This document shows, in pieces, positions 1-64,000 of a stretch of 64,000 nt of DNA. The notes under the pieces are model-generated. The model did not search any database. It worked only from the letters and a program-made list of their open reading frames with translations, and was not told where the DNA came from. The stretch's first letter is position 1; every line of letters begins with the position of its first letter. The position numbers and the translations under genes are program-made. Location of the stretch: contig NZ_RJVR01000317.1 in assembly GCF_003999195.1 (NCBI RefSeq), positions 1 through 64,000 of the forward strand, read 5' to 3'. The DNA is from Streptomyces soli. GTDB taxonomy: Bacteria; Actinomycetota; Actinomycetes; Streptomycetales; Streptomycetaceae.

Positions 1-150
1 CCCGACCCCACCGCCGGCGAGCCCAAGCCGCGCCCCGCCCGCAAGCGCGCCCCCGCCAAGCCCGACCCCGCGGCCCCCGCCGGCGAGCCCAAGGTCAAGC
101 CCGCCCGGCCCTCCCGCAAGCGCACCACCACCAAGCCCGCCACCTCCTGA
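1..150 (+). CDS. C-terminal end of a Lys/Pro/Ala-rich protein (partial)
   Basis: The window opens inside a gene read in frame 1, which stops at the TGA at 148-150. Only 49 residues are visible. They are low complexity: alternating Pro, Ala, Lys and Arg with two copies of a Pro-Ala-Gly-Glu-Pro-Lys-like unit, giving a strongly basic, disordered tail. Such tails occur on nucleoid-binding, histone H1-like or plasmid-transfer proteins of actinomycetes, but nothing here proves a function. The next gene begins 65 bp downstream on the same strand, and both following genes look like mobile-element genes, so this may be the end of an accessory-element operon. Confidence 0.6.
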   Translation, partial: PDPTAGEPKPRPARKRAPAKPDPAAPAGEPKVKPARPSRKRTTTKPATS

Positions 151-215
151 CCCACCACCACCCGGGCCGCCCACCCCACCAGGTGGGCGGCCCGGCCCAC
201 ACCGAGAGGACACCC

Positions 216-557
216 ATGGCCACCGAACCCGACACCGATCCCAAGCCCGAACCCAAGCTCACTCCATGCCCCGACTGCGCGGTCCGCCCCGGCCGCCTCC
301 ACCTCCACGGCTGCGACGTCGCCCGCTGCGCCGACACCGGCCTGCAGCGCCTCGGCTGCGGCCACGGCGGCATCCGCTGCAACACCGTCTGGACCGGCCT
401 GTGGCCCGGCGACGCCGAGTGCTTCGAGTACGGCTTCCTCATCAAGCCCGGCCCCGACGCCAGCCCCGACCTCGAACCCCTCCCCGACATCAACCGCCTC
501 TACATGGAGTGCGACTGGGACCCCGCCCAACAGCGCATGGTCCGCCGCACCCTCTGA
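216..557 (+). CDS. Small Cys/His-rich protein, plasmid/phage-type hypothetical
   Basis: The 113-residue product starts at ATG 216, chosen because GAGAGGA lies 5 nt upstream. An upstream in-frame GTG at 183 has no such site. After an acidic Pro-rich start, the protein has a CPDC pair near residue 16 followed by HLHGC and a further DVARC cysteine. This spacing suggests a zinc-binding knuckle. The rest is Trp/Gly-rich and ends in an NRLY...WDP stretch. I recall similar proteins as frequent hypothetical genes in Streptomyces prophages and integrative plasmids, but no function is established. It sits 40 bp before another small gene and is probably co-transcribed with it. Confidence 0.6.
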   Translation: MATEPDTDPKPEPKLTPCPDCAVRPGRLHLHGCDVARCADTGLQRLGCGHGGIRCNTVWTGLWPGDAECFEYGFLIKPGPDASPDLEPLPDINRLYMECDWDPAQQRMVRRTL

Positions 558-597
558 CCCACCCACCGACCGGCAGACACGAAACGAGGACAAGACG

Positions 598-840
598 ATG
601 GCGAAGCTGGGCGAACTGAGCATCGAGCAGCTGCTCGACGGCGCCGACAAGGACACGGCCTACCTGGTCGAGCACCTGGACAAGCTGGCGCAGGCGCGCG
701 GGACCAACCCCGACGACATCGAGGAGGTCATCACCCGCGCCTACACGACGCAGATCCGCAGCCAGTTGATCGTGGCCCAGAGCCGACTACGCGAGCAGCA
801 CCAGGCCGAGCCGATCGTCCCGCCGGCCGAGCAGCAGTGA
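598..840 (+). CDS. Small helical hypothetical protein
   Basis: This is an 80-residue acidic protein with start ATG 598, preceded by ACGAGGACA as ribosome-binding site. It is predicted from composition to be mostly alpha-helical, with regularly spaced Leu/Ile, no Cys and no hydrophobic membrane segment. The C-terminus is rich in Gln, Glu and Pro. I do not recognise a family. The 40-bp gap to the preceding Cys-rich gene and the shared orientation suggest one operon of an accessory element. The convergent FUSC exporter gene ends only 33 bp downstream, with no obvious terminator in between. Confidence 0.5.
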   Translation: MAKLGELSIEQLLDGADKDTAYLVEHLDKLAQARGTNPDDIEEVITRAYTTQIRSQLIVAQSRLREQHQAEPIVPPAEQQ

Positions 841-872
841 CAACGTGCTGTCCTCCCCGTCATGACGGCTGG

Positions 873-2132
873 TCATCGTTGGGGTAGCGGGATCCGGTCC
901 GGCTGCGGATGGATGGACTGCCGGTGCGGGCCATGCTCGGGGTCGAGCTCGCGCAGGATCCGGTGCGCCTCGTCGAGCAGGGTGCCGTAGAGCGGCCAAA
1001 GCGTCGCGGGGGTGTCGGGCCCCGGGGTGAGGGCACGGGCGGCCTCGGCGTGCCGTTCGTGCGCCCAGTCGATCGCCTCGCACAGCGCCCTGACCGGCTC
1101 CTCCAGGTCGGCTCGGCCGGTGTGCACCCGGCCGAAGGCCTCCAGGCAGTCCCCGGTGCGGGCCAGCAGGTGCCCGAGCGGCAGCAGGACCTCCCGCCGA
1201 CCGGACCGGCCGTCCGCCCCGGACCCCTCGCCCTCCTCCGCTTCCTCCGATGGCGGGCCGGGCAGGACCCGGTCGCCGGCCGCCAGGTCGTACAGCCCGC
1301 GGGCCATCGCCTGCACCTGGTCGCAGACATGGCTGAGGCAGAGCACCGCCTCCACCAACGGGGTCGCGGTGATCGCTCGCTTGAGCCGGCGCGGGTTGAG
1401 CCGTACCCCCTCGGCGGCGTCGCCCACCTCGGACCTGGCTAGGTCCAGTTCGGCCGCCGCCCGGTGCGACTGCGAGAGCCAGTCCTGGGCCTGTTCCGCG
1501 GTCCACTCGCCGGCCAGCCCGGTCGCCATCGAGCGTACGGTCGTGGCCAGCGCGTCGCTGGCGGACCGGACGCTGCGACCCGCCCGCCGCAGGTGGTTCG
1601 GGGAGACCAGCAGGTTCACCGCGATGCCCACCCCCGCCCCGATCAGGGTGTCCAGGAACCGGCTCGTGCCGTACGACGCGCCGGAGCCGACCACCAGCAG
1701 CACGGTGGTGGGGACCTCGTGCGCCTGGGCGCCGAGTCGGAGCAGCCGGCCCGCGGTCAGGCAGGTCCCGACCGCGCCGCCGACGGTGAGCCAGTTCACG
1801 CCGAACTGCTGGAAGAACAGCAGGGCGACCGCCACCCCGATCAGCACGCCGGCGATCTGCCGGCCGGCGTGCCGCAGGGTGCCGTAGATGGTCAGCTGGA
1901 CGGTGAACAGCGCGGTCAGTGGGGCCAGTACCGGGTGGTGGTCGGAGCCGAGCAGCCAGGAGGCGAGTTGCCAGGAGAGCGCGCATGCCACGGTGACCTT
2001 GGCGGTCTGGGCGGTCGGCCTTCCGATGGTGCGCAGGTAACGCCAGGGGTGCCGCAGCACGGCGGTGAGACGGCGGAGCAGTTCGTTCGGGGTGAGGGTC
2101 CGTTGTTCGCGCAGGTGATCCTTGGTGGACAT
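873..2132 (-). CDS. FUSC-family (aromatic acid exporter-like) membrane protein
   Basis: The product has 419 residues. An N-terminal block of about six hydrophobic segments (roughly residues 45-180) contains the pattern seen in FUSC/ArAE family exporters: short helices with a Gly-rich turn and a conserved Pro-Asn-His-Leu after the last helix. A long, soluble, helical C-terminal half follows. Members of this family export aromatic acids or unknown small molecules across the cytoplasmic membrane. I chose ATG 2132 over an upstream in-frame ATG at 2165 because the residues before it are Arg/Gly-rich and unlike a membrane protein start. The substrate cannot be read from the sequence, and the neighbours give no hint. 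Confidence 0.7.
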   Translation of the reverse strand: MSTKDHLREQRTLTPNELLRRLTAVLRHPWRYLRTIGRPTAQTAKVTVACALSWQLASWLLGSDHHPVLAPLTALFTVQLTIYGTLRHAGRQIAGVLIGVAVALLFFQQFGVNWLTVGGAVGTCLTAGRLLRLGAQAHEVPTTVLLVVGSGASYGTSRFLDTLIGAGVGIAVNLLVSPNHLRRAGRSVRSASDALATTVRSMATGLAGEWTAEQAQDWLSQSHRAAAELDLARSEVGDAAEGVRLNPRRLKRAITATPLVEAVLCLSHVCDQVQAMARGLYDLAAGDRVLPGPPSEEAEEGEGSGADGRSGRREVLLPLGHLLARTGDCLEAFGRVHTGRADLEEPVRALCEAIDWAHERHAEAARALTPGPDTPATLWPLYGTLLDEAHRILRELDPEHGPHRQSIHPQPDRIPLPQR

Positions 2133-2764
2133 CCCTGGTCGTCTGCCCCGGCACGGTGAGGCCATTCGAACATGAGTTCAGCATATCGTCGGTCATGGTT
2201 GTTTTGGGCCGGTATCAGCCAGTGAAAGTCTCCGCGGCCATTGGCGTAGCAAATATTCCGCTTCTGGGGTCGTCGCCCAGCCCGGGCTTCACCTCCCACG
2301 ACGCAGTCGCCCGGATGGTGGGCGTCAGCTCCGCGCGCCGCGGGCGCCCTGGGAGGCCTCCGCGAGAAACTCGCCCGCCGACCGGCGTACCCGTCGTCGC
2401 CGACTTTGCGGGTGCCGATTAATCATCCGTCCTGCTCGTGTGCCACGGACGCTTGAGGTATCCAGCACTAGGAATCGATGACCGGGGTATGCGTGGGGGC
2501 TATGCTTCGATGGACGTCCCGGACCCCGGCGTGGCAAGCGCGGTTGTAGTGCAGGTGCCTGTGGGGAGCGGACGATTCGTCCGACCGCCTCGGGCACTAC
2601 CTTCGAGGCGAAGCCGGTTTTCGTTCACAGCCCTGCGCGGGTTGCCGGACCGGTGTGCTTCGCCTGACCTGTCCAGGCGTCCGACCGCAGGGGATGCGTG
2701 CCAGGCGGGACCGGGAAGCCGGCCCGCTGGCGCTGCACCAGGTGGTCACAAGAACTGAGGCGCT

Positions 2765-3178
2765 ATGCCTGTTCTGCTCAGCTTGAACCTCTACCGGCAC
2801 GACCGAGGAAACCACACGACGATCACCCTGGCGGGTGAGCTCGACATGGACACGGCGCCACCGGTGTGCGTGATGATCGAGGACTGTCTGCGAGGCGGAA
2901 TCCGCACCATCGACATCGACCTGACCCTTTTGACCTTCTGCGATGTCAGCGGCCTCAATACCTTCCTGGCCGCTGCCGAGCGCACGGCCACCGCCGGGGG
3001 ATTGCTGTGTCTGCACCATCCGTGTCCGATGCTGACCCGTCTCCTGGACCTCACCGGCACCGGCTTCCTCGTGCACGGCCAGCCCCGGGAAGCTGAGCTT
3101 CCTCCCCTCACGCACGGCCCCGGCCGTCGTGTCCCAAGCGCTGGCCTCGTGAGCACGGCCCGCGGTGGTCGCGGGTGA
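2765..3178 (+). CDS. STAS-domain anti-anti-sigma factor
   Basis: The protein has 137 residues and starts at ATG 2765 behind GAGG. It has the fold pattern of anti-sigma factor antagonists: a GELDMDTAP-type start of the first strand-helix unit, and a FCDVSGLNTF segment (about residues 59-68) whose Ser is the usual phosphorylation site of SpoIIAA/RsbV-like proteins. The tail after residue 110 is basic and low complexity. It overlaps the next gene by 4 nt (GTGA), so the two are translationally coupled. No RsbW-type kinase is visible nearby. The SpoIIE-like phosphatase at 8151 is a possible but unproven partner. Confidence 0.8.
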   Translation: MPVLLSLNLYRHDRGNHTTITLAGELDMDTAPPVCVMIEDCLRGGIRTIDIDLTLLTFCDVSGLNTFLAAAERTATAGGLLCLHHPCPMLTRLLDLTGTGFLVHGQPREAELPPLTHGPGRRVPSAGLVSTARGGRG

Positions 3179-3906
3179 TCAGTGACCGCATGGTCGGGGT
3201 CCTGCGTCTGCTGCAGCTCGACGACTGGTCCGACGGGGTCGCGGACGTCACCGCGGCGGGCGCCGAAGCGTTGGGCGTGGACGGCCTCGCCGTCTCCCTG
3301 GTCACCGAGGGCGACCTGACCGAGCTCCTGTGGTGCTCCGACGCCACCACGCGCCACTTCGAGGACCTGCAGCTCACCCTCGGAGAGGGGCCGGGCCTCG
3401 ACGCGGCACGCACCGGCACCATGGTGTCGGTGCCGGACCTGGCCACCGTCCGCATGGCCCGCTGGCCCGCCCTGGCGATGGAGGCCCCCGATCTGTCGGC
3501 CCGCGCGGTGTTCTGCTTCCCGATGGGCATCGGCGCCATCAGGGTCGGCGTCCTGACTGCGGTGCGCCGCACCCCGGGTGCGCTGACCGCCCAGCAGGCC
3601 GACGACGCTGTGCTGCTGGCCGACTCGCTCACCGCCCGCTGCCTGGGCAGCGGTGAACCACGCCTGGACGGGCCTTCCCCCGCCGACTCCCCGCACACCC
3701 TGCAGCACGCGGTGATCCACCAGGCGACGGGCATGGTGAGCGTCCAGCTCGCCCTGCCCCTGCCCCAAGCTCTGCTGCGGCTGCGGGCCCACGCCTACAG
3801 CAGCGGGCATTCCATCACCGACATCTCGCAGGACGTGGTGGACCGCCGGCTGCGGCTGGACCCCAACGGCAACGGCACCCCTCCGCCCACCGTAGACAAG
3901 GACTGA
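3175..3906 (+). CDS. GAF-ANTAR domain protein
   Basis: The protein has 243 residues and starts at the GTG that overlaps the STAS stop codon. Residues about 15-150 form a GAF-type sensory domain. Residues about 180-235 form an ANTAR domain, an RNA-binding helical bundle, with the typical AVIHQATGMVSVQL helix start. ANTAR proteins usually bind paired hairpins in nascent RNA and prevent termination. No receiver domain is present, so the input is presumably a ligand or protein sensed by GAF. It is followed after only 5 bp by a second GAF-ANTAR gene, so the two may act as a pair with the STAS protein. Confidence 0.8.
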   Translation: MISDRMVGVLRLLQLDDWSDGVADVTAAGAEALGVDGLAVSLVTEGDLTELLWCSDATTRHFEDLQLTLGEGPGLDAARTGTMVSVPDLATVRMARWPALAMEAPDLSARAVFCFPMGIGAIRVGVLTAVRRTPGALTAQQADDAVLLADSLTARCLGSGEPRLDGPSPADSPHTLQHAVIHQATGMVSVQLALPLPQALLRLRAHAYSSGHSITDISQDVVDRRLRLDPNGNGTPPPTVDKD

Positions 3907-3911
3907 TCGCC

Positions 3912-4661
3912 ATGACCCGCGAGCAACGCATGACCGAGGTCTTCGTGGAAGTCGCCGACTCCCTGATCGACGACTTCGACCTCATCGACTTCCTTCAGCA
4001 GCTCTCGGTGCGCTGCATGGAACTCCTGGACGTGGCGGCGGTCGGCGTGCTGCTGGCCGACCAGCACGACATCCTGCAGACCATGGCAGCCTCCGACGAG
4101 CACACCCGGCTGCTGGAGCTCTTCGCCCTGCAGCACGACCAGGGCCCGTGCGTGGACTGCTACAAGAGCGGAGCCGCCCGCACCAACATCAACCTCACCG
4201 ACCCGAAGGTCACCGCCGCCTGGCCCGCGTTCGCCGCCCGCGCCGCCGAGACCGGATTCGTGGCCACCAACACGCTGCCGCTGCGGCTGCGCGGCCGGGT
4301 CATCGGCGTCCTGGCCCTGTTCCAAAGCGACCCCGACCCACTGCGCGACCAGGACATCACCTTGGCCCAGGCCCTGGCGGACGTGGCCACCATCGCCATC
4401 CTCCAGCAGCGCACGCTGGCCCACAGCGAGCTGGAACGCGGCCAACTCCAATACGCGCTGACCAGCCGCATCGTCCTGGAACAGGCCAAGGGCATCCTCG
4501 CGGAACGCTGGCACGTCTCAGTCGACGAGGCGTTCGCCGCCTTCCGCTCCTACGCCCGCGCCCACCACCACCAGCTCGGCCAGCTGGCCCGCGAAATCGC
4601 CAACGGCACGTTCGACACCACCCAGATCCCGCACCAGGCCACCGCGCCACCGCGGCCCTGA
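3912..4661 (+). CDS. GAF-ANTAR domain protein, second copy
   Basis: The protein has 249 residues with start ATG 3912. The N-terminal two thirds are a GAF domain with recognisable DQGPCVDCY and GVLALF segments. Residues about 180-232 are an ANTAR domain with the ALTSRIVLEQAKGILAERW signature, which is closer to consensus than in the upstream copy. Two Cys in the GAF pocket (GPCVDC) could serve redox or metal sensing, but this is inference. It is the third gene of a STAS, GAF-ANTAR, GAF-ANTAR operon with gaps of -4 and 5 bp. The target RNAs are unknown; no obvious paired hairpins occur in the immediate leader. Confidence 0.85.
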   Translation: MTREQRMTEVFVEVADSLIDDFDLIDFLQQLSVRCMELLDVAAVGVLLADQHDILQTMAASDEHTRLLELFALQHDQGPCVDCYKSGAARTNINLTDPKVTAAWPAFAARAAETGFVATNTLPLRLRGRVIGVLALFQSDPDPLRDQDITLAQALADVATIAILQQRTLAHSELERGQLQYALTSRIVLEQAKGILAERWHVSVDEAFAAFRSYARAHHHQLGQLAREIANGTFDTTQIPHQATAPPRP

Positions 4662-4667
4662 CCCGCT

Positions 4668-5712
<1,045 letters not shown>

Positions 5713-5756
5713 GCGTCGTCTGATCCACGCCGCCATCGGTGTCCTTCTGATGGTGA

Positions 5757-5814
5757 GGCGCGCGGGATGAGCCAGCAGGAGCGCATTCCACCTGCTGGTT
5801 TGCTCCCGCGCGCC
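5757..5814. repeat. Long two-part stem-loop between transposon genes
   Basis: The outer arms of 11 bp (5757-5767 and 5804-5814) are perfect complements. An inner pair of 8-bp arms (5772-5779 and 5791-5798) stacks inside them. The structure lies between the DUF5372-like and helix-turn-helix genes. It could be a terminator, a recombinase binding site or a transposon-internal regulatory element; there is no T-run. Confidence 0.6.
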
Positions 5815-5887
5815 CCGTAAGCAGTCTTGGCGGCAGCCGGTGTCGGCGCGAACCTGGTGACAGGGATTCCGGCAGGGAGGCGACCTG

Positions 5888-6376
5888 ATGGCGACGGCGG
5901 CAGCAGACCCGAAGGTGGCGGCGTTGGTGGCGACCAGGTCGCTGAACCCGCACCCGGAGAAGGTGACCGATGCCGTGTTCCTGGCCTCGCGGTTCTGCGA
6001 CCCCAGAGACGTCGTGCAGGTCAAGTACGAGATGGTGCGCCGGGTCCGCATCGACGGGGTGCCGGTCACCGAAGCCGCGAGAGCGTTCGGTTACTGCCGG
6101 CAGGCATTCTATGAGGTCGCCGCCGCCCTGGACACCGGCGGGCCGAGCGCCCTGGCTGCTGGCAAGCCCGGGCCGAAGGGCCCGCGCAAGCTCACCGGCC
6201 CGGTGATGGACCGCGTCGAGGACTGGCTGGCCGCCGAGCCGTCCCTGAAATCCCGCGACCTGGCGGCCAGGGTTCAAGAGGAGTTCGGGTTCCCGGTCCA
6301 TCCGCGTTCCCTCGAGCGGGCCCTGGCCCGGCGGCGTGAGCCGAGCGATCCCGAGGAGCCCATAACCCGTTCCTGA
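5888..6376 (+). CDS. Helix-turn-helix protein of a mobile unit
   Basis: The protein has 162 residues and starts at ATG 5888 behind GGGAGG. Residues about 40-90 contain a YEMVRRV...VTEAARAFGY-RQAFYE stretch, a classic Tc/IS630-like helix-turn-helix. A second winged region (about 105-145) ends in VHPRSLERALARR. Proteins of this type accompany a small partner and a recombinase or DUF5372 gene in actinobacterial mobile units. There is no catalytic domain, so it is a DNA-binding accessory or regulator. The partner gene follows but has lost its start. The gene itself appears complete. No active recombinase is present in the unit, so the element seems immobile. Confidence 0.65.
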   Translation: MATAAADPKVAALVATRSLNPHPEKVTDAVFLASRFCDPRDVVQVKYEMVRRVRIDGVPVTEAARAFGYCRQAFYEVAAALDTGGPSALAAGKPGPKGPRKLTGPVMDRVEDWLAAEPSLKSRDLAARVQEEFGFPVHPRSLERALARRREPSDPEEPITRS

Positions 6377-6731
6377 AGCGGCAGTTGCCGCAGGCGTCGA
6401 GCAGTACGAGCGGCTCCGTGACGCGGCCGGTGGCCCGCAGCACGGGCTCGCCGTGCTGGTAGCCAAGGGCATGGCCGCGTTCCTGCGCGTCGCCGCCGCC
6501 CTGGTCCCAGCCGCTCCGCGGCGACTTCCGCCGCCGTCCGCGCCGTCGGACCTGCCGGGGCCGGTGGAGCCGGAGATCATCCGCGTCTGGTCCCGGATGG
6601 TTCTCGCGCATGCCCTTGGCCCGACACGTCCCCCGTCCAGTGCGACGGTACACACCGCGATCATGATGAAGTGGGGCAGTGAGCGGCACGAGATTGCGTC
6701 CGAAGCGCACCATCGCGGTACCGGCGTGTAG
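6366..6731 (+). pseudogene. Start-less companion gene of the mobile unit
   Basis: In the frame following a TAA at 6363 there is an open stretch reading E-A-A-V-A-A-G-V-E-Q-Y-E-R-L-R and later LAVLVAKGMAAFLRVAA, then EIIRVWSRMVLAHAL. This order (YExLR, a Gly-Leu-Ala-Val-Leu helix, a Pro-rich linker, a final helix) matches the small protein usually encoded after the helix-turn-helix gene in such units. No ATG or GTG precedes the conserved part; the first ATG lies inside it at 6480. It also overlaps the upstream gene by 11 nt, suggesting a frameshift or deletion. I read it as decayed. Confidence 0.45.
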
Positions 6732-6849
6732 GCCGAATTTCTTCCGATCATGGAAATGACAGCGGCTAGCGCGAGCAACTGGCCACCAACCATTGGAATC
6801 GCGGGCCCCGCCCGGCATGTATGGCGGCAGAACGGCTAGACGTCCTGGT

Positions 6850-7230
6850 ATGGCGGACCCCCTCGTATCCCGGAAAGTCTCCGATCTGGTTGGCGTGCGA
6901 CCGCAGGTCGACGTCGAGCGGGCGCACGATGCGCTGGAGGCGGTGGCGGCGGCGCCCCAGACGCAGACGCAGTTCTCCCGAGGTGCTTTGACCGGCTACG
7001 TGTGGGCGTTGGGCCGCGGCACGTCCGCTCCGGTCACCGGCTCTCACCGTCACGGCACTCCGAACCTGGGGCAACTCACGGGGGAGATCGACGCCAGCGT
7101 GATGCAGTTGGCGGACCAGACCCTGCGCACGGTCCCGCGTGACTATGTCCAGGGGGTCCACGATGCCTTGGCCTGGGTCTGCGGATACAGCGATGACCAG
7201 CCCTCCGGAGGCTTCACTTCGCCCGCCTGA
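6850..7230 (+). CDS. Hypothetical protein
   Basis: This is a 126-residue protein starting at ATG 6850. It has no membrane segment and no signal peptide. The middle is rich in Gln, Thr and Ala. The C-terminus has the segment YVQGVHDALAWVCGYSDDQP, which resembles the end of several uncharacterised Streptomyces proteins. I cannot name a family. There is no clear ribosome-binding site, but a TAGACG sequence 8 nt upstream could be the -10 box of a leaderless transcript. It lies between transposon remnants and a Pro-rich membrane protein, so accessory-element origin is likely. Confidence 0.4.
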   Translation: MADPLVSRKVSDLVGVRPQVDVERAHDALEAVAAAPQTQTQFSRGALTGYVWALGRGTSAPVTGSHRHGTPNLGQLTGEIDASVMQLADQTLRTVPRDYVQGVHDALAWVCGYSDDQPSGGFTSPA

Positions 7231-7464
7231 CAAAGGTGCGACGCTCACCGCGTTGAGCCGTAAGACTCCGTAGTGCCTGAGTCGGCGTCGTTTGTGCTGC
7301 TGACCATCGTTCCGGCGCTTGTGGAGGTCCTCACCGCGCGGCTGGAACAGGCTTGCACGGTCTAGCCGCGCGCCAAGGACGTCCGGCGCGCGGCGCGCCT
7401 GCATGGCGGCGGCCAGGGCGTCGACGAGGCGGGGCTGCTGGGTGCGCATGCGTCCATGACGCAG

Positions 7465-7773
7465 CTACGGCCGCCACGGTCCCGGAGGCTGTTGCGGCGG
7501 GTATCCGTATCCGGGCGGCTGCTGCTGCCCATACGGCGGCTGCGGCGGCCCGTACTGGCCCTGCGGCGGGTAGGCCGTGGGCGGGTACTGCTGCGGCGGG
7601 TAGGGCTGCTGCTGCGGGTAGCTCTGGATCACGGTCTTGCGGCCCATGGCGGCGGCGATCGGCCAGCCCGTGATGGCCCAGATCCCGCACGTGAGGATCG
7701 TCAGGACGATGTGTAGGCCGTGGTTGGCGCCGCGCTTGACGACCTGTCTCTGCGGCTGTGGTGGTTGGTACAT
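7465..7773 (-). CDS. Small membrane protein with Pro/Gln/Tyr-rich tail
   Basis: The protein has 102 residues, with start ATG 7773 preceded closely by a GGGGG stretch. Residues about 15-40 form a hydrophobic segment with the pattern GLHIVLTILTCGIWAITGW, which fits one or two short membrane passes. It is followed by a long disordered tail of PQQ, QYP and GYP repeats. Proteins of this shape are common in Streptomyces prophages and integrative elements and carry the same membrane motif; their role is unknown. The gene is transcribed away from the phosphatase at 8151. An upstream in-frame start at 7827 would add 18 basic residues and seems less likely. Confidence 0.55.
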   Translation of the reverse strand: MYQPPQPQRQVVKRGANHGLHIVLTILTCGIWAITGWPIAAAMGRKTVIQSYPQQQPYPPQQYPPTAYPPQGQYGPPQPPYGQQQPPGYGYPPQQPPGPWRP

Positions 7774-7865
7774 GGCCCCCGGGCGGTTCGCGGTGATCAG
7801 TCGCCCCAGGCTGCCCGAGCGGCGCACGCGTGGGAAGGGGCGTGACGGCGTCGTGACGCGGCGAA

Positions 7866-7895
7866 GCCCCGCCGCTGGGGGGGATGCGGCGGGGC
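7866..7895. terminator. Perfect 10-bp hairpin, candidate terminator
   Basis: Arms at 7866-7875 and 7886-7895 are perfect complements with a 10-nt G-rich loop. It lies in the 377-bp space between two divergently transcribed genes. It may end a transcript coming from the left, or it could be a regulatory structure. The rest of this gap (about 8040-8140) is unusually AT-rich for this genome and probably holds the promoter of the phosphatase gene. Confidence 0.5.
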
Positions 7896-8150
7896 CTCAG
7901 GTCGAGTGTGCCTCAGCGGGTGCTGCCGCGCGCGCCCGAGGCGTGTGCCACGGGCACAGCACATCGTCCGAGAGAGCGGCGATAACCGTCATCACGCAGT
8001 GCAACCCCCATGATCCATAGCTAGTCGCACGTGAAGCCCGTCACTTGAGAGTTGGGTCATATCAACCTCATTCAAGCATTAGGCATAATCTAGTCAGTTA
8101 TGTCTGCAAACTGGCGTCTACGAGCCGTCTCCACCTAAAGGACAAAAACA

Positions 8151-9515
8151 TTGGGGCAAGTCAGGGAGCCCAGCGCAAGCCGCAGCACAACCGTTCGGTC
8201 GCCCGGGTGGGTGATCGCCGCCCCCAAGGGGCTCTGCCGGCGGATGCAGGAGGAGGGCCGGCCGTTCGAGCTGGCTCTCCTCACTCCGCTGCTGGTGATC
8301 GGGCTGATCGCGGTGGCGGCCCTGCTCACCCCCAACCTGCAGTTCTACCGGCTGCTCGGGGCCGCGCCGGCGCTGGCCGCCGCCATGTTCTCCATGGCCG
8401 GCACGCTGGGCATCGGACTGCTTGCCCTGACGGTCAGCGTCGCCCTCTCCGCCGCCAACCACGACCTGGGCCGGACACCGGCCAATTTCACCCTGCTCGC
8501 GATCACGGCCATCACCCTGGCCGCCACCTACGCAAGCCGGGTACGCCAGCACCGGGAGCACACCCTCGCCCAGGTCCGCGCCGTGGCGGAGACCGCGCAG
8601 CAGGTGCTGCTGCGCCCGCCCCCGCAGCACCTCGCGCACATCGACGTCGAGGTGCTCTACCAGGCCGCCGCCGCGCAGGCCCGCATCGGCGGCGACTTCT
8701 ACGACGCGATGCAGACCCCGCACGGGGTACGGCTGATCATCGGCGACGTGCGCGGCAAGGGACTTCCCGCCGTCGAAGCCGCCTCGGTCATCCTCAGCAC
8801 GTTCCGGGTACACGTGCATGCCGCGCCCGACCTGCCGTCCCTGGCACGCCAGCTGGAGACCGTCATGAGCCAGTACTGCCTGAACGTCCCCGACGGCGCG
8901 GTGGAGCGTTTCGTCACCGTCGTGCTGGTCGAGATCCCCGCCGGGGAACCCATCGCCCGCGTGCTCAACTGCGGGCACCCCGCGCCATTGCTGCTGCACC
9001 GCGGCGAAGTGCGCGAGGTGGAACCCAGCGCGCCGTCACCACCGATCAACATGGCCGACCTCCTCGGCGACCACTACCAGGTGGACACCATTCCCTTCGC
9101 CACCGGCGACCGCCTGCTGCTGTTCACCGACGGCGTCAGCGAGACCCGCGACCGCACCGGGACCTTCTACCCCCTCACCCAGCGCATCCGCCCATGGGCC
9201 TCAGCCCCGCCCCGCCAGCTCCTCGACCACCTCCACCACGACCTGCGCTCCTACGTCCACGGCACCCGCGACGACGACCTCGCCGCCCTGGCCGCCCACC
9301 GCGTCACCCCCTGCGACCGGAAACCGGCGGAAGTCGATCGCGCCGTCCCCCGACAGGTGGAGGGGTGGGTGGTGACCACCCAGAACCGGACGACGGGGCA
9401 GAACCCTGGTCGGGACCGACAGAGGGGCGGCCGCGGCGAGGGCATCGAGCGATGCGATTTTTCAGAAATCGCCGCTGCCAGGTGTGACACTTCGGGGCCC
9501 GGCGGCGCTGAATAG
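8151..9515 (+). CDS. Membrane PP2C/SpoIIE-family protein phosphatase
   Basis: The product has 454 residues. Three or four hydrophobic segments (about residues 40-125) anchor it in the membrane. A SpoIIE/RsbU-type PP2C domain follows from about residue 165 to 385, with ARIGGDFYDA, GDVRGKG, NCGHPAPLL and FTDGVSE segments carrying the metal-binding Asp residues. Such enzymes dephosphorylate STAS anti-anti-sigma factors. The STAS gene at 2765 is a possible substrate in the same region. The TTG start at 8151 is supported by AAAGGAC about 8 nt upstream. The last 65 residues after the domain are Arg/Gly-rich and unlike the family, perhaps read-through after a lost stop. A perfect hairpin lies downstream. 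Confidence 0.8.
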   Translation: MGQVREPSASRSTTVRSPGWVIAAPKGLCRRMQEEGRPFELALLTPLLVIGLIAVAALLTPNLQFYRLLGAAPALAAAMFSMAGTLGIGLLALTVSVALSAANHDLGRTPANFTLLAITAITLAATYASRVRQHREHTLAQVRAVAETAQQVLLRPPPQHLAHIDVEVLYQAAAAQARIGGDFYDAMQTPHGVRLIIGDVRGKGLPAVEAASVILSTFRVHVHAAPDLPSLARQLETVMSQYCLNVPDGAVERFVTVVLVEIPAGEPIARVLNCGHPAPLLLHRGEVREVEPSAPSPPINMADLLGDHYQVDTIPFATGDRLLLFTDGVSETRDRTGTFYPLTQRIRPWASAPPRQLLDHLHHDLRSYVHGTRDDDLAALAAHRVTPCDRKPAEVDRAVPRQVEGWVVTTQNRTTGQNPGRDRQRGGRGEGIERCDFSEIAAARCDTSGPGGAE

Positions 9516-9651
9516 ATGGACGCGCTGCTCAGGCAGTGACCGTCCTTCGCCCCGGCCCCCCGACCGTGGGCGAGTTTCTGTCCCGGTCTGGCGTTCCCGT
9601 GGGGGGAAATGCCGGTCGGGGCGGGGCCGCATCCTGGTGCGGCACATGGCA

Positions 9652-9694
9652 GCCCCGGTCGTCCGCCTCCCCCCCCGTGGCGGACGACCGGGGC
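9652..9694. terminator. Strong 16-bp stem terminator after the phosphatase gene
   Basis: Arms at 9652-9667 and 9679-9694 are perfect 16-bp complements around an 11-nt C-rich loop. It lies 137 bp downstream of the PP2C stop codon in a gap (9516-9838) where I see no gene. There is no long T-run, as is usual for Streptomyces intrinsic terminators. Confidence 0.7.
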
Positions 9695-9838
9695 TTCCCG
9701 CTCGCAACCTGCTGCCCGGCCGGCGGTGCGCCCGGCGGTCTGTACGCTGACCGCGTTACTCTCCGTGTGCCTGATGGCCGGGGCGGGGGAAGTTGGGCCT
9801 GCGGCCCGTCGGGCTGACTGGTCCGAATCGAGGGTGGT

Positions 9839-10012
9839 ATGCGGGTGCTGGTGGCGGAGTGGTACCGGTTGGACACGGTAATCGGCCGTGGCGGGATGGG
9901 CGAGGCCTGGAAGTGGGTGCCGTGCCCGCACGCCTGCGGCTACGTCGGCCAGCCGGAGATCCGCCCGAGCGTCCTGTACGGACTGGTCCCGCAGCTCAGC
10001 CCGAGCCGCTAA
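9839..10012 (+). pseudogene. N-terminal stub of a Ser/Thr protein kinase
   Basis: From ATG 9839 a 57-codon frame runs to TAA 10010. Residues 8-24 read WYRLDTVIGRGGMGEAW, the first strand and glycine-rich loop (GxGxxG) of actinobacterial PknB-type kinases. The rest of the kinase is missing. The next 30 residues are unrelated and include a Cys-x-His-x-Cys sequence. No ATP-binding Lys or catalytic Asp can exist. It looks like the 5' end of a kinase gene left after a deletion or used as a crossover point. A terminator-like hairpin follows at 10053. Confidence 0.6.
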
Positions 10013-10052
10013 CCTGTGCTCAGCGGCCATGGACGGCCCGCGTAGACGGCCG

Positions 10053-10085
10053 AAGGCCCCGCCCCCTGATGGGGGGTGGGGCCTT
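10053..10085 (+). terminator. GC-rich stem followed by TTT, intrinsic terminator
   Basis: Arms 10053-10066 and 10071-10085 pair over about 13 bp with one G-T wobble and a short loop. The right arm ends in CCTTT. It follows the kinase stub by 40 bp. The gap up to the tRNA remnant at 10321 shows no other feature. Confidence 0.65.
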
Positions 10086-10320
10086 TGTCGCCCCCAAAGG
10101 ATCTGCGCTGCTCACCGCTTCGACGACCGCAGCTGACCTCGGCCGACTCTCCCGCCCTCGTTCCCACGGGTCAGCGGGGGCCTCCATGGGAACGTCATGG
10201 GAACGGAAGGCCGGGTAAAGGTAGGGAACGATCCAACGGGGCCGGAAGGCCGGATCGCTCTGACCAGCCAGAACGGTGAAATCGGGTGAGGATCATCACA
10301 GACAGGGGAGACGCTAGTGG

Positions 10321-10365
10321 CTCTTGTAAAGCGAAGGTCGTCGGTTCGAATCCGACAGGCGGCTC
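10321..10365 (+). tRNA. 3' half of tRNA-Thr(TGT), attachment-site remnant
   Basis: The sequence contains an anticodon loop CTTGTAA (10323-10329, anticodon TGT at 10325-10327), a variable loop, a T arm with GTTCGAATC, and an acceptor strand ending in GGCGGCT. The anticodon stem can pair in 4 of 5 positions with the bases just upstream. The D arm and the 5' acceptor strand are absent: upstream DNA is unrelated. Tyrosine integrases of actinomycete integrative elements commonly recombine in tRNA genes, with the 3' part duplicated at the far end. With an integrase fragment 92 bp downstream, this is best read as an att site, not a working tRNA. Confidence 0.75.
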
Positions 10366-10456
10366 TCTCCCTGAACAGTCGGAACGCCCCGGACCATGAT
10401 CGGTCCGGGGCGTCTGACACCTACGGATGACATCAACCGGGGCGGTCACCCACGGT

Positions 10457-10666
10457 TCACCCGCGATCGAGGCGGCGCCTGAGCAGCCGGTCCATATGGC
10501 TGATGGCCTCGCGCTGCGTGTCCTGCGCCACGTGGGTGTACGCATCCATGGTGAGGCTGATCTGGCTGTGTCCGAGGATCTCCATCACCACTCGCGGCGC
10601 GACCCCGGCCGTGGCCGGCAGCGTTGCGCAGCCGTGTCGGGCGACAGCAATTGGGTTTACATGCAT
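10457..10666 (-). pseudogene. C-terminal fragment of a tyrosine-type site-specific integrase
   Basis: About 69 residues remain. They carry the catalytic end of a phage-type integrase: an ARHGCATLPATAG segment with the Arg-His box, then the VMEILGHSQISLTMDAYTHV segment that contains the GHS motif and the nucleophilic Tyr of the active site, followed by a basic tail. The first Arg of the catalytic pentad and the DNA-binding N-terminal domains are missing; similarity stops near 10670. The 3' end points toward the tRNA-Thr remnant, the usual arrangement of int next to attP. The fragment cannot function alone. Confidence 0.8.
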
Positions 10667-11198
10667 GCAGTAGTTTGGTCATGGTTGCGCCCCGCTCATG
10701 GGCCATCCGGATGCCAGTGGACGTAGGAGGCGGTGCGGAGATGGTGGTGCCCCCATCCGGCATCGTCGCGCGGCCTGGCAGCGATGGCCTGTGCTCGTCT
10801 CTTCCAGGTGCTGCGGGGAACAGCATCGCCTTACTGCCGGCTCGACCCCGCGGTTGGCGTAGTTCCGGATTCGTCAGGGCCGCAGAGCAGGCCGGCAGTA
10901 CCACGCGCAAGGCGTTCGCAGCCGTTCGTGCTGCCTCGGAAATCGCACTCCCGGTGTGGCCGAGCGTGATCCCGCTGCGGTCATCTGCGCAACGAGTTCG
11001 GCCGTCCCGCCTCGGCGCGTGACTCCCCATCCCCTCGCATGTGACTCAGAGAGCGACCGTGACGACCGACGACCAAGCACCGATCCCCTGCCTCACCCTG
11101 ACGGCCGTCCGGTGAGAGTCGGGGTCGGTACGCAACGCGGAGATGATCCGGAAAGCACCCAGTCATCACATGTGACGGTCGCCCAACGCACTGGGCCC

Positions 11199-12539
11199 AT
11201 GCGGGCGACGACGGCCTCCCCCAGCTCACTGGACTTGGCACTGCTCTACTGGCTGTGCTGCGGCGTGTTCAGCCGTCCGAGGGTTGCCACATCCGTATCG
11301 GCGGCCGGCATCGTCCTTCTGGTCCTTGTAGGAGCCAGCGCGCCCAACCTCAACACCCTCGTGGCGCCCGTCCCGTTGCCCCTGCTGAGCCCTATGCCGG
11401 CGGTCGCCTCCATCCCATTGACCATTGCCTCCATCGCACTGTCGTGTCTGGGGCTGGCGGGCCTGCTGGAGGCGCACAGCCGAGGCTGGCACCCCAGCCC
11501 CCGAAAGCTGTTCGCCGTCGGCGCCGTCACGGTGGCCGTCGTCACCAGCCTGACACCGGTCGGCTCCTCCGATACAGCAAGCTACGCCGCCTATGGCCGG
11601 ATCGCCGCCCTTGGCGGCGACCCGTACGTGACCACACCCGCGCAACTCGGCGGGGCCTACCTACATCTGGTCAGCCCCTCCTGGCTCCAGACGCCCTCGG
11701 TGTACGGGCCGGTCGCGACCTGGATGCAATCGGCTGCCGCCCACATCGGCGGCGGTCGGCCCTGGCTGACCATCTGGCTGCTGATGCTCGCCAACGGTGC
11801 GGTGTTTCTTGCCACCGGGTACTTCCTGATGCGCACGGCCGGCGACCCGGTCCGCGCCGGCTTGCTGTGGGTCGCCAATCCCCTGCTGGTTATGGTGCTG
11901 GTCGCAGGCGGCCATCTGGACACCGCTGTGGCCGCCCTCGTGGTCTGCGCCGTCCACTACGCCGGCCGCACCACCAGGCCGCGCCACGACCTGATCGTCG
12001 GGCTGCTCATCGGGCTGGCCTGCGGCATCAAGATCAGCGCGGCCCTTCCCGGCCTGGCCCTGATGGTGCCATTGGTGCGCGATCGTGCCTGGGGGCGAGT
12101 CACCCGACAAGCGCTGACCTGGGCTCTGGTCGTTGCCGGTGGTTACGGACCATACGGGCTGCACGCACTCGCCCCACTCTCGGCAGCCTCCCATCTGATC
12201 TCCGTGCCCTCACTGTGGATCCCCTTCCAGCAAGTCAGTCAGACCGCCCTCGGCCAAGCCGCAACCAACACCGCCATCAGCATCATCTGGCCCATCCTGA
12301 CGCTCGCCCTGTTCTGGCTGATCCACCACCGGATCTCCCCACAAACCCCGCTGACCATGACGGCACCGTTCGCGGTCACCCTCGCCTGGATCCTGGCGGC
12401 CCCCTGGTCGATGCCCTGGTACTCAGCCGCCGCCTGGGCCACGGCAGCACTACTGCCTAAATGTCCCCCAGTCCGGTGGCTGATACTGACAACGACCGCC
12501 CTGGCGCTCGTCCACAACAGCGGCGGCCGCGGCTGGTGA
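11199..12539 (+). CDS. GT-C mannosyltransferase-like membrane protein (MptA/MptB type)
   Basis: The protein has 446 residues if ATG 11199 is the start; in-frame GTG 11172 is an alternative, and the frame is open upstream. About ten hydrophobic segments span the whole length. The first periplasmic loop holds GSSDTASYAAYGRIAALGGDPY, with the acidic residue typical of polyprenol-phosphate-mannose-dependent GT-C enzymes such as MptB. Such enzymes add alpha-1,6-mannose to cell-envelope glycans on the outer face of the membrane. The C-terminus ends abruptly in Gly-Arg-Gly-Trp, so the last helices may be lost. It lies just beyond the integrase scar, and codon use looks like the rest of the window. 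Confidence 0.65.
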   Translation: MRATTASPSSLDLALLYWLCCGVFSRPRVATSVSAAGIVLLVLVGASAPNLNTLVAPVPLPLLSPMPAVASIPLTIASIALSCLGLAGLLEAHSRGWHPSPRKLFAVGAVTVAVVTSLTPVGSSDTASYAAYGRIAALGGDPYVTTPAQLGGAYLHLVSPSWLQTPSVYGPVATWMQSAAAHIGGGRPWLTIWLLMLANGAVFLATGYFLMRTAGDPVRAGLLWVANPLLVMVLVAGGHLDTAVAALVVCAVHYAGRTTRPRHDLIVGLLIGLACGIKISAALPGLALMVPLVRDRAWGRVTRQALTWALVVAGGYGPYGLHALAPLSAASHLISVPSLWIPFQQVSQTALGQAATNTAISIIWPILTLALFWLIHHRISPQTPLTMTAPFAVTLAWILAAPWSMPWYSAAAWATAALLPKCPPVRWLILTTTALALVHNSGGRGW

Positions 12540-12903
12540 CGGCAAAACCAAAACCACTGCCAACGGCCTGAACCCCACAACCGGACAAGCCGCCCGATCA
12601 CAGAGAGCGGGGGCTGAACGGGCGGCCTCGTGCTCAGCCGGCTGGTGGCAGTGCGCCGACCCCGGGGACCTGCGCCTCCGCTCGCAAGGCCCAGCCATCG
12701 ACAAGGACCTCGTCTACCCGGGCTACGGACGGCCGAGAAATCGGCCGAGCAGGACGCCGAGTTGGGCCAGCCAGTGATCCAGTTCCTGCGGATGCTGGGC
12801 GGTTACCCGGCAGGCGCGGGTCCAGCCGCCGACCAAGCTGAGGGGCCCCGGCGTGCCAGGGGCCGCCACGGGTCCCGAAGGTTTCGTGCACCTTTCGGGC
12901 AGT

Positions 12904-12931
12904 TTACGTACTCCTTGGTAACGGTACGTAA
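12904..12931. promoter_or_regulatory. Palindromic operator upstream of the WS/DGAT gene
   Basis: Two perfect 8-bp inverted arms, TTACGTAC (12904-12911) and GTACGTAA (12924-12931), are separated by 12 nt. The palindrome lies 48 bp before the start of the acyltransferase gene, where a repressor would block transcription. The size fits a TetR-like site. The rest of the 439-bp gap from 12540 shows no convincing gene. Confidence 0.6.
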
Positions 12932-12978
12932 TGGCGAGCGTGCTTGACCGTAGCGGTCCGCAACCAGTTCACTGATGC

Positions 12979-14313
12979 ATGGCCAATGAGCAGCTGAGCC
13001 CACTTGATCTTGCGTTCTGGCATGCGGAGTCGCCGGACCATCCGCTGCATCTGGCTGCGCTGGCGGTGCTGGCTCCTGTGGGTGGGGTGGGGGCGCGGGA
13101 GGTGGCGGAGCTGCTGGCGGGGCGGGCGGCGGGGGTGTCGCGGATGCGGATGAGGGTGCGGGATGTGTGGATGCCGCCGGGTGGGGCGGCGTGGGTGCAG
13201 GACGATCACTTCGAGGTGCGGCGGCATGTGTATCTGCACCGGGATTCGCCGGAGCTGCTGGGTGAGCTGATGGAGCGTCCGCTGCGGCGGGGGCGGCCGC
13301 CGTGGGAGATCCATGTGATCGAGGGGGCGACGGAGGACGCGCCCTTCTCCGTACTGCTGAAGATCCATCACGCGCTGGCCGACGGGCTGCGGGCGGTGTC
13401 GCTGGGGGCGGTGCTGTTCGACGAAAGCCCGAGCCTGTCGCGGCTGACGGCGCCGCGGACGGGGCGGAAGGGTGGCGAGGCGCCGGCGATCCCGGTGCAG
13501 GATCTGTGGTGGCTGGCGGGAGCGGTGCGGTCGCGGGTCGGGGCCGCGGTGGGGGAGGCCGGGCAGGCGCTGGGGATCGGGGTGTCGTTGGCACGGGCGT
13601 CGCTGGGGGCGCGTACGGTGCCGGCGCTGGCGGCGCCGTCCAGCGGGTCGCGGCAGTTGGCGACCGCCGTGCTGGAGCTGGACGCCATCCAGCGGATCCG
13701 CAAGACGGCCGGGGGCACGGTCAACGACGTGCTCATCGCGATGGTGGCCGGCATGCTGCGGCGCTGGATGAGCGAGCGCGGGGAGGACGTGACCCGGGTC
13801 GCGCCCCGCGCGCTGGTGCCGGTGGCCCGGCGCCGCTCCGACGGGCGGCGGGCGGCGGGGAACCAGCTGTCGGGCTACCTGGCGGAGCTGCCGGTGGCGG
13901 AGCCCGACCCGCTGGCGCGGCTGTGCGCCGTACGGAAGGTGATGGACCGTAACAAGGAGGCCGGCCCGGGGCGTGGCGCGGGCGCGGTGGCCCTGCTGAC
14001 CGACTACATGCTGCCGATGGCCAGCCGGCTGGGCGCGCCGCTGGCCGGGCACGCGGTGCGGCTGCTCTTCGACATCCTGGTGACCAGCGTCCCCGTGCCG
14101 GACCTGGGCTTCACGGTGGGCGGCTGCCCGCTGCTGGAGGTGTATCCGCTCGCCCCGCTGGCCCGGGGGCAGTCGCTGGCGGTGGCCATGACCACGTACC
14201 GGGGCCGGGTCCACCTCGGGCTGGTCGGCGACGGCCAGGCCGCCGCTGACCTGGGACGGCTGGCGGAGGCGGCGCACGCCGAGCTGGCGGAGATGGGCGC
14301 AGCGGTTGCCTGA
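12979..14313 (+). CDS. Wax ester synthase/diacylglycerol O-acyltransferase (WS/DGAT)
   Basis: The 444-residue length and domain order fit the bacterial WS/DGAT family. The start MANEQLSPLDLAFW is typical. The catalytic HHxxxDG motif is present as HHALADG at about residues 130-136. The C-terminal half carries the conserved TVNDVLIAMVAG segment and a PxxVP-like loop near the end. The enzyme transfers fatty acyl groups from acyl-CoA to diacylglycerol or fatty alcohols to make storage lipid at the membrane surface. A perfect palindrome upstream suggests control by a repressor not encoded next to it. The next gene on the same strand starts 58 bp downstream with its own ribosome-binding site. Confidence 0.88.
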   Translation: MANEQLSPLDLAFWHAESPDHPLHLAALAVLAPVGGVGAREVAELLAGRAAGVSRMRMRVRDVWMPPGGAAWVQDDHFEVRRHVYLHRDSPELLGELMERPLRRGRPPWEIHVIEGATEDAPFSVLLKIHHALADGLRAVSLGAVLFDESPSLSRLTAPRTGRKGGEAPAIPVQDLWWLAGAVRSRVGAAVGEAGQALGIGVSLARASLGARTVPALAAPSSGSRQLATAVLELDAIQRIRKTAGGTVNDVLIAMVAGMLRRWMSERGEDVTRVAPRALVPVARRRSDGRRAAGNQLSGYLAELPVAEPDPLARLCAVRKVMDRNKEAGPGRGAGAVALLTDYMLPMASRLGAPLAGHAVRLLFDILVTSVPVPDLGFTVGGCPLLEVYPLAPLARGQSLAVAMTTYRGRVHLGLVGDGQAAADLGRLAEAAHAELAEMGAAVA

Positions 14314-14371
14314 GCGGGGCGCCGGGTCAAGGCTGGCCGTAGGGGCCGTACGCACCCTCTGGAGGGTGATC

Positions 14372-15154
14372 ATGGCGGAGATGACCGGATACAGGGACGG
14401 CGTGCCCTGCTGGGTGGACCTGGGCACCCCGGACGTGGGCCGGGCCAAGGACTTCTACGCCGCGCTCTTCGGCTGGGACTACGTCGACACCGGTGAGGAG
14501 AGCGGCCACTACCAACTGGCCATCCTCAAGGGGAAGACGGTCGGCGGGATCATGGAGCAGCAACCCGACTGGCCCGCGCAGAGCGCCTGGATGACGTATC
14601 TGTGGACCGACGACGCCGACGGGACGGCGCAGAAGATCCTGGACGCGGGCGGCGCCCTCCTCATGGAACCGATGGACGTCATGGACCAGGGCCGGATGGC
14701 CATCGCCAACGACCCGGCCGGCGCGATGTTCGGGCTGTGGCAGGGCCGAGGCCACCTGGGCTCGGGCCTGGCGAACGAGCCCGGCGCCTTCACCTGGAAC
14801 GACAACCTCTCGACGGATCCCCTCGCCGCGCGGGAGTTCTACGGACACGTCTTCGGCTACGAGTACGAGGTCGTGGCCGACCCCTCCGACCCGTCGAGCG
14901 AATACGCGATGATCAAAGTCGACGGCCGCCCGGTCGGCGGTATCGCCGGCCAGCCGTCATACATCCCCGCGGGCACCCCCTCGTACTGGAACACCTACTT
15001 CTCGGTGGACGACGCGGACGGGGCGGCGCGCAAGGCTGAACAGGGCGGCGGCGCCGTGGTGGTGCCGGCAGCACCCGCGCCGTACGGGCGGCAGGCCGTG
15101 GTCCGGGACGACTCGGGAGCACTCATGGTGCTGGTCGCGAGTGGCGAGGGCTGA
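14372..15154 (+). CDS. Two-domain VOC (glyoxalase-like) protein
   Basis: The protein has 260 residues, with start ATG 14372 behind GGAGGGTG. It consists of two tandem VOC modules, about residues 8-125 and 135-258, each with the beginning PxWVDLGTPD / FTWNDNLSTD and a Tyr-rich strand (FYAALFGWDY / FYGHVFGYEY). The fold usually binds a metal with His/Glu residues, but the expected His in the first strand of each module is replaced by Val-Asp or Asn-Asp. The protein may therefore be a binding or resistance protein and not an enzyme. Related proteins are often annotated as hydroxylases without proof. It shares strand and direction with the DGAT gene. Confidence 0.75.
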   Translation: MAEMTGYRDGVPCWVDLGTPDVGRAKDFYAALFGWDYVDTGEESGHYQLAILKGKTVGGIMEQQPDWPAQSAWMTYLWTDDADGTAQKILDAGGALLMEPMDVMDQGRMAIANDPAGAMFGLWQGRGHLGSGLANEPGAFTWNDNLSTDPLAAREFYGHVFGYEYEVVADPSDPSSEYAMIKVDGRPVGGIAGQPSYIPAGTPSYWNTYFSVDDADGAARKAEQGGGAVVVPAAPAPYGRQAVVRDDSGALMVLVASGEG

Positions 15155-15232
15155 AGATCACACTTAGCGTCCTTTTCGGCGGCTCTGTGATCAATTCGTA
15201 GCCTCGGTATGCCGCCGGAAGGCAGGTGCGGC

Positions 15233-16297
15233 ATGCCACCACGATGGGCGGGCCCAGTCGCGGCCACCGTTGTTCTGGGTCTGGTCAACGTCGTCCCCAT
15301 GGCCGCTCATGCGGCGGATCGGATCGTCGTACGGCCGGGGGAGTCCATCCAGGCGGCGGTTGACCGGGCGAAACCCGGGGACGTCGTCTCCGTGGAACCC
15401 GGCGTCTACCGGGGCAGCGTCCAGGTGACGGTGCCCCGGTTGACGTTGACGGGCTCCGGGCCGGGGACAGTTATCGCGCCGAGCGCGGCCGGCACCGAGA
15501 ACGCGTGCGCGGTGGCCGGGCATGGCCTCTGCGTCACCGGGACGGCTGATCACGAGGCGAGCGATGTACGGCTGCGGGAGTTCAGCGTCGTCGGCTTCAA
15601 GAAGAACGGCGTCAACGCCACCTGGGCCGACCGCATCGAGGTCCGGCAAGTGACCGCCCGCGACAACGGCCAACAGGGCATCAGTCTGGAGAAGTCCGTA
15701 CACGGCACCTTCCGGAACAATGATTCCGAGAACAACGGCGAGTCGGGCATCCTCCTCGCCAACACCGTCGACAGCGAGGGCGGCGCCCTCGATACCCAGG
15801 GCGCCGTCGTACGGGACAACCGCCTGACCGGCAACCGGGTCGGCGTCGTCCTGCGCCGGGTACGGAACATGGTCGTCGAGAACAACCGGATCACCGACAA
15901 CTGCGGTGGCGTGTTCGTCGTGGGCGACGAAGGCGTCCCCCGGGCGGGCTCGCTCACGGTCCGGGGAAACCTGGTCGCCGAGAACAACAAGTACTGCAAG
16001 CCCAACGGCCGCCTGCCCTTCATCCAGGGCGTCGGCATCCTCCTCACCGGCGCCGAGAACACCCTCGTGACGGGCAACCAGGTGCTCGGCAACGCCGGGA
16101 CCTCGCCCATGTCCGGCGGCGTCGTCCTCTTCCGCAGCAACGTCGGGGTCGCCAACTCCGGCAACACCATCCGCCAGAACATCGTCCAGGGCAACGCCCC
16201 GGCCGACCTGGCCGACCGCGACACCGGCGCCGGCAACACCTTCAGCGGCAACTCCTGCCGCGCCTCCGAACCGACAGGGCGGTGCGCGGCGCTATGA
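15233..16297 (+). CDS. Secreted right-handed parallel beta-helix protein
   Basis: The protein has 354 residues. ATG 15233 is preferred over 15209 because GGAAGG lies 10 nt before it and the product then begins with a good signal peptide: short positive start, hydrophobic core, cleavage near AHAAD (about residue 28). The mature part has a PGESIQAAVDRAKPGDVV segment typical of periplasmic copper-binding/pectate-lyase-like beta helices, then many NN-x-I/V repeats (NDSENNGESGI, VENNRITDN, VRGNLVAENN). Substrate and activity are not evident. The stop overlaps the start of the O-methyltransferase gene (ATGA), so the two are translationally coupled, an odd pairing. Confidence 0.75.
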   Translation: MPPRWAGPVAATVVLGLVNVVPMAAHAADRIVVRPGESIQAAVDRAKPGDVVSVEPGVYRGSVQVTVPRLTLTGSGPGTVIAPSAAGTENACAVAGHGLCVTGTADHEASDVRLREFSVVGFKKNGVNATWADRIEVRQVTARDNGQQGISLEKSVHGTFRNNDSENNGESGILLANTVDSEGGALDTQGAVVRDNRLTGNRVGVVLRRVRNMVVENNRITDNCGGVFVVGDEGVPRAGSLTVRGNLVAENNKYCKPNGRLPFIQGVGILLTGAENTLVTGNQVLGNAGTSPMSGGVVLFRSNVGVANSGNTIRQNIVQGNAPADLADRDTGAGNTFSGNSCRASEPTGRCAAL

Positions 16298-17352
16298 CCG
16301 ATACCGCTGCTCCCCGGCAGGGCGCCCCGGCCGCCGCCGCTCCGGGCGCCCAGGGCGCCATGCGGCTCCGCGAGCTGGTCTTCGGGGCCGCCTGCGCCGC
16401 CGCCGTACGTGCCATCGCCCGGCTCGGCGTCGCCGACGCCCTCGGCGAGGCCCCGGCCACGCCCGACGAGCTGGCCGCCGCCGTGCACACCGAGCCCCGG
16501 CCGCTGGCGCGGCTGCTCCGGGCCCTCTCCTCGTACGGCGTCTTCGAGGAACTGCCCGACGGCCGCTTCGCCCATACGGACATGTCGCGCATGCTCCGCG
16601 TCGACGCCCCCAACAGCCTCCACTACATCGCCCTCTGGTGCACCGAGCCCTGGACCTGGCAGGCCTGGCCCCGACTGGACGAGGCGGTGCGCTCGGGGCG
16701 CAACATCTTCCGCGAGCTGTACGGCAAGGAGTTCTTCGACTACCTCCACGACGACGCCGGGGACAGCGCCCACATCTTCGACCGGGCGATGACCCATTCC
16801 AGCCGCCAGTCGGCCGAGGACATCGCGGAGCTGCTCGACCTGACCGGCGTCGGCGAAGTCGCCGACATCGGCGGCGGCCAGGGCCACGTCCTCGCCGCGC
16901 TCCTCGAACGTCACCCCGGCGTCCGCGGCACCCTCCTCGACCTCCCCAAGGTCGTCGCCGGCGCCGACCCCCGCCTCCGGGACGGCGGCGCCCTGTCCGG
17001 GCGGGTGCGGCTCCTGCCGGGTGACTGCCGGGAGGCGATTCCGGTGCGGGCCGACATGTACATCATCAAGAACATCCTGGAGTGGGACGACGAGAGCACG
17101 CGGTGCACCCTCCGAAACGCCGTGGCGGCGGCCGGGCCGGGTGCGCGGGTCATCGTCATCGAGAACCTTGTCGACGACACGCCGTCGATGCGGTTCACGA
17201 CCTCGATGGACTTGATGCTTCTTCTCAACGTCGGCGGTCAGAAGCACACCCGCGACAGCCTGGGCGGGCTCATGGCCGAGGCCGGCCTTCGGGTCGACGC
17301 CGTCACCCCGGTCAACGCCTACCTCCACGCCTTCCACTCCGTGGTGGGCTGA
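16294..17352 (+). CDS. SAM-dependent O-methyltransferase (plant/TcmN C-terminal type)
   Basis: The protein has 352 residues, starting at the ATG that overlaps the beta-helix stop. Residues about 20-105 form the winged-helix dimerisation domain of small-molecule O-methyltransferases. Residues about 170-340 form the Rossmann methyltransferase with the SAM motif VADIGGGQGHVL, then LLDLPKVV and the IIKNILEWDD motif holding the usual catalytic-base region (here Asn where His is common). The family methylates phenolic hydroxyls of aromatic polyketides and flavonoids. It ends 100 bp from, and converges on, the polyketide operon, so it may tailor that product, but it is a separate transcript. Confidence 0.8.
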   Translation: MTDTAAPRQGAPAAAAPGAQGAMRLRELVFGAACAAAVRAIARLGVADALGEAPATPDELAAAVHTEPRPLARLLRALSSYGVFEELPDGRFAHTDMSRMLRVDAPNSLHYIALWCTEPWTWQAWPRLDEAVRSGRNIFRELYGKEFFDYLHDDAGDSAHIFDRAMTHSSRQSAEDIAELLDLTGVGEVADIGGGQGHVLAALLERHPGVRGTLLDLPKVVAGADPRLRDGGALSGRVRLLPGDCREAIPVRADMYIIKNILEWDDESTRCTLRNAVAAAGPGARVIVIENLVDDTPSMRFTTSMDLMLLLNVGGQKHTRDSLGGLMAEAGLRVDAVTPVNAYLHAFHSVVG

Positions 17353-17391
17353 GGGCGGTTCCGTTTCCCACCCCGTCCCTGGACCCCTTCC

Positions 17392-17448
17392 CGCCGGGTT
17401 GGGGGTAGGCCGCTTGCCTGAGGCGAGCGGTCTACCCCCAACCCGGCG
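17392..17448. terminator. 57-nt bidirectional hairpin between convergent operons
   Basis: Perfect 17-bp arms (17392-17408 and 17432-17448) enclose a 23-nt loop that itself pairs almost fully. It lies between the O-methyltransferase stop (17352) and the biotin carboxylase stop (17452) and reads as a terminator for both strands. Confidence 0.85.
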
Positions 17449-17451
17449 GCG

Positions 17452-18801
17452 TCAGAGTTCGCCGACGAGCCCCGTCGTGTGTGCCGCCGCCCGGAACGCA
17501 GGATGCGCCAGCACCGTGCGGAGGAAGTCGGCAGTGGTGTGGACGCCGTCGCCCGCGACGCGGAATTCGGCGAGGGCGCGGTCGGCCCGGGCGAGGGCGC
17601 GGTCGCGGTTGGGGGCCCAGACGCAGATTTTGGCGAGGAGGGAGTCGTAGTCGGGGCCGATGCGCCAGCCGGGGAAGGCGTGGGTGTCGACGCGGACGAA
17701 GGGGCCGCCGGGAGGGGTGAATTCGGTGAGGAGGCCGGGGGTGGGGGCGAAGTCGCGGGCGGGGTCTTCCGCGTTGAGGCGGCATTCGATGGCGACGCCG
17801 CGGGGGGTGATGTCGGATTGGCCGAAGGCGAGGGGGAGGCCGGCGGCGATGAGGATCTGCTCGCGGACGAGGTCGATGCCGGTGACGAGTTCGGTGACCG
17901 GGTGCTCGACCTGGAGGCGGCAGTTGACCTCCATGAGGTAGAAGTCGTGGTCGGGGGTCAGGACGAACTCGAAGGTGCCGGCACCTTCGTAGCCGACCGC
18001 GAGCGCGCCCCGCACCGCGGCCTCGCACATGGCGGCGCGCAGGCGTGGCGGGAGCGAGGGCGCCGGGGACTCCTCGATGAGCTTTTGGTGGCGGCGCTGG
18101 ACGGAGCAGTCGCGTTCGCCGAGGTGGAGGGCGGTGCCGTGCCGGTCGCAGAGGATCTGGACCTCGACGTGGCGGGCGTGGTCGACGTACCGCTCAAGGT
18201 AGAGGCGGTCGTCCCCGAAGACGGCGCGGGCGTGGGCGCGGGTGTCGGCGTAGGCGGTGAGGAGTTGGTCGGGGTCGCGTACGACGGCCATGCCGCGACC
18301 GCCGCCACCGGCGACGGCCTTGAGGATGACGGGGTAACCGGCCTGCTGGGCGGCCTCCTTGGCGTCGGCGGGGGAGGCGAGCGGGCCGTTCGTGCCGGGG
18401 AGTACGGGTAGGCCGGCTTCGGCCATGAGGGCGCGGCAGGCGGCCTTGTCGCCGAGGCGGCTGATGACGTCGGGCGGCGGACCGATGAAGGTGAGGCCGT
18501 TGTCGGCGCAGATCTCGGCGAAGTCGGGGTCCTCGGAGAGGAAGCCGTAGCCGGGGTGGACGGCCTGGGCGCCGGTGCGGTGGGCGGCTTCGATGATGGC
18601 GGGAATGTTGAGATAGCTGGCCTTGGCCGGGGGCGGCCCGATGTGGACGGCCTCGTCGGCCAGGCGTACGACGGCGGAGTCGCGGTCCGCGGTGGAGTGG
18701 ACGGCCACCGTGCGGATACCGAGCTCGTGGCAGGCGCGGGCGACGCGGAGGGCGATTTCGCCACGGTTGGCGATCAGGACGGTGGAGAACACGGCGGTCA
18801 T
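17452..18801 (-). CDS. accC: Biotin carboxylase subunit of acetyl-CoA carboxylase
   Basis: The protein has 449 residues, matching bacterial AccC. The start [23 protein letters not shown] and the pre-ATP-grasp domain come first. The ATP-grasp domain (about 115-330) has the Gly-rich loop KAVAGGGGRGM and the EVNCRLQVEHPVTE catalytic segment. It carboxylates biotin on the carrier protein using ATP and bicarbonate, the first half of malonyl-CoA synthesis. It is the last gene of the polyketide operon and overlaps accB by 4 nt (ATGA). As a stand-alone 449-residue subunit it differs from the fused 580-residue BC-BCCP proteins usual in actinomycete primary metabolism, so it is probably dedicated to this pathway. 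Confidence 0.92.
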   Translation of the reverse strand: MTAVFSTVLIANRGEIALRVARACHELGIRTVAVHSTADRDSAVVRLADEAVHIGPPPAKASYLNIPAIIEAAHRTGAQAVHPGYGFLSEDPDFAEICADNGLTFIGPPPDVISRLGDKAACRALMAEAGLPVLPGTNGPLASPADAKEAAQQAGYPVILKAVAGGGGRGMAVVRDPDQLLTAYADTRAHARAVFGDDRLYLERYVDHARHVEVQILCDRHGTALHLGERDCSVQRRHQKLIEESPAPSLPPRLRAAMCEAAVRGALAVGYEGAGTFEFVLTPDHDFYLMEVNCRLQVEHPVTELVTGIDLVREQILIAAGLPLAFGQSDITPRGVAIECRLNAEDPARDFAPTPGLLTEFTPPGGPFVRVDTHAFPGWRIGPDYDSLLAKICVWAPNRDRALARADRALAEFRVAGDGVHTTADFLRTVLAHPAFRAAAHTTGLVGEL

Positions 18802-19349
18802 CCCTCCTCGACCGGCTCCAGGGCAAGCAGCCGCTGCTGGTATTCGACGGAATGCGCGTCCGGGACGAGGATCTCCACGACCCGGCCCGCCGCGTCGGCC
18901 TCCACCGTGCTCATCATCTTCATGACCTCCAGTACGCCGACGGGCTGGCCGGGACGGACCAGGTCGCCCACGGCGACGTACGGCGGCGCGTCGGGCTCGG
19001 GGGAGTGGTAGAAGGTGCCGACAGTGGGGGCGCAGAGGTAGTGCGTGCCCCGGGGGGTCTGCGCTTCCTGCGCCGAGTGCGCCTGCTGTGCGCCGGGGTC
19101 GGCGGCGGATTGTGCGGCGGGTTGCGGTGCAGCCTCGGCCGACTCGGAAGGCCACTCGACCTCGACGGAGGTCTGGCCGTACTGGAGCCGGATCCGCTGC
19201 GGCGGCTTCGGCACGGCCCTGGCGAGCTCGGTCGCGCTGCGGCAAACCGAGTCCAGGACGGCCTGCGCGGGCGGTGGGGCGGAGCGGCTTTCGCCGTTGA
19301 GCCCCTTGGCGGGGCTGTGGTCCGTCTTCTTGTCGCTGTTGAGTGTCAC
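18798..19349 (-). CDS. accB: Biotin carboxyl carrier protein (BCCP)
   Basis: The protein has 183 residues. A charged, Ala/Gln-rich linker precedes the C-terminal biotinyl domain (about 103-180), which contains [16 protein letters not shown], the thumb region of AccB proteins, and EVMKMM, where Lys144 is the biotin site. The usual Ala of the AMKM motif is Val here. It carries carboxybiotin from AccC to the carboxyltransferase. The GTG start at 19349 overlaps the stop of the accDA gene (GTGA), and its own stop overlaps accC. No initiation site of its own is needed if translation is coupled. It is one of seven genes in the run of overlaps. Confidence 0.9.
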
Positions 19350-21220
19350 GGTGCTTCCTCTTCCAGTCCGAAGCGGTGGAAACGGTCCCGGCGGTCGCGC
19401 AGCAGCTGATCGGGCTCGTACGGGAGCAGGTCTTCGAAGGCCGCGGTGACGGCTTCGCCGAGGAGCGCGGCGGCTGCGGTGTGGTCCTGGTGGGCGCCGC
19501 CGGGCGGTTCGGGGACGCTGCCGTCGACGATGCCGAGGCGGGAGAGGTCGCGGGCGTCGAGACGGAGCGCCGCGGCGGCGGCGGGGGCGGCGGCGGGGTC
19601 CTTCCACAGGATGGCGGCGCAGCCTTCGGGGCTGATGACCGAGTAGACGCCGTTCTCGCTGACCAGGACCCGGTCGGCGACTGCCAGGGCGAGGGCGCCG
19701 CCGCTGCCGCCCTCGCCGGTGATCACCGCCACGATCGGCACGGGGAGGCGGGACATCAGCCGCAGGTTCTCCGCGATGGCGAAGGCCTGGCCCCCGCTTT
19801 CCGCGTCCGGGCCGGGGTTGGCGCCGGGTGTGTCGATCAGCGTCAGCACCGGCAGGCCGAGCTTGGCGGCCAGCCGCATCAGCCTCGCCGCTTTGCGGTA
19901 TCCCGGCGGCGTCGCCATCCCGAAGTGATGCGCCTGGCGCGCGGGGAGGCCGGGGCCGCCCTTGTGGTGGCCGACCAGCATGAGCGGGCGCCCGGCGAGG
20001 CGGCCGGGACCGCCGATTATTGCTGGGCAGTCGGCGGTGAGGCGGTCGCCGTGCAGGGGCTGGAAGTCGTCCAGCAGGAGGGCGGCGTAGTCCGCGGCGG
20101 TGGGCCGGTGCGGGTGCCGGGCGAGGCGCACGGTCGCCCAGGCGGCGGAGCCGTCTGCGCCCTCGGGCCGGTGTGTGGTTTCGGGTGCCCCCATCTCGCT
20201 TCGCTCGCCTTGCGGAACGTTCTCCCACAACCCGGTGGAACCAGCCCGTCCGGCGTTTGAGGACTGGGGGCACCTCCCAGCCGCCAGGCTGGGGGAGGGT
20301 CTGGGGTGGGGCCCCAGCGGGTCCGGGTGGGGGAACCTCCCAAACGAAGGTTTGGGGGAGAGCCCGGTTTCGGGAAGGGGCGGGGTGGGGGAATCAACCG
20401 CCCGCAGCAACCTGCCCAGGGTCGCTCGCAGCGCCGGGCGGGGCACTACGTCGTCGATGAGGCCGTGGGCGAGGAGGAATTCGGCGGTTTGGAAGCCCTC
20501 GGGGAGGGATTGGCCGGTGGTTTGTTGGATGACGCGGGGGCCGGCGAAGCCGAGGCGGGCGGAGGGCTCGGCGAGGATGACGTCGGGGAGGGTGGCGTAG
20601 GAGGCGGCGACGCCGCCGTAGGTGGGGTCGGTGATGAGGGAGAGGGTGAGGATGCCGGCCTCGTCGAGTTCGGCGAGGGCTTGGGCGGTCTTGGCCATCT
20701 GCATGAGGGAGAGGGCGCCCTCCTGCATGCGGGCGCCGCCCGAGGCGGTGACCAGGAGCAGGGGGACCCGCAGGCGGAGGGCGGTGTGGGCGGCTTCCGT
20801 GATGTGGGCGCCGACCGCGCAGCCGAGGCTGCCGCCGAGGAAGCGGAAGTCCATCGCGGCGACGACGAGGGGCCGTTCCTCGATGGTGCCGCGGACGCAG
20901 AGGACGGCCTCGTCGAGCCCGGTGGCGGCGCGGGCGGCGCGGAGCCGGTCGGGGTACGGCTGGGTGTCGGTGAAGCCGAGCGGATCGTGCAACGCCCGTA
21001 CGCCGCCCCCCGTGTCCAGGGCGACGGCCGAGCCGGGGTCGAGGAGCCGGTCGAGGCGCTGCCGGGCGGTGAGGCGGCCGTGGGCGCCGCATTCGGGGCA
21101 GACGTGGAGGGCCCGGGCGAGGCGCTTGCCGTAGACGAGGGCGGCGCAGCGCTCGCACCGGACCCAGGGAGGCTCTTCGGACTCCGGTGGGGGCGGCGGG
21201 CGTTCGTCGGTGATCGCCAT
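19346..21220 (-). CDS. accDA: Fused acetyl-CoA carboxylase carboxyltransferase beta-alpha (AccD-AccA)
   Basis: The protein has 624 residues. Residues 1-275 are AccD: a zinc ribbon with Cys22, Cys25, Cys41 and Cys44, then the crotonase-like domain with [12 protein letters not shown] and [12 protein letters not shown]. Residues about 355-620 are AccA with [26 protein letters not shown] and [13 protein letters not shown]. It transfers CO2 from carboxybiotin to acetyl-CoA, giving the malonyl-CoA extender. The joining stretch, residues about 276-345, is unlike either domain. Its DNA is a set of palindromes typical of intergenic Streptomyces repeats (see 20186-20397). It overlaps the cyclase and accB genes by ATGA and GTGA. 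The frame stays open throughout, so it should be a working fusion. Confidence 0.9.
20186..20397. repeat. Palindromic repeat block inside accDA
   Basis: The block contains two clear stem-loops: CCCAGCC (20276-20282) with GGCTGGG (20287-20293), and CCCAAAC (20339-20345) with GTTTGGG (20350-20356). It also holds a CCCGTCCGGCGTTTGAGGAC-type stretch that I recall as a very common intergenic sequence in Streptomyces. It encodes the 70-residue AccD-AccA linker. The same CCCAGCC-N4-GGCTGGG stem recurs at about 33402-33419. Confidence 0.7.
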
Positions 21221-21600
21221 CAGCGGTCCCCGTCCGACTCCCGCTCCCAGCGGTAGAACTCCACCGCCATCGCGTCCTTGGGTTCGCTCCAGGTCAGGGG
21301 GTCGTACGGCTGGACGAAGGCGGCGAGGCGATCGCTGATGTCGCGGAAGTCGGGGTGGCCCTTGTGGCGGGCGACTTCGGGGCCCGGCGGGTGGTCGGCC
21401 TCGACCAGGTGCAGATAGAGGTCGTCGCCGAAGTGGAAGAGGCTGCGGCCCCGGACCCCGATGAGGCCGGGGAGGTCGCCGCGGTCGGAGGCGGCGAAGA
21501 TCTCCGCGATGTCGGCGGCGGAGTCGGGCTTCATACGGGCGACGATGAGCGTGCGGTAGGCGCGGTGCACGCGTGGGCTGCTGTGGGTCTCGTCGATCAT
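21220..21600 (-). CDS. TcmI-family polyketide cyclase (WhiE-ORFVII-like)
   Basis: The protein has 126 residues. It has the features of TcmI-type dimeric alpha/beta-barrel cyclases: [13 protein letters not shown] at the start, [23 protein letters not shown] in the middle and a MAVEFYRWE end. Such enzymes fold and close a late ring of aromatic polyketides in the cytosol. The start ATG overlaps the ACP stop and the stop overlaps the accDA start, both as ATGA. In spore-pigment clusters the equivalent gene (ORFVII) normally accompanies an aromatase/cyclase (ORFVI), which is absent here. First-ring cyclisation must therefore be done elsewhere or by another protein. Confidence 0.85.
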
Positions 21601-21872
21601 ATGACACCTGCCTTCAGCGAGCCGTTGACGACTTCCATGAAGGAGCCGGGGGTCTTGCAGGAGTCGGCCTCGCCGGTGATGGCCACCCCGCGGCGGTTCT
21701 CCAGTTCGCCGACGATGCCGAGCAGGCCGAGCGAGTCGAGGCCGTACTCGGCGAAGGGGGTGTCGGGGGAGGCGGTGAGGTGCTGGGGGTCGACGGTGAT
21801 GCCGGCGCTGGACTTCATGAGTGAGGCCAGTTCGTCGTAGGTCAGTGCCTGGATGATCTGATCGTTGCTCAC
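21597..21872 (-). CDS. Acyl carrier protein of type II polyketide synthase
   Basis: The protein has 91 residues, the usual ACP size. The phosphopantetheine site is Ser47 in the sequence [12 protein letters not shown], and helix II/III residues match minimal-PKS ACPs. It holds the growing poly-beta-keto chain and presents it to KS-alpha/KS-beta and the cyclase. The GTG start at 21872 overlaps the KS-beta stop. The order KS-alpha, KS-beta, ACP, cyclase is the standard minimal PKS layout. No phosphopantetheinyl transferase or malonyl transferase gene is nearby; those functions usually come from elsewhere in the genome. Confidence 0.93.
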
Positions 21873-23098
21873 GGGGTGTACTCCTTCACTACGAGGGCCG
21901 CGTTGGAGCCCATGAGGCCGCGGCTGAGGACCAGCGCGGTACGCAGTCGAGCGCTACGCGCCCGGCCGGTGACCAGGTCGAGGCCGAGGTCGTCGCGGAC
22001 CTCGGTGACCTGGGGGGTCGGCGGTACGGTGCCGTGCTCTATGGCGAGTACGGCGGCGGCCGTATCGAGGAGCGGGCTGCCGCAGTAGGCGCGGCCGGTG
22101 CCGGTCTTGGGGGCGGTGACGGGGACGCCGTGGGGGCCGAAGACGTCGGAGATGGCCTGTGCCTCGGCGAGGTCGGCGTCCGGGGTGCCCAGCGCGTCGG
22201 CGAAGACGACATCGATGTCGGCCGGCACGCACCCGGCCTCGTCCAGGGCCCCGCGGATCGCCCGGACCAGCCCCTCCCGGGACTCCGCCCACCGCGAGGG
22301 CCCGGTGAAGGTGGCGGCGTGTCCGGCGAGCACGGCGCGAGGTTCGGCGCCGCGCGCCAGGGCGTGGTCCAGGGCTTCGACCACCAGCATCGCGCCGCCC
22401 TCCGCCGGTACGAATCCGCAGGCGTGGGCGGTGAAGGGCAGATAGGCCCGGTCGGCTTCGGCGGCGAGGCTCAGTTCCGCGTAGCCGAGCTGGCAGACGG
22501 CGGAGTACGGCGCGAGCGGGGCCTCGGCGGCGCCCACGACGACCGCGTCGGTGCCGGTGTCGCGGTGCAGGTTGCGGCACGCGTGGGCGATGGCGTCGAG
22601 GCCGCCCGCCTCGTCGCTGGCGACGACCCCGCAGGGGCCCTTGAAGCCGCCCCGGATGGAGATCTGGCCCGTACTGGCCGCGTAGAACCAGGCGATGGAC
22701 TGGTACGGGCCCACAAAGCGCGGCCCCTGGCCCCACAGCCGCTGGAGCTCGCGCTGACCGAACTCACCGCCACCGGACCCGGCGGCGGTGACCACACCCA
22801 CGGCGAAGGGTTCGTCGGGATCCGTACTCAGCCGGGCGTCGGCCAGTGCCAGGTCTGCGGCGGCCATCGCGAAGTGCGTGAAGCGGTCGGTCTGGACGAC
22901 GAAGCGCTCCTCGATGGCCGACGCCGCGTCAAAGCCGTGCACCTCGCCCGCGACCCGCAGCGGCAGGCCCTCGCAGCCCTTCCGGGTGACCCGGTCCAGG
23001 ACGCTGACGCCTTCGCGGGTCGCCTTCCAGAAGGCGTCGGTGCCGATGCCGTTGGGCGCGACGACCCCGATGCCGGTGATGACGGCCTGCCTGTTCAT
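21869..23098 (-). CDS. Ketosynthase beta / chain length factor
   Basis: The protein has 409 residues, beginning [20 protein letters not shown]. It is a thiolase-fold partner of KS-alpha that sets chain length. The active-site Cys of true ketosynthases is missing: the aligned stretch reads [10 protein letters not shown], with Glu163 where most chain length factors have Gln (S-E-Q-A-G-G). The catalytic His residues are also replaced (FADALGTPD at the first His region). ATGA overlap with KS-alpha means equimolar synthesis, as expected for the heterodimer. The Glu is discussed in the findings. Overall similarity and context place it with spore-pigment chain length factors, but I cannot measure this here. 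Confidence 0.9.
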
Positions 23099-24378
23099 GA
23101 CCCCTCCGATCGGTTGAGTACGACGGCGGACTGGAAGCCGCCGAATCCGCTGCCCACCGACAGGACCGTCCGCAGCTTCATCTCCCGGGCCGTGCGAGGC
23201 ACGTAGTCGAGGTCGCACTCCGGGTCCGGGGTCTCGTAGTTGGCGGTCGGCGGCACCACGCCGTTGGCCAGGGCCAGGGTGCAGGCGGCCAGCTCGATCG
23301 CGCCGATCGCGCCCAGCGAGTGGCCCACCATGGATTTGATGGAACTCATGGGCGTCGAGTAGGCGTGCGCGCCGAGGGAGCGCTTGACGGCGGCCGTCTC
23401 GTGGCGGTCGTTCTGCTTGGTGCCGGAGCCGTGGGCGTTGACGTAGTCGATGTCCCCGGCGTTGAGGCGGGCGTGGTCGAGGGCGCGGTCGATGGCCTCG
23501 GACATCTCCAGGCCCTCGGAGGTCAGCCCCGTCATGTGGTAGGCGTTTCCGTACGTGGCATAGCCCATGACCTCGCAGTAGACGGTCGCGCCCCGGGCCC
23601 TGGCGTGCTCCAGCTCCTCCAGGACGAGCACCGCGCCGCCCTCGCCCATGACGAAGCCGTCACGGTTGGCGTCGAAGGGGCGGGAGGCGTGGGCCGGGTC
23701 GTCGTTGTTGGCGGAGGTCGCCTTGATGGCGTCGAAGCAGGCCACCGTGATCGGGGAGATCGGCGAGTCCGAGGCGCCGGCCAGCACGATGTCGGCGCGG
23801 CCCTCCTCGATGGTGTGGAAGGCGTAGCCGACCGCGTCGAGGCCGGACGTACAACCGGTGGAGACGGTCTGCACCGGGCCGCGCGCGCCGTGCCGTTCGG
23901 CGATCTCGGAGGCCAGCGCGCTGGGCGCGAAGGCCCGGTGCAGATGCCGGCCCGCCTGCCGAGGGTCGACGTCCCAGTGGGCGCCGCGCTCGCTGACGCG
24001 TACGTAGTCGTGCTCCAGGCGGGTGGTGCCGCCGACCGCGGTGCCGAGCGAGACGCCGAGCCGCCAGGGGTCCACGAGGTCCAGGTCGAGCCCGGAATCG
24101 CGGACCGCCTCGGCGGCCGCCGCCAGCGCGAACTGCACGTAGCGGTCGGCCCGTTCGGTGTCGGCCGGGGTGAGCCCGTGTGCGACCGGGTCGAAGTCGC
24201 ACTCGGCGGCGATCCGCGAACGGAAGCCGGCGGGGTCGAAGAGGGTGATGCCGCGGGTCGCCGTACGACCTGCGGTCAGCAGTTCCCAGAAGGCGGGAAC
24301 CCCGACCCCGCCGGGGGCGACGACACCGGCCCCGGTGACCGCCACCCGGCGTATGGAGCTCCGGGAAGTCCTAGCCAT
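23095..24378 (-). CDS. Ketosynthase alpha of type II polyketide synthase
   Basis: The protein has 427 residues, complete. The catalytic triad is visible: Cys176 in [12 protein letters not shown], His316 in [11 protein letters not shown], and His353 in MVGHSLGA, with Lys348 upstream. It catalyses decarboxylative Claisen condensation of malonyl-ACP units to a poly-beta-ketone. It starts 46 bp after the SchA/CurD gene and overlaps KS-beta by 4 nt. The pair with the divergent monooxygenase and SchA/CurD gene recalls the whiE spore-pigment locus of Streptomyces. Expression late in aerial hyphae is likely by analogy but not shown by sequence. Confidence 0.95.
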
Positions 24379-24424
24379 GGTTGCCTCCTCCTCAGCCGGT
24401 GCCTGCGGGGTGGTGTGAGACAGA

Positions 24425-25531
24425 TCAATCCCCTGGTGCCCGGCGGTCGGTGACGAGCCGCATGTCGTAGTCGGTGAGGAAGCGCTTGATGCCCTGCGCG
24501 TCCGTCAGGTCCACGCCCTCGGCGAGCAGCCGGGCCAGGACGCCCGTCCTGTGCGGTCCCTCGGCGCCCACGGCGGCCAGCGGTGCCTCCTCGATGGGCA
24601 CCCGCAGGTCCACCAGGCGTACGACGATGTCCTCGTGCTCGCGCAGGAAGACCGTGCTGCCCGCGATCGGGCTCTTCGGGTCGTCGACCGCGCTCTCGTC
24701 CTGGCGGGCCAGCAGCCGCGCCAGCGCCTGGCCGCAGCCCTCCTTCGTGGGGTAGAACAGCGCGTGCCGCCGCAGGTCCGGGGAGTGTCCGTCGGCGCGC
24801 GCCGCCACATGGTGCACGGCCGGCAGCGCGGCCCGGGTGAAGAACTCCCGGGCCGAGTGCGGGTCGCTCAGGTCCCGGTCCACCTCGAGGTACGGGTTGA
24901 TGGCCTCCTCGACCGCCCGCACCTCGGGCTGCTCCGCGACGTGGCGCAGCGCCTTCACCAGCTCGCCGTGCACCTCGACGGCCCGTACGACCCGGTTGCC
25001 GTGCATGAAGAGCGAGGTCCGGCGCAGCGAGGTCGTGTCGTCCACCCGCGCCTGCGGCGAGCTGTAGCCGGCCAGGATCTCGGCGACCGCGGCCTCGCTG
25101 CCCGGCTTCACGGTGAAGGTGATCGCGTGCCGGACCATCCCGTCACCGATGCGCGGGGTGGTCTGCAGGGTGCCGCCGGCGCTGGTGCGCTCGGCGGTCT
25201 CGCGCAGCACGCCGAAGCGCAGGGACCGGGTGTCGCGTACGCAGCCGTGCAGCGGCTCGACCATCTCCAGGTGCGCCGGGCTGTCCACCCAGGCCAGGAA
25301 GGTCAGCGCGCTCTCCCACTCGCTCGTGATCAGCCACTGCGAGGGGTTCTCGATCGACTGGCACAGCTGGTCGCTGATGTGGCCCGGGACGGCCGCCACC
25401 CGCTGACACATCTGGTCGTACGCTTCGAGCAGACGCTGCTCGGCGCCGTCCTCGACCTCAAGCAGCAGTACGACGCGGGTACGGGAGCCGTCCAGCGCGG
25501 ACTGCGAGACCTTTTCGACCGGCGGTGTCAT
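24425..25531 (-). CDS. SchA/CurD-domain protein (WhiE-ORFI-like)
   Basis: The protein has 368 residues. The start ATG 25531 follows GAGGTGG. The N-terminal about 115 residues look like an antibiotic-biosynthesis monooxygenase-type ferredoxin fold ([34 protein letters not shown]). The middle has a SchA/CurD domain with [21 protein letters not shown] and a [19 protein letters not shown] strand, and there is a third similar unit at the C-terminus. Proteins of this type are the first gene in whiE, sch and cur spore-pigment loci. They are needed for correct product, perhaps as cyclase or oxygenase, but the reaction is not settled. It leads the operon on the minus strand. Confidence 0.8.
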
Positions 25532-25543
25532 GGTCCACCTCAT

Positions 25544-25579
25544 CCTTCGTGCGGTCCTTCGTGCGGTCCTTCGTGAGGG
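25544..25579. repeat. Three 12-bp tandem repeats in the SchA/CurD leader
   Basis: CCTTCGTGCGGT occurs at 25544-25555 and 25556-25567, with a third partial copy at 25568-25579. It lies 13-48 bp upstream of the SchA/CurD start, in the 153-bp divergent promoter region. The unit could be a regulator site array or a slipped-strand expansion. Confidence 0.7.
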
Positions 25580-25684
25580 TCCGTCGTCCACTGATCGTGG
25601 TTCGGTGAGCCGGATGGGGCGAGATATGTGATCCACTCGGGTGAATTGCGACAAATCCCTCCGTAATCGGGCATTGAGCTACAT

Positions 25685-27328
25685 ATGACCACACAGGCCG
25701 ACGACCGCGTCCCGGTCCTCATCGTGGGCGGCTCCCTCGTCGGGCTCTCCGCCTCGCTCTTCCTCGCCCGCCTGGGCGTCCCGCATCTCGTCGTCGAGAA
25801 GCACCCCGGCACCTCCATCCACCCGCGCGGCCGGGGCAACAACCTCCGGACCATGGAGCTGTACCGGACGGCCGGCGCCGAGCCGCAGATCCGCGCGGCA
25901 GCCGCCGTCCTCGCCGGCAACCAGGGCATCCTGCAGGCTGCGTCGCTGGTCGACGCCGAGGCCGAATGGCTCTTCAGGGAGATCGACGCGGGCGGCAAGC
26001 TGGCCCGGATCAGCCCCTCCGGGTGGTGTCTGTGCAGCCAGAACGACCTGGAGCCGGTTCTGCTGCGCTACGCACGGGAGTTGGGCGGGGACATCCGCTT
26101 CTCGACCGAGCTGCTGTCCTTCGAGCAGTCCGAGGACGGGACCGGCGTGACGGCGCAGTTGCTGGACCGCGAGAGCGGCGAGCGGCGGCAGATCACGGCC
26201 GACTACCTGATCGCCGCGGACGGCCCGCGCAGCCCCGTCCGGGAGGCCCTCGGCATCGGCCAGACCGGGCGCGGCGAACTCTTCCACAACGTCAGCGTCA
26301 CCTTCCGGGCGAAGCGGCTCGTGGACGCGGTCGGCGACCACCACTTCATCGCCTGCTACCTCACCAACCCCGACGCGGACGGTGTCCTGCTGCCCGTCGA
26401 CAACTTGGAGAACTGGGTCTTCCACGCCCCCTGGCACCCCGACCGGGGCGAGAGGCTCGAGGACTTCACAGACGACCGGTGCGCGCAGCACATCCGCGCC
26501 GCAGTCGGCCTGCCCGACCTGGAGATCGAGATCACCGGGAAGGCACCCTGGCACGCCGCCGAGCGCGTCGCCGACCGCTACGCCGTCGGGCGGGTGTTGC
26601 TCGCCGGTGACTCCGTGCACGAGATGTCCCCGACCGGCGCCTTCGGCTCCAACACCGGCATCCAGGACGCCCACAACCTGGCCTGGAAGCTCGCCGCCGT
26701 GCTCGGCGGCTGGGCCGGGCCCGCGCTTTTGGACACGTACGAGCAGGAGCGCCGCCCCGTCGCCATCGCCACCGGCGAACGCGCCTCCGCCCGCTCCGCC
26801 GAGCACAGCCACCCCGGCTACGCGGCCCCGGCCGGCGGCGGCCCCCAGAAGAACGTCATGGCCGTCGCCCTCGGCTACCGCTACCCCGACGGCGCCGTCG
26901 TCGGCGCCGACCCCGGCCTGCCCGTCGTCCCCGAGGCCTTCCGCCCCACCGGCGAGCCGGGCAGCCGCGCCCCGCACCTCTGGGTCACCGACGGGGGCGG
27001 CGTCCGCCGCTCCACCCTCGACCTGTACGAACGCTCCCCCGTCCTCCTCGTCGGCGACGGCGACCCCGGCGCCGCCTGGTGCGACGCCGCCCGCTCAGCC
27101 GCCGCCCGCCGCTACGTCCCCCTCGCCGTCCACCGCATCGGCTTCGGCCCCGACGCCGACCTGGTCCCCGAGCCCGACGCGGAGTGGGCCGCCCTTCACG
27201 GCATCACGGACAGCGGCGCGGTTCTGGTGCGCCCCGACGGCTTCGTCGCCTGGCGCGCCCCCGGGCTGCCGCCCGAGCCGGAGGCGTGGCTGGTGGATGT
27301 GCTGGGGGCCGTGCTGCGGCTGGGCTGA
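25685..27328 (+). CDS. FAD-dependent aromatic hydroxylase (WhiE-ORFVIII-like)
   Basis: The protein has 547 residues. It is a class A flavoprotein monooxygenase: the dinucleotide-binding motif GGSLVGLS is at residues 14-21, the DG motif IAADGPRSPVR is near 178, and the GD motif LLAGDSVHEMSPTGAFGSNTGIQDAHNLAWKLA lies around 305-335. A thioredoxin-like C-terminal domain follows, as in polyketide hydroxylases of the PgaE/RdmE type. It uses NAD(P)H and O2 to hydroxylate the aromatic polyketide. It is transcribed away from the polyketide operon across a 153-bp shared promoter region, exactly as ORFVIII is in whiE. No signal peptide is present. Confidence 0.9.
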   Translation: MTTQADDRVPVLIVGGSLVGLSASLFLARLGVPHLVVEKHPGTSIHPRGRGNNLRTMELYRTAGAEPQIRAAAAVLAGNQGILQAASLVDAEAEWLFREIDAGGKLARISPSGWCLCSQNDLEPVLLRYARELGGDIRFSTELLSFEQSEDGTGVTAQLLDRESGERRQITADYLIAADGPRSPVREALGIGQTGRGELFHNVSVTFRAKRLVDAVGDHHFIACYLTNPDADGVLLPVDNLENWVFHAPWHPDRGERLEDFTDDRCAQHIRAAVGLPDLEIEITGKAPWHAAERVADRYAVGRVLLAGDSVHEMSPTGAFGSNTGIQDAHNLAWKLAAVLGGWAGPALLDTYEQERRPVAIATGERASARSAEHSHPGYAAPAGGGPQKNVMAVALGYRYPDGAVVGADPGLPVVPEAFRPTGEPGSRAPHLWVTDGGGVRRSTLDLYERSPVLLVGDGDPGAAWCDAARSAAARRYVPLAVHRIGFGPDADLVPEPDAEWAALHGITDSGAVLVRPDGFVAWRAPGLPPEPEAWLVDVLGAVLRLG

Positions 27329-27448
27329 GCGGATGGGTGTCGCGCCGTTGCGCCTGCGGCGATCGCTTGTACGGCGGCGTGGGCGAGCGGCATGTGCGGG
27401 CACGTAGCGGCGGAGCCTGTGACATGGCTGTGAAGGCGCTGCGGTTAA

Positions 27449-27630
27449 GGTGGTCGGGCCGTGGTGCTCGGGAAGACCGGTGACAGACCCTCAGGGGTCC
27501 CAGCCCGGAGCGGCCCTCGCCACTGTGATCGGGAGCTCCGCCCCAACCGTACGTGCCACTGGCCGCCGCAAGGTGGCTGGGAAGGCAGGGGCGGCGCGCT
27601 TACACCCGTAAGCCAGGAGACCGGCCACGG
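27449..27630 (+). ncRNA. Cobalamin (adenosylcobalamin-class) riboswitch
   Basis: The region upstream of the Ni/Co permease has the ordered conserved blocks of the B12 riboswitch: GGTGCTCGGGAA (27463-27474), ACCGGTGA, CAGGGG, then GCGGCCCTCGCCACTGTGAT (about 27510-27529), CCACTGG, CTGGGAAGGC and the B12 box GCCAGGAGACCGGCC (27612-27626). It lies 45 bp before the permease start, so binding of cobalamin probably blocks translation or ends transcription, lowering cobalt uptake when B12 is plentiful. It implies that the permease serves cobalt. Confidence 0.93.
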
Positions 27631-27674
27631 CATCTCACGAGCAATTCCACGAGGTGCTGGAGCGTGATCGACGA

Positions 27675-28772
27675 ATGACTGCTGCGTCCGATTTCTGCTG
27701 GCGACGCCAGGACTCCCTTCGAACGGCCGGACTGCTGGCGGTAATAGCCGCCATGCACGTCGTCGCCTTCGGCGTGCTCTTCCTGCTGGTCGTCCCCCAC
27801 CGTTACACCGTCGGCACCCAGGTCTACGGCGTCGGCCTGGGCATCACCGCCTACACCCTGGGCATGCGGCACGCCTTCGACGCCGACCACATCGCCGCCA
27901 TCGACAACACCACCCGCAAGCTCATGGCCGACGGCAAACGGCCCGTCTCGGTGGGCTTCTGGTTCGCCCTCGGGCACTCCAGCGTGGTAGTCGTCCTCGC
28001 CGCTCTCATCGCCGGTGGCACCCGGCTCGCCGGGCGGATCATGAACGAGGGCTCCCGCACGCATGAAGTGCTGGGCGTCATGGGGACGACCATCTCCGGG
28101 CTGTTTCTCTACCTCATCGCCGCGCTCAATCTGGTGGCCCTCGTCGGCATCATGCGGGTCTACCGGGTCATGCGCGCCGGTTCGTTCGACGAGGCCGAGC
28201 TCGAGGCGCACCTCGACTCACGCGGCTTCATGAACCGCCTGCTCGGCCGCTTCACCCGCTCCATCACCCGCCCCGGGCAGATGTTCCCGCTCGGCTTCCT
28301 CTTCGGCCTCGGCTTCGACACCGCCACCGAAGTCACCCTCATGGTCATGGCCGGCAGCGGCGCCGCGGCCGGGCTGCCCTGGTACGCCGTGCTGTGCCTG
28401 CCGTTGCTCTTCGCCGCCGGGATGAGCCTCTTCGACACGCTCGACGGCACGTTCATGAACTTCGCCTACCAGTGGGCCTTCTCCAACCCCGTGCGGAAGG
28501 TCTTCTACAACCTCACCATCACCGGGCTGTCGATCGCCGTCGCGCTTCTGATCGGCACGATCGAACTCGTGGGCGTCCTCCACCAGAAGCTCGACCTTTC
28601 CGACCCCTTCACCGGGTGGATCGCCACCATCGACCTCGGCAACGTCGGCTTCCTCATCGTCGCCCTCTTCGTCGTCGTCTGGGCCGCCGCCCTCCTCTAC
28701 TGGCGCGCCGCCCGCGTAGAAGAACGCTGGGCCGCCACGGCCCGCTCCGCGGACGGCACCGCCCAGCCTTGA
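27675..28772 (+). CDS. HoxN/NixA-family nickel/cobalt permease under B12 riboswitch control
   Basis: The protein has 365 residues if ATG 27675 is used; GTG 27654 is a possible alternative. Eight membrane segments are visible. The second contains RHAFDADHIAAIDN, the HX4DH signature that binds the metal, and later come LGHSSVV and LGFDTATEVTLM, the other family signatures. It takes up Co2+ or Ni2+ through the cytoplasmic membrane. The riboswitch directly upstream points to cobalt for cobalamin synthesis. The gene stands alone, and the 168-bp gap downstream (28773-28940) shows no feature. Confidence 0.93.
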   Translation: MTAASDFCWRRQDSLRTAGLLAVIAAMHVVAFGVLFLLVVPHRYTVGTQVYGVGLGITAYTLGMRHAFDADHIAAIDNTTRKLMADGKRPVSVGFWFALGHSSVVVVLAALIAGGTRLAGRIMNEGSRTHEVLGVMGTTISGLFLYLIAALNLVALVGIMRVYRVMRAGSFDEAELEAHLDSRGFMNRLLGRFTRSITRPGQMFPLGFLFGLGFDTATEVTLMVMAGSGAAAGLPWYAVLCLPLLFAAGMSLFDTLDGTFMNFAYQWAFSNPVRKVFYNLTITGLSIAVALLIGTIELVGVLHQKLDLSDPFTGWIATIDLGNVGFLIVALFVVVWAAALLYWRAARVEERWAATARSADGTAQP

Positions 28773-28940
28773 TCCCGCCGGCGGGTTGATTCCCCCACCC
28801 CGCCCACGGGCGCGCAGCCGCCGACGGACCGCCACCACCGACCCGGCAGGCGCGGCGGCGCCCCCGGCACGGCGGACGGAGTCCGGCGCAGCGGCTCGAA
28901 GCCCGCAAGTCCCCTGGGGCCGAGCGGTGCGAGAGGCGCG

Positions 28941-29933
28941 TCAGAGCTCGGGGCGCAGGACGACCTTGCCCAAGGTGCGGCGGGACTCGAGGGCGGCGTG
29001 GGCGGCGGCGGCCTGGGCGAGGGGGAAGGGGTGGAGGGCGGGGATGAGGCGGCGGGCGGCGGCTTCGGTGAGGGCGGCGGATTCGAGGGCGCGGAGGCCG
29101 TCGGGGCCGGCGGCGCGGAGCATGGAGGGGCCGAGGAGGACGGCGGAGGTGATGCGGCGGGCGGCGAGGTCGCCCGCGGCCAACTGGAGGGGGCCGCCGG
29201 AGGCCCAGCCGTACACGAGGTGGCGGCCGCTGGGGCCGAGGAGGTCGACCGCACCCCGCGCGGGGTCGCTGCCGACGCCGTCGAAGACGACCGTGGCGGG
29301 GCGCCCGGCGAGGGCGGCGCGGGCGAGGTCGGTCCAGCCGGGGGCGGTGTAGTCGACGGCGGCGTCAGCGCCGAGGGCCAGTACGCGCTCGGTCTTGGCC
29401 GGACCCCCGGCGAGGCCGACGACAGTGGCGCCGGCGTTGCGCGCCGCCTGGACGAGCAGGCTGCCGATGCCGCCGGCGGCGGCGGTGACGAGGGCGACGT
29501 CGTCCGGGCCGAGCCCGGACTGGCGGAGGATGCCCATGGTCGTACGGCCGGTGCCGATCATGGCGACGGCCTCGGCGAAGTCCAGGCCGTCCGGGAGGAC
29601 GTGCAGCCGATCGGTGTCGGTGACGGCCAGCTCGGCGTAGCCGCCCGGCACCATGCCGAGGTGCGCGACGACGCGCCGGCCGAGCCATTCGGGGCCGATG
29701 CCGGGGCCGAGGGCGTCCACGGTCCCGGCTACTTCGCGGCCCGGGATGGTCGGCAGCTCGGGCAGGGCGTACGGGCCTTTGGGGTCCCCGGCGCGGATCG
29801 CGGTGTCGATGACGTGGACGCCGGACGCCGCGACCGCGATCCGGACCTGGCCGGGACCCGGCTCGGGGTCGTCGGCCTTCTCGTAGCGGAGGTTCTCGGC
29901 CGGTCCGAAGGAGTACAGGCGGATGGCGTGCAC
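28941..29933 (-). CDS. Zinc-free quinone oxidoreductase-type dehydrogenase (MDR superfamily)
   Basis: The protein has 330 residues. The start is GTG 29933, with GGAG 9 nt upstream; an extension to 29975 is Arg/Ala-rich and unlikely. The GroES-like N-terminal domain (HAIRLYSFGPAENLRYEK) is followed by a Rossmann domain with AAAGGIGSLLVQAARNAGA, the NADPH site of QOR-type enzymes. No catalytic zinc Cys is present. It probably reduces quinones or enones with NADPH. It is a single minus-strand gene. A second, related enzyme lies at 33704-34681; the two share the same overall pattern but differ in many positions, so they are not recent copies. Confidence 0.8.
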   Translation of the reverse strand: MHAIRLYSFGPAENLRYEKADDPEPGPGQVRIAVAASGVHVIDTAIRAGDPKGPYALPELPTIPGREVAGTVDALGPGIGPEWLGRRVVAHLGMVPGGYAELAVTDTDRLHVLPDGLDFAEAVAMIGTGRTTMGILRQSGLGPDDVALVTAAAGGIGSLLVQAARNAGATVVGLAGGPAKTERVLALGADAAVDYTAPGWTDLARAALAGRPATVVFDGVGSDPARGAVDLLGPSGRHLVYGWASGGPLQLAAGDLAARRITSAVLLGPSMLRAAGPDGLRALESAALTEAAARRLIPALHPFPLAQAAAAHAALESRRTLGKVVLRPEL

Positions 29934-30003
29934 AGCGGGACTCCTTGAGGGGTGAGCGGCAGCGCGTACGCGCACAAGCCTCCGACCTCAACCGGACTTG
30001 AGG

Positions 30004-30498
30004 TCAAGTCCGCGGGTACCGCGCCAGCAGATCCCAGATCACCGGATTCTGGTCGAGCCGGTCGTGCATGTCCGTCAGGTCCGCCACCAGGTCCTGCAAG
30101 AAATCGCGGGCCTCACGCCGCAGTTCGGCGTGGTTGAAGGCAAGCGGCGGATCGTCCGGCGCCCAGTCGGCCACGACGTCCACCCAGCCGAAGCGGCGCT
30201 CGAAGCGCAGCCGGTCCGTGGACTCGGTGAAGTCCAGCTCGGCGTACTGCGGGCGGGCGGCCCGGCTGCCCAAGGGGTCGCGGTCGAGTTGCTCGACGAT
30301 ATCGCACAGGGCCCAGGCGAAGTCGAGGACCGGCACCCATCCCCAGGCTGTGGACAACTCACGGTCAGCCTTCACGTCCGCGAGGTAGACGTCGCCGCAG
30401 AAGAGGTCGTGGCGCAGCGCGTGCACGTCCGCGGTGCGGTAGTCCGTCTGCGGTGGGTCCGGGAAGCGGCGGGACAGTGAGTAGCCGATATCGATCAC
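30004..30498 (-). CDS. Hypothetical protein coupled to a GNAT gene
   Basis: The protein has 164 residues. The GTG start at 30498 overlaps the stop of the GNAT gene (GTGA), so it is translated by coupling. It is acidic, rich in Trp and Asp, with no membrane segment. Segments such as DVHALRHDLFCGDVYLADV, ELDFTESTDRLRFERRFGWVDVVADWAPDD and a helical LQDLVADLTDMHDRL tail suggest a compact alpha/beta protein. I do not recognise a family with confidence. Its consistent link to an acetyltransferase could mean a shared role, for example as a cognate immunity or substrate protein, but this is speculation. Confidence 0.6.
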   Translation of the reverse strand: MIDIGYSLSRRFPDPPQTDYRTADVHALRHDLFCGDVYLADVKADRELSTAWGWVPVLDFAWALCDIVEQLDRDPLGSRAARPQYAELDFTESTDRLRFERRFGWVDVVADWAPDDPPLAFNHAELRREARDFLQDLVADLTDMHDRLDQNPVIWDLLARYPRT

Positions 30499-31031
30499 GG
30501 GGACGATGGTGGCAGGTCCTTGTGGAGGACGACGCAGGGGCGCCCCAGCTGCCGGTCCTCGCGGCGGTCGATGGCCCGGTAGCCGAGCGCCGTCCAGAAG
30601 AGCAGCGCCCCGGGGTTGTTCTCCAGCACCGCGAGGCGTACGCCGTCGCGGCCGGCGCCCCGCAGGCGGTCCTCGACGAGGGCGGCGAGTTCGCGGCCGT
30701 ATCCGGCCCGGTGGTGCTGGCTGTGCACCATCAGCAGGCCGATCCACGGGTACGTGTCGAGCGGGTCGGGGTGCTCGGCCAGCGTGACGGCGAGGCCGAC
30801 CAGCCCGTTGCCGGCGCGGGCGAGGAGCACCTCCGACGCGGGATGGACCAGCTCGGCGTTGATGCTGGAGGACACCTGCTCCGGGCGGACGTCCTCCGGG
30901 TCCGGGAAGTCGCCGCTGAGGCGGTGGAAGGCGGCGTTGGAGGCGTACAGGTCGGTCAGCTCGGCCAGCAGGCCGGCGGGGAGGGAGCCGTCGACGGGCT
31001 CGAGCGGTTCGAGCAGCAGCATGCCCCGCAC
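30495..31031 (-). CDS. GNAT-family N-acetyltransferase
   Basis: The protein has 178 residues from GTG 31031, or 175 from ATG 31022. The GNAT core shows the acetyl-CoA loop region as LMVHSQHHRAGYGRELAALVEDRLR (motif A, Q-x-x-R/H-x-G-x-G/A) and the NPGALLFWTALGYRAIDRR motif B end. It acetylates an unknown amine or amino group. A perfect 11-bp inverted repeat (31021-31051) covers both possible start codons, so its mRNA would hide the start in a hairpin if transcription began upstream in terD. The stop overlaps the next gene. Confidence 0.8.
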   Translation of the reverse strand: MRGMLLLEPLEPVDGSLPAGLLAELTDLYASNAAFHRLSGDFPDPEDVRPEQVSSSINAELVHPASEVLLARAGNGLVGLAVTLAEHPDPLDTYPWIGLLMVHSQHHRAGYGRELAALVEDRLRGAGRDGVRLAVLENNPGALLFWTALGYRAIDRREDRQLGRPCVVLHKDLPPSSP

Positions 31032-31051
31032 GATAGTGCCGTGCGGGGCAT
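31021..31051. promoter_or_regulatory. Perfect 11-bp inverted repeat over the GNAT start
   Basis: Arms 31021-31031 and 31041-31051 are perfect complements with a 9-nt loop. The hairpin lies 23 bp downstream of the terD stop and contains both candidate GNAT start codons. It may be the terD terminator, an element that masks GNAT translation, or an operator. Confidence 0.6.
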
Positions 31052-31073
31052 GAAGGCTCGGCCGTGGCCGCGA

Positions 31074-31649
31074 CTAGAGGTTGACGCCGAAGTCGGTCGC
31101 GATGCCGACCAGGCCGGAGGCGTAGCCCTGGCCCACGGCGCGGAACTTCCACTCCGCGCCGTTGCGGTAGAGCTCGCCGAAGACCATGGCGGTCTCGGTG
31201 GCGGCGTCCTCGCTGAGGTCGTAGCGGGCGATCTCGGCGCCGCCGGCCTGGTTGACGATGCGGATGTAAGCGTTCCGCACCTGGCCGAAGTTCTGGCTGC
31301 GGGTCTCGGCGTCGTAGATGGAGACCGGGAAGACGATCTTGTCGACGTCGGCGGGGAGCCCCGCCAGGTTGACGTTGATGGCCTCGTCGTCGCCCGCGCC
31401 CTCGCCGGAGCGGTTGTCGCCGGTGTGGACGATGCTCTGGTCCGGGGACGTCTTGTTGTTGAAGAAGACGAAGTGGCCGTCCGAGTAGACCTTGCCCCCC
31501 GCGTTGACCGCGATGGCGCTCGCGTCCAGGTCGAATTCGGTGCCCGTGGTGGTACGGGCGTCCCAGCCGAGGCCGACCGTGACGGCCGTCAGGCCCGGGG
31601 CTTCCTTGGTGAGCGAGACGTTGCCGCCCTTGGACAGGCTTACAGCCAT
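31074..31649 (-). CDS. terD: TerD-family calcium-binding stress protein
   Basis: The protein has 191 residues, the usual TerD length. It begins [20 protein letters not shown] and has the tellurium-resistance fold signatures [47 protein letters not shown] and NAYIRIVNQ. The Asp-rich GDD-E loop is a known Ca2+ site. TerD proteins are cytosolic or membrane-associated and linked with tellurite resistance, phage defence and, in Streptomyces, calcium-dependent development. No terC, terZ or other ter gene is adjacent. The start is ATG 31649 with GGAGGGG immediately upstream. Confidence 0.9.
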
Positions 31650-31790
31650 GGGGTCCCCTCCGTGATGTCGGTTGTTGCTGCCGACGACGCTACCTTCAAG
31701 GGTCACAACGCGGTCAGGGGACCGCATGGTTCCGTTACCCGGCCAAAAAGCGTGTGACGGACAGGGGTGGAACACGGGATCATGGGACAC

Positions 31791-32219
31791 ATGTCCGGGC
31801 CCATTCTCATCCGCGGTTCGGTCTCCATCCCGGAGGCCGAGCTCATGTGGCGTTTCTCCCGCTCCTCCGGGCCCGGTGGCCAGCACGTCAACACCAGCGA
31901 CAGCCAGGTCGAGCTGCGCTTCGACCTGGCGAACACGGAATCCCTCCCGCCGGTGTGGAAGGAGCGTGCGCTCGAACGGCTCGCCTCCCGCCTCACCGGC
32001 GGCGTCCTTTCCGTACGCGCCTCCGAGCACCGCTCCCAGTGGCGCAACCGCGAGACCGCCGCCGCCCGCCTCTCCTCCCTTCTCGCGGAGGCCACCGCGC
32101 CCCCGCCGAAGGCGCGCCGCGCGACCCGCGTCCCCCGCGGCATCAACGAGCGGCGCCTGCAGCACAAGAAGCACCGCGCGGAGACCAAGCGCGGCCGTAC
32201 CGGCAAGGATTGGGGCTGA
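31791..32219 (+). CDS. arfB: Alternative ribosome-rescue peptidyl-tRNA hydrolase ArfB
   Basis: The protein has 142 residues from ATG 31791; 31782 and 31767 are in-frame alternatives. The catalytic GGQ motif is in [20 protein letters not shown] near residue 25. The C-terminal tail is strongly basic ([17 protein letters not shown]), the part that enters the empty mRNA channel of stalled ribosomes. It hydrolyses peptidyl-tRNA on ribosomes lacking a stop codon. The gene is divergent from terD with 141 bp between, and the next gene starts 8 bp downstream, probably as one operon. Confidence 0.9.
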
Positions 32220-32227
32220 GCGCGGGA

Positions 32228-33364
32228 ATGAGCGACGAAGACGACCTGAGGGCACGGCGGTTCGCGGCGATACGCGCCTGCGACCGCGTGCTGTCGTACG
32301 GCAAGCCGCGGTCGATGGGCGACCACCTCGCACGGCTCTCGGCGTACGAGGGCCTGGACGGGCGCCCGGACATGTACGGCGACGGGGTCGTCGCCGAGCT
32401 GGAGCGCCGGGTCGCCGAGTTGCTCGGGACCGAAGCGGCGGCCTTCTTCCCCACCGGGACCATGGCCCAGCAGGCCGCCCTGCGCTGCTGGGCGGGGCGT
32501 ACGGGCAACTCCACGGTCGCCCTGCACCCGCTCGCGCACCCCGAGATGCACGAGCGTGGCGCGCTGTCCGCGCTGAGCGGGCTGCGGACCGTGCACCCCA
32601 CCACCGAGCGGCGCCTTCCGGACGCGGACGAGGTCCGCGACCTCGACGAGCCCTTCGGCACCCTGATGCTCGAACTCCCGCTGCGCGACGCCGGGTTCAT
32701 CCTGCCCACCTGGGAAGGCCTTACCGAGACGGTCGCCGCCGCCCGCGAGCGCGACGCCGTCGTCCACTTCGACGGCGCCCGGCTTTGGGAGTGCCCGACG
32801 CACTTCGGCCGTTCCCTCCCCGAGATCGCCGCGCTCGCCGACAGCGTCTACGTCTCCTTCTACAAGTCCCTCGACGGCATCTCCGGCGCCTGCCTCGCCG
32901 CGTCCGCCGACCTGATCGCCGAGGCCAAGACCTGGCGGCACCGCTACGGCGGCCTCCTTTTCCAGCAGTGGCCCGCCGCCGTCGCCGCGCTCCACGGCCT
33001 CGATCACGAACTGCCCCGCCTGCCGGAGTACGTCGCTCACGCGAAGGTCGTCGCGGCGGCGCTGCGGGAGGGCCTGGCCGGAGCCGTGCCCTTCTTCCAG
33101 GTCCACCCGGAGACGCCGTACACCCACCAGTTCCAGGTCTGGCTGCCCTACCCGGCCGACGTGCTGGACGCGGCGTGCCTGCGGCAGGCGGAGGAGACCA
33201 AGTCCCAGGTCTTCGGCAGGTGGTTCGCCACGGAGGTGCCCGGCCTCTCGGCGACGGAGATGACGGTCGCGGCCTCCGCCCTGGAGTGGACGGCGTCGGA
33301 CGTGACGGCGGGCGTGGCCGACTTCCTGGCGTTCGTCGGAGGGTCGGACAGGGCCGAGGCCTAG
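32228..33364 (+). CDS. PLP-dependent threonine-aldolase-like lyase
   Basis: The protein has 378 residues, with start ATG 32228 behind GGGA. It has the fold type I pattern of the low-specificity threonine aldolase/beta-eliminating lyase family: [45 protein letters not shown] (the Asp that holds the PLP ring nitrogen) and [18 protein letters not shown], where the Lys forms the Schiff base. It cleaves threonine or related beta-hydroxy amino acids to glycine and an aldehyde. The TAG stop lies inside a CTAG that borders the inverted-repeat element at 33365; the insertion keeps the stop intact. Confidence 0.83.
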
Positions 33365-33706
33365 AGGGCCTGTCCGGTCAATCTCCGCGGCGTCGCGTGC
33401 CTCCCCCAGCCTGGCGGCTGGGTGGGGGTCCTCCCCCTGGCTTCGCCGGGGGGACACCCACCGGTCGAAGGCTGGGGGCGTGCCCCCAGGCACCAGCACT
33501 CGCGGCGTTGCCAAAATGCCCTAGTAGCTCTCCCCCAGCCTTCGGCCGGGAGGTACCCCCACCCCCAAGCTCTCGACTTCGCTCGAGCAGGGGGGACCCC
33601 ATCAAGGGCATCCCGGCGCCTGGCGATCGCAGGCGCCGCTGCGGACATCAGCCGCTGGCGCGGCGGGCCGCTCCTGCTCCCACGGAGATCGACCGGACAG
33701 GCCCTA
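33365..33706. mobile_element. 342-bp MITE-like inverted-repeat element
   Basis: The left end GGGCCTGTCCGGTCAATCTCCG (from 33366) and the right end, its reverse complement ending at about 33705, match at 21 of 22 bases. The interior has no gene and several stem-loops, including CCCAGCC-N4-GGCTGGG near 33402. CTAG lies directly on both sides, consistent with a target duplication, though the exact boundary can be drawn two ways. It occupies the whole gap between two convergent genes. It has the size and shape of a MITE moved in trans by an IS5-like transposase. Confidence 0.75.
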
Positions 33707-34681
33707 GGATCCGACCCGCAGCAGCAGCTTGCCCGTTGTCGTCCGGGTGTCCATCAGCCGGTGGGCCTCCGCCGCCTCGGCGAGCGGGAACTCCGCCGTG
33801 ACCGGGAGCGTGACCGCGCCCTCGGCGACCGTGCGGAAGGCCCGGTCGGCGATTGCGCGCAGCGCCTGGGGCTCGGTCTGCGCAAGAGTGAGGATCGAGA
33901 AGCCGGCGACGGACACCGCGCCCGGGTAGAGCTCGGGCTGACCGACCTGCCAGGGGGCGGCGCCGCTCGCGTTGCCGTACGAGACGAGGCGGCCGAAGAG
34001 GGCGAGCGAGGCGAGGCTGCCGCGCAGGGTGTCGCCGCCGACCGGGTCGAGGGCGAGGTCGACGCCACGGCCCCCGGTGGCGCGGCGGACGTCGTCCGGG
34101 AAGCCGTCGCCGGTGAAGAGCTGGTCGTAGCCGTACTTGAGCGCGTACTCGGCCTTGCCGGGACTGGACACGACCCCGTAGACCGCACCCGCGCCGGCCG
34201 CCTTGGCGAGCTGGCCGAGCACCGTGCCGACGCCCCCGGCCGCGCTTTGTACGAGCACCGTCTCGCCGGCGCGGAGGCGGCCGACCTCGTGCAGCAGGGC
34301 GTGCGCGGTGGGCAGGACGGTCGGCAAAGTCGCGCCGGTGCGCAGGTCCAGGCCGTCCGGGAGGGCGAAGACCGTGGAAGCGGCTGCCAGGACCACTTCC
34401 GCGTAGCCGTCGCCCTCCGTCAGTGCGGCGACCTCCTGGCCGGCCGCCAGCCCCTCCACCACGGCGCCCACCGCGCGGATCCGCCCGGAGACCTCCAGCC
34501 CGGGCCGGAAGGGCAGGGAGGGTACCCGGTAGCCGTTGGCGCGGGACTTGAGGTCGGCGAAGTTGACCCCGGCGTACGCGACGTCGATCGTCACCTCCCC
34601 GGGCCCGGGCTCAGGGACGGGCGCCTCGACCACCGTCAGGACCTCGGGGCCGCCGTATTCACCGATCTCGACCGCGCGCAT
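33704..34681 (-). CDS. NADPH:quinone oxidoreductase (QOR type)
   Basis: The protein has 325 residues, with start ATG 34681 at MRAVEIGEYGGPEVLTVVEAP. The N-terminal GroES-like domain has GVNFADLKSRANGY. The Rossmann domain has VQSAAGGVGTVLGQLAKAAGA, and a YGNASG substrate-loop follows. There are no zinc ligands. It reduces quinones or enals with NADPH. It is divergent from an ArsR-type regulator across a 106-bp region with nested inverted repeats, so that regulator probably controls it. The TAG stop is read from the CTAG at the right edge of the MITE-like element. Confidence 0.85.
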   Translation of the reverse strand: MRAVEIGEYGGPEVLTVVEAPVPEPGPGEVTIDVAYAGVNFADLKSRANGYRVPSLPFRPGLEVSGRIRAVGAVVEGLAAGQEVAALTEGDGYAEVVLAAASTVFALPDGLDLRTGATLPTVLPTAHALLHEVGRLRAGETVLVQSAAGGVGTVLGQLAKAAGAGAVYGVVSSPGKAEYALKYGYDQLFTGDGFPDDVRRATGGRGVDLALDPVGGDTLRGSLASLALFGRLVSYGNASGAAPWQVGQPELYPGAVSVAGFSILTLAQTEPQALRAIADRAFRTVAEGAVTLPVTAEFPLAEAAEAHRLMDTRTTTGKLLLRVGS

Positions 34682-34693
34682 GGCACTACCCCC

Positions 34694-34756
34694 AGAGTGT
34701 TTAATGAAAAGCGAACACCTAGCGCTTTGGAGTGTACGGATCTCATCGAACACTCT
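34694..34756. promoter_or_regulatory. Paired inverted repeats between the oxidoreductase and ArsR genes
   Basis: AGAGTGTT (34694-34701) and AACACTCT (34749-34756) are perfect inverted arms. Between them are GAACAC (34713-34718) and GAGTGT (34730-34735), giving two adjacent sites of the form GTGT-N11-GAACAC. This is what a dimeric ArsR-type repressor would bind to control both divergent genes. Confidence 0.65.
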
Positions 34757-34787
34757 GCAAGCAGAAACCCCGGAAGGACCCCCGCCC

Positions 34788-35120
34788 GTGAGCCACCGGC
34801 CCGCGCCCGAGCACACCCACCCCGACGACGTACCCGTCCAGGCGGCCCTCGCCGCCCTCGCCGACCCCGTACGGCTGCGGCTTGTCCGGGAGCTGGCCCG
34901 GGCGGCCGACTGGGAGCGGGCCTGCGGCACCTTCGACGTGCCGGTCGGCAAGGCGGCGCTGAGCCACCACTTCGCCGTGCTGCGCTCCTCGGGGCTGATC
35001 GAGCAGCGCGACCTCGGCGCCAGGCGCGTCAACCGCCTGCGCCGCGCCGAGTTCGACGCCCGCTTCCCCGGCCTGCTCGACCTCGTGCTCGGCGAGGACC
35101 AGGGCACTTCCGGGGACTAG
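34788..35120 (+). CDS. ArsR-family winged-helix regulator
   Basis: The protein has 110 residues. The GTG start at 34788 is supported by GGAAGG 10 nt upstream. The winged helix has ALADPVRLRLVRELARAADW, FDVPVGKAALSHHFAVLRSSGLIEQRDLGARRVNRL. The metal-binding ELCVC motif of classic ArsR is absent, with a single Cys (Cys46) in the corresponding region, so it may sense electrophiles or quinones. This fits the divergent quinone oxidoreductase. The TAG stop lies in a CTAG palindrome shared with the stop codon of the convergent response-regulator gene (35117-35120). Confidence 0.82.
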   Translation: MSHRPAPEHTHPDDVPVQAALAALADPVRLRLVRELARAADWERACGTFDVPVGKAALSHHFAVLRSSGLIEQRDLGARRVNRLRRAEFDARFPGLLDLVLGEDQGTSGD

Positions 35121-35803
35121 ACGCCGCTGCTGCCGGCCCGCACCAGCCCGGTCTCGTACGCCAGCACCACCGCCTGTACCCGGTCGCGCAGGTCGAGCTT
35201 GGTGAGGATGCGGCCGACGTGGGTCTTCACGGTCGCCTCGGACAGCACCAGCTTCCGCGCGATCTCGCCGTTGGACAGGCCCTGGGCGACCAGCAGCAGC
35301 ACCTCGCGCTCACGCTCGGTGAGCCGGTCGATGCCTTCCGCGCCGGGCTGGACGGCGGTGCTCGGCAGCATGGGGGTGAAGCGGTCGAGGAGGCGGCGGG
35401 TGGTGCTGGGGGCGACGACGGCGTCGCCGCTGTGGACGGCCCGGATCGCGCCGAGCAGCTCGCTGGGCGGCACGTCCTTGAGCATGAAGCCGCTGGCGCC
35501 CGCCTTGAGGGCGGAGAAGGCGTACTCGTCGAGATCGAAGGTGGTCAGGATCAGCACGCGCGGGCCACCCTCCCGCTCCGCCGCGTCGCCGCAGATCTTC
35601 CGGGTCGCCTCGACGCCGTCCATCTTCGGCATGCGTACGTCCATCAGCACCACGTCCACCTTGGTGGCCCGCAGCACCTCCAGGGCCTCCGCGCCGTCGC
35701 CCGCTTCGGCGACGACCTCCATGTCGGGCTGAGCCTGCAGCACCATGCGGAAGCCGGTGCGCAGCAGTGCCTGGTCGTCGACGAGCATTACGCGGATCGC
35801 CAT
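35117..35803 (-). CDS. NarL/FixJ-family response regulator
   Basis: The protein has 228 residues. The receiver domain (1-125) has VMLVDDQALLRTGF, the phospho-acceptor Asp in VVLMDVRMPKMDG and the conserved Lys in FMLKDVPP. A LuxR-type helix-turn-helix follows (about 155-215) with LTEREREVLLLVAQGLSNGEIARKLVLSEATVKTHVGRILTKL. It acts with the histidine kinase just upstream on the same strand (28-bp gap). Target genes are unknown. The start ATG 35803 follows AGGACCTGACACC; no other start matches the domain better. Confidence 0.92.
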   Translation of the reverse strand: MAIRVMLVDDQALLRTGFRMVLQAQPDMEVVAEAGDGAEALEVLRATKVDVVLMDVRMPKMDGVEATRKICGDAAEREGGPRVLILTTFDLDEYAFSALKAGASGFMLKDVPPSELLGAIRAVHSGDAVVAPSTTRRLLDRFTPMLPSTAVQPGAEGIDRLTEREREVLLLVAQGLSNGEIARKLVLSEATVKTHVGRILTKLDLRDRVQAVVLAYETGLVRAGSSGV

Positions 35804-35831
35804 GGGTGTCAGGTCCTCTTTCTCTAGCGCT

Positions 35832-37034
35832 CTAGCGGGTGGTCTTGATGGGCAGTACGGCACTGATCCGGAAGCCGCCGCCCGGCCGCGGTCCCGCGTC
35901 GAGGGTGCCGCTGACCATGCCGATCCGCTCACGCATGCCGATCAGGCCCTGGCCGAGGCCGTCCTCGCCGCCCTCCTCGTACAGCTCGTGCTGGGCGCCG
36001 CGTCCGTCGTCCTCGATGAGCAGGGCCAGTTCGTGTTCGCCGAAGCCGATCCGTACGCTCGCGCTCACCTCGGGGCCGCCGTGCTTGCGGGTGTTGGTCA
36101 GCGCCTCCTGCACGATGCGGTACGCCGTCAGCTCGACCCCGCTCGGCAGCGGGCGCGACTCGCCCGCCACCTCGAACCGCACCGGAAGCCCGGCCCCCCG
36201 GACCTGCTCGATGAGGTCGGAGAGCTCGTCGACGCCGGGCTGCGGGACGTACTCACCGCCCGCGTCGTCGCTCGAGCGCAGCAGCCCGAGCAGCCGGCGC
36301 ATCTCGGCCAGCGCCTGCCGTCCGGTCGACGAGATGGTCTCCAGCGCCTGCTTGGCCTGCTCCGGCGAGGCGTCCAGGACATAGGCGGCGCCGTCCGCCT
36401 GCACCACCATCACGGAGACGTTGTGGGCGACGACGTCATGCAGCTCGCGGGCGATACGGGCCCGCTCGGCCGCCACCGCGGCCTTGGACTGCGCCTCGCG
36501 CTCCCGCTGGAGCCGGGCGGCACGCTCCTCCAGCTGGGCGTAGTAGGCGCGCCGGGTGCGCAGGCTGTCGCCGATGACCCAGGCGAGGGCGAAGGGGATG
36601 GTCAGGAAGACCATGGAGATGAGGTTGCCCCAGTGGTCCTCGTGACTGCCGGGCCAGCGCAGCGTGGCGATGGGCGAGGCGCACAGGCCGCCGACGAGCG
36701 CGAGCCGGGAGGCCCAGCCGGGGCCGTTCGAGGCGACCGTGTAGATGATCACCAGCATGGCGAAGTCGGCCGGGTTGACCTGGACATTAGTGGCGATCTG
36801 GGCCAGGCCCGCGGCTATCGCGAGCAGCAGCATCCGCTCCGGTGCCCGGCGGCGCAGCGCGACGGCGACGGAAAGGGCGAGGGCGGTCGTCGCGGCCGCC
36901 GTGAGATGGCGCCCCTCCGAGGCGATCCACAGGCAGGAGAATCCGAGCAGCACGAAAGCCCAGAAGGTGTCGACACCGGTCGGATGCCTGCGGAGGAAGT
37001 CGTAGAGGCGCTGCACGTCACCCAGCGTATGCAC
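35832..37034 (-). CDS. NarL-type sensor histidine kinase
   Basis: The protein has 400 residues, from GTG 37034. About five hydrophobic segments (residues 20-165) form a membrane sensor without a large extracellular loop, suggesting it senses the membrane or lipids. A coiled coil leads to the HisKA_3 dimerisation domain with ERARIARELHDVVAHNVSVMVVQ, where His is phosphorylated. The HATPase_c domain has VQEALTNTRKHGG and IEDDGRG. It phosphorylates the adjacent NarL-type regulator. Similar orphan pairs are numerous in Streptomyces, and this one has no linked transporter to suggest the signal. Confidence 0.9.
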   Translation of the reverse strand: MHTLGDVQRLYDFLRRHPTGVDTFWAFVLLGFSCLWIASEGRHLTAAATTALALSVAVALRRRAPERMLLLAIAAGLAQIATNVQVNPADFAMLVIIYTVASNGPGWASRLALVGGLCASPIATLRWPGSHEDHWGNLISMVFLTIPFALAWVIGDSLRTRRAYYAQLEERAARLQREREAQSKAAVAAERARIARELHDVVAHNVSVMVVQADGAAYVLDASPEQAKQALETISSTGRQALAEMRRLLGLLRSSDDAGGEYVPQPGVDELSDLIEQVRGAGLPVRFEVAGESRPLPSGVELTAYRIVQEALTNTRKHGGPEVSASVRIGFGEHELALLIEDDGRGAQHELYEEGGEDGLGQGLIGMRERIGMVSGTLDAGPRPGGGFRISAVLPIKTTR

Positions 37035-37107
37035 GCCACCCTCGTCGGGGAGTCAGTCGGCAGAGCGATCTGTCCTACTCCGCAGGGTGGAGCCCGGTGG
37101 GCGGCCG

Positions 37108-38727
37108 TCAGCCCGCGCGGCGGTGGTTGCGGTTGCCGGAGCGGGAGCGCTTCTCCAGGTACATGCGCTGGTCGGCGGATTGCAGGACCTGTTCGGCGGT
37201 CATGCCGCAGCCGGCCCAGCCGATGCCGAAGCTGGCGCCGACCCGGACCGCCCGGCCCTCGACGCGGATCGGCGGGATGATGGCGTTGCGCAGGCGTTCC
37301 GCGAGGTCGGCGGCGTCGTCGCGGGCCAGCCCGTCGGCCAGGACGACGAACTCGTCGCCGCCGAGCCGGGCGACGGTGTCGCCGTCGCGCACGACGCTGG
37401 TGAGCCGCCGGGCGACCTCGATGAGGACGGCGTCGCCAGTGTGGTGGCCGAAGCGGTCGTTGATGGACTTGAAGCCGTCCAGGTCGCAGAAGAGCACGGC
37501 CAGGCCCTTGCCCGCGACGGCGTCGCCCTCGGGGGCGATGGTGTGGGTGTGGTGGTCGTAGCCGACCAGCGGGGCCGCGCTCTCCTCGGGCCCGTAGCCG
37601 TAGCTGTACGCGTCGGCGTGCAGGGCGGCGCCGTTGTGGTGCGGCCGGTCGCAGAGCTTGCCGGAGAGCCGGGCGCGCAGCTCGGCGCTGTTGGGCAGGC
37701 CGGTCAGCGAGTCGTGGCTGGCACGGTGGGCGAGGGCCAGCTCGCGGCTCTTGCGCTCCTCGATGTCCTCGACGTGGGTGAGCAGGAAGCGCGGCCCGTC
37801 GGTGGTGTCGGCGACCACCGAATTGCGCAGCGAGACCCACAGGTGCGTACCGTCGCGCCGCGACAGGCGCAGTTCGGCCCGGCCGCCCTCGGCGCTGGTG
37901 CGCAGCAGGACGCCGACGTCCTCCGGATGGACGAGGTCGGAGAAGGAGTAGCGGCGCATGATCGCCGCGGGCCGCCCGAGCAGCCGGCAGAGGGCGTCGT
38001 TGGCGCGTACGACCCTGCCGTGCTGGTCGCCGCCCATCTCGGCGATGGCCATGCCGCTGGGGGCGTACTCGAAGGCCTGCCGGAAGCTCTCCTCGCTGGC
38101 GCGCAGGGCCTGTTGCTCCCGCTCCAGGCGGACCAGGGCGCGCTGCATATTTGCACGTAGACGCGCGTTGCTGATGGCGATGGCGGCCTGGAAGGCGTAC
38201 ATCTGCAGGGCTTCACAGGCCCAGGGGCCGGGGTGGCGGCCGTTGACGGGTTTGTCGACGGAGATGACGCCGATCAGCTCGCCGCCGCCGGCGGGGGAGG
38301 CGTACATCGGCGCGTAGAGCCGGTCGTCGGGGTGCCACTCGTCGGGGAACCGCGGCGGGGGGCCTTCAGTGTGCCAGGTGGGGACGTCGTCGCCGTCCAG
38401 GACCCAGCCCTCGGTGTGGGGTATGAAGCGGAGCATGCCCCAGTGCTGGGCCATGTTCAGGCGGCGGTCCCAGGACGCGCGGCTGCCGACCCGGCCGGCC
38501 AGCAGGGTTTCGGCGGCGGCACTGCCGGAGAAGGCGGCGACGACCAGGTCACCGTCCTGGCGGACCAGGTTGACGGCGGCGAGCTCGAAGCCGAGGCCCT
38601 TGACGACGCCGTCGGTGACGGCCTGCAGGGTGTCGGCCAGACTGCGCGCGGTATTCAGCTCCGCCACGACCTGGTGCACTTGGCGCAGGGTGGCGAGTTG
38701 GACGTATGGCTCCGACTCGGTGCCCAT
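37108..38727 (-). CDS. cdgB: GAF-PAS-GGDEF diguanylate cyclase (CdgB-like)
   Basis: The protein has 539 residues, with start ATG 38727 behind GGGGAG. A GAF domain spans about 15-185. A PAS-PAC pair spans about 205-330. The GGDEF domain (about 335-530) has FCDLDGFKSINDRFGHHTGDAVL and an intact RLGGDEFVVL active site, so it should make c-di-GMP from two GTP. No EAL domain is present. The domain order matches CdgB of Streptomyces, a BldD-controlled developmental cyclase, and terD lies nearby as I recall in S. coelicolor. A near-palindrome at 38865-38880 upstream could be the regulator site. The symbol is by resemblance, not proof. Confidence 0.8.
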   Translation of the reverse strand: MGTESEPYVQLATLRQVHQVVAELNTARSLADTLQAVTDGVVKGLGFELAAVNLVRQDGDLVVAAFSGSAAAETLLAGRVGSRASWDRRLNMAQHWGMLRFIPHTEGWVLDGDDVPTWHTEGPPPRFPDEWHPDDRLYAPMYASPAGGGELIGVISVDKPVNGRHPGPWACEALQMYAFQAAIAISNARLRANMQRALVRLEREQQALRASEESFRQAFEYAPSGMAIAEMGGDQHGRVVRANDALCRLLGRPAAIMRRYSFSDLVHPEDVGVLLRTSAEGGRAELRLSRRDGTHLWVSLRNSVVADTTDGPRFLLTHVEDIEERKSRELALAHRASHDSLTGLPNSAELRARLSGKLCDRPHHNGAALHADAYSYGYGPEESAAPLVGYDHHTHTIAPEGDAVAGKGLAVLFCDLDGFKSINDRFGHHTGDAVLIEVARRLTSVVRDGDTVARLGGDEFVVLADGLARDDAADLAERLRNAIIPPIRVEGRAVRVGASFGIGWAGCGMTAEQVLQSADQRMYLEKRSRSGNRNHRRAG

Positions 38728-38864
38728 CGCTCTCCCCGAGCCCTCGACAACAACTCCTGAGACTGCTTGTGACGCTGATTGCCTGCTTGGCTTCCGATTT
38801 CCCGTCGCAACTGAATCACAGCGAGCAGTTCGGCCGGTACACAGGGTCAACAATTCATGCCTCT

Positions 38865-38880
38865 TGTGACTCAAGTCACA
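38865..38880. promoter_or_regulatory. Palindrome upstream of the diguanylate cyclase gene
   Basis: TGTGACT and AGTCACA are perfect 7-bp arms around CA. It lies about 140 bp upstream of the start, in the 347-bp gap 38728-39074. It resembles the TNAC...GTNA form of a BldD site, but its spacing is 1 nt short of the consensus I recall. The DNA around it is AT-rich for this genome. Confidence 0.55.
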
Positions 38881-39074
38881 GGAGTTTGTCAGATCTTGAC
38901 TACGGACGGTATAGCTTTGCGGATCGATGTCTTCACGTGTTGAACACGATTGATCGGTTCTGACAGGTCATGTGAAGCCCCTGTGATGAGCGGCTGGTCC
39001 TAGGACTCCCGGGGTCCGCTTCTCGGTCCCGGGCCCGATGCGGCTGCGGACAGGGCCCGGCTAGCGTTCCCGGC

Positions 39075-39608
39075 GTGCATCCTGAGACCGTGGCCCAGCC
39101 CGTTGAAGTCGACCCCGAAGCCTTTCGCGCCGCGATGTCCCGCCTCGCGGCCGGCGTCGTCCTGGTGAGCGCGCACGACCCCGAGGAGGGTCCGCGCGGC
39201 GAGGACGTCGGGATGACGGCGACCGCCTTCATGTCCGTGTCACTCGAACCCCCGCTGGTGCTGATCAGCCTGCGCGAAGACTCCCGCATGGACGAGCTGA
39301 TGGAACGCCAGAGCCGCTGGGCGGTGTCCGTACTCAGCGAGAGCCAGCGGCACATCGCCGGGCGCTTCGCGATGCGCGGCCGCATCAGCGACCGGCTGCT
39401 CTTCGAGGACGTGGCGTACTACCGGGGCGAGAAGTCCGGTGCGCCGATACTCGGCGGCGCACTGGCCGTCCTGGAGTGCGAGACCGAGCAACGGCTGCCG
39501 GCCGGGGACCACACGCTGGTCATCGGCCGCGTACTGACCGCCCGCACCCCCAGCGCCGACGGCGGCCCGCTGCTCTACTTCCGCGGGCGGTACCGCTTCC
39601 TGGCCTGA
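39075..39608 (+). CDS. Flavin reductase-like FMN-binding protein
   Basis: The protein has 177 residues. It has the split-barrel flavin reductase pattern: FRAAMSRLAAGVVLVSAHD, DVGMTATAFMSVSLEPPLVLISLREDSRM and FAMRGRISDRLLF. It reduces FMN with NAD(P)H and supplies it to a partner oxygenase, or acts on its own. The GTG start at 39075 lies 7 nt after a TAGCGT -10 box (39062-39067) and has no ribosome-binding site, so the mRNA is probably leaderless. The downstream gene follows after 89 bp in the same direction. Confidence 0.82.
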   Translation: MHPETVAQPVEVDPEAFRAAMSRLAAGVVLVSAHDPEEGPRGEDVGMTATAFMSVSLEPPLVLISLREDSRMDELMERQSRWAVSVLSESQRHIAGRFAMRGRISDRLLFEDVAYYRGEKSGAPILGGALAVLECETEQRLPAGDHTLVIGRVLTARTPSADGGPLLYFRGRYRFLA

Positions 39609-39697
39609 ACGCCCGGCAGAGGGCAGGAAACACTCCCGTAGCATGAAGCCGTACGTCCGGTACCCCGCGAGGACTGGAACGGAAGGCCAACACAAGC

Positions 39698-40633
39698 GTG
39701 AACGCGTCACACAACCCGGGGCAGATGCCCCTCAGGGCCGAGGGAGCAGGCGCGCGCCCAGCGCGCCTCACCGTCGGCGTCGTCGGCACGGGCCGGGTCG
39801 GCCCCGCGCTCGCCGCCGCCCTGCAACTCGCCGGGCACCAGCCGGTAGCCGCCTCAGGCGTCTCCGACGCCTCCCGCCGCCGCGCGGCCGAACTCCTGCC
39901 CGGCGTCCCCCTGGTCGAGCCCGACCAGGTCCTCGCTCGCGCCGAGCTGGTGCTGCTCACGGTGCCCGACGACGCCCTCCCCGGCCTGGTCGCCGGGCTC
40001 GCCGAGACCGGCGCCGTACGGCCCGGCCAGCTCCTCGTCCACACCTCCGGCCGGCACGGGACCGGGGTGCTCGACCCCGCGCGCCGGGCCGGGGCCCTGC
40101 CGCTGGCCCTGCACCCGGCGATGACCTTCACCGGCACGTCGGTGGACGTCCAGCGGCTCGTGGGGTGCTCCTTCGGCGTGACGGCGCCCGATGAGCTGCG
40201 GATGGCCGCCGAGGCCCTGGTCATCGAGATGGGCGGCGAGCCCGAATGGATCGAGGAATCCGCCCGCCCGCTCTACCACGCCGGCCTCGCCATCGGCGCG
40301 AACCACCTGGTCACCCTGGTCGCCCAGTCCATGGAGCTGCTCCGCGCCGCCGGCGTCACGGAACCCGGCCGTATGCTCGGCCCGCTGCTCGGCGCCGCCC
40401 TCGACAACGCCCTGCGCTCCGGCGACGCGGCGCTGACGGGCCCGGTGGCGCGCGGCGACGCGGGCACCGTCGCCGCCCATCTGGACGAGCTGCGCAAGCA
40501 CTCACCGCAGGCCGTCGCCTCCTACCTGGCAATGGCCCGCGCCACCGCCGACCGAGCCCTTGCCAACGGCATGCTCAAGCCGGAACTGGCCGAGCCACTG
40601 CTCGACGTCCTGGCCGATGGAGGGGAACGATGA
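39698..40633 (+). CDS. Rossmann-fold DUF2520 protein
   Basis: The protein has 311 residues, from GTG 39698. The N-terminal NAD(P)-binding Rossmann domain has [17 protein letters not shown] (GxGxxG). A DUF2520-type C-terminal helical domain has [23 protein letters not shown], where the family is thought to dimerise. It resembles ketopantoate reductase and other 6-phosphogluconate-dehydrogenase-like enzymes. It overlaps panC by 4 nt (ATGA), so a step in pantothenate synthesis, perhaps a substitute for panE, is a reasonable guess. The family has no proven reaction that I can cite from sequence. Confidence 0.85.
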
Positions 40634-41580
40634 GCGTCCAGCTGCTCGAGACCGCCGAGGAACTGCGGGCCTCCCGCGACCCCGGCCGCAGGCGGGCCGT
40701 CGTCATGACGATGGGCGCCCTGCACGAGGGCCACGCCACCCTGATCCGTACGGCCCGCCACCATGCGGGCGAGGACGGCGAGGTCGTCGTCACCGTCTTC
40801 GTCAACCCCCTGCAGTTCGGGCCGGCCGAGGACCTCGACCGCTACCCCCGCACCCTCGAAGCCGACCTCAAGCTCGCCGAGCAGGCCGGCGCCGACATGG
40901 TCTTCGCCCCCTCCGCCGACGAGGTCTACCCCGGCGGCGAACCCCAGGTCCGGCTCACGGCCGGCCCCATGGGCGAGCGGTACGAAGGCGCCACGCGCCC
41001 CGGCCACTTCGACGGAGTGCTCACGGTCGTCGCCAAGCTGCTGCACCTCACGCAGCCCGACGCCGCCTTCTACGGCCAGAAGGACGCCCAGCAGCTCGCC
41101 CTGATCCGCCGGATGGCCGCCGACCTCAACTTCCCGGTCGACATCGTCGCCGTCCCGACCGTCCGTGAGCCCGACGGCCTCGCCCTCTCCAGCCGTAACC
41201 GGTATCTGTCGGTCGCCGATCGGCAGACCGCGCTCGCCCTCTCCCGCGCGCTCTTCGCGGGCCGCGACATCGCCGGCGCCGGGCCCGAAGCCGTACTGGC
41301 CGCCGCCCGCGCCGTCCTGGACCTGGCGGACGGCCTGGCCCTCGACTACGTCGCCCTTGTCGACCCCCGCGACTTCACCGAGGTCTGGCCCGGCGAGGCT
41401 GGTCGCGGGGGTACGGGTGGGGGTCCCCCCAGCGAAGCGAGGGGGCGTCGCCCCCCGGGAGACAGCAGTGCCGACGCCGCGCCCGACCACACCGGCCCGG
41501 CGGTCCTCGCCGTCGCCGCGAGGGTCGGCACGACGCGGCTGATCGACAACATTCCCCTGGAGTTCGGAGCCCGCCCATGA
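40630..41580 (+). CDS. panC: Pantothenate synthetase
   Basis: The protein has 316 residues, longer than the usual 280. It joins pantoate and beta-alanine with ATP. The motifs are intact: [14 protein letters not shown] (HIGH-like), [35 protein letters not shown] and [11 protein letters not shown] (KMSKS-like). Residues about 254-285, just before the final strand, are a Gly/Arg/Pro-rich insertion encoded by a palindromic repeat (41393-41488) that is absent from normal PanC. The insertion is in frame and near a surface C-terminal part, so activity may persist. It overlaps DUF2520 upstream and nadB downstream by 4 nt each. Confidence 0.93.
41393..41488. repeat. Palindromic repeat inserted within panC
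   Basis: The segment contains GGGGGTCCCCCC and a GAAGCGAGGGGGC-GCCCCC stem typical of the Streptomyces GGGGTCCCCC-AGCGAAGC repeat class. It is 96 nt long, keeping the reading frame, and adds about 32 residues to PanC. Confidence 0.65.
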
Positions 41581-43286
41581 GCGGCACAGGAACAGCTACC
41601 GGCATAACCCTGCACGCCGCCGCCCCCGGCTGGTCCCTGGACGCCGACGTGGTGGTCGTGGGCTCCGGCGTAGCGGGGCTCACCGTGGCGCTGCGCTGCG
41701 CGGCCGCGGGCGAACGCGTCACCGTCGTCACCAAGGCCCGCCTCGACGACGGCTCGACCCGCTGGGCCCAGGGCGGGATCGCCGCCGCGCTCGGCGAGGG
41801 CGACACCCCCGAGCAGCACCAGGCCGACACCCTCGTGGCCGGTGCCGGGCTCTGTGACGAGGAAGCCGTCCGCATCCTCGTCACCGAGGGCCCCGACGCC
41901 GTACGCCGCCTCATCGCGACCGGCGCGCAGTTCGACACCGCCCCCGGAACCGGCGAAATCCTGCTGACCCGGGAGGGCGGCCACCACCGCCGCCGGATCG
42001 CGCACGCGGGCGGCGACGCGACCGGCGCCGAGATCTCCCGCGCGCTCATAGACGCGGTGCGCGCCGCTGGGGTTCCCCATGCCGAAGGCCAGGGTCGCAT
42101 CGAGTTCATCGAGAACGCGCTGGTCCTGGACCTGCTCACCGACGCCGCAGGCCGCACCGCGGGAGTCACCCTGCACGTCATGGGCGAGGGCCAGCGCGAC
42201 GGCGTCGGCGCGGTCCGCGCCAAGGCGGTCGTCCTCGCCACCGGCGGCATGGGCCAGGTCTTCTCGGCGACCACCAACCCCGCAGTCTCGACCGGCGACG
42301 GCGTCGCCCTCGCCCTGCGCGCCGGCGCCGAAGTGAGCGACCTGGAATTCGTCCAGTTCCACCCCACCGTGCTCTTCCTCGGCCCCGACGCCGAGGGCCA
42401 GCAGCCCCTGGTCTCCGAGGCGGTCCGCGGCGAGGGCGCCTATCTCGTGGACGCGAACGGCGTGCGCTTCATGCAGGATCAGCACGAGCTGGCCGAGCTG
42501 GCGCCCCGCGACATCGTCGCGAAGGGCATCATGCGCCGGATGCGCGAGCAGGGCACCGAGCACATGTATCTCGACGGCCGCCACTTCGGCGCCGAGAAGT
42601 GGGAGAACCGCTTCCCGACCATCCTCGCCGCCTGCCGCTCCAACGGCGTCGACCCGGTGACCGAGACCATCCCCGTCGCCCCGGCCGCCCACTACGCCTC
42701 CGGCGGCGTCCGCACCGACCTGCGCGGCCGCACCACCGTCCCGGGCCTGTACGCCTGCGGCGAGGTCGCCTGCACCGGGGTCCACGGGGCGAACCGCCTC
42801 GCCTCCAACTCCCTCCTCGAAGGCCTGGTCTTCGCCGAGCGCATCGCCGGGGACATCACCGCCCACGCCGAGGCCGCCCCCGGCGAGCCGGTCATCCCGG
42901 ACCCGAGCCGCCTCCCGCTGCTCTCGTACGAGACCCGGTACGAGATCCAGCGCATCATGACCCGGGGCGCGGGCGTGCTGCGCAGCGCCGACAGCCTCAC
43001 GCAGGCCGCCACCGACCTGGAGCGAATCCACGACCACGCCGCCGAGGAGCTCGAACGTGACGGCAAGACCGCCGAGCCCTGCGTCGAGACCTGGGAGGCG
43101 TCCAACCTCAGCCTCGTCGCCCGCGTCCTGGTCGCCGCCGCCCTGCGCCGCGAGGAGACTCGCGGCTGCCACTGGCGCGAGGACCGCCCGGACCGCGACG
43201 ACGCGGCGTGGCGCCGCCACCTCGTCGTACGCCTGACCCCCGAGCGGACGCTCGCAGTGCACACCACCGAAACGGAGCAGTTCTGA
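41577..43286 (+). CDS. nadB: L-aspartate oxidase
   Basis: The protein has 569 residues. It has the FAD-binding start [19 protein letters not shown], the substrate loop [36 protein letters not shown] and [14 protein letters not shown] with [28 protein letters not shown]. It oxidises L-aspartate to iminoaspartate, the first step of de novo NAD synthesis. The partner quinolinate synthase (nadA) is not in the window. It starts with ATGA overlap on panC and ends one base into the nadC start (TGATG), so pan and nad genes form one operon. Confidence 0.95.
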
Positions 43287-44266
43287 TGAGCACGCCCGAC
43301 CTCCCCCTCCTCCCCGCCGACGAGGGCTGCGGCGACGACTGCGGTTGCGCCTCGGGCCACGAGGGCGAGGAGTACGAATGCGGCCTCGACCCCGCGCTCG
43401 CCCAGCTCCTCACTGATGCGGGCCTCGACCCGATCGAGGTCGAGGACATCGCGCACATGGCGATCTCCGAGGACCTGGCCGGCGGCGTGGACGTCACCAC
43501 CGTCGCGACCGTCCCCGAGGACGCCGTCGCGACCGGCGACTTCACCGCCCGCGAGGCCGGCGTGGTGGCCGGACTCCGGATCGCCGAGGCGGTCCTGTCG
43601 GTGGTCTGCACCGACGAGTTCGAGGTCGAGCGGCACGTCGAGGACGGCGACCACGTCAAGGCCGACCAGGTGCTGCTGACCATACGCGCCCGTACCCGCG
43701 ACCTCCTCACCGGCGAGCGCAGCGCCCTCAACCTGCTGTGCCGCCTCTCCGGCATCGCCACCGCCACCCGCGCGTGGGCCGACGCCCTGGCCGGCACCAA
43801 GACCCGGGTCCGCGACACCCGCAAGACCACCCCCGGCCTGCGCTCGCTGGAGAAGTACGCGGTCCGGTGCGGCGGCGGCGTCAACCACCGCATGTCGCTG
43901 TCGGACGCCGCCCTGGTCAAGGACAACCACGTCGTCGCGGCCGGCGGGGTGGCGGAGGCCTTCAAGGCCGTACGGGAGCAGTTCCCCGACCTGGACATCG
44001 AGGTCGAGGCCGACACCCTCCACCAGGTCCGCGAGGTCCTGGCCGCGGGCGCCGACCTGATCCTGCTGGACAACTTCACCCCCGCCGAGACCGAGGAGGC
44101 CGTCGCCCTGGTCGCCGGCCGCGCCGCCCTGGAGTCCTCCGGCCGCCTCACCCTGGCCAACGCCCGCGTCTACGCCGACACCGGCGTCGACTACCTCGCG
44201 GTCGGCGCCCTCACCCACTCCGCCCCGATCCTCGACATCGGCCTCGACCTCCGCGCGGGGAACTGA
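43286..44266 (+). CDS. nadC: Nicotinate-nucleotide pyrophosphorylase (quinolinate phosphoribosyltransferase)
   Basis: The protein has 326 residues. The core has EDIAHMAISEDLAGGVDVTT, RARTRDLLTGERSALNLLCRLSGIAT, RDTRKTTPGLRSLEKYAVRCGGGVNHR and VEVEADTL-type segments of type II PRTases. It makes nicotinate mononucleotide from quinolinate and PRPP. The N-terminal 35 residues are an extra Cys-rich stretch (CGDDCGCASGHEGEEYEC) with four Cys and one His, which could bind a metal; I recall a similar extension in other Streptomyces. Start ATG 43286 and stop overlap neighbours by one base each. Confidence 0.95.
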   Translation: MSTPDLPLLPADEGCGDDCGCASGHEGEEYECGLDPALAQLLTDAGLDPIEVEDIAHMAISEDLAGGVDVTTVATVPEDAVATGDFTAREAGVVAGLRIAEAVLSVVCTDEFEVERHVEDGDHVKADQVLLTIRARTRDLLTGERSALNLLCRLSGIATATRAWADALAGTKTRVRDTRKTTPGLRSLEKYAVRCGGGVNHRMSLSDAALVKDNHVVAAGGVAEAFKAVREQFPDLDIEVEADTLHQVREVLAAGADLILLDNFTPAETEEAVALVAGRAALESSGRLTLANARVYADTGVDYLAVGALTHSAPILDIGLDLRAGN

Positions 44267-45063
44267 TGCTGCTCACCATCGACGTCGGCAACACCCACAC
44301 CGTCCTGGGCCTCTTCGACGGTGAGGAGATCGTCGAGCACTGGCGGATCTCCACCGACCAGCGCCGCACCGCCGACGAGATCGCCGTGCTGCTCCAGGGC
44401 CTCATGGGGATGCACCCCCTGCTCGGCGAGGGCCTCGGCGACGGCATCGACGGCATCTCCATCTGCTCCACCGTCCCCGCCGTCCTGCACGAGCTGCGTG
44501 AGGTCACCCGCCGCTACTACGGCGACGTCCCGGCCGTCCTGGTCGAGCCCGGCATCAAGACCGGCGTCCCGATCCTGATGGACAACCCGAAGGAGGTCGG
44601 CTCGGACCGCATCATCAACGCCCTGGCGGCGGTCCACCTCTACGGCGGCCCCTGCATCGTCGTCGACTTCGGCACTGCCACCACCTTCGACGCGGTCTCC
44701 TCGCGCGGTGAGTACGCGGGCGGCGCCATCGCCCCCGGCATCGAGATCTCCGTCGACGCGCTCGGCGCGCGCGGCGCCCAGCTCCGCAAGATCGAGCTGG
44801 CCCGCCCCCGCAGCGTCATCGGCAAGAACACCGTCGAGGCGATGCAGTCCGGCATCCTCTACGGCTTCGCGGGACAGGTCGACGGCGTCGCCGAACGCAT
44901 GGCCCGCGAACTGGCGGACGACCCCGACGACGTCACCGTCATCGCCACCGGCGGCCTGGCACCCCTCGTCCTGGGCGAGTCGGCGGTCATCGACGCCCAT
45001 GAGCCCTGGCTGACCCTCATCGGGCTGCGGCTGGTGTACGAGCGGAACGTGTCCACGACGTAG
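44266..45063 (+). CDS. coaX: Type III pantothenate kinase
   Basis: The protein has 265 residues. It shows the ASKHA-fold phosphate-binding start LLTIDVGNTHTVLGLF, the catalytic-Asp region MDNPKEVGSDRIINALAAVHLYG, VVDFGTATTFDAV, GGAIAPGIEISVDAL and VIATGGLAPLV. It phosphorylates pantothenate, starting coenzyme A synthesis, and so follows panC in logic and in place. The ATG at 44266 overlaps the nadC stop by one base. The next gene starts 82 bp downstream behind a likely promoter, so the panC-nadB-nadC-coaX operon ends here. Confidence 0.95.
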   Translation: MLLTIDVGNTHTVLGLFDGEEIVEHWRISTDQRRTADEIAVLLQGLMGMHPLLGEGLGDGIDGISICSTVPAVLHELREVTRRYYGDVPAVLVEPGIKTGVPILMDNPKEVGSDRIINALAAVHLYGGPCIVVDFGTATTFDAVSSRGEYAGGAIAPGIEISVDALGARGAQLRKIELARPRSVIGKNTVEAMQSGILYGFAGQVDGVAERMARELADDPDDVTVIATGGLAPLVLGESAVIDAHEPWLTLIGLRLVYERNVSTT

Positions 45064-45144
45064 ACGCAGACGTGGTGGCCCCGCGGCGCGCCCGGGCATA
45101 TCTGGTTACGCGAATTTTGTCCGGTTAGTACGTAAAGTCATTCC

Positions 45145-45801
45145 ATGCCCACGCCACACGGGTCCCGAGGCGGCATGGCGTTCAGCGCGGATGAACTGCG
45201 CGTGCTCCGGCGCGCCCTCGCAGCGGCCCTCCAGCCCACCACACCCACCCCCGAGGACGTCCAGGAGTGCCTCCGGCTCGCCGAGGCGGTGGACGAGGCG
45301 AGCCGGGAGGGCGGGCGTCTGCGGACGTTCCTGCTCGCCGAGCTCGCCCGCTACCGGGCCGCGCTCCCGGGCAGCGCGGCCGGCTATCTCGAACGGCTGC
45401 GCGGCGCGCTCGACACCGGTTACGTCCCCGGGCCCGACGACCTCGCGGCCCTGCGTCACCTGCGCGACGAGCCCTGCGGAGCCGTCGAGGCCCGCCGCAG
45501 GGCCGGAATGCTGCGGCGCTGCGAGCACGTGGCGGAGCTGGACGTACGGGCCCGCCTGGCGGCCCGTCTCCCGGCCCGCATCCCGGCTCCGGCCAGGCCC
45601 CGGCTCCTCGCCCTGCCCGGTGGCCGGAACGACGCCGACGAGCGCAAGCCGAGGCCCCAGCCGGCCAAGCCCGAGTCCGACCCCAAGCGCAAGGTGCCGA
45701 CGCCCGCCGAGATCTGGCCCAAGCGCCGCCGCGAGGCCCCACAGGTCCCGCCCGGCCCGCCGCCCCCGCCGGAGGAGCAGCACGAGCGCGCCACCGGCTG
45801 A
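45145..45801 (+). CDS. Conserved hypothetical protein with basic Pro-rich tail
   Basis: The protein has 218 residues from ATG 45145, or 208 from ATG 45175. The first 150 residues are helical, with FSADELRVLRRALAAAL, VQECLRLAEAVDEASREGGRLRTFLLAELARYRAAL and HLRDEPCGAVEARRRAGMLRRCEHVAELDV. The remainder is a Lys/Pro/Arg-rich disordered tail. No enzyme motif or membrane segment is visible. A TAGTAC-like box about 10 nt upstream of 45145 suggests a leaderless transcript. I recall a gene of this kind beside coaX in other Streptomyces, but its role is unknown. Confidence 0.7.
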   Translation: MPTPHGSRGGMAFSADELRVLRRALAAALQPTTPTPEDVQECLRLAEAVDEASREGGRLRTFLLAELARYRAALPGSAAGYLERLRGALDTGYVPGPDDLAALRHLRDEPCGAVEARRRAGMLRRCEHVAELDVRARLAARLPARIPAPARPRLLALPGGRNDADERKPRPQPAKPESDPKRKVPTPAEIWPKRRREAPQVPPGPPPPPEEQHERATG

Positions 45802-45855
45802 ACGCGCGCAGGGGCCCTGGGTCCCGCCCGGAAAGGGCCTGGCTACTCTGGACCC

Positions 45856-46038
45856 ATGGACTATGTCTCCGCACTCGTGCCCCCCGCAGTGATGGCCGTC
45901 GCCTTCACCTTCCTCATCCGGACCCTGATCAAGAGCCAGGGCGGGGCGAACAAGTCGAAGGAGGACGCCGCGGTGGACTCCGCCCTCACGCAGGCGGAGG
46001 CCACCCGGCAGGCGAACGGCGCCGGACCCCGGGTCTGA
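45856..46038 (+). CDS. Small single-pass membrane protein
   Basis: This is a 60-residue protein. Residues about 5-24 form one membrane helix (SALVPPAVMAVAFTFLIRTLI), followed by a short charged cytoplasmic tail. TACTCT lies 7 nt upstream of the ATG, the spacing of a leaderless -10 box. It is conserved-looking, short and of unknown function. It sits 54 bp after the preceding gene. Confidence 0.65.
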   Translation: MDYVSALVPPAVMAVAFTFLIRTLIKSQGGANKSKEDAAVDSALTQAEATRQANGAGPRV

Positions 46039-46117
46039 AATTCAAGATCCGGCGACAAGATCCGGCATTTTGAGTATTTCCGGCATTTGACGCGGCCCAG
46101 GCCACTACTATTCGGGT

Positions 46118-46513
46118 GTGCCACGTCCATTGGGAGACCTCGAAGACGCCGTCATGACCAGGGTGTGGGAGTGGAACCGCCCGGTGACGGTTCGCGAAGT
46201 GCTGGAAGACCTGCGTCGTGACCGTACGATCGCGTACACGACGGTCATGACCGTAATGGACAACCTCCATCAGAAGGGCTGGCTACGGCGGGAAGCCGAA
46301 GGCCGCGCCTATCGCTATGAGGCCGTTTCCACCCGGGCCGCTTACTCGGCGGCTCTGATGAACGAGGCCTGGTCGGCCAGTGACAACCCCGCCGCGGCCC
46401 TTGTGGCCTTCTTCGGGATGATGTCGCCGGAACAGCGGGAAGCACTCCGGGACGCAATGCGCGTGGTGCAGTCCACCGACCCCGGAGCGTCCGATGGATC
46501 GAACGGGCGATAG
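46118..46513 (+). CDS. BlaI/MecI/CopY-family repressor
   Basis: The protein has 131 residues, from GTG 46118. The winged helix has LGDLEDAVMTRVWEWNRPVTVREVLEDL and AYTTVMTVMDNLHQKGWLRREAEGRAYRYEAV, matching BlaI-type repressors. The C-terminal dimerisation part (about 85-120) is shorter than in BlaI. Such repressors are normally inactivated by a membrane M56 peptidase of the BlaR type, or by metal ions in CopY. No such peptidase is encoded here, so the signal is unknown. A TACTAT box upstream suggests a leaderless mRNA. Confidence 0.85.
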   Translation: MPRPLGDLEDAVMTRVWEWNRPVTVREVLEDLRRDRTIAYTTVMTVMDNLHQKGWLRREAEGRAYRYEAVSTRAAYSAALMNEAWSASDNPAAALVAFFGMMSPEQREALRDAMRVVQSTDPGASDGSNGR

Positions 46514-46522
46514 CGTCCGCTC

Positions 46523-47041
46523 ATGCCTGTCGCATCAAAAGACGTGACCATCCGAAGGGCCCGTACGAGCGATGTGCGGTCGATCCGCAGGTTGCTCGAC
46601 TCCTATGTGCGCGATCGCATCCTGCTCGACAAGGCGACGGTGACGCTTTACGAGGACATCCAGGAGTTCTGGGTCGCCGAACGGGATCAGGACGCCGAAG
46701 TCATCGCCTGCGGCGCACTCCATGTGATGTGGGAGGATCTCGCCGAGGTACGCACTCTCGCGGTCGATCCCACGCAGCACGGGAAGGGTATCGGTCATCT
46801 CGTCCTGGAGAAGCTGCTGCAGACCGCGCGCTGGCTGGGAGTACGCCGAATTTTCTGTCTCACCTTCGAAGTGGACTTCTTCGCGAAGCACGGCTTCGTC
46901 GAGATCGGCGAGACGCCGGTGGACGGCGATGTCTTCGGTGAGCTGCTGCGTTCCAATGACGAGGGTGTCGCGGAGTTCCTGGACCTCGAACGGGTGAAAC
47001 CCAACACCTTGGGTAACAGCCGCATGCTGCTGCACCTCTAA
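46523..47041 (+). CDS. argA: Short N-acetylglutamate synthase (ArgA-like GNAT)
   Basis: The protein has 172 residues, the size of the stand-alone short NAGS of actinobacteria. The GNAT core has IRRARTSDVRSIRRLLDSYV, EVRTLAVDPTQHGKGIGHLVLEKLLQTARWLG (acetyl-CoA loop) and FCLTFEVDFFAKHGFVEIGET. It acetylates glutamate to begin arginine synthesis. No amino-acid-kinase regulatory domain is attached. It begins 9 bp after the BlaI-like gene. GNAT proteins are hard to tell apart by eye, so the NAGS assignment rests on the whole-length pattern and position. Confidence 0.75.
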   Translation: MPVASKDVTIRRARTSDVRSIRRLLDSYVRDRILLDKATVTLYEDIQEFWVAERDQDAEVIACGALHVMWEDLAEVRTLAVDPTQHGKGIGHLVLEKLLQTARWLGVRRIFCLTFEVDFFAKHGFVEIGETPVDGDVFGELLRSNDEGVAEFLDLERVKPNTLGNSRMLLHL

Positions 47042-47185
47042 CCGGACTGATCGCAGAACCGTATGTCCGAATCGTCCCCTCATCGAAGCATGGGGATCAG
47101 GATGAGTTCGTCCAAGGGGTTTGTGTTTTCCGGGAAAAGGCGCTTTGCTTTTACGGGTTATCCGTATTCGATGAAAGGAAAGCCG

Positions 47186-47527
47186 GTGGCACAGAAGGTT
47201 CAGGTCCTTCTTGTTGACGACCTCGACGGCGGCGAGGCGGATGAGACCGTGACGTTCGCGCTCGATGGAGTGACGTACGAGATCGACCTCACCACCGCCA
47301 ACGCCGACAAGCTCCGGGGTCTGCTGACCCCGTATCTCGACAGTGGCCGCCGCACCGGTGGCCGGGCCGGCCGCGGCCGTGCGGTCAAGGCCGCTCGTGG
47401 CGGCTCCTCTGCGGGCCAGGACACCGCGAAGATCCGCGCCTGGGCCAAGGAGAAGGGCTATGAGGTCAACGACCGTGGCCGCGTCCCCGCGACCATCCGT
47501 GAGGCGTACGAGAAGGCGCACGGCTGA
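47186..47527 (+). CDS. lsr2: Nucleoid-associated gene silencer Lsr2
   Basis: The protein has 113 residues. The GTG start at 47186 follows GAAAGGAAA; upstream in-frame starts lack support. The N-terminal dimerisation domain has AQKVQVLLVDDLDGGEADETVTFALDGVTYEIDL. The C-terminal DNA-binding domain has IRAWAKEKGYEVNDRGRVPATIREAY, where RGR inserts into the minor groove of AT-rich DNA. It silences AT-rich, often foreign or secondary-metabolite genes. The DNA just upstream (about 47100-47180) is unusually AT-rich, so it may bind its own promoter. It converges with, and overlaps, the next gene by 70 bp. Confidence 0.95.
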   Translation: MAQKVQVLLVDDLDGGEADETVTFALDGVTYEIDLTTANADKLRGLLTPYLDSGRRTGGRAGRGRAVKAARGGSSAGQDTAKIRAWAKEKGYEVNDRGRVPATIREAYEKAHG

Positions 47528-47931
47528 TCCGGCACGAATTCCCGTAGCCGGAGCCGGTGGCAGGCGTTCGCCAGCGCGGACACCAGCGCCGCCAGACCAA
47601 CGCCCGCAGTGCCGGCTCCCAGGCTCAGGGCGGGGAGCTGTACATCGGGTCCGGGAGGTCGCAGCCATGCCGAGGCATATCGGTGGCATGCGGCCTCCCT
47701 GCCGTTGAGCGGCACGAGATCGAGTGGAATCCCGCTCCACTCCAGCCATTCCAGCAGCCCGGGCAGATCTTCGGCGCTGTCCGGCGCCACCAGGAACTGC
47801 ATGCGCCGCCCCCGCAGAGCGACCGGCCCGGTGGCCGTGAAGCGGTCCAGCACCTGGAACCCCGCCTCGGCGGGCACGTCGAGCACGTCGTACGCATCCT
47901 CGTAGCAGCCCATGCCCCGTGCAACTGACAC
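47458..47931 (-). CDS. Conserved hypothetical protein convergent with lsr2
   Basis: The protein has 157 residues from GTG 47931, or 151 from ATG 47913. The first part (DVLDVPAEAGFQVLDRFTATGPVALRGRRMQFLVA...EDLPGLLEWLEWSGIPLDLVPL) looks like a compact alpha/beta domain that I recall in a conserved neighbour of lsr2. The last 45 residues include a hydrophobic stretch and end inside the lsr2 coding region. A TAACCT box 9 nt before 47931 would allow a leaderless mRNA. The 70-bp 3' overlap with lsr2 is unusual and could cause antisense effects. Confidence 0.6.
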   Translation of the reverse strand: MSVARGMGCYEDAYDVLDVPAEAGFQVLDRFTATGPVALRGRRMQFLVAPDSAEDLPGLLEWLEWSGIPLDLVPLNGREAACHRYASAWLRPPGPDVQLPALSLGAGTAGVGLAALVSALANACHRLRLREFVPDQPCAFSYASRMVAGTRPRSLTS

Positions 47932-48006
47932 GGGCGCGTCAGGTTACGAGGAGTATCCGATTGTTACCCATCGTAATCAACTCGCCGGTCATTCCCGCGC
48001 AAGCGT

Positions 48007-48020
48007 GTTCGCCCTTAGCA
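48007..48020. promoter_or_regulatory. ClgR-like operator upstream of clpC
   Basis: GTTCGC-N5-GCA at 48007-48020 is one base from the GTTCGC-N5-GCG consensus I recall for ClgR, the activator of clp genes in Streptomyces. It lies 311 bp before clpC. The rest of the 400-bp gap 47932-48331 contains the clpC leader; I see no other gene. Confidence 0.5.
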
Positions 48021-48331
48021 GACACCTACGGTGAATACGGCATGGAGTGTCAGTGCGAGCGGGTAAGAAAGTCCTAGTGGGAAGGGACGACTGGCGTGTC
48101 GGCGAGGCGGGCGTTCGCCCTGGGCGTACTGGATAAAGGTGCATCCGCCTGGCCTGCGGGAACATCGTCTCGCACCATCGGGTTGGAGCTGTTGTCGGCT
48201 GTGCGGGGCCAAACGGTCCCGGGCAGGTGCGACGGTTGAGAAGAGCTGCCCCGCTGTGCGGGACTAGCATGCGGAAGGACAGGGAGGGGACCGACCCCTA
48301 ACTGCCCGACCGCTCTGAGGAGCGATTAACG

Positions 48332-50860
<2,529 letters not shown>

Positions 50861-50884
50861 GCGCCCAGCGCTCAGGCACCGATC

Positions 50885-50935
50885 AAAGGGGCTGCCCCGG
50901 ACCGTTTCGTACGGTCCGGGGCAGCCCCTTTTTGT
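50885..50935 (+). terminator. Strong intrinsic terminator of clpC
   Basis: Perfect 21-bp arms (50885-50905 and 50911-50931) around a TTCGT loop are followed by a T-run. The stem begins 25 bp after the clpC stop. The DNA from 50936 to 51029 shows nothing else. Confidence 0.97.
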
Positions 50936-51029
50936 CTGCCGTCAGGTCCTGCCGGGCCGGGGACCTGGTCCCGGGGGAATTGCCCGTTGGTCCTGGGTAA
51001 TTACCAGCGGCGCTGCCCTTCCTGCGGCA

Positions 51030-51626
51030 TCAGGGCGTGTCGGTCTGACCCCGGTGGGCGTCGCGGTGGGCGTCGGCGATGAGGCCCTGGGCGACCTCGA
51101 GGATGGCGGCGCGTTTGTCGTCGGGGTCGCCCTCGATGCTCTGCATGGCGAACATGCCGGCGTGCATCGAGAAGAGCGCGGTGATGCAGCGGACCTGGTC
51201 GGTCATGGAGTACTCGGGCTCCTTGAGCAGCTCGCCCAGGGCCTGGATCTTTGACTTGAAGGTCTCGCCGATGCTGAGCTCGCGCACCGTGGCCTGGTTC
51301 TCCTGCATGAAGCGGAAGAGCTCGGCCGCTCCCCAGAGGGTTTCGCTGTAGCGGCGCAGGATCTCCTGCTTGGTGGCGAGAGTGCGGGGCTGGCCCTCGG
51401 CCCAGTCGATCAGCTCGTCGACGGGCCTGGCCAGGTCGTCAACGATGCTGATGAGGATGTCCTCTTTGGTCTTGAAGTGGTAGTAAAGGGCCGCCTTCGT
51501 GACGTCGAGGTGCTCGGCGATCTCGCGCAGGGAGGTCTTCTCGTACCCCTGCTCGGCGAAGAGCGACAGCGCGACGTCCTGGATGCGGTGTCGCGTATCA
51601 CCCTTGCGTACATGCGGCGTAGCCAT
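51030..51626 (-). CDS. TetR-family repressor of the adjacent efflux pump
   Basis: The protein has 198 residues from ATG 51626; a TTG two codons upstream is less likely. The N-terminal helix-turn-helix has [47 protein letters not shown], the TetR signature. The C-terminal ligand domain (about 60-190) is helical with no named motif. It is divergent from an MFS exporter, and the intergenic region has a 20-bp-arm inverted repeat, so it probably represses both genes until a drug binds. Confidence 0.93.
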
Positions 51627-51639
51627 GCGCAAACTTTAA

Positions 51640-51708
51640 CTTACTTGACGACCGGCTAGCGATTGCCTACTGTCACACAATAAAACAACTAGCCGGTCGG
51701 CAAGTAAG
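51640..51708. promoter_or_regulatory. Extended inverted-repeat operator of the TetR/MFS pair
   Basis: Arms 51640-51659 and 51689-51708 match as inverted complements at 19 of 20 bases, separated by 29 nt that hold the promoter for the pump. Each arm contains CTAGCCGGTCG. Two TetR dimers or a looped tetramer could bind. The right arm ends 11 bp before the MFS start, just over the ribosome-binding site. Confidence 0.85.
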
Positions 51709-51719
51709 GGGAGCTGGAC

Positions 51720-53276
51720 ATGGCGACGACACAGCAGCCACCGCAGCGCAGCGTGCGGGTGGTGCTGTTCGGGCTGATGATCGCGATGTTGCTCGCGATG
51801 CTCGACAACATGATCGTCGGCACCGCGATGCCGACCATCGTCGGTGAACTGGGGGGTCTGAACCACCTGTCGTGGGTGGTCACCGCGTACACCCTCGCGA
51901 CCGCCGCCTCGACCCCGATCTGGGGAAAGCTCGGCGACATGTATGGCCGCAAGGGCATCTTCATGTCGTCGATCGTGATCTTCCTGATCGGCTCGGCGCT
52001 GTCCGGCATGGCGCAGGACATGGGGCAGCTGATCGTCTTCCGCGCCATCCAGGGCCTGGGCGCGGGCGGCCTGATGGTCGGTGTGATGGCGATCATCGGT
52101 GACCTGATCCCGCCCCGGGAGCGCGGCAAGTACCAGGGCATGATCGCCGGCGTGATGGCCGTGGCGATGATCGGCGGCCCGCTGGTCGGTGGCACGATCA
52201 CCGACAACTGGGGCTGGCGCTGGAGCTTCTACATCAACCTGCCGCTCGGCGCGGTCGCCCTGTTCATGATCTCAGCGGTGCTGCACCTGCCGAAGAAGCG
52301 GGTCGAGGCCCGCATCGACTACCTCGGCGCCGCCCTGTTGACCGTCGGCATCACCTCGCTCGTCCTGCTCACCACCTGGGGCGGCAACCAGTACGCCTGG
52401 GGCTCGGCCCAGATCATCGGGCTGCTGGTGCTCGGAGTCGCCGCGCTCGCGGCCTTCCTCTACGCCGAGACGCGGGCGGCGGAGCCGGTGCTGCCGCTGC
52501 ACATCTTCCGCAGCCGCAACTTCTCGCTGATCTCGGTGATCGGCTTCCAAGTCGGCTTCGTGATGTTCGGGTCGATGACCTTCCTGCCGCTGTTCCAGCA
52601 GATCGTGCAGGGCGCGTCGGCGACGAACTCCGGCCTGCTGCTCCTGCCGATGCTGCTGGCGATGATGGTCGTGTCGCTGATCGCCGGACGGGTGACGACG
52701 CAGACCGGCCGCTACAAGGTCTTCCCGATCGTCGGCGGCGCGCTGATCACCGTCGGGCTCTACCTGCTGTCGACGATGGACACCGGGACCACCCGCTTCA
52801 CCTCGGGGCTGTACATGGCCGTGCTGGGCGCGGGCATGGGCTTCCTGATGCAGATCACGATGCTGATCGCGCAGAACAGCGTCGAGATGAAGGACATGGG
52901 CGTGGGCTCGTCGTCCTCGACCCTCTTCCGGACCATCGGTGGCTCGTTCGGCGTCTCGCTCTTCGGCGCGATCTTCACGCACCAGGTCAGCGCCACGATG
53001 ACGGCACGGTCCGGCCAGGCAGGCGCGTCGGCGACCTCGGGGTCGGCGCAGCTGGACATGGCCAGCCTGGCGAAGCTGCCGCCGGCGGTGAAGGACGCGT
53101 ACCTGCACGCGGTCGCGTCCGGTACGCACAACGTCTTCCTGTGGGGCGCGGCGGTCAGCGTCGTGGGCTTCGCGGCGTCGTTCTTCGTGAAGGAGATCCC
53201 GCTCCGCGGGGCCCTGCCGAAGCCGGCCGAGGAAGAGGCTCCGCCGGCCGACTCGCTACTCGCCCGGCAGGACTAG
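51720..53276 (+). CDS. MFS multidrug exporter (DHA2/EmrB-like, 14 segments)
   Basis: The protein has 518 residues, fitting the 14-segment DHA2 family. TM1 carries MLDNMIVGTAMPTI, the D-x-x-I-V-x-x-A-P motif. The loop after TM2 has GKLGDMYGRKGIFM, motif A. RAIQGLGAGGLMV is motif B, and GGPLVGGTITDNWGWRWSFYINLP includes motif C with the WRWIF-like signature. It expels drugs using the proton gradient. The C-terminal tail is Pro/Glu-rich. Its last 21 bp overlap the convergent cseC gene. Confidence 0.93.
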   Translation: MATTQQPPQRSVRVVLFGLMIAMLLAMLDNMIVGTAMPTIVGELGGLNHLSWVVTAYTLATAASTPIWGKLGDMYGRKGIFMSSIVIFLIGSALSGMAQDMGQLIVFRAIQGLGAGGLMVGVMAIIGDLIPPRERGKYQGMIAGVMAVAMIGGPLVGGTITDNWGWRWSFYINLPLGAVALFMISAVLHLPKKRVEARIDYLGAALLTVGITSLVLLTTWGGNQYAWGSAQIIGLLVLGVAALAAFLYAETRAAEPVLPLHIFRSRNFSLISVIGFQVGFVMFGSMTFLPLFQQIVQGASATNSGLLLLPMLLAMMVVSLIAGRVTTQTGRYKVFPIVGGALITVGLYLLSTMDTGTTRFTSGLYMAVLGAGMGFLMQITMLIAQNSVEMKDMGVGSSSSTLFRTIGGSFGVSLFGAIFTHQVSATMTARSGQAGASATSGSAQLDMASLAKLPPAVKDAYLHAVASGTHNVFLWGAAVSVVGFAASFFVKEIPLRGALPKPAEEEAPPADSLLARQD

Positions 53277-54725
53277 CTCGGCGATCGCCCCGCCGCCATC
53301 CTGCGGCGGGGCGTTGCGGAAGGTGAGCCGGGCGCCGAGCACGCGGGTCTGGCCGACCGCGATGGTCAGGCCCAGGCCGTGGCCACTGCCCGCGCGGTCG
53401 GCGGAGCCGGTGCGGAACCGGCTGGGGCCGTCGCGGAGCAGGTCGTCCGGGAAGCCGGGGCCGTAGTCGCGGACCTGGACGGACGGCCCGTCGACGGTGA
53501 CCTCTATCGGCGGCTTGCCATGCCGGACGGCGTTGGCCAGCAGGTTGGCCAGGACGCGTTCGAGGCGCCGCGGGTCGGTGCGTACGACCGCGTCCCCACG
53601 GATGGCGACATGCGCGGACGGCGATGCCACGACGACCCGGCGGCGTACGAACTCACCCAGCGCCACGTCCTGCAGGTCCGCGTGCTCGGCGGCGCCGTCG
53701 AGGCGGGAGACCTCCAGGACGTCCTCGATCAGGGTGCGCAGGACGGCGACCCGGTCGTGTACGAGCTCCGAGGGGCGGCCCGGGGGCAGCAGCTCGGCGG
53801 CGGTGACCAGGCCGGTGACGGGAGTCCGCAGCTCGTGGGCGATGTCGGCGGTGACGCGGCGCTCGGCTTCGAGGCGGCCGGCGAGGGCGTCGGCCATGGC
53901 GTCGATGGCCCGGGCCAGCTCGTCGGTCTCGTCGCGCACCCGGCCGCCGATGGCGTCGCGGACCCGTACATCGGTTTCGCCGTCGGCCACCCGGCCGGCG
54001 GCCTCGGCGGCCTTGCGGAGCCGGCGCGACAGCCGGCCACCGATGAGGACACCCAGGGCCGTGCTTCCGCCGACCACGGCGGCCGAGCCGGCGGTCAGGG
54101 CCTGGTCGAGGTCCGTCAGCACGGAGAAGGTGTCGGCGAAGCCGGCGTGCAGGGAGATGATCCGGCCCCCGGGGACCGGGGTCGCGGCCCAGATGACGGG
54201 GGAGTGGCTCGTCTGCTGGACGTAGGTGGCACGCTTGCCCTTTTGGGCGAGGTGCTTGAGCGGGGCGGGCAGCGCAGGGTCGTCGAGGCGGGCATTGATG
54301 GTGAGCCGGCCGGTGGACTCGTAGATCCGCTCGGCGAACTGCACGCGCTCGTTCTGCACATCACGGGAATTGTCGATCATGCTGGCGCGGGCCGCGTTGT
54401 GGACGACCAGGCTGAGCATGATCGCGACCAGCGCGGAGACCGCGGCGATCGCGGCGCTCAGCTTCCAGCGCAGTCCGATCTTGACGGGGCGCACGCGCGC
54501 CAGGAGGGGCTGGGGGGCGGGCCTGGCCGCTTCCCTGGAAGTGATCTCGCCATCGGTGCGGGCGTTGGCCCGTGCGTCGGTCCGGGCGGCCTTCGGAGCG
54601 GATTTCGGTGCGCTGCTCCCGGCGCCGGTCGCGGAGTCGCGCGGCACCCTTGCCGGAGCGTCCGCCCCGGATGGGGGCGCGCTCTCCGTGTCGTCCCTGA
54701 CCTTCTTCGTGAGCACCGCCTTCAC
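53256..54725 (-). CDS. cseC: Sensor histidine kinase CseC
   Basis: The protein has 489 residues. The GTG start at 54725 overlaps the cseB stop (GTGA). An unusually long Ala/Arg-rich cytoplasmic start (about 90 residues) precedes TM1 (LSAAIAAVSALVAIMLSLVV). An extracellular domain of about 120 residues follows, then TM2, a HAMP region, HisKA with ERRVTADIAHELRTPVTGLV, and HATPase_c with LLANAVRHG, DYGPGF and GHGLGLTI. It senses cell-envelope stress and phosphorylates CseB, which activates sigE. The order sigE-cseA-cseB-cseC identifies it. Confidence 0.93.
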   Translation of the reverse strand: MKAVLTKKVRDDTESAPPSGADAPARVPRDSATGAGSSAPKSAPKAARTDARANARTDGEITSREAARPAPQPLLARVRPVKIGLRWKLSAAIAAVSALVAIMLSLVVHNAARASMIDNSRDVQNERVQFAERIYESTGRLTINARLDDPALPAPLKHLAQKGKRATYVQQTSHSPVIWAATPVPGGRIISLHAGFADTFSVLTDLDQALTAGSAAVVGGSTALGVLIGGRLSRRLRKAAEAAGRVADGETDVRVRDAIGGRVRDETDELARAIDAMADALAGRLEAERRVTADIAHELRTPVTGLVTAAELLPPGRPSELVHDRVAVLRTLIEDVLEVSRLDGAAEHADLQDVALGEFVRRRVVVASPSAHVAIRGDAVVRTDPRRLERVLANLLANAVRHGKPPIEVTVDGPSVQVRDYGPGFPDDLLRDGPSRFRTGSADRAGSGHGLGLTIAVGQTRVLGARLTFRNAPPQDGGGAIAELVLPGE

Positions 54726-55411
54726 GCCTTCAACTTGTAGCCGAAGCCGCGCACGGTCTCGATCCGGTCCTGGCCGATCTTCGCGCGCAGCCGCTGTACG
54801 TGGACGTCCACGACCCGCGTGTCGCCGCCCCACCCATAGTCCCAGACCCGCTCCAGAAGCCGGTCGCGCGACAGTACCGTCCCGGGGGCGGCGGAGAACT
54901 CCAGCAGCAGCCGCATCTCGGTCGGAGTCAGCGCGACCGGCTCACCGCCGCGCCGCACCTCCATCGCGTCCGGATCCAGCTCCACGTCCCCGAAGGACAG
55001 CGCCCCGCCGTCCTCGGTCTGCTCGGCGGCCGCTGCCGTGGCCTGGCCGAAGCGGCGCAGGACCGCCCGGATCCTGGCGGTCAGCACGGCGCCGTCGAAT
55101 GGCTTGGTGACGTAGTCGTCGGCGCCCGCCTCCAGACCCAGGACGACGTCGATGGCGTCCGCCCGCGCCGACAGCATGATCACCGGCACCGTCGACTCGT
55201 CTCGGATCCGGCGGCACAGGCTGACCCCGTCCAGTCCCGGAACCATGACATCGAGCAGGGCGATGTCGGGCTGCTCGGCCCGGAAGGCCTGCAGGCCGGC
55301 CAGTCCCTCGGGCACGGCGGTGACCTTGAAGCCGTCACGCTCCAGGGCGAGTGTGGTCGCCTCGCGGATGACGTCGTCGTCCTCCACGAACAGGACGTGC
55401 GTCTCAGCCAT
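54722..55411 (-). CDS. cseB: Response regulator CseB
   Basis: The protein has 229 residues. The OmpR-type receiver has HVLFVEDDDVIREATTLAL, the acceptor Asp in IALLDVMVPGLDG and Lys in DDYVTKPFD. The winged-helix domain has ALTPTEMRLLLEFSAAPGTVLSRDRLLERVWDYGWGGDTRVVDVHVQRLRAKIG and an end RGFGYKL. Phosphorylated by CseC, it activates the sigE promoter in Streptomyces. The start ATG 55411 is 8 bp after the cseA stop region, and the stop overlaps cseC. Confidence 0.95.
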   Translation of the reverse strand: MAETHVLFVEDDDVIREATTLALERDGFKVTAVPEGLAGLQAFRAEQPDIALLDVMVPGLDGVSLCRRIRDESTVPVIMLSARADAIDVVLGLEAGADDYVTKPFDGAVLTARIRAVLRRFGQATAAAAEQTEDGGALSFGDVELDPDAMEVRRGGEPVALTPTEMRLLLEFSAAPGTVLSRDRLLERVWDYGWGGDTRVVDVHVQRLRAKIGQDRIETVRGFGYKLKA

Positions 55412-55419
55412 GGGAGTCC

Positions 55420-56004
55420 TTAGTGGGCGCCGTAGTCGCGATGTGTGAACGAAACCCGGCTGAACTGCGTGCCCGTCCATCGGTAGGTGGTGATGTCCTC
55501 CCCGGAGGGATTCGACACCGAGTCCTGCGGGTCGTACACGTGATGGGTGACCTTCAGCTCGCCGTCGCTGACCTCGGCGACGACGGGCGGCTGCTCGTCC
55601 ACGAAGACATTGCGGTACTTCCCGTCCTGCAGCCGGTAGACGTAGCTTCCGATGCCCACGTCGTCGCAGGTCGAGACGTTGACGACCATGTCGGTGGGAG
55701 CGCCCGAGGAGGTCCCGGTCAGATCCCCGAAGCGGGCTTCCACAGGATAGGAGCCATGGGCGCCGCAGCTCACCAGATCCTCGCGGATGTCGGCGGCGAC
55801 CTTGCGGTCCTTCTTCAGCAGCTTCACCGGGTCGGTGCCGCTGGCGGCGGACGGGGTCGCGTAGGCCGTTACGGCGGCTGAGTCGGTGTTCGCGGTGCCT
55901 TCCTCGCGTACACCGCCGGAGTGATGGCAGCTGGCCACAGCGATCAGAGCGGCGCACACGGTGACCGTGGCGGCCGCGGTGACCGGGACTATGCTGCGGC
56001 GCAC
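55420..56004 (-). CDS. cseA: Lipoprotein CseA, negative modulator of sigE
   Basis: The protein has 194 residues. The N-terminus is a lipoprotein signal: MRRSIVPVTAAATVTVCAALIAVASC, with lipobox VASC and the modified Cys at residue 26. The mature domain has no membrane segment. It is rich in Asp and Tyr with two further Cys (SCGAHGSYP, STCDDVG) that may form a disulphide outside the cell. CseA lowers sigE expression, probably by acting on the CseC sensor domain. GTG 56004 lies inside the sigE reading frame; the two genes overlap by 16 bp. Confidence 0.88.
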   Translation of the reverse strand: MRRSIVPVTAAATVTVCAALIAVASCHHSGGVREEGTANTDSAAVTAYATPSAASGTDPVKLLKKDRKVAADIREDLVSCGAHGSYPVEARFGDLTGTSSGAPTDMVVNVSTCDDVGIGSYVYRLQDGKYRNVFVDEQPPVVAEVSDGELKVTHHVYDPQDSVSNPSGEDITTYRWTGTQFSRVSFTHRDYGAH

Positions 56005-56534
56005 GCGACCTCCGTCCTGCTGTAGCTGTAACCGTTGACGTGCCTGTTCTGCTCCAGCTCCGCGCGCAGTCGTGCCAGCGCCCGGTGCAGGGTGCTCTTC
56101 ACCGTACCTACCGACATGCCGAGCGCGACGGCCGTCTCCTCGGTGCTGAGCTGACGGTAGTGGCGCAGCAGGACGACCTGCCGCTGCTTCGGGGCGAGGA
56201 CGGTGAGCGCGTCAAGCAGCATGGCGCGGTCGGCGCGCTGCTCGGTGCAGTCGTCGACGGCGTCCTCGGGGAGGTCGACGGTCGGCACCTCCTCCAGCTT
56301 GCGCTGGCGCCACCACTCGGTGCGGGTGTTGATCATGACCCGGCGCATGTACGCGTCCGCCAGGCCCTTGTCGGCGATGTCCTGCCAGCGCGGGTAGGTG
56401 CGGGCGAGGGCCGTCTGGACCAGGTCCTGGGCGTCGATCGGGTCCGGGACCAGCCTCCGGGCGCTGCGCAGCAGGGCGTCCTGCCGTGTGCGCACGTAAT
56501 CCTCAAAGTCCAGTACCTGGGCGTTCGCCGCCAT
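55989..56534 (-). CDS. sigE: ECF sigma factor SigE
   Basis: The protein has 181 residues from ATG 56534, which has GGAGGGACCACC before it. The start MAANAQVLDFEDYVRTRQDALLRSARRLVPDP matches the Streptomyces sigma-E family. Region 2 has DAQDLVQTALARTYPRW and ADAYMRRVMINTRTEWWRQRK. Region 4 has LAPKQRQVVLLRHYRQLSTEETAVALGMSVGTVKSTLHRALARLRAEL. It directs RNA polymerase to cell-envelope stress genes. There is no anti-sigma gene; control is through CseB at its promoter. The gap 56535-56704 should hold that promoter. Confidence 0.95.
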   Translation of the reverse strand: MAANAQVLDFEDYVRTRQDALLRSARRLVPDPIDAQDLVQTALARTYPRWQDIADKGLADAYMRRVMINTRTEWWRQRKLEEVPTVDLPEDAVDDCTEQRADRAMLLDALTVLAPKQRQVVLLRHYRQLSTEETAVALGMSVGTVKSTLHRALARLRAELEQNRHVNGYSYSRTEVACAAA

Positions 56535-56704
56535 GGGTGGTCCCTCCGTCCGGTATCGCTCGGTCACGATGCGGCTGACGCTACGGAGCGGATGTCCGGC
56601 TTCTGCGACCGCACGCGCACAGCGCTCGCACAGGCGGCCGTCGATTGTGTAACGACGGGGTGTTTTGGGGCCTAACCGGACAAACGGACGCGCTTCGGGA
56701 GGGC

Positions 56705-57577
56705 CTAGCCCGGCAAGCGGTAGACGCCGGCCTCGACCGGCTCCACGAGGCCGTCGGCCACCAGCCCGTCCAGCGCCCGGGCCCGCTGCACCGGCTCGTC
56801 CCAGACCCGGTCCAGCACCGCCTGCTCCACCGGCCCGTGCGCCTCGCGCAGCACCGCCAGCAGCTTCCCGCGCACCTGACGGTCAGTCCCGGCGTACGTC
56901 TGGCCACGCCTGGGCGGTCCGTCGTGCGCCGGCGAGCCCGCCAGCCGCCACGCACACCGCGCCGCGATCGGGCAGCGTACGCACTCCGGGCTGCGGGCCG
57001 TGCACACCAGAGCGCCCAGCTCCATCGTCGCCGCCGCCCAGCGTGCCGCCACTGCCTCCTCGGCCGGCAGTAGCCCGGCCGCCGTACGGCGCTCGGCGGC
57101 CGTCGTCGCCTGCGGCGGGAACTGCGTGCCGGTCACCGCCCGGGCGAACACCCGGCGCACATTGGTGTCCAGCACCGCATGCCGCTGCCCGTACGCGAAC
57201 GAGGCGACGGCGGCAGCCGTGTACTCCCCGATCCCCGGCAGAGCGAGCAGCTGCGCGTGGTCGCGCGGCACCTCGCCGCCGTGCAGCTGCGCTATCGCCG
57301 TCGCCGCCGCGTGCAGCCGCAGCGCCCGCCGGGGGTACCCCAGCCGTCCCCAGGCCCGCACCGCCTCACCGGCCGGCTCGGCGGCGAGCGCCGCCGGGGT
57401 GGGCCACCGGCCCAGCCAGTGCTCGTACACCGGCAGGACGCGGCTCACGGGCGTCTGCTGCAGCATGAACTCACTGACCATCACCCCCCACGGGCCCGCG
57501 TCGGGGCGCCGCCACGGGAGGTCGCGCGCGTTGTCGTCGAACCAGTCGATCACGGGGGCGTGGAGATCTTTACTCAT
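56705..57577 (-). CDS. mutY: A/G-specific adenine glycosylase MutY
   Basis: The protein has 290 residues, on the short side for MutY because the C-terminal NUDIX-like 8-oxoG recognition domain is largely replaced by a small winged-helix-like tail. The helix-hairpin-helix segment LLALPGIGEYTAAAVASFAYGQRHAVLDTNVRRV holds the catalytic Asp. The iron-sulphur cluster Cys are in the pattern C-x6-C-x2-C-x5-C (CTARSPECVRCPIAARC). It removes adenine opposite 8-oxoguanine. It stands alone on the minus strand, 170 bp upstream of sigE. Confidence 0.93.
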   Translation of the reverse strand: MSKDLHAPVIDWFDDNARDLPWRRPDAGPWGVMVSEFMLQQTPVSRVLPVYEHWLGRWPTPAALAAEPAGEAVRAWGRLGYPRRALRLHAAATAIAQLHGGEVPRDHAQLLALPGIGEYTAAAVASFAYGQRHAVLDTNVRRVFARAVTGTQFPPQATTAAERRTAAGLLPAEEAVAARWAAATMELGALVCTARSPECVRCPIAARCAWRLAGSPAHDGPPRRGQTYAGTDRQVRGKLLAVLREAHGPVEQAVLDRVWDEPVQRARALDGLVADGLVEPVEAGVYRLPG

Positions 57578-57700
57578 GGCGCTTCCGATCCTCGCACAAC
57601 GGTCGCGCGGGCCCGCCCAGAAGGATCATTAGGCACACAAGTTGCCTGCGTGTCCCGCGTGCCCTCGGTGGTTTCGTGGGAAAGCGCATAAGGTTTGCGC

Positions 57701-58552
57701 GTGGGCTCGATGCGCAATCCCGTGGGACCTCTCCCGTCCTCCATTTACTGGCGGCGGCGGGCTGTTGTGCTGTGCCTGATCACCCTGTTGGCCTTGCTGG
57801 CCGTATGGGTCGTCAACTCCCGTGGCGGAGGCGGCAGCGGCAACGGCGCCGACGGCAACAACGGCCACACCCCGGCCTCGTCGATCACGCCGGGCCCCTC
57901 GGCGACCGGCCCGCTCAACAGCAGCCGCCCGGGCGGGTCCGTGGGCGGCGGCAGTGGCGGCAGCGGGAGCACCTCGTCCGGCGGCAGCGGCGACACCGGT
58001 ACGACAAGCGGCGGTTCGGGTGGCGCCACGGCATCCTCGGGCACCAGCGGCACCGACGGCGGCACGACCTCCGGCGGAACCAGCGGCGGAACCACCACCG
58101 GCGGAACCACCACCGGCGGAAGCAGCGAGCAGCTGCCGGCCGGATCGACCCTGCCGGACTGCACCAGCAGCGCGGTGACCCTGACCCTGCGCAGCGCCCA
58201 GAACTCGTACGACCCCGGCCAGAAGCCCAAGTTCCAGCTGACCGCGCACAACTCCACCGGCACGTCCTGCAAGCTGGACTTCGGCCCGACGGCGGCGGTC
58301 TTCACCATCACGGACGTCGATGACAACCACGTCTGGGCGAGCGACGACTGCCCGGTCGACAAGAGCGCCTACCTGATGCAGGTCCCGGCAGGCGCGTCGA
58401 CCACCTACACCGTCCAGTGGGGCCGTACGACCAGCTCCCCGCAGTGCGCCACCCCGAGGGGCGGCCAGGCCCAGACGGGCACGTACCTGGTCGAGGCGAA
58501 GCTGCCGGGCTTCGCGGCCAAGCAGACGTCACTCGTGCTGAAGAACGACTAG
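57701..58552 (+). CDS. Membrane-anchored Gly/Ser/Thr-rich extracytoplasmic protein
   Basis: The protein has 283 residues from GTG 57701 (AAGG 7 nt upstream); ATG 57710 is possible. One membrane segment (about 20-40, VVLCLITLLALLAVWVV) anchors it. A 100-residue linker of Gly, Ser and Thr repeats follows. The C-terminal domain (about 150-283) has four Cys arranged in two probable pairs (DCTSS, CKLDFG, DDCPVDK, QCATPRG) and a YTVQWGR end, resembling an immunoglobulin-like beta-sandwich outside the cell. I do not know its role. It converges on disA, ending 4 bp from its stop. Confidence 0.75.
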   Translation: MGSMRNPVGPLPSSIYWRRRAVVLCLITLLALLAVWVVNSRGGGGSGNGADGNNGHTPASSITPGPSATGPLNSSRPGGSVGGGSGGSGSTSSGGSGDTGTTSGGSGGATASSGTSGTDGGTTSGGTSGGTTTGGTTTGGSSEQLPAGSTLPDCTSSAVTLTLRSAQNSYDPGQKPKFQLTAHNSTGTSCKLDFGPTAAVFTITDVDDNHVWASDDCPVDKSAYLMQVPAGASTTYTVQWGRTTSSPQCATPRGGQAQTGTYLVEAKLPGFAAKQTSLVLKND

Positions 58553-58556
58553 CGGA

Positions 58557-59681
58557 TCAGACGTAGCGCTCGAGGATCGAGGACTCCGCGAGGCGGGAGA
58601 GGCCCTCGCGGACCGAGCGGGCGCGGGCCTCGCCGACGCCTTCGACGGTCTGGAGGTCGTCGACGCTCGCGGCGAGCAGCTTCTGCAGGCCGCCGAAGTG
58701 CTCGACGAGCCGTTCGATGACGGTGTTGGGGAGCCGGGGCACTTTGGCGAGCAGCCGGTAGCCGCGCGGGGAGACCGCGGAGTCCAGCGCTTCCGGCGAG
58801 CCCGCGTAGCCCAGGGCCCTTGCCACGGCGGGGAGTTCGAGGAGGTCGCCCTGGAAGAGGGTATCCAGCTCGACCAGCGCCTCGGGGACGGTGCGGCTGC
58901 GCTTGGCGGTGGGCTCGGGCACGTAGTCGCGTACGACGAGCTCGCGCTCGGGCTCGACGCCGGCGATCAGCTCGTCGAGCTGGAGGGAGAGCAGGCGGCC
59001 GTCGGTGCCGAGCTCGACGACGTACTCGGCGATCTCGGTGGCGATGCGGCGGACCATTTCGAGGCGCTGGGCGACGGCGGTGACGTCGCGGACCGTCACC
59101 AGGTCCTCGATCTCCAGGGCGGAGAGGGTGCCGGCGACCTCGTCGAGGCGCAGCTTGTAGCGCTCGAGGGTGGCCAGCGCCTGGTTGGCCCGGGACAGGA
59201 TCGCGGCGGAGTCCTCCAGGACCCGGCGCTGGCCGTCGACGTACAGCGCGATCAGCCGCATGGACTGGCTGACGGAGACGACGGGGAAGCCGGTCTGGAT
59301 GGAGACGCGCTGCGCGGTGCGGTGGCGGGTGCCGGTCTCCTCGGTGGGGATCGCGGCGTCGGGCACGAGCTGGACGCCGGCCCGCACGATCTTGGTGATG
59401 CCGTTGTCGAGGATCAGCGCGCCGTCGAGCTTGCACAGCTCACGCAGGCGCGTGGCGCTGAACTCCACGTCCAGGACGAAGCCGCCGGAGCACAGCGACT
59501 CGACCGTCTTGTCCATGCCCAGGACGATGAGACCGCCCGTGTTTCCGCGCAGGATCCGCTCCAGCCCGTCACGCAAATGCGTGCCGGGGGCGACGGCACT
59601 GAGCGAGGCGCGCATCAGGCCATCGAGGCCGGTACCCCCGCCGGACTTGCCGGGAGCTGTCGCCCGGTCGTTGGCTGCCAC
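58557..59681 (-). CDS. disA: DNA integrity scanning protein / c-di-AMP synthase DisA
   Basis: The protein has 374 residues. The DAC domain (about 20-150) shows [12 protein letters not shown] with the DGA motif and [11 protein letters not shown] with RHR, both needed to join two ATP into c-di-AMP. A helical spine follows. The C-terminal helix-hairpin-helix ([21 protein letters not shown]) binds branched DNA. The GTG at 59681 follows GGAGGAG. It lies directly downstream of radA, whose product is known to inhibit DisA in other bacteria; the 67-bp gap suggests one operon. Confidence 0.96.
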
Positions 59682-59748
59682 TTCACTCCTCCGGTCGCTA
59701 CGAATGCCCGGATGGGCGAGACCAGGGCAAAGTTTACCGTCGGAAGTG

Positions 59749-61140
59749 TCAGGGGCGTGGGGCCCTCTTCGGCAGGACACGCAGCGCGTCCCCTATGTCC
59801 GTCACTTCCGTCACCTTCATTCCGTCCGGGACGCGACCCGGGTCCGGTGGTACGAGGGCGTGTGTGAAGCCGAGCCGATACGCCTCCGCGAGCCGGCGCT
59901 GCACCCCCGTGACCCTCCTGACCTCGCCCGCGAGCCCCACCTCGCCGACCGCGACCAGGTTCTTCGGAAGGGGCGTGTCGATGGCGGCGCTGGCGAGCGC
60001 GAGCGCCACGGCGAGGTCGGCGGCGGGTTCTGTGAGCTTTACGCCGCCGACCGTGGCGGTGTAGATGTCCTGCTTTCCGATGGCCTTGATCCGGCCACGC
60101 TGCTCGAGAACGGCCAGCATCATCGACACCCGCGAGTTCTCCAGTCCGGAGGTCGTCCGCCGGGGGGAGGGGATCTGGGTGTCGACGGTCAGCGCCTGGA
60201 CCTCGGCGACCAGCGGCCGCTTGCCTTCGAGGGTGACGGTCAGGCAGGTGCCCGGGACCGGCTCGTCGCGGCGGGTGAGGAAGAGGCCGGAGGGGTCGGT
60301 GAGGCCGGTGATGCCCTCGTCGTGCAGCTCGAAGCAGCCGACCTCGTCGGTGGCGCCGTAGCGGTTCTTGATGCCGCGGATCAGGCGGAGGCGGGCGTGC
60401 CGGTCGCCCTCGAAGGAGAGCACGACGTCGACGAGGTGCTCCAGCAGGCGCGGGCCGGCGATGGAGCCGTCCTTGGTGACATGGCCGACGAGGATCGTGG
60501 ACATCCCGCGTTCCTTGGAGGCCCGGATCAGCGCGCCGGCGACCTCGCGGACCTGGGCCATGCCGCCGGGCGCGCCGTCGATCTCGGGCGAGGCCACGGT
60601 CTGGACGGAGTCCAGGACCAGCAGCGACGGCTTCACGTCGTCCAGGTGGCCCAGGACTGCGGCCAGGTTGGTCTCGGCGGCGAGGTAGAGGTGGTCGGCC
60701 AGGGCGCCGATCCGGTCGGCCCGCAGCCGCACCTGGGAGGCGGACTCCTCACCGGTGACGTAAAGGGTGCGGGCCTGCGCGCTCGCCGCCTTCGCGGCCA
60801 CGTCGAGGAGCAGGGTGGACTTGCCGACCCCCGGCTCACCCGCCAGCAGCACCACGGCCCCGGGGACGAGGCCGCCGCCCAGGACCCGGTCCAGCTCCGG
60901 CACGCCGGTGCCGCGCGCGGTCGCCGTGCGGCCGTCCACCTGGCCGATCGGCTTCGCCGGGGTCGTGACCCTGCCGGGCGCGGTGGTGCGCACCGGCGCG
61001 GCCCCGCCGTACTCCTCGACGGTGCCCCAGGCCTGGCACTCGCCGCACCGGCCGAGCCACTTCACGGTCGTCCAGCCGCACTCCGTACAGCGGTAGGAGG
61101 GGCGGTCCTTGGCGGCGGGGCGGGTGCGGGTGGTGGCCAT
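59749..61140 (-). CDS. radA: DNA repair protein RadA
   Basis: The protein has 463 residues. A four-Cys zinc finger (Cys18, 21, 32, 35: [23 protein letters not shown]) is followed by the RecA-like domain with Walker [16 protein letters not shown] and the RadA-specific KNRYG motif ([15 protein letters not shown]). A Lon-protease-like domain follows ([27 protein letters not shown]). It migrates recombination branches during repair. Start ATG 61140 is chosen because the zinc finger begins soon after; the frame remains open upstream but without family similarity. Confidence 0.96.
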
Positions 61141-61278
61141 GGGCAGCACCGTATCCGCTGCCGCTGACAGTGAGGGTCGCGACGGGGCGTCGCTCGTACG
61201 GGCGGGATCGCCACCCGAACGGGTTAAAGCCCGGCGTGAGGGCTGAACCCGTACAGACCGTGGGCCTACCGTCACGGA

Positions 61279-62943
61279 GTGATGAGCAGCAGGTCTGAAA
61301 CCTCCTCGCAGACAACCGGCGCGCGCCGCCGACACCGCGCGCCGGTCCAGCGCATGCGCGCAGACGCGCCGGCGGGGGGCGCACGCCGGCGCCCGCAGGG
61401 GACGCTGCCGGCCCAGCCGCCCGCGCATTACGAGCCCTACCTGGACGGGCTGTTCACCTACTGCCTGTCCGTGCTGTGCGAGCACGACGCCGCGGCCTCC
61501 GCGCTCGGCGACGTCCTGGCCATGGCGGAACGGCAGCGCGCCCGGCTCCGCAATCCCGAACTGCGGCGGCCGTGGCTCTACGCCCTGGCCCGCTGGGCAT
61601 GCCTGCGAAGGCTGTCCGAGGAAGGGCGCCCGGTGCCGGGAAAAGCCTCGGCCGAGGTCGCGGCGCAGCGCCGGCGCGAGCTGTCGGCGCTGGCCTGGCC
61701 GGAGGCGGCCGGTACGACGCCGGAGCAACGTGAGGCGCTGGAGCTGGCCGTACGGCACCAGCTGGCCCCGCACGAGGTGGCGCATGTCGTCGGCATCGAG
61801 CCGGACGCGGCCCGGGCGATGCTCGCGCAGGCCGCCTGCGAGGTCGAGCGGACCCGGGCGGCGCTCGCCGTCGTCGAGCTCGGCCGCTGCCCGGCGGTGG
61901 CCTGGCTCGCCGGGGACACCCAGGTGCTGCTCGGGACGGCACTGCGACGCGAACTGGTCACCCACGTCGACGAGTGCCCGGACTGCCGCTTCACCGCCGA
62001 GCGCGCCGTCGCGACCGGCCCCTGGCCGGGGCTTGCCGCCACCACGGCGGCCACGGCCGTGCTCGCCGTGATCGAGGCGCCGCGCTCGGCGGCGTACGCG
62101 GCCCTGCTGAACGCCATGCGGTCCGGTGCGGGGCGTAGCCGCGAGGGCACGCCGCGCTTCGACCGGCGCGGCTTCCCCATGGACCTCAAGGACCGCGCCG
62201 CCCGGCGGGCCCGTATGCGGCACCGCGCCGTCACCTCGACCGTGGTCGCCGCGGTCGTCGCGGCGCCCGTGCTCGCCCTCTGGGCTGCCTACCACGGCAC
62301 CTCCCTCGCCCCCGACAGCCGGGACGAGGGCGCCCTCTCCGCGACCGACCAGGAAGGCCTTGACGGCTACCCGTACGAAAAGGCCGGCTCCGCCGATTCC
62401 GCCGCCCCCGGCCACAAGGCCGGCGCCCCTGCGGCCGGCGTCTCGGTCTCCGTCGCCTCTGCCAGCCCCTCGTCCGAGGGCGGCCGCTCCTCCGCCACGG
62501 CCGGCGGCTCCTCCGCCACGGCCGGCGCGTCCGCGTCGCCCTCGTCGGCCGCCCCGAGCCGGGGGGCGGGGCCAGGGCGGCTCACGATCGCGGCGGAACC
62601 GCGCGGCGACGTCACGGTCATCACCCTCACCGCGTCCGGCGGCTCCGACGTCCACTGGACGGCGTCCACGGGTGCGGACTGGCTCCGCCTCAGCCGGCAC
62701 GGCGGGACCCTGTCGCCCGGCGACACCACGACCATCACCGTCTCCGTCGACCACCGCTCCGAGCCCTCCGGCCCCTGGCGCGGCCGCGTCGTCTTCTCCC
62801 CCTCCGGCGCCGTCGTCACCATCGACGGCCGCGGCCCCTCCACGTCCCCCTCCCCCGACCCCTCCCCCACCCCCACCGACCCCTCCCCGTCCTCCTCCGG
62901 CGAGTCCTCCCCGCCCCCGACCGACTCCCCGACGGGCGGCTGA
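61279..62943 (+). CDS. Sigma-factor-like membrane protein with BACON domain
   Basis: The protein has 554 residues. TACCGT 6 nt before GTG 61279 suggests a leaderless mRNA. Residues about 50-195 resemble an ECF sigma factor worn down in region 2: YEPYLDGLFTYCLSVLCEHDAAASALGDVLAMAERQRAR and a region-4-like LAPHEVAHVVGIEPDAARAMLAQAACEVERTRAAL. A CPDC-containing zinc-finger-like anti-sigma region follows (HVDECPDCRF). One membrane segment lies near 320-340, then a Ser/Ala-rich linker and an outside BACON-like domain (about 430-520, VHWTASTGADWLRLSRHGGTLSPGDTTTITVSVD). It looks like a one-piece sensor linking an outer ligand to sigma-like parts. No function is proven. Confidence 0.75.
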   Translation: MMSSRSETSSQTTGARRRHRAPVQRMRADAPAGGARRRPQGTLPAQPPAHYEPYLDGLFTYCLSVLCEHDAAASALGDVLAMAERQRARLRNPELRRPWLYALARWACLRRLSEEGRPVPGKASAEVAAQRRRELSALAWPEAAGTTPEQREALELAVRHQLAPHEVAHVVGIEPDAARAMLAQAACEVERTRAALAVVELGRCPAVAWLAGDTQVLLGTALRRELVTHVDECPDCRFTAERAVATGPWPGLAATTAATAVLAVIEAPRSAAYAALLNAMRSGAGRSREGTPRFDRRGFPMDLKDRAARRARMRHRAVTSTVVAAVVAAPVLALWAAYHGTSLAPDSRDEGALSATDQEGLDGYPYEKAGSADSAAPGHKAGAPAAGVSVSVASASPSSEGGRSSATAGGSSATAGASASPSSAAPSRGAGPGRLTIAAEPRGDVTVITLTASGGSDVHWTASTGADWLRLSRHGGTLSPGDTTTITVSVDHRSEPSGPWRGRVVFSPSGAVVTIDGRGPSTSPSPDPSPTPTDPSPSSSGESSPPPTDSPTGG

Positions 62944-62987
62944 GGGGTTTTCGTGGCCGAAGGCGGCGTGAAGAATCGGGCCCCGCG

Positions 62988-63782
62988 TCAGGAAATCGGG
63001 TCCGCCGGGTGGGGGGCCATGGGCAGGAGCCCGGCGAGCCGCTGCTCACAGAGCTCGGCCAGGGCGGCGTAACCCGCCGGGCCCATGAGCTCGGTGAGCT
63101 CGGCGCGGTAGGAGAGGTAGACCGGCTCACCGGCGCCGTGCGCGGACGTGGCGCCGGTGCACCACCAGTGGAGGTCGTGGCCGCCGGGGCCCCAGCCACG
63201 GCGGTCGTATTCGGAGATGGAGACCTGGAGGACGCGGGAGTCGTCGGGCCGGTCGATCCACTCGTACGTACGACGGATGGGCAGCTGCCAGCAGACGTCG
63301 GGCTTGGTCTCGAGCGGCTCGCGGCCTTCCCGGAGGGCGAGGGTGTGGAGGGCGCAGCCGGCGCCGCCGGGGAAGCCGGGGCGGTTGAGGAAGACGCAGG
63401 CGCCCTCGTGGCGGCGGGTCTGGCGCTCGCCTTCGTCGTTGACCTCGGCCCATTCGAGACCGTGGAACTGCCAAGTCTCCGGCGTGAGCCGCTCCGCGTG
63501 GAGGGCGACCCGCTTCTCGTCGTCGTCATCGGAGAAGTGCGCGCCGAGCGTGCAGCAGCCGTCGCTGGCGCGTCCGGCCTCGATGCCCTGGCAGCCCTGA
63601 CCGAAAATGCAGGTCCAGCGGGAGGTGAGCCAGGTCAGATCGCAGCGGAAGACCTGTTCCTCGTCGGCGGGATCGGGGAACTCCACCCAGGCGCGGGGGA
63701 AGTCGAGCCCGACCTCGTCCCGGACCGCGTCCACGTCCTGGGGGTCGAGCTGCCGCTTGTTCGCCTTCTTGGTCTTCGCCAC
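62988..63782 (-). CDS. Cys-rich conserved hypothetical protein (YkgJ/DUF3109-like)
   Basis: The protein has 264 residues, from GTG 63782. Ten or more Cys are spread in the order [40 protein letters not shown] and [10 protein letters not shown]. This recalls the CxxxCxxCC arrangement of YkgJ-type proteins thought to bind zinc or an iron-sulphur cluster. The rest has Trp-rich segments ([15 protein letters not shown]) and ends helical. It has no membrane segment. The function is unknown. It is divergent from the Ppx/GppA gene, 83 bp apart. Confidence 0.7.
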
Positions 63783-63865
63783 GGAGTCAGGGTAAGCATG
63801 TGAAGCAAAACGAGCGCGTACCCCGGTTGCCCCGGGGCGGCGCGTGGCGCAGTACCTTTTCGGGC

Positions 63866-64000
63866 ATGAGACTCGGTGTCCTCGACGTGGGTTCAAATAC
63901 GGTTCATCTGCTGGTCATGGACGCGCATCCCGGGGCGCGCCCGCTGCCGGCCTACTCCCACAAGGCGGAGCTGCGGCTGGCGGAGCTCATCGAGGAGGAC
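63866..64000 (+). CDS. Ppx/GppA-family phosphatase (partial, N-terminal)
   Basis: Only the first 45 residues are in the window. They read [23 protein letters not shown], the first phosphate-binding motif of the ASKHA-fold exopolyphosphatase/guanosine pentaphosphate phosphohydrolase family (D-x-GSN-s-x-x-L). Such enzymes cut inorganic polyphosphate or pppGpp and tie into the stringent response. The start ATG 63866 is the only good candidate. The gene runs off the right end. Confidence 0.85.

Follow-up and report, generated by a model that had tools for sequence, protein, structure and literature searches.

Results

The window, by which we mean the whole stretch of 64,000 bp that was analysed, comprises positions 1-64000 of contig C9 (80,966 bp) in a draft genome of 9.4 Mb and 412 contigs (G000:C9:1-64000). 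At 10320-10365, on the plus strand, lies the 3' half of a tRNA-Thr(TGT) gene, which runs from the anticodon loop to the 3' end and is identical at 46 of 46 bases to the corresponding part of an intact tRNA-Thr(TGT) gene on contig C113 of the same genome (C113:6018-6092, minus strand). A sequence-only reading of the window had already recognised this half, with a start one base to the right of 10320, and had noted that the 5' half is missing from the window, where ARAGORN indeed detects no complete tRNA. Chance is excluded as the origin of an exact match of 46 bases, and a backwards-pattern control for the 43-base core used in the genus search gave 0 matches in all 35 genomes. Nothing beyond a 13-bp match was found within the window when older remnants of the core were sought.

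The neighbouring ORF, at 10457-10666 on the minus strand, encodes 69 aa, and its match to PF00589 is limited to positions 132-170 of the 172 in the profile (Pfam, E 7.5e-7). Since relatives reach 380 and 383 aa at full length, this ORF is a fragment, namely the C-terminal stub, now a relic, of an older tyrosine integrase; decayed similarity to integrases of the same type reaches beyond the ORF, to about 10762. As had been described from the letters of the window, the ORF has its end turned towards the tRNA segment, with 92 bp between its stop codon and the end of that segment. The interval between the two (10366-10456) is the 3' flank of the tRNA locus and holds a palindrome, CGCCCCGGACC..GGTCCGGGGCG (10386-10413), which is terminator-like and may act as a terminator.

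To the left of the tRNA half, Pfam and NCBIfam matches identify an ArAE/FUSC-type membrane protein (873-2165, minus strand), a STAS protein (2765-3178, plus), a first and a second GAF/ANTAR protein (3175-3906 and 3912-4661, both plus), two transposase fragments (5144-5416, minus; 5888-6376, plus) and a SpoIIE-type phosphatase (8151-9515, plus). The STAS, GAF/ANTAR and SpoIIE-phosphatase genes are grouped within 2765-9515 and resemble a stress-signalling set carried as island cargo. The last 281 bp before the tRNA half (10039-10319, plus), which we term the distal arm, contain CGTTCCC at 10159 and GGGAACG at 10188, 10199 and 10224.

The intact tRNA and a complete integrase lie on another contig

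The sequence-only reading had proposed a search of the genome for an intact tRNA-Thr(TGT) with the same segment, and held that the lack of any other copy of the 45-bp segment would count against it. Such a tRNA is present at C113:6018-6092, and the strongest match to the segment besides the window itself is C113:6010-6064 (55 bp, 95%), while the eight that remain in the list are weak, at 22-44 bp and with E values no better than 4.7e-4; strong core copies in this assembly thus number two only. Facing the tRNA 3' end, as in elements whose tyrosine integrases target tRNA genes, is a complete tyrosine integrase of 524 aa (C113:4348-5922; PF00589 and PF14659), and on the 5' side of the tRNA is a 372-aa ORF (C113:6305-7423) which we take to be an MsiK-like ABC ATPase. 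The arrangement on C113 is that of a normal integrase-side junction. Near the integrase, within the presumed island, a serine-recombinase ORF (L009:2983-3966, on C113) has Recombinase and zinc-ribbon domains and no match to the resolvase catalytic domain.

With both strands counted, the 64-kb window has nine copies of the motif GGGAACG. Four of them are at 10159-10224, just left of the core, and another four are found at C113:5874-5939, beside the integrase stop codon. The window and C113:1-20000 each contain a single pair spaced by 11 bp. These repeats tie the left arm of the window to the C113 integrase, and we regard them as putative arm-type integrase sites. The 11-bp-spaced pair is absent from the loci with C113-type integrases of Streptomyces sp. 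JH14, S. triticisoli and G022, which speaks against the feature being general. Rep or Tra families were not found among the ORFs scanned at both ends of the presumed island, which are part of the ORFs of an island whose interior is unassembled.

Two relatives keep the uninterrupted site

Comparison with related strains that lack the island, another step proposed from the sequence alone, proved informative: in G001 and G012 the tRNA site is uninterrupted, and the identical palindrome and a decayed relative of the window stub come immediately after the intact tRNA. Window 10320-10538 is 78-79% identical to these loci (blastn), and the stub protein matches the decayed homologues of G001 and G012 at 75% over 24 aa and 49% over 53 aa. 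When C113 9044-6018 was reversed and joined to window 10366-12000, the joined sequence aligned in one stretch across the tRNA end both to G001 (3294 columns, 81.1%) and to G012 (3016 columns, 82.8%). Because the joined flanks align through the junction in both relatives, we conclude that the right side of the window is the chromosome side of the tRNA locus and that the island lies between C113:6018 and C9:10320. Window 1-10319 has no blastn counterpart at the tRNA-Thr loci of G001 and G012. The earlier suggestion that the accessory genes on the left are the body of an element is supported.

Farther to the right, 28956-50864 is chromosome 3' of tRNA-Thr common to G001 and G012 (blastn, 77-86%), in the expected order save for a segment of about 32.2-39.6 kb (32236-39608) that is inverted relative to both within otherwise matching chromosome. 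From the relic to 28956 there are about 18 kb in the window versus about 15 kb in G001, and the content differs. One stretch that differs from G001, 12979-17352, carries WS/DGAT, glyoxalase, beta-helix and O-methyltransferase genes, all on one strand. The WS/DGAT gene (window 12979) was considered as a marker of the tRNA locus and dismissed, its homologue being present in 5 of 14 genomes and always on another contig or far from tRNA-Thr. Contig C287 (3.3 kb) was likewise set aside as a chromosome flank: it matches the 3' region of G001 and G012, but its position in this genome is not fixed.

The stub and the complete integrase differ in type

The stub corresponds to the C-terminus of an integrase type of 380-383 aa, with 86% over 50 aa to the representative in G051, and the stub region (window 10762-10493) is 59% identical over 90 aligned residues to the integrase of G061. 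The C113 integrase is 31-34% identical to the full-length relatives of the stub, and by this measure the two are different integrases. Outside this genome, nine stub-related loci are listed (L079-L087), five of them within 1.5 kb of a tRNA-Arg(CCT), one each near a tRNA-Val, a tRNA-Thr(TGT) and a tRNA-Ala, and one near no tRNA; in G066, which belongs to another genus, a stub-type open frame of 101 aa lies by tRNA-Thr(TGT). A scan of genome contigs for relatives of the C113 integrase yielded two, both C-terminal fragments adjoining tRNA-Arg(CCT), and the nearest relatives found (JH14 and S. triticisoli) are at tRNA-Arg, not tRNA-Thr. In plasmid and phage collections, the best matches over most of the C113 integrase, among those listed, are about 34% identical. 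In Streptomyces sp. JH14 (L101:2763-8601), an intact tRNA-Arg(CCT) precedes a truncated integrase of the C113 type, then two 3' halves of the tRNA (43/43 bp for the first, 40 of 41 for the second) and finally the end of a stub-type integrase; judged by these similarities, the integrase types stand in the same order as here, at a different tRNA.

The sequence-only reading had offered tandem elements sharing one att site or a deletion of the 5' half, and the first of these suggestions is the one that we retain. A single scar, produced when one element lost the 5' tRNA half together with most of its integrase, would fit the spacing of 92 bp and the correct orientation of the half-tRNA and the stub. 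However, C113 carries both an undamaged tRNA, which has a 5' flank of its own, and a complete integrase; the stub already adjoins an intact tRNA in G001 and G012; and the left arm bears the repeats of the other integrase. We therefore reject the deletion, which we consider scarcely credible. The half-tRNA and the stub are not one scar; the half is most likely the attR of a younger island, and the stub is what is left of an older and apparently different integrase that was already beside the tRNA.

A similar unit elsewhere in G012

The 281-bp arm recurs on contig C37 of G012 (79%), where the 11-bp-spaced pair is kept. Here a unit made of the left arm, the half-tRNA and as much of the relic-side flank as reaches roughly to the stop codon of the stub lies away from the tRNA-Thr gene of G012 (L047:8489-8932), and at about 8932 it is fused to DNA that is located at 2.28-2.29 Mb in G001 (91%). 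The tRNA-Thr locus of G012 itself is uninterrupted, and the relic-side part of the C37 unit is 82% identical to that at G012's own tRNA, so it is no recent copy. The arm minus its last bases and the core is also present on the 2.35-Mb replicon of Streptomyces sp. NBC_01450 (78.5%), again with the 11-bp-spaced pair; that copy (L122:15001-15245) stops just short of the expected core position, and neither a tRNA nor a C113-type integrase was detected in 30 kb. Arm matches were obtained in 7 of the 100 genomes searched, this genome included, and the only long match besides this genome was in G012.

The C37 unit bears on two further explanations of the window. In a draft assembly of 412 contigs, position 10320 might be a chimeric join, but window 10039-10456 (left arm, half-tRNA and right flank) matches C37 in the same order, at 79% over 424 aligned columns, and we regard a chimera as extremely improbable. 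The unit on C37, fused as it is to DNA that is chromosomal in G001, would also suit a chromosomal rearrangement in which window 1-10319 is ordinary chromosome joined by recombination through the tRNA half; against this stand repeats of the kind seen in elements, which occur precisely at the end as well as by the C113 integrase, together with the transposase fragments in the left part of the window, and we believe such a rearrangement to be improbable. C37 might also indicate that stacked junctions can move as a unit, a younger element having taken part of an older relic with it and ended without a tRNA, a suggestion that we put forward as a doubtful one.

Copies of the core across the genus

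The 43-base core was searched for, with at most 3 mismatches, in 35 genomes of the genus including this one. It is present in 26 of the 35, the other nine having no match at that limit, and at least two copies occur in 16 of the 26 core-bearing genomes, with a maximum of five (G047). Fifteen genomes have several copies on one contig, and in 14 of these all copies on that contig are on the same strand. Of the 16 multi-copy genomes, 15 show no sequence difference among their own copies. The exception is G047 (L115, L116), whose five copies are of mixed variants; two of them lie 3.9 Mb from the other three, on the opposite strand.

Full and half tRNAs were counted in 26 genomes picked for having hits, with some known copies (e.g. 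in G013 and G020) left out, which gave 26 intact tRNAs (one per genome) and 29 half copies in 17 genomes, one half in G017 being unchecked upstream. A facing integrase HMM hit lies within 300 bp of 4 of the 29 halves (the window, G017, G018 and G023) versus 6 of the 26 intact tRNAs, and within 1.5 kb of 7 halves versus 10 intact tRNAs, by an HMM that overlooks decayed stubs, the ones in G001 and G012 among them. By this test a facing integrase directly beside a half is a minority pattern, yet the window is not unique.

Since relatives with at least three core copies exist (G004 with four; G011, G009 and G017 with three each; G047 with five) and the interior of the island is unassembled, the array here could be longer: more than one element may lie between C113 and C9, 10320 being the last attR of three or more and the C113 integrase that of another member. 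Against that, this assembly shows just two strong copies of the core, and the outer ends have their GGGAACG repeats in common; we consider a longer array a minor, if real, possibility.

Discussion

We believe that the locus is best explained by heterologous tandem accretion at tRNA-Thr(TGT), in which two elements inserted successively and the separate contigs C113 and C9 are linked by inference; we give this reading a probability of roughly 0.87. What accretion would leave behind is found here, namely a tRNA 3'-end repeat at the distal end with an intact tRNA at the integrase end, a remnant of a second, different element across the repeat (the stub of another integrase type) and relatives with the uninterrupted site. 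First, an older element with one tyrosine integrase would have entered the tRNA 3' end and decayed to a C-terminal stub facing the tRNA, which is the state of G001 and G012. Later, a second element with the different, 524-aa tyrosine integrase would have arrived, its attP recombining with the same tRNA from the anticodon loop onward to the 3' end. This second insertion would keep the complete tRNA on the integrase side (C113) and leave a 46-bp copy of the 3' half at the far side (10320-10365), abutting the old stub.

In all likelihood, then, a younger island lies between the tRNA and the older relic, its far end (attR) being at position 10320 and its distal part being window 1-10319. From synteny and the matching ends, we infer that a single island has C113:1-6017 at one end and C9:1-10319 at the other, on contigs that are unjoined in the draft assembly, and that the C113 integrase made the 10320 junction. 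The two insertions would not be the sole events, as window 10.7-28.9 kb also differs from G001, which points to further change at the locus. Other points that weigh against the reading are the unjoined contigs, the absence of Rep and Tra families from the end ORFs scanned, and the nearest relatives found for the C113 integrase, which are at tRNA-Arg and lack the 11-bp-spaced pair.

The locus is a clear case of one tRNA gene that appears to have been used in turn by two different integrases, with the uninterrupted site kept in relatives, and across the genus tRNA-Thr(TGT) emerges as a recurrent stacking site. For annotators, it is a caution that a half-tRNA next to an integrase stub may stem from separate elements.

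Stacks of this kind have precedents. PMC9513070 describes how, in a Streptomyces population, AICEs and defective AICEs that differ in their integrases accumulated one after another at tRNA-Arg, flanked by tRNA-end repeats and with an old remnant common to all strains; it also gives tRNA-Thr as a site targeted by an AICE and by an ICE. The present locus is alike in its successive, different integrases at one tRNA, its tRNA-end repeats and its old remnant. In contrast, those stacks consist of recognised AICEs at tRNA-Arg, whereas the locus described here is at tRNA-Thr(TGT), with no more than an integrase tail as its remnant, and no conjugation or replication genes were seen among the end ORFs scanned. 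Where PMC3218068 defines an AICE by int, rep and FtsK-like tra on one element, int is present here and rep and tra are lacking among the end ORFs scanned of an island with an unassembled interior. The same source mentions that pSE211-type integrases target tRNA-Thr, and reports the tandem AICEs Sav3708 and Sav3728 at an S. avermitilis tRNA-Arg, whose integrases belong to different sub-families. Our locus resembles that pair in having tandem elements with different integrase sub-families at one tRNA, although there the elements are whole AICEs. Heterologous tandem accretion is already described at Streptomyces tRNA genes, and the present case is a further, well-preserved instance.
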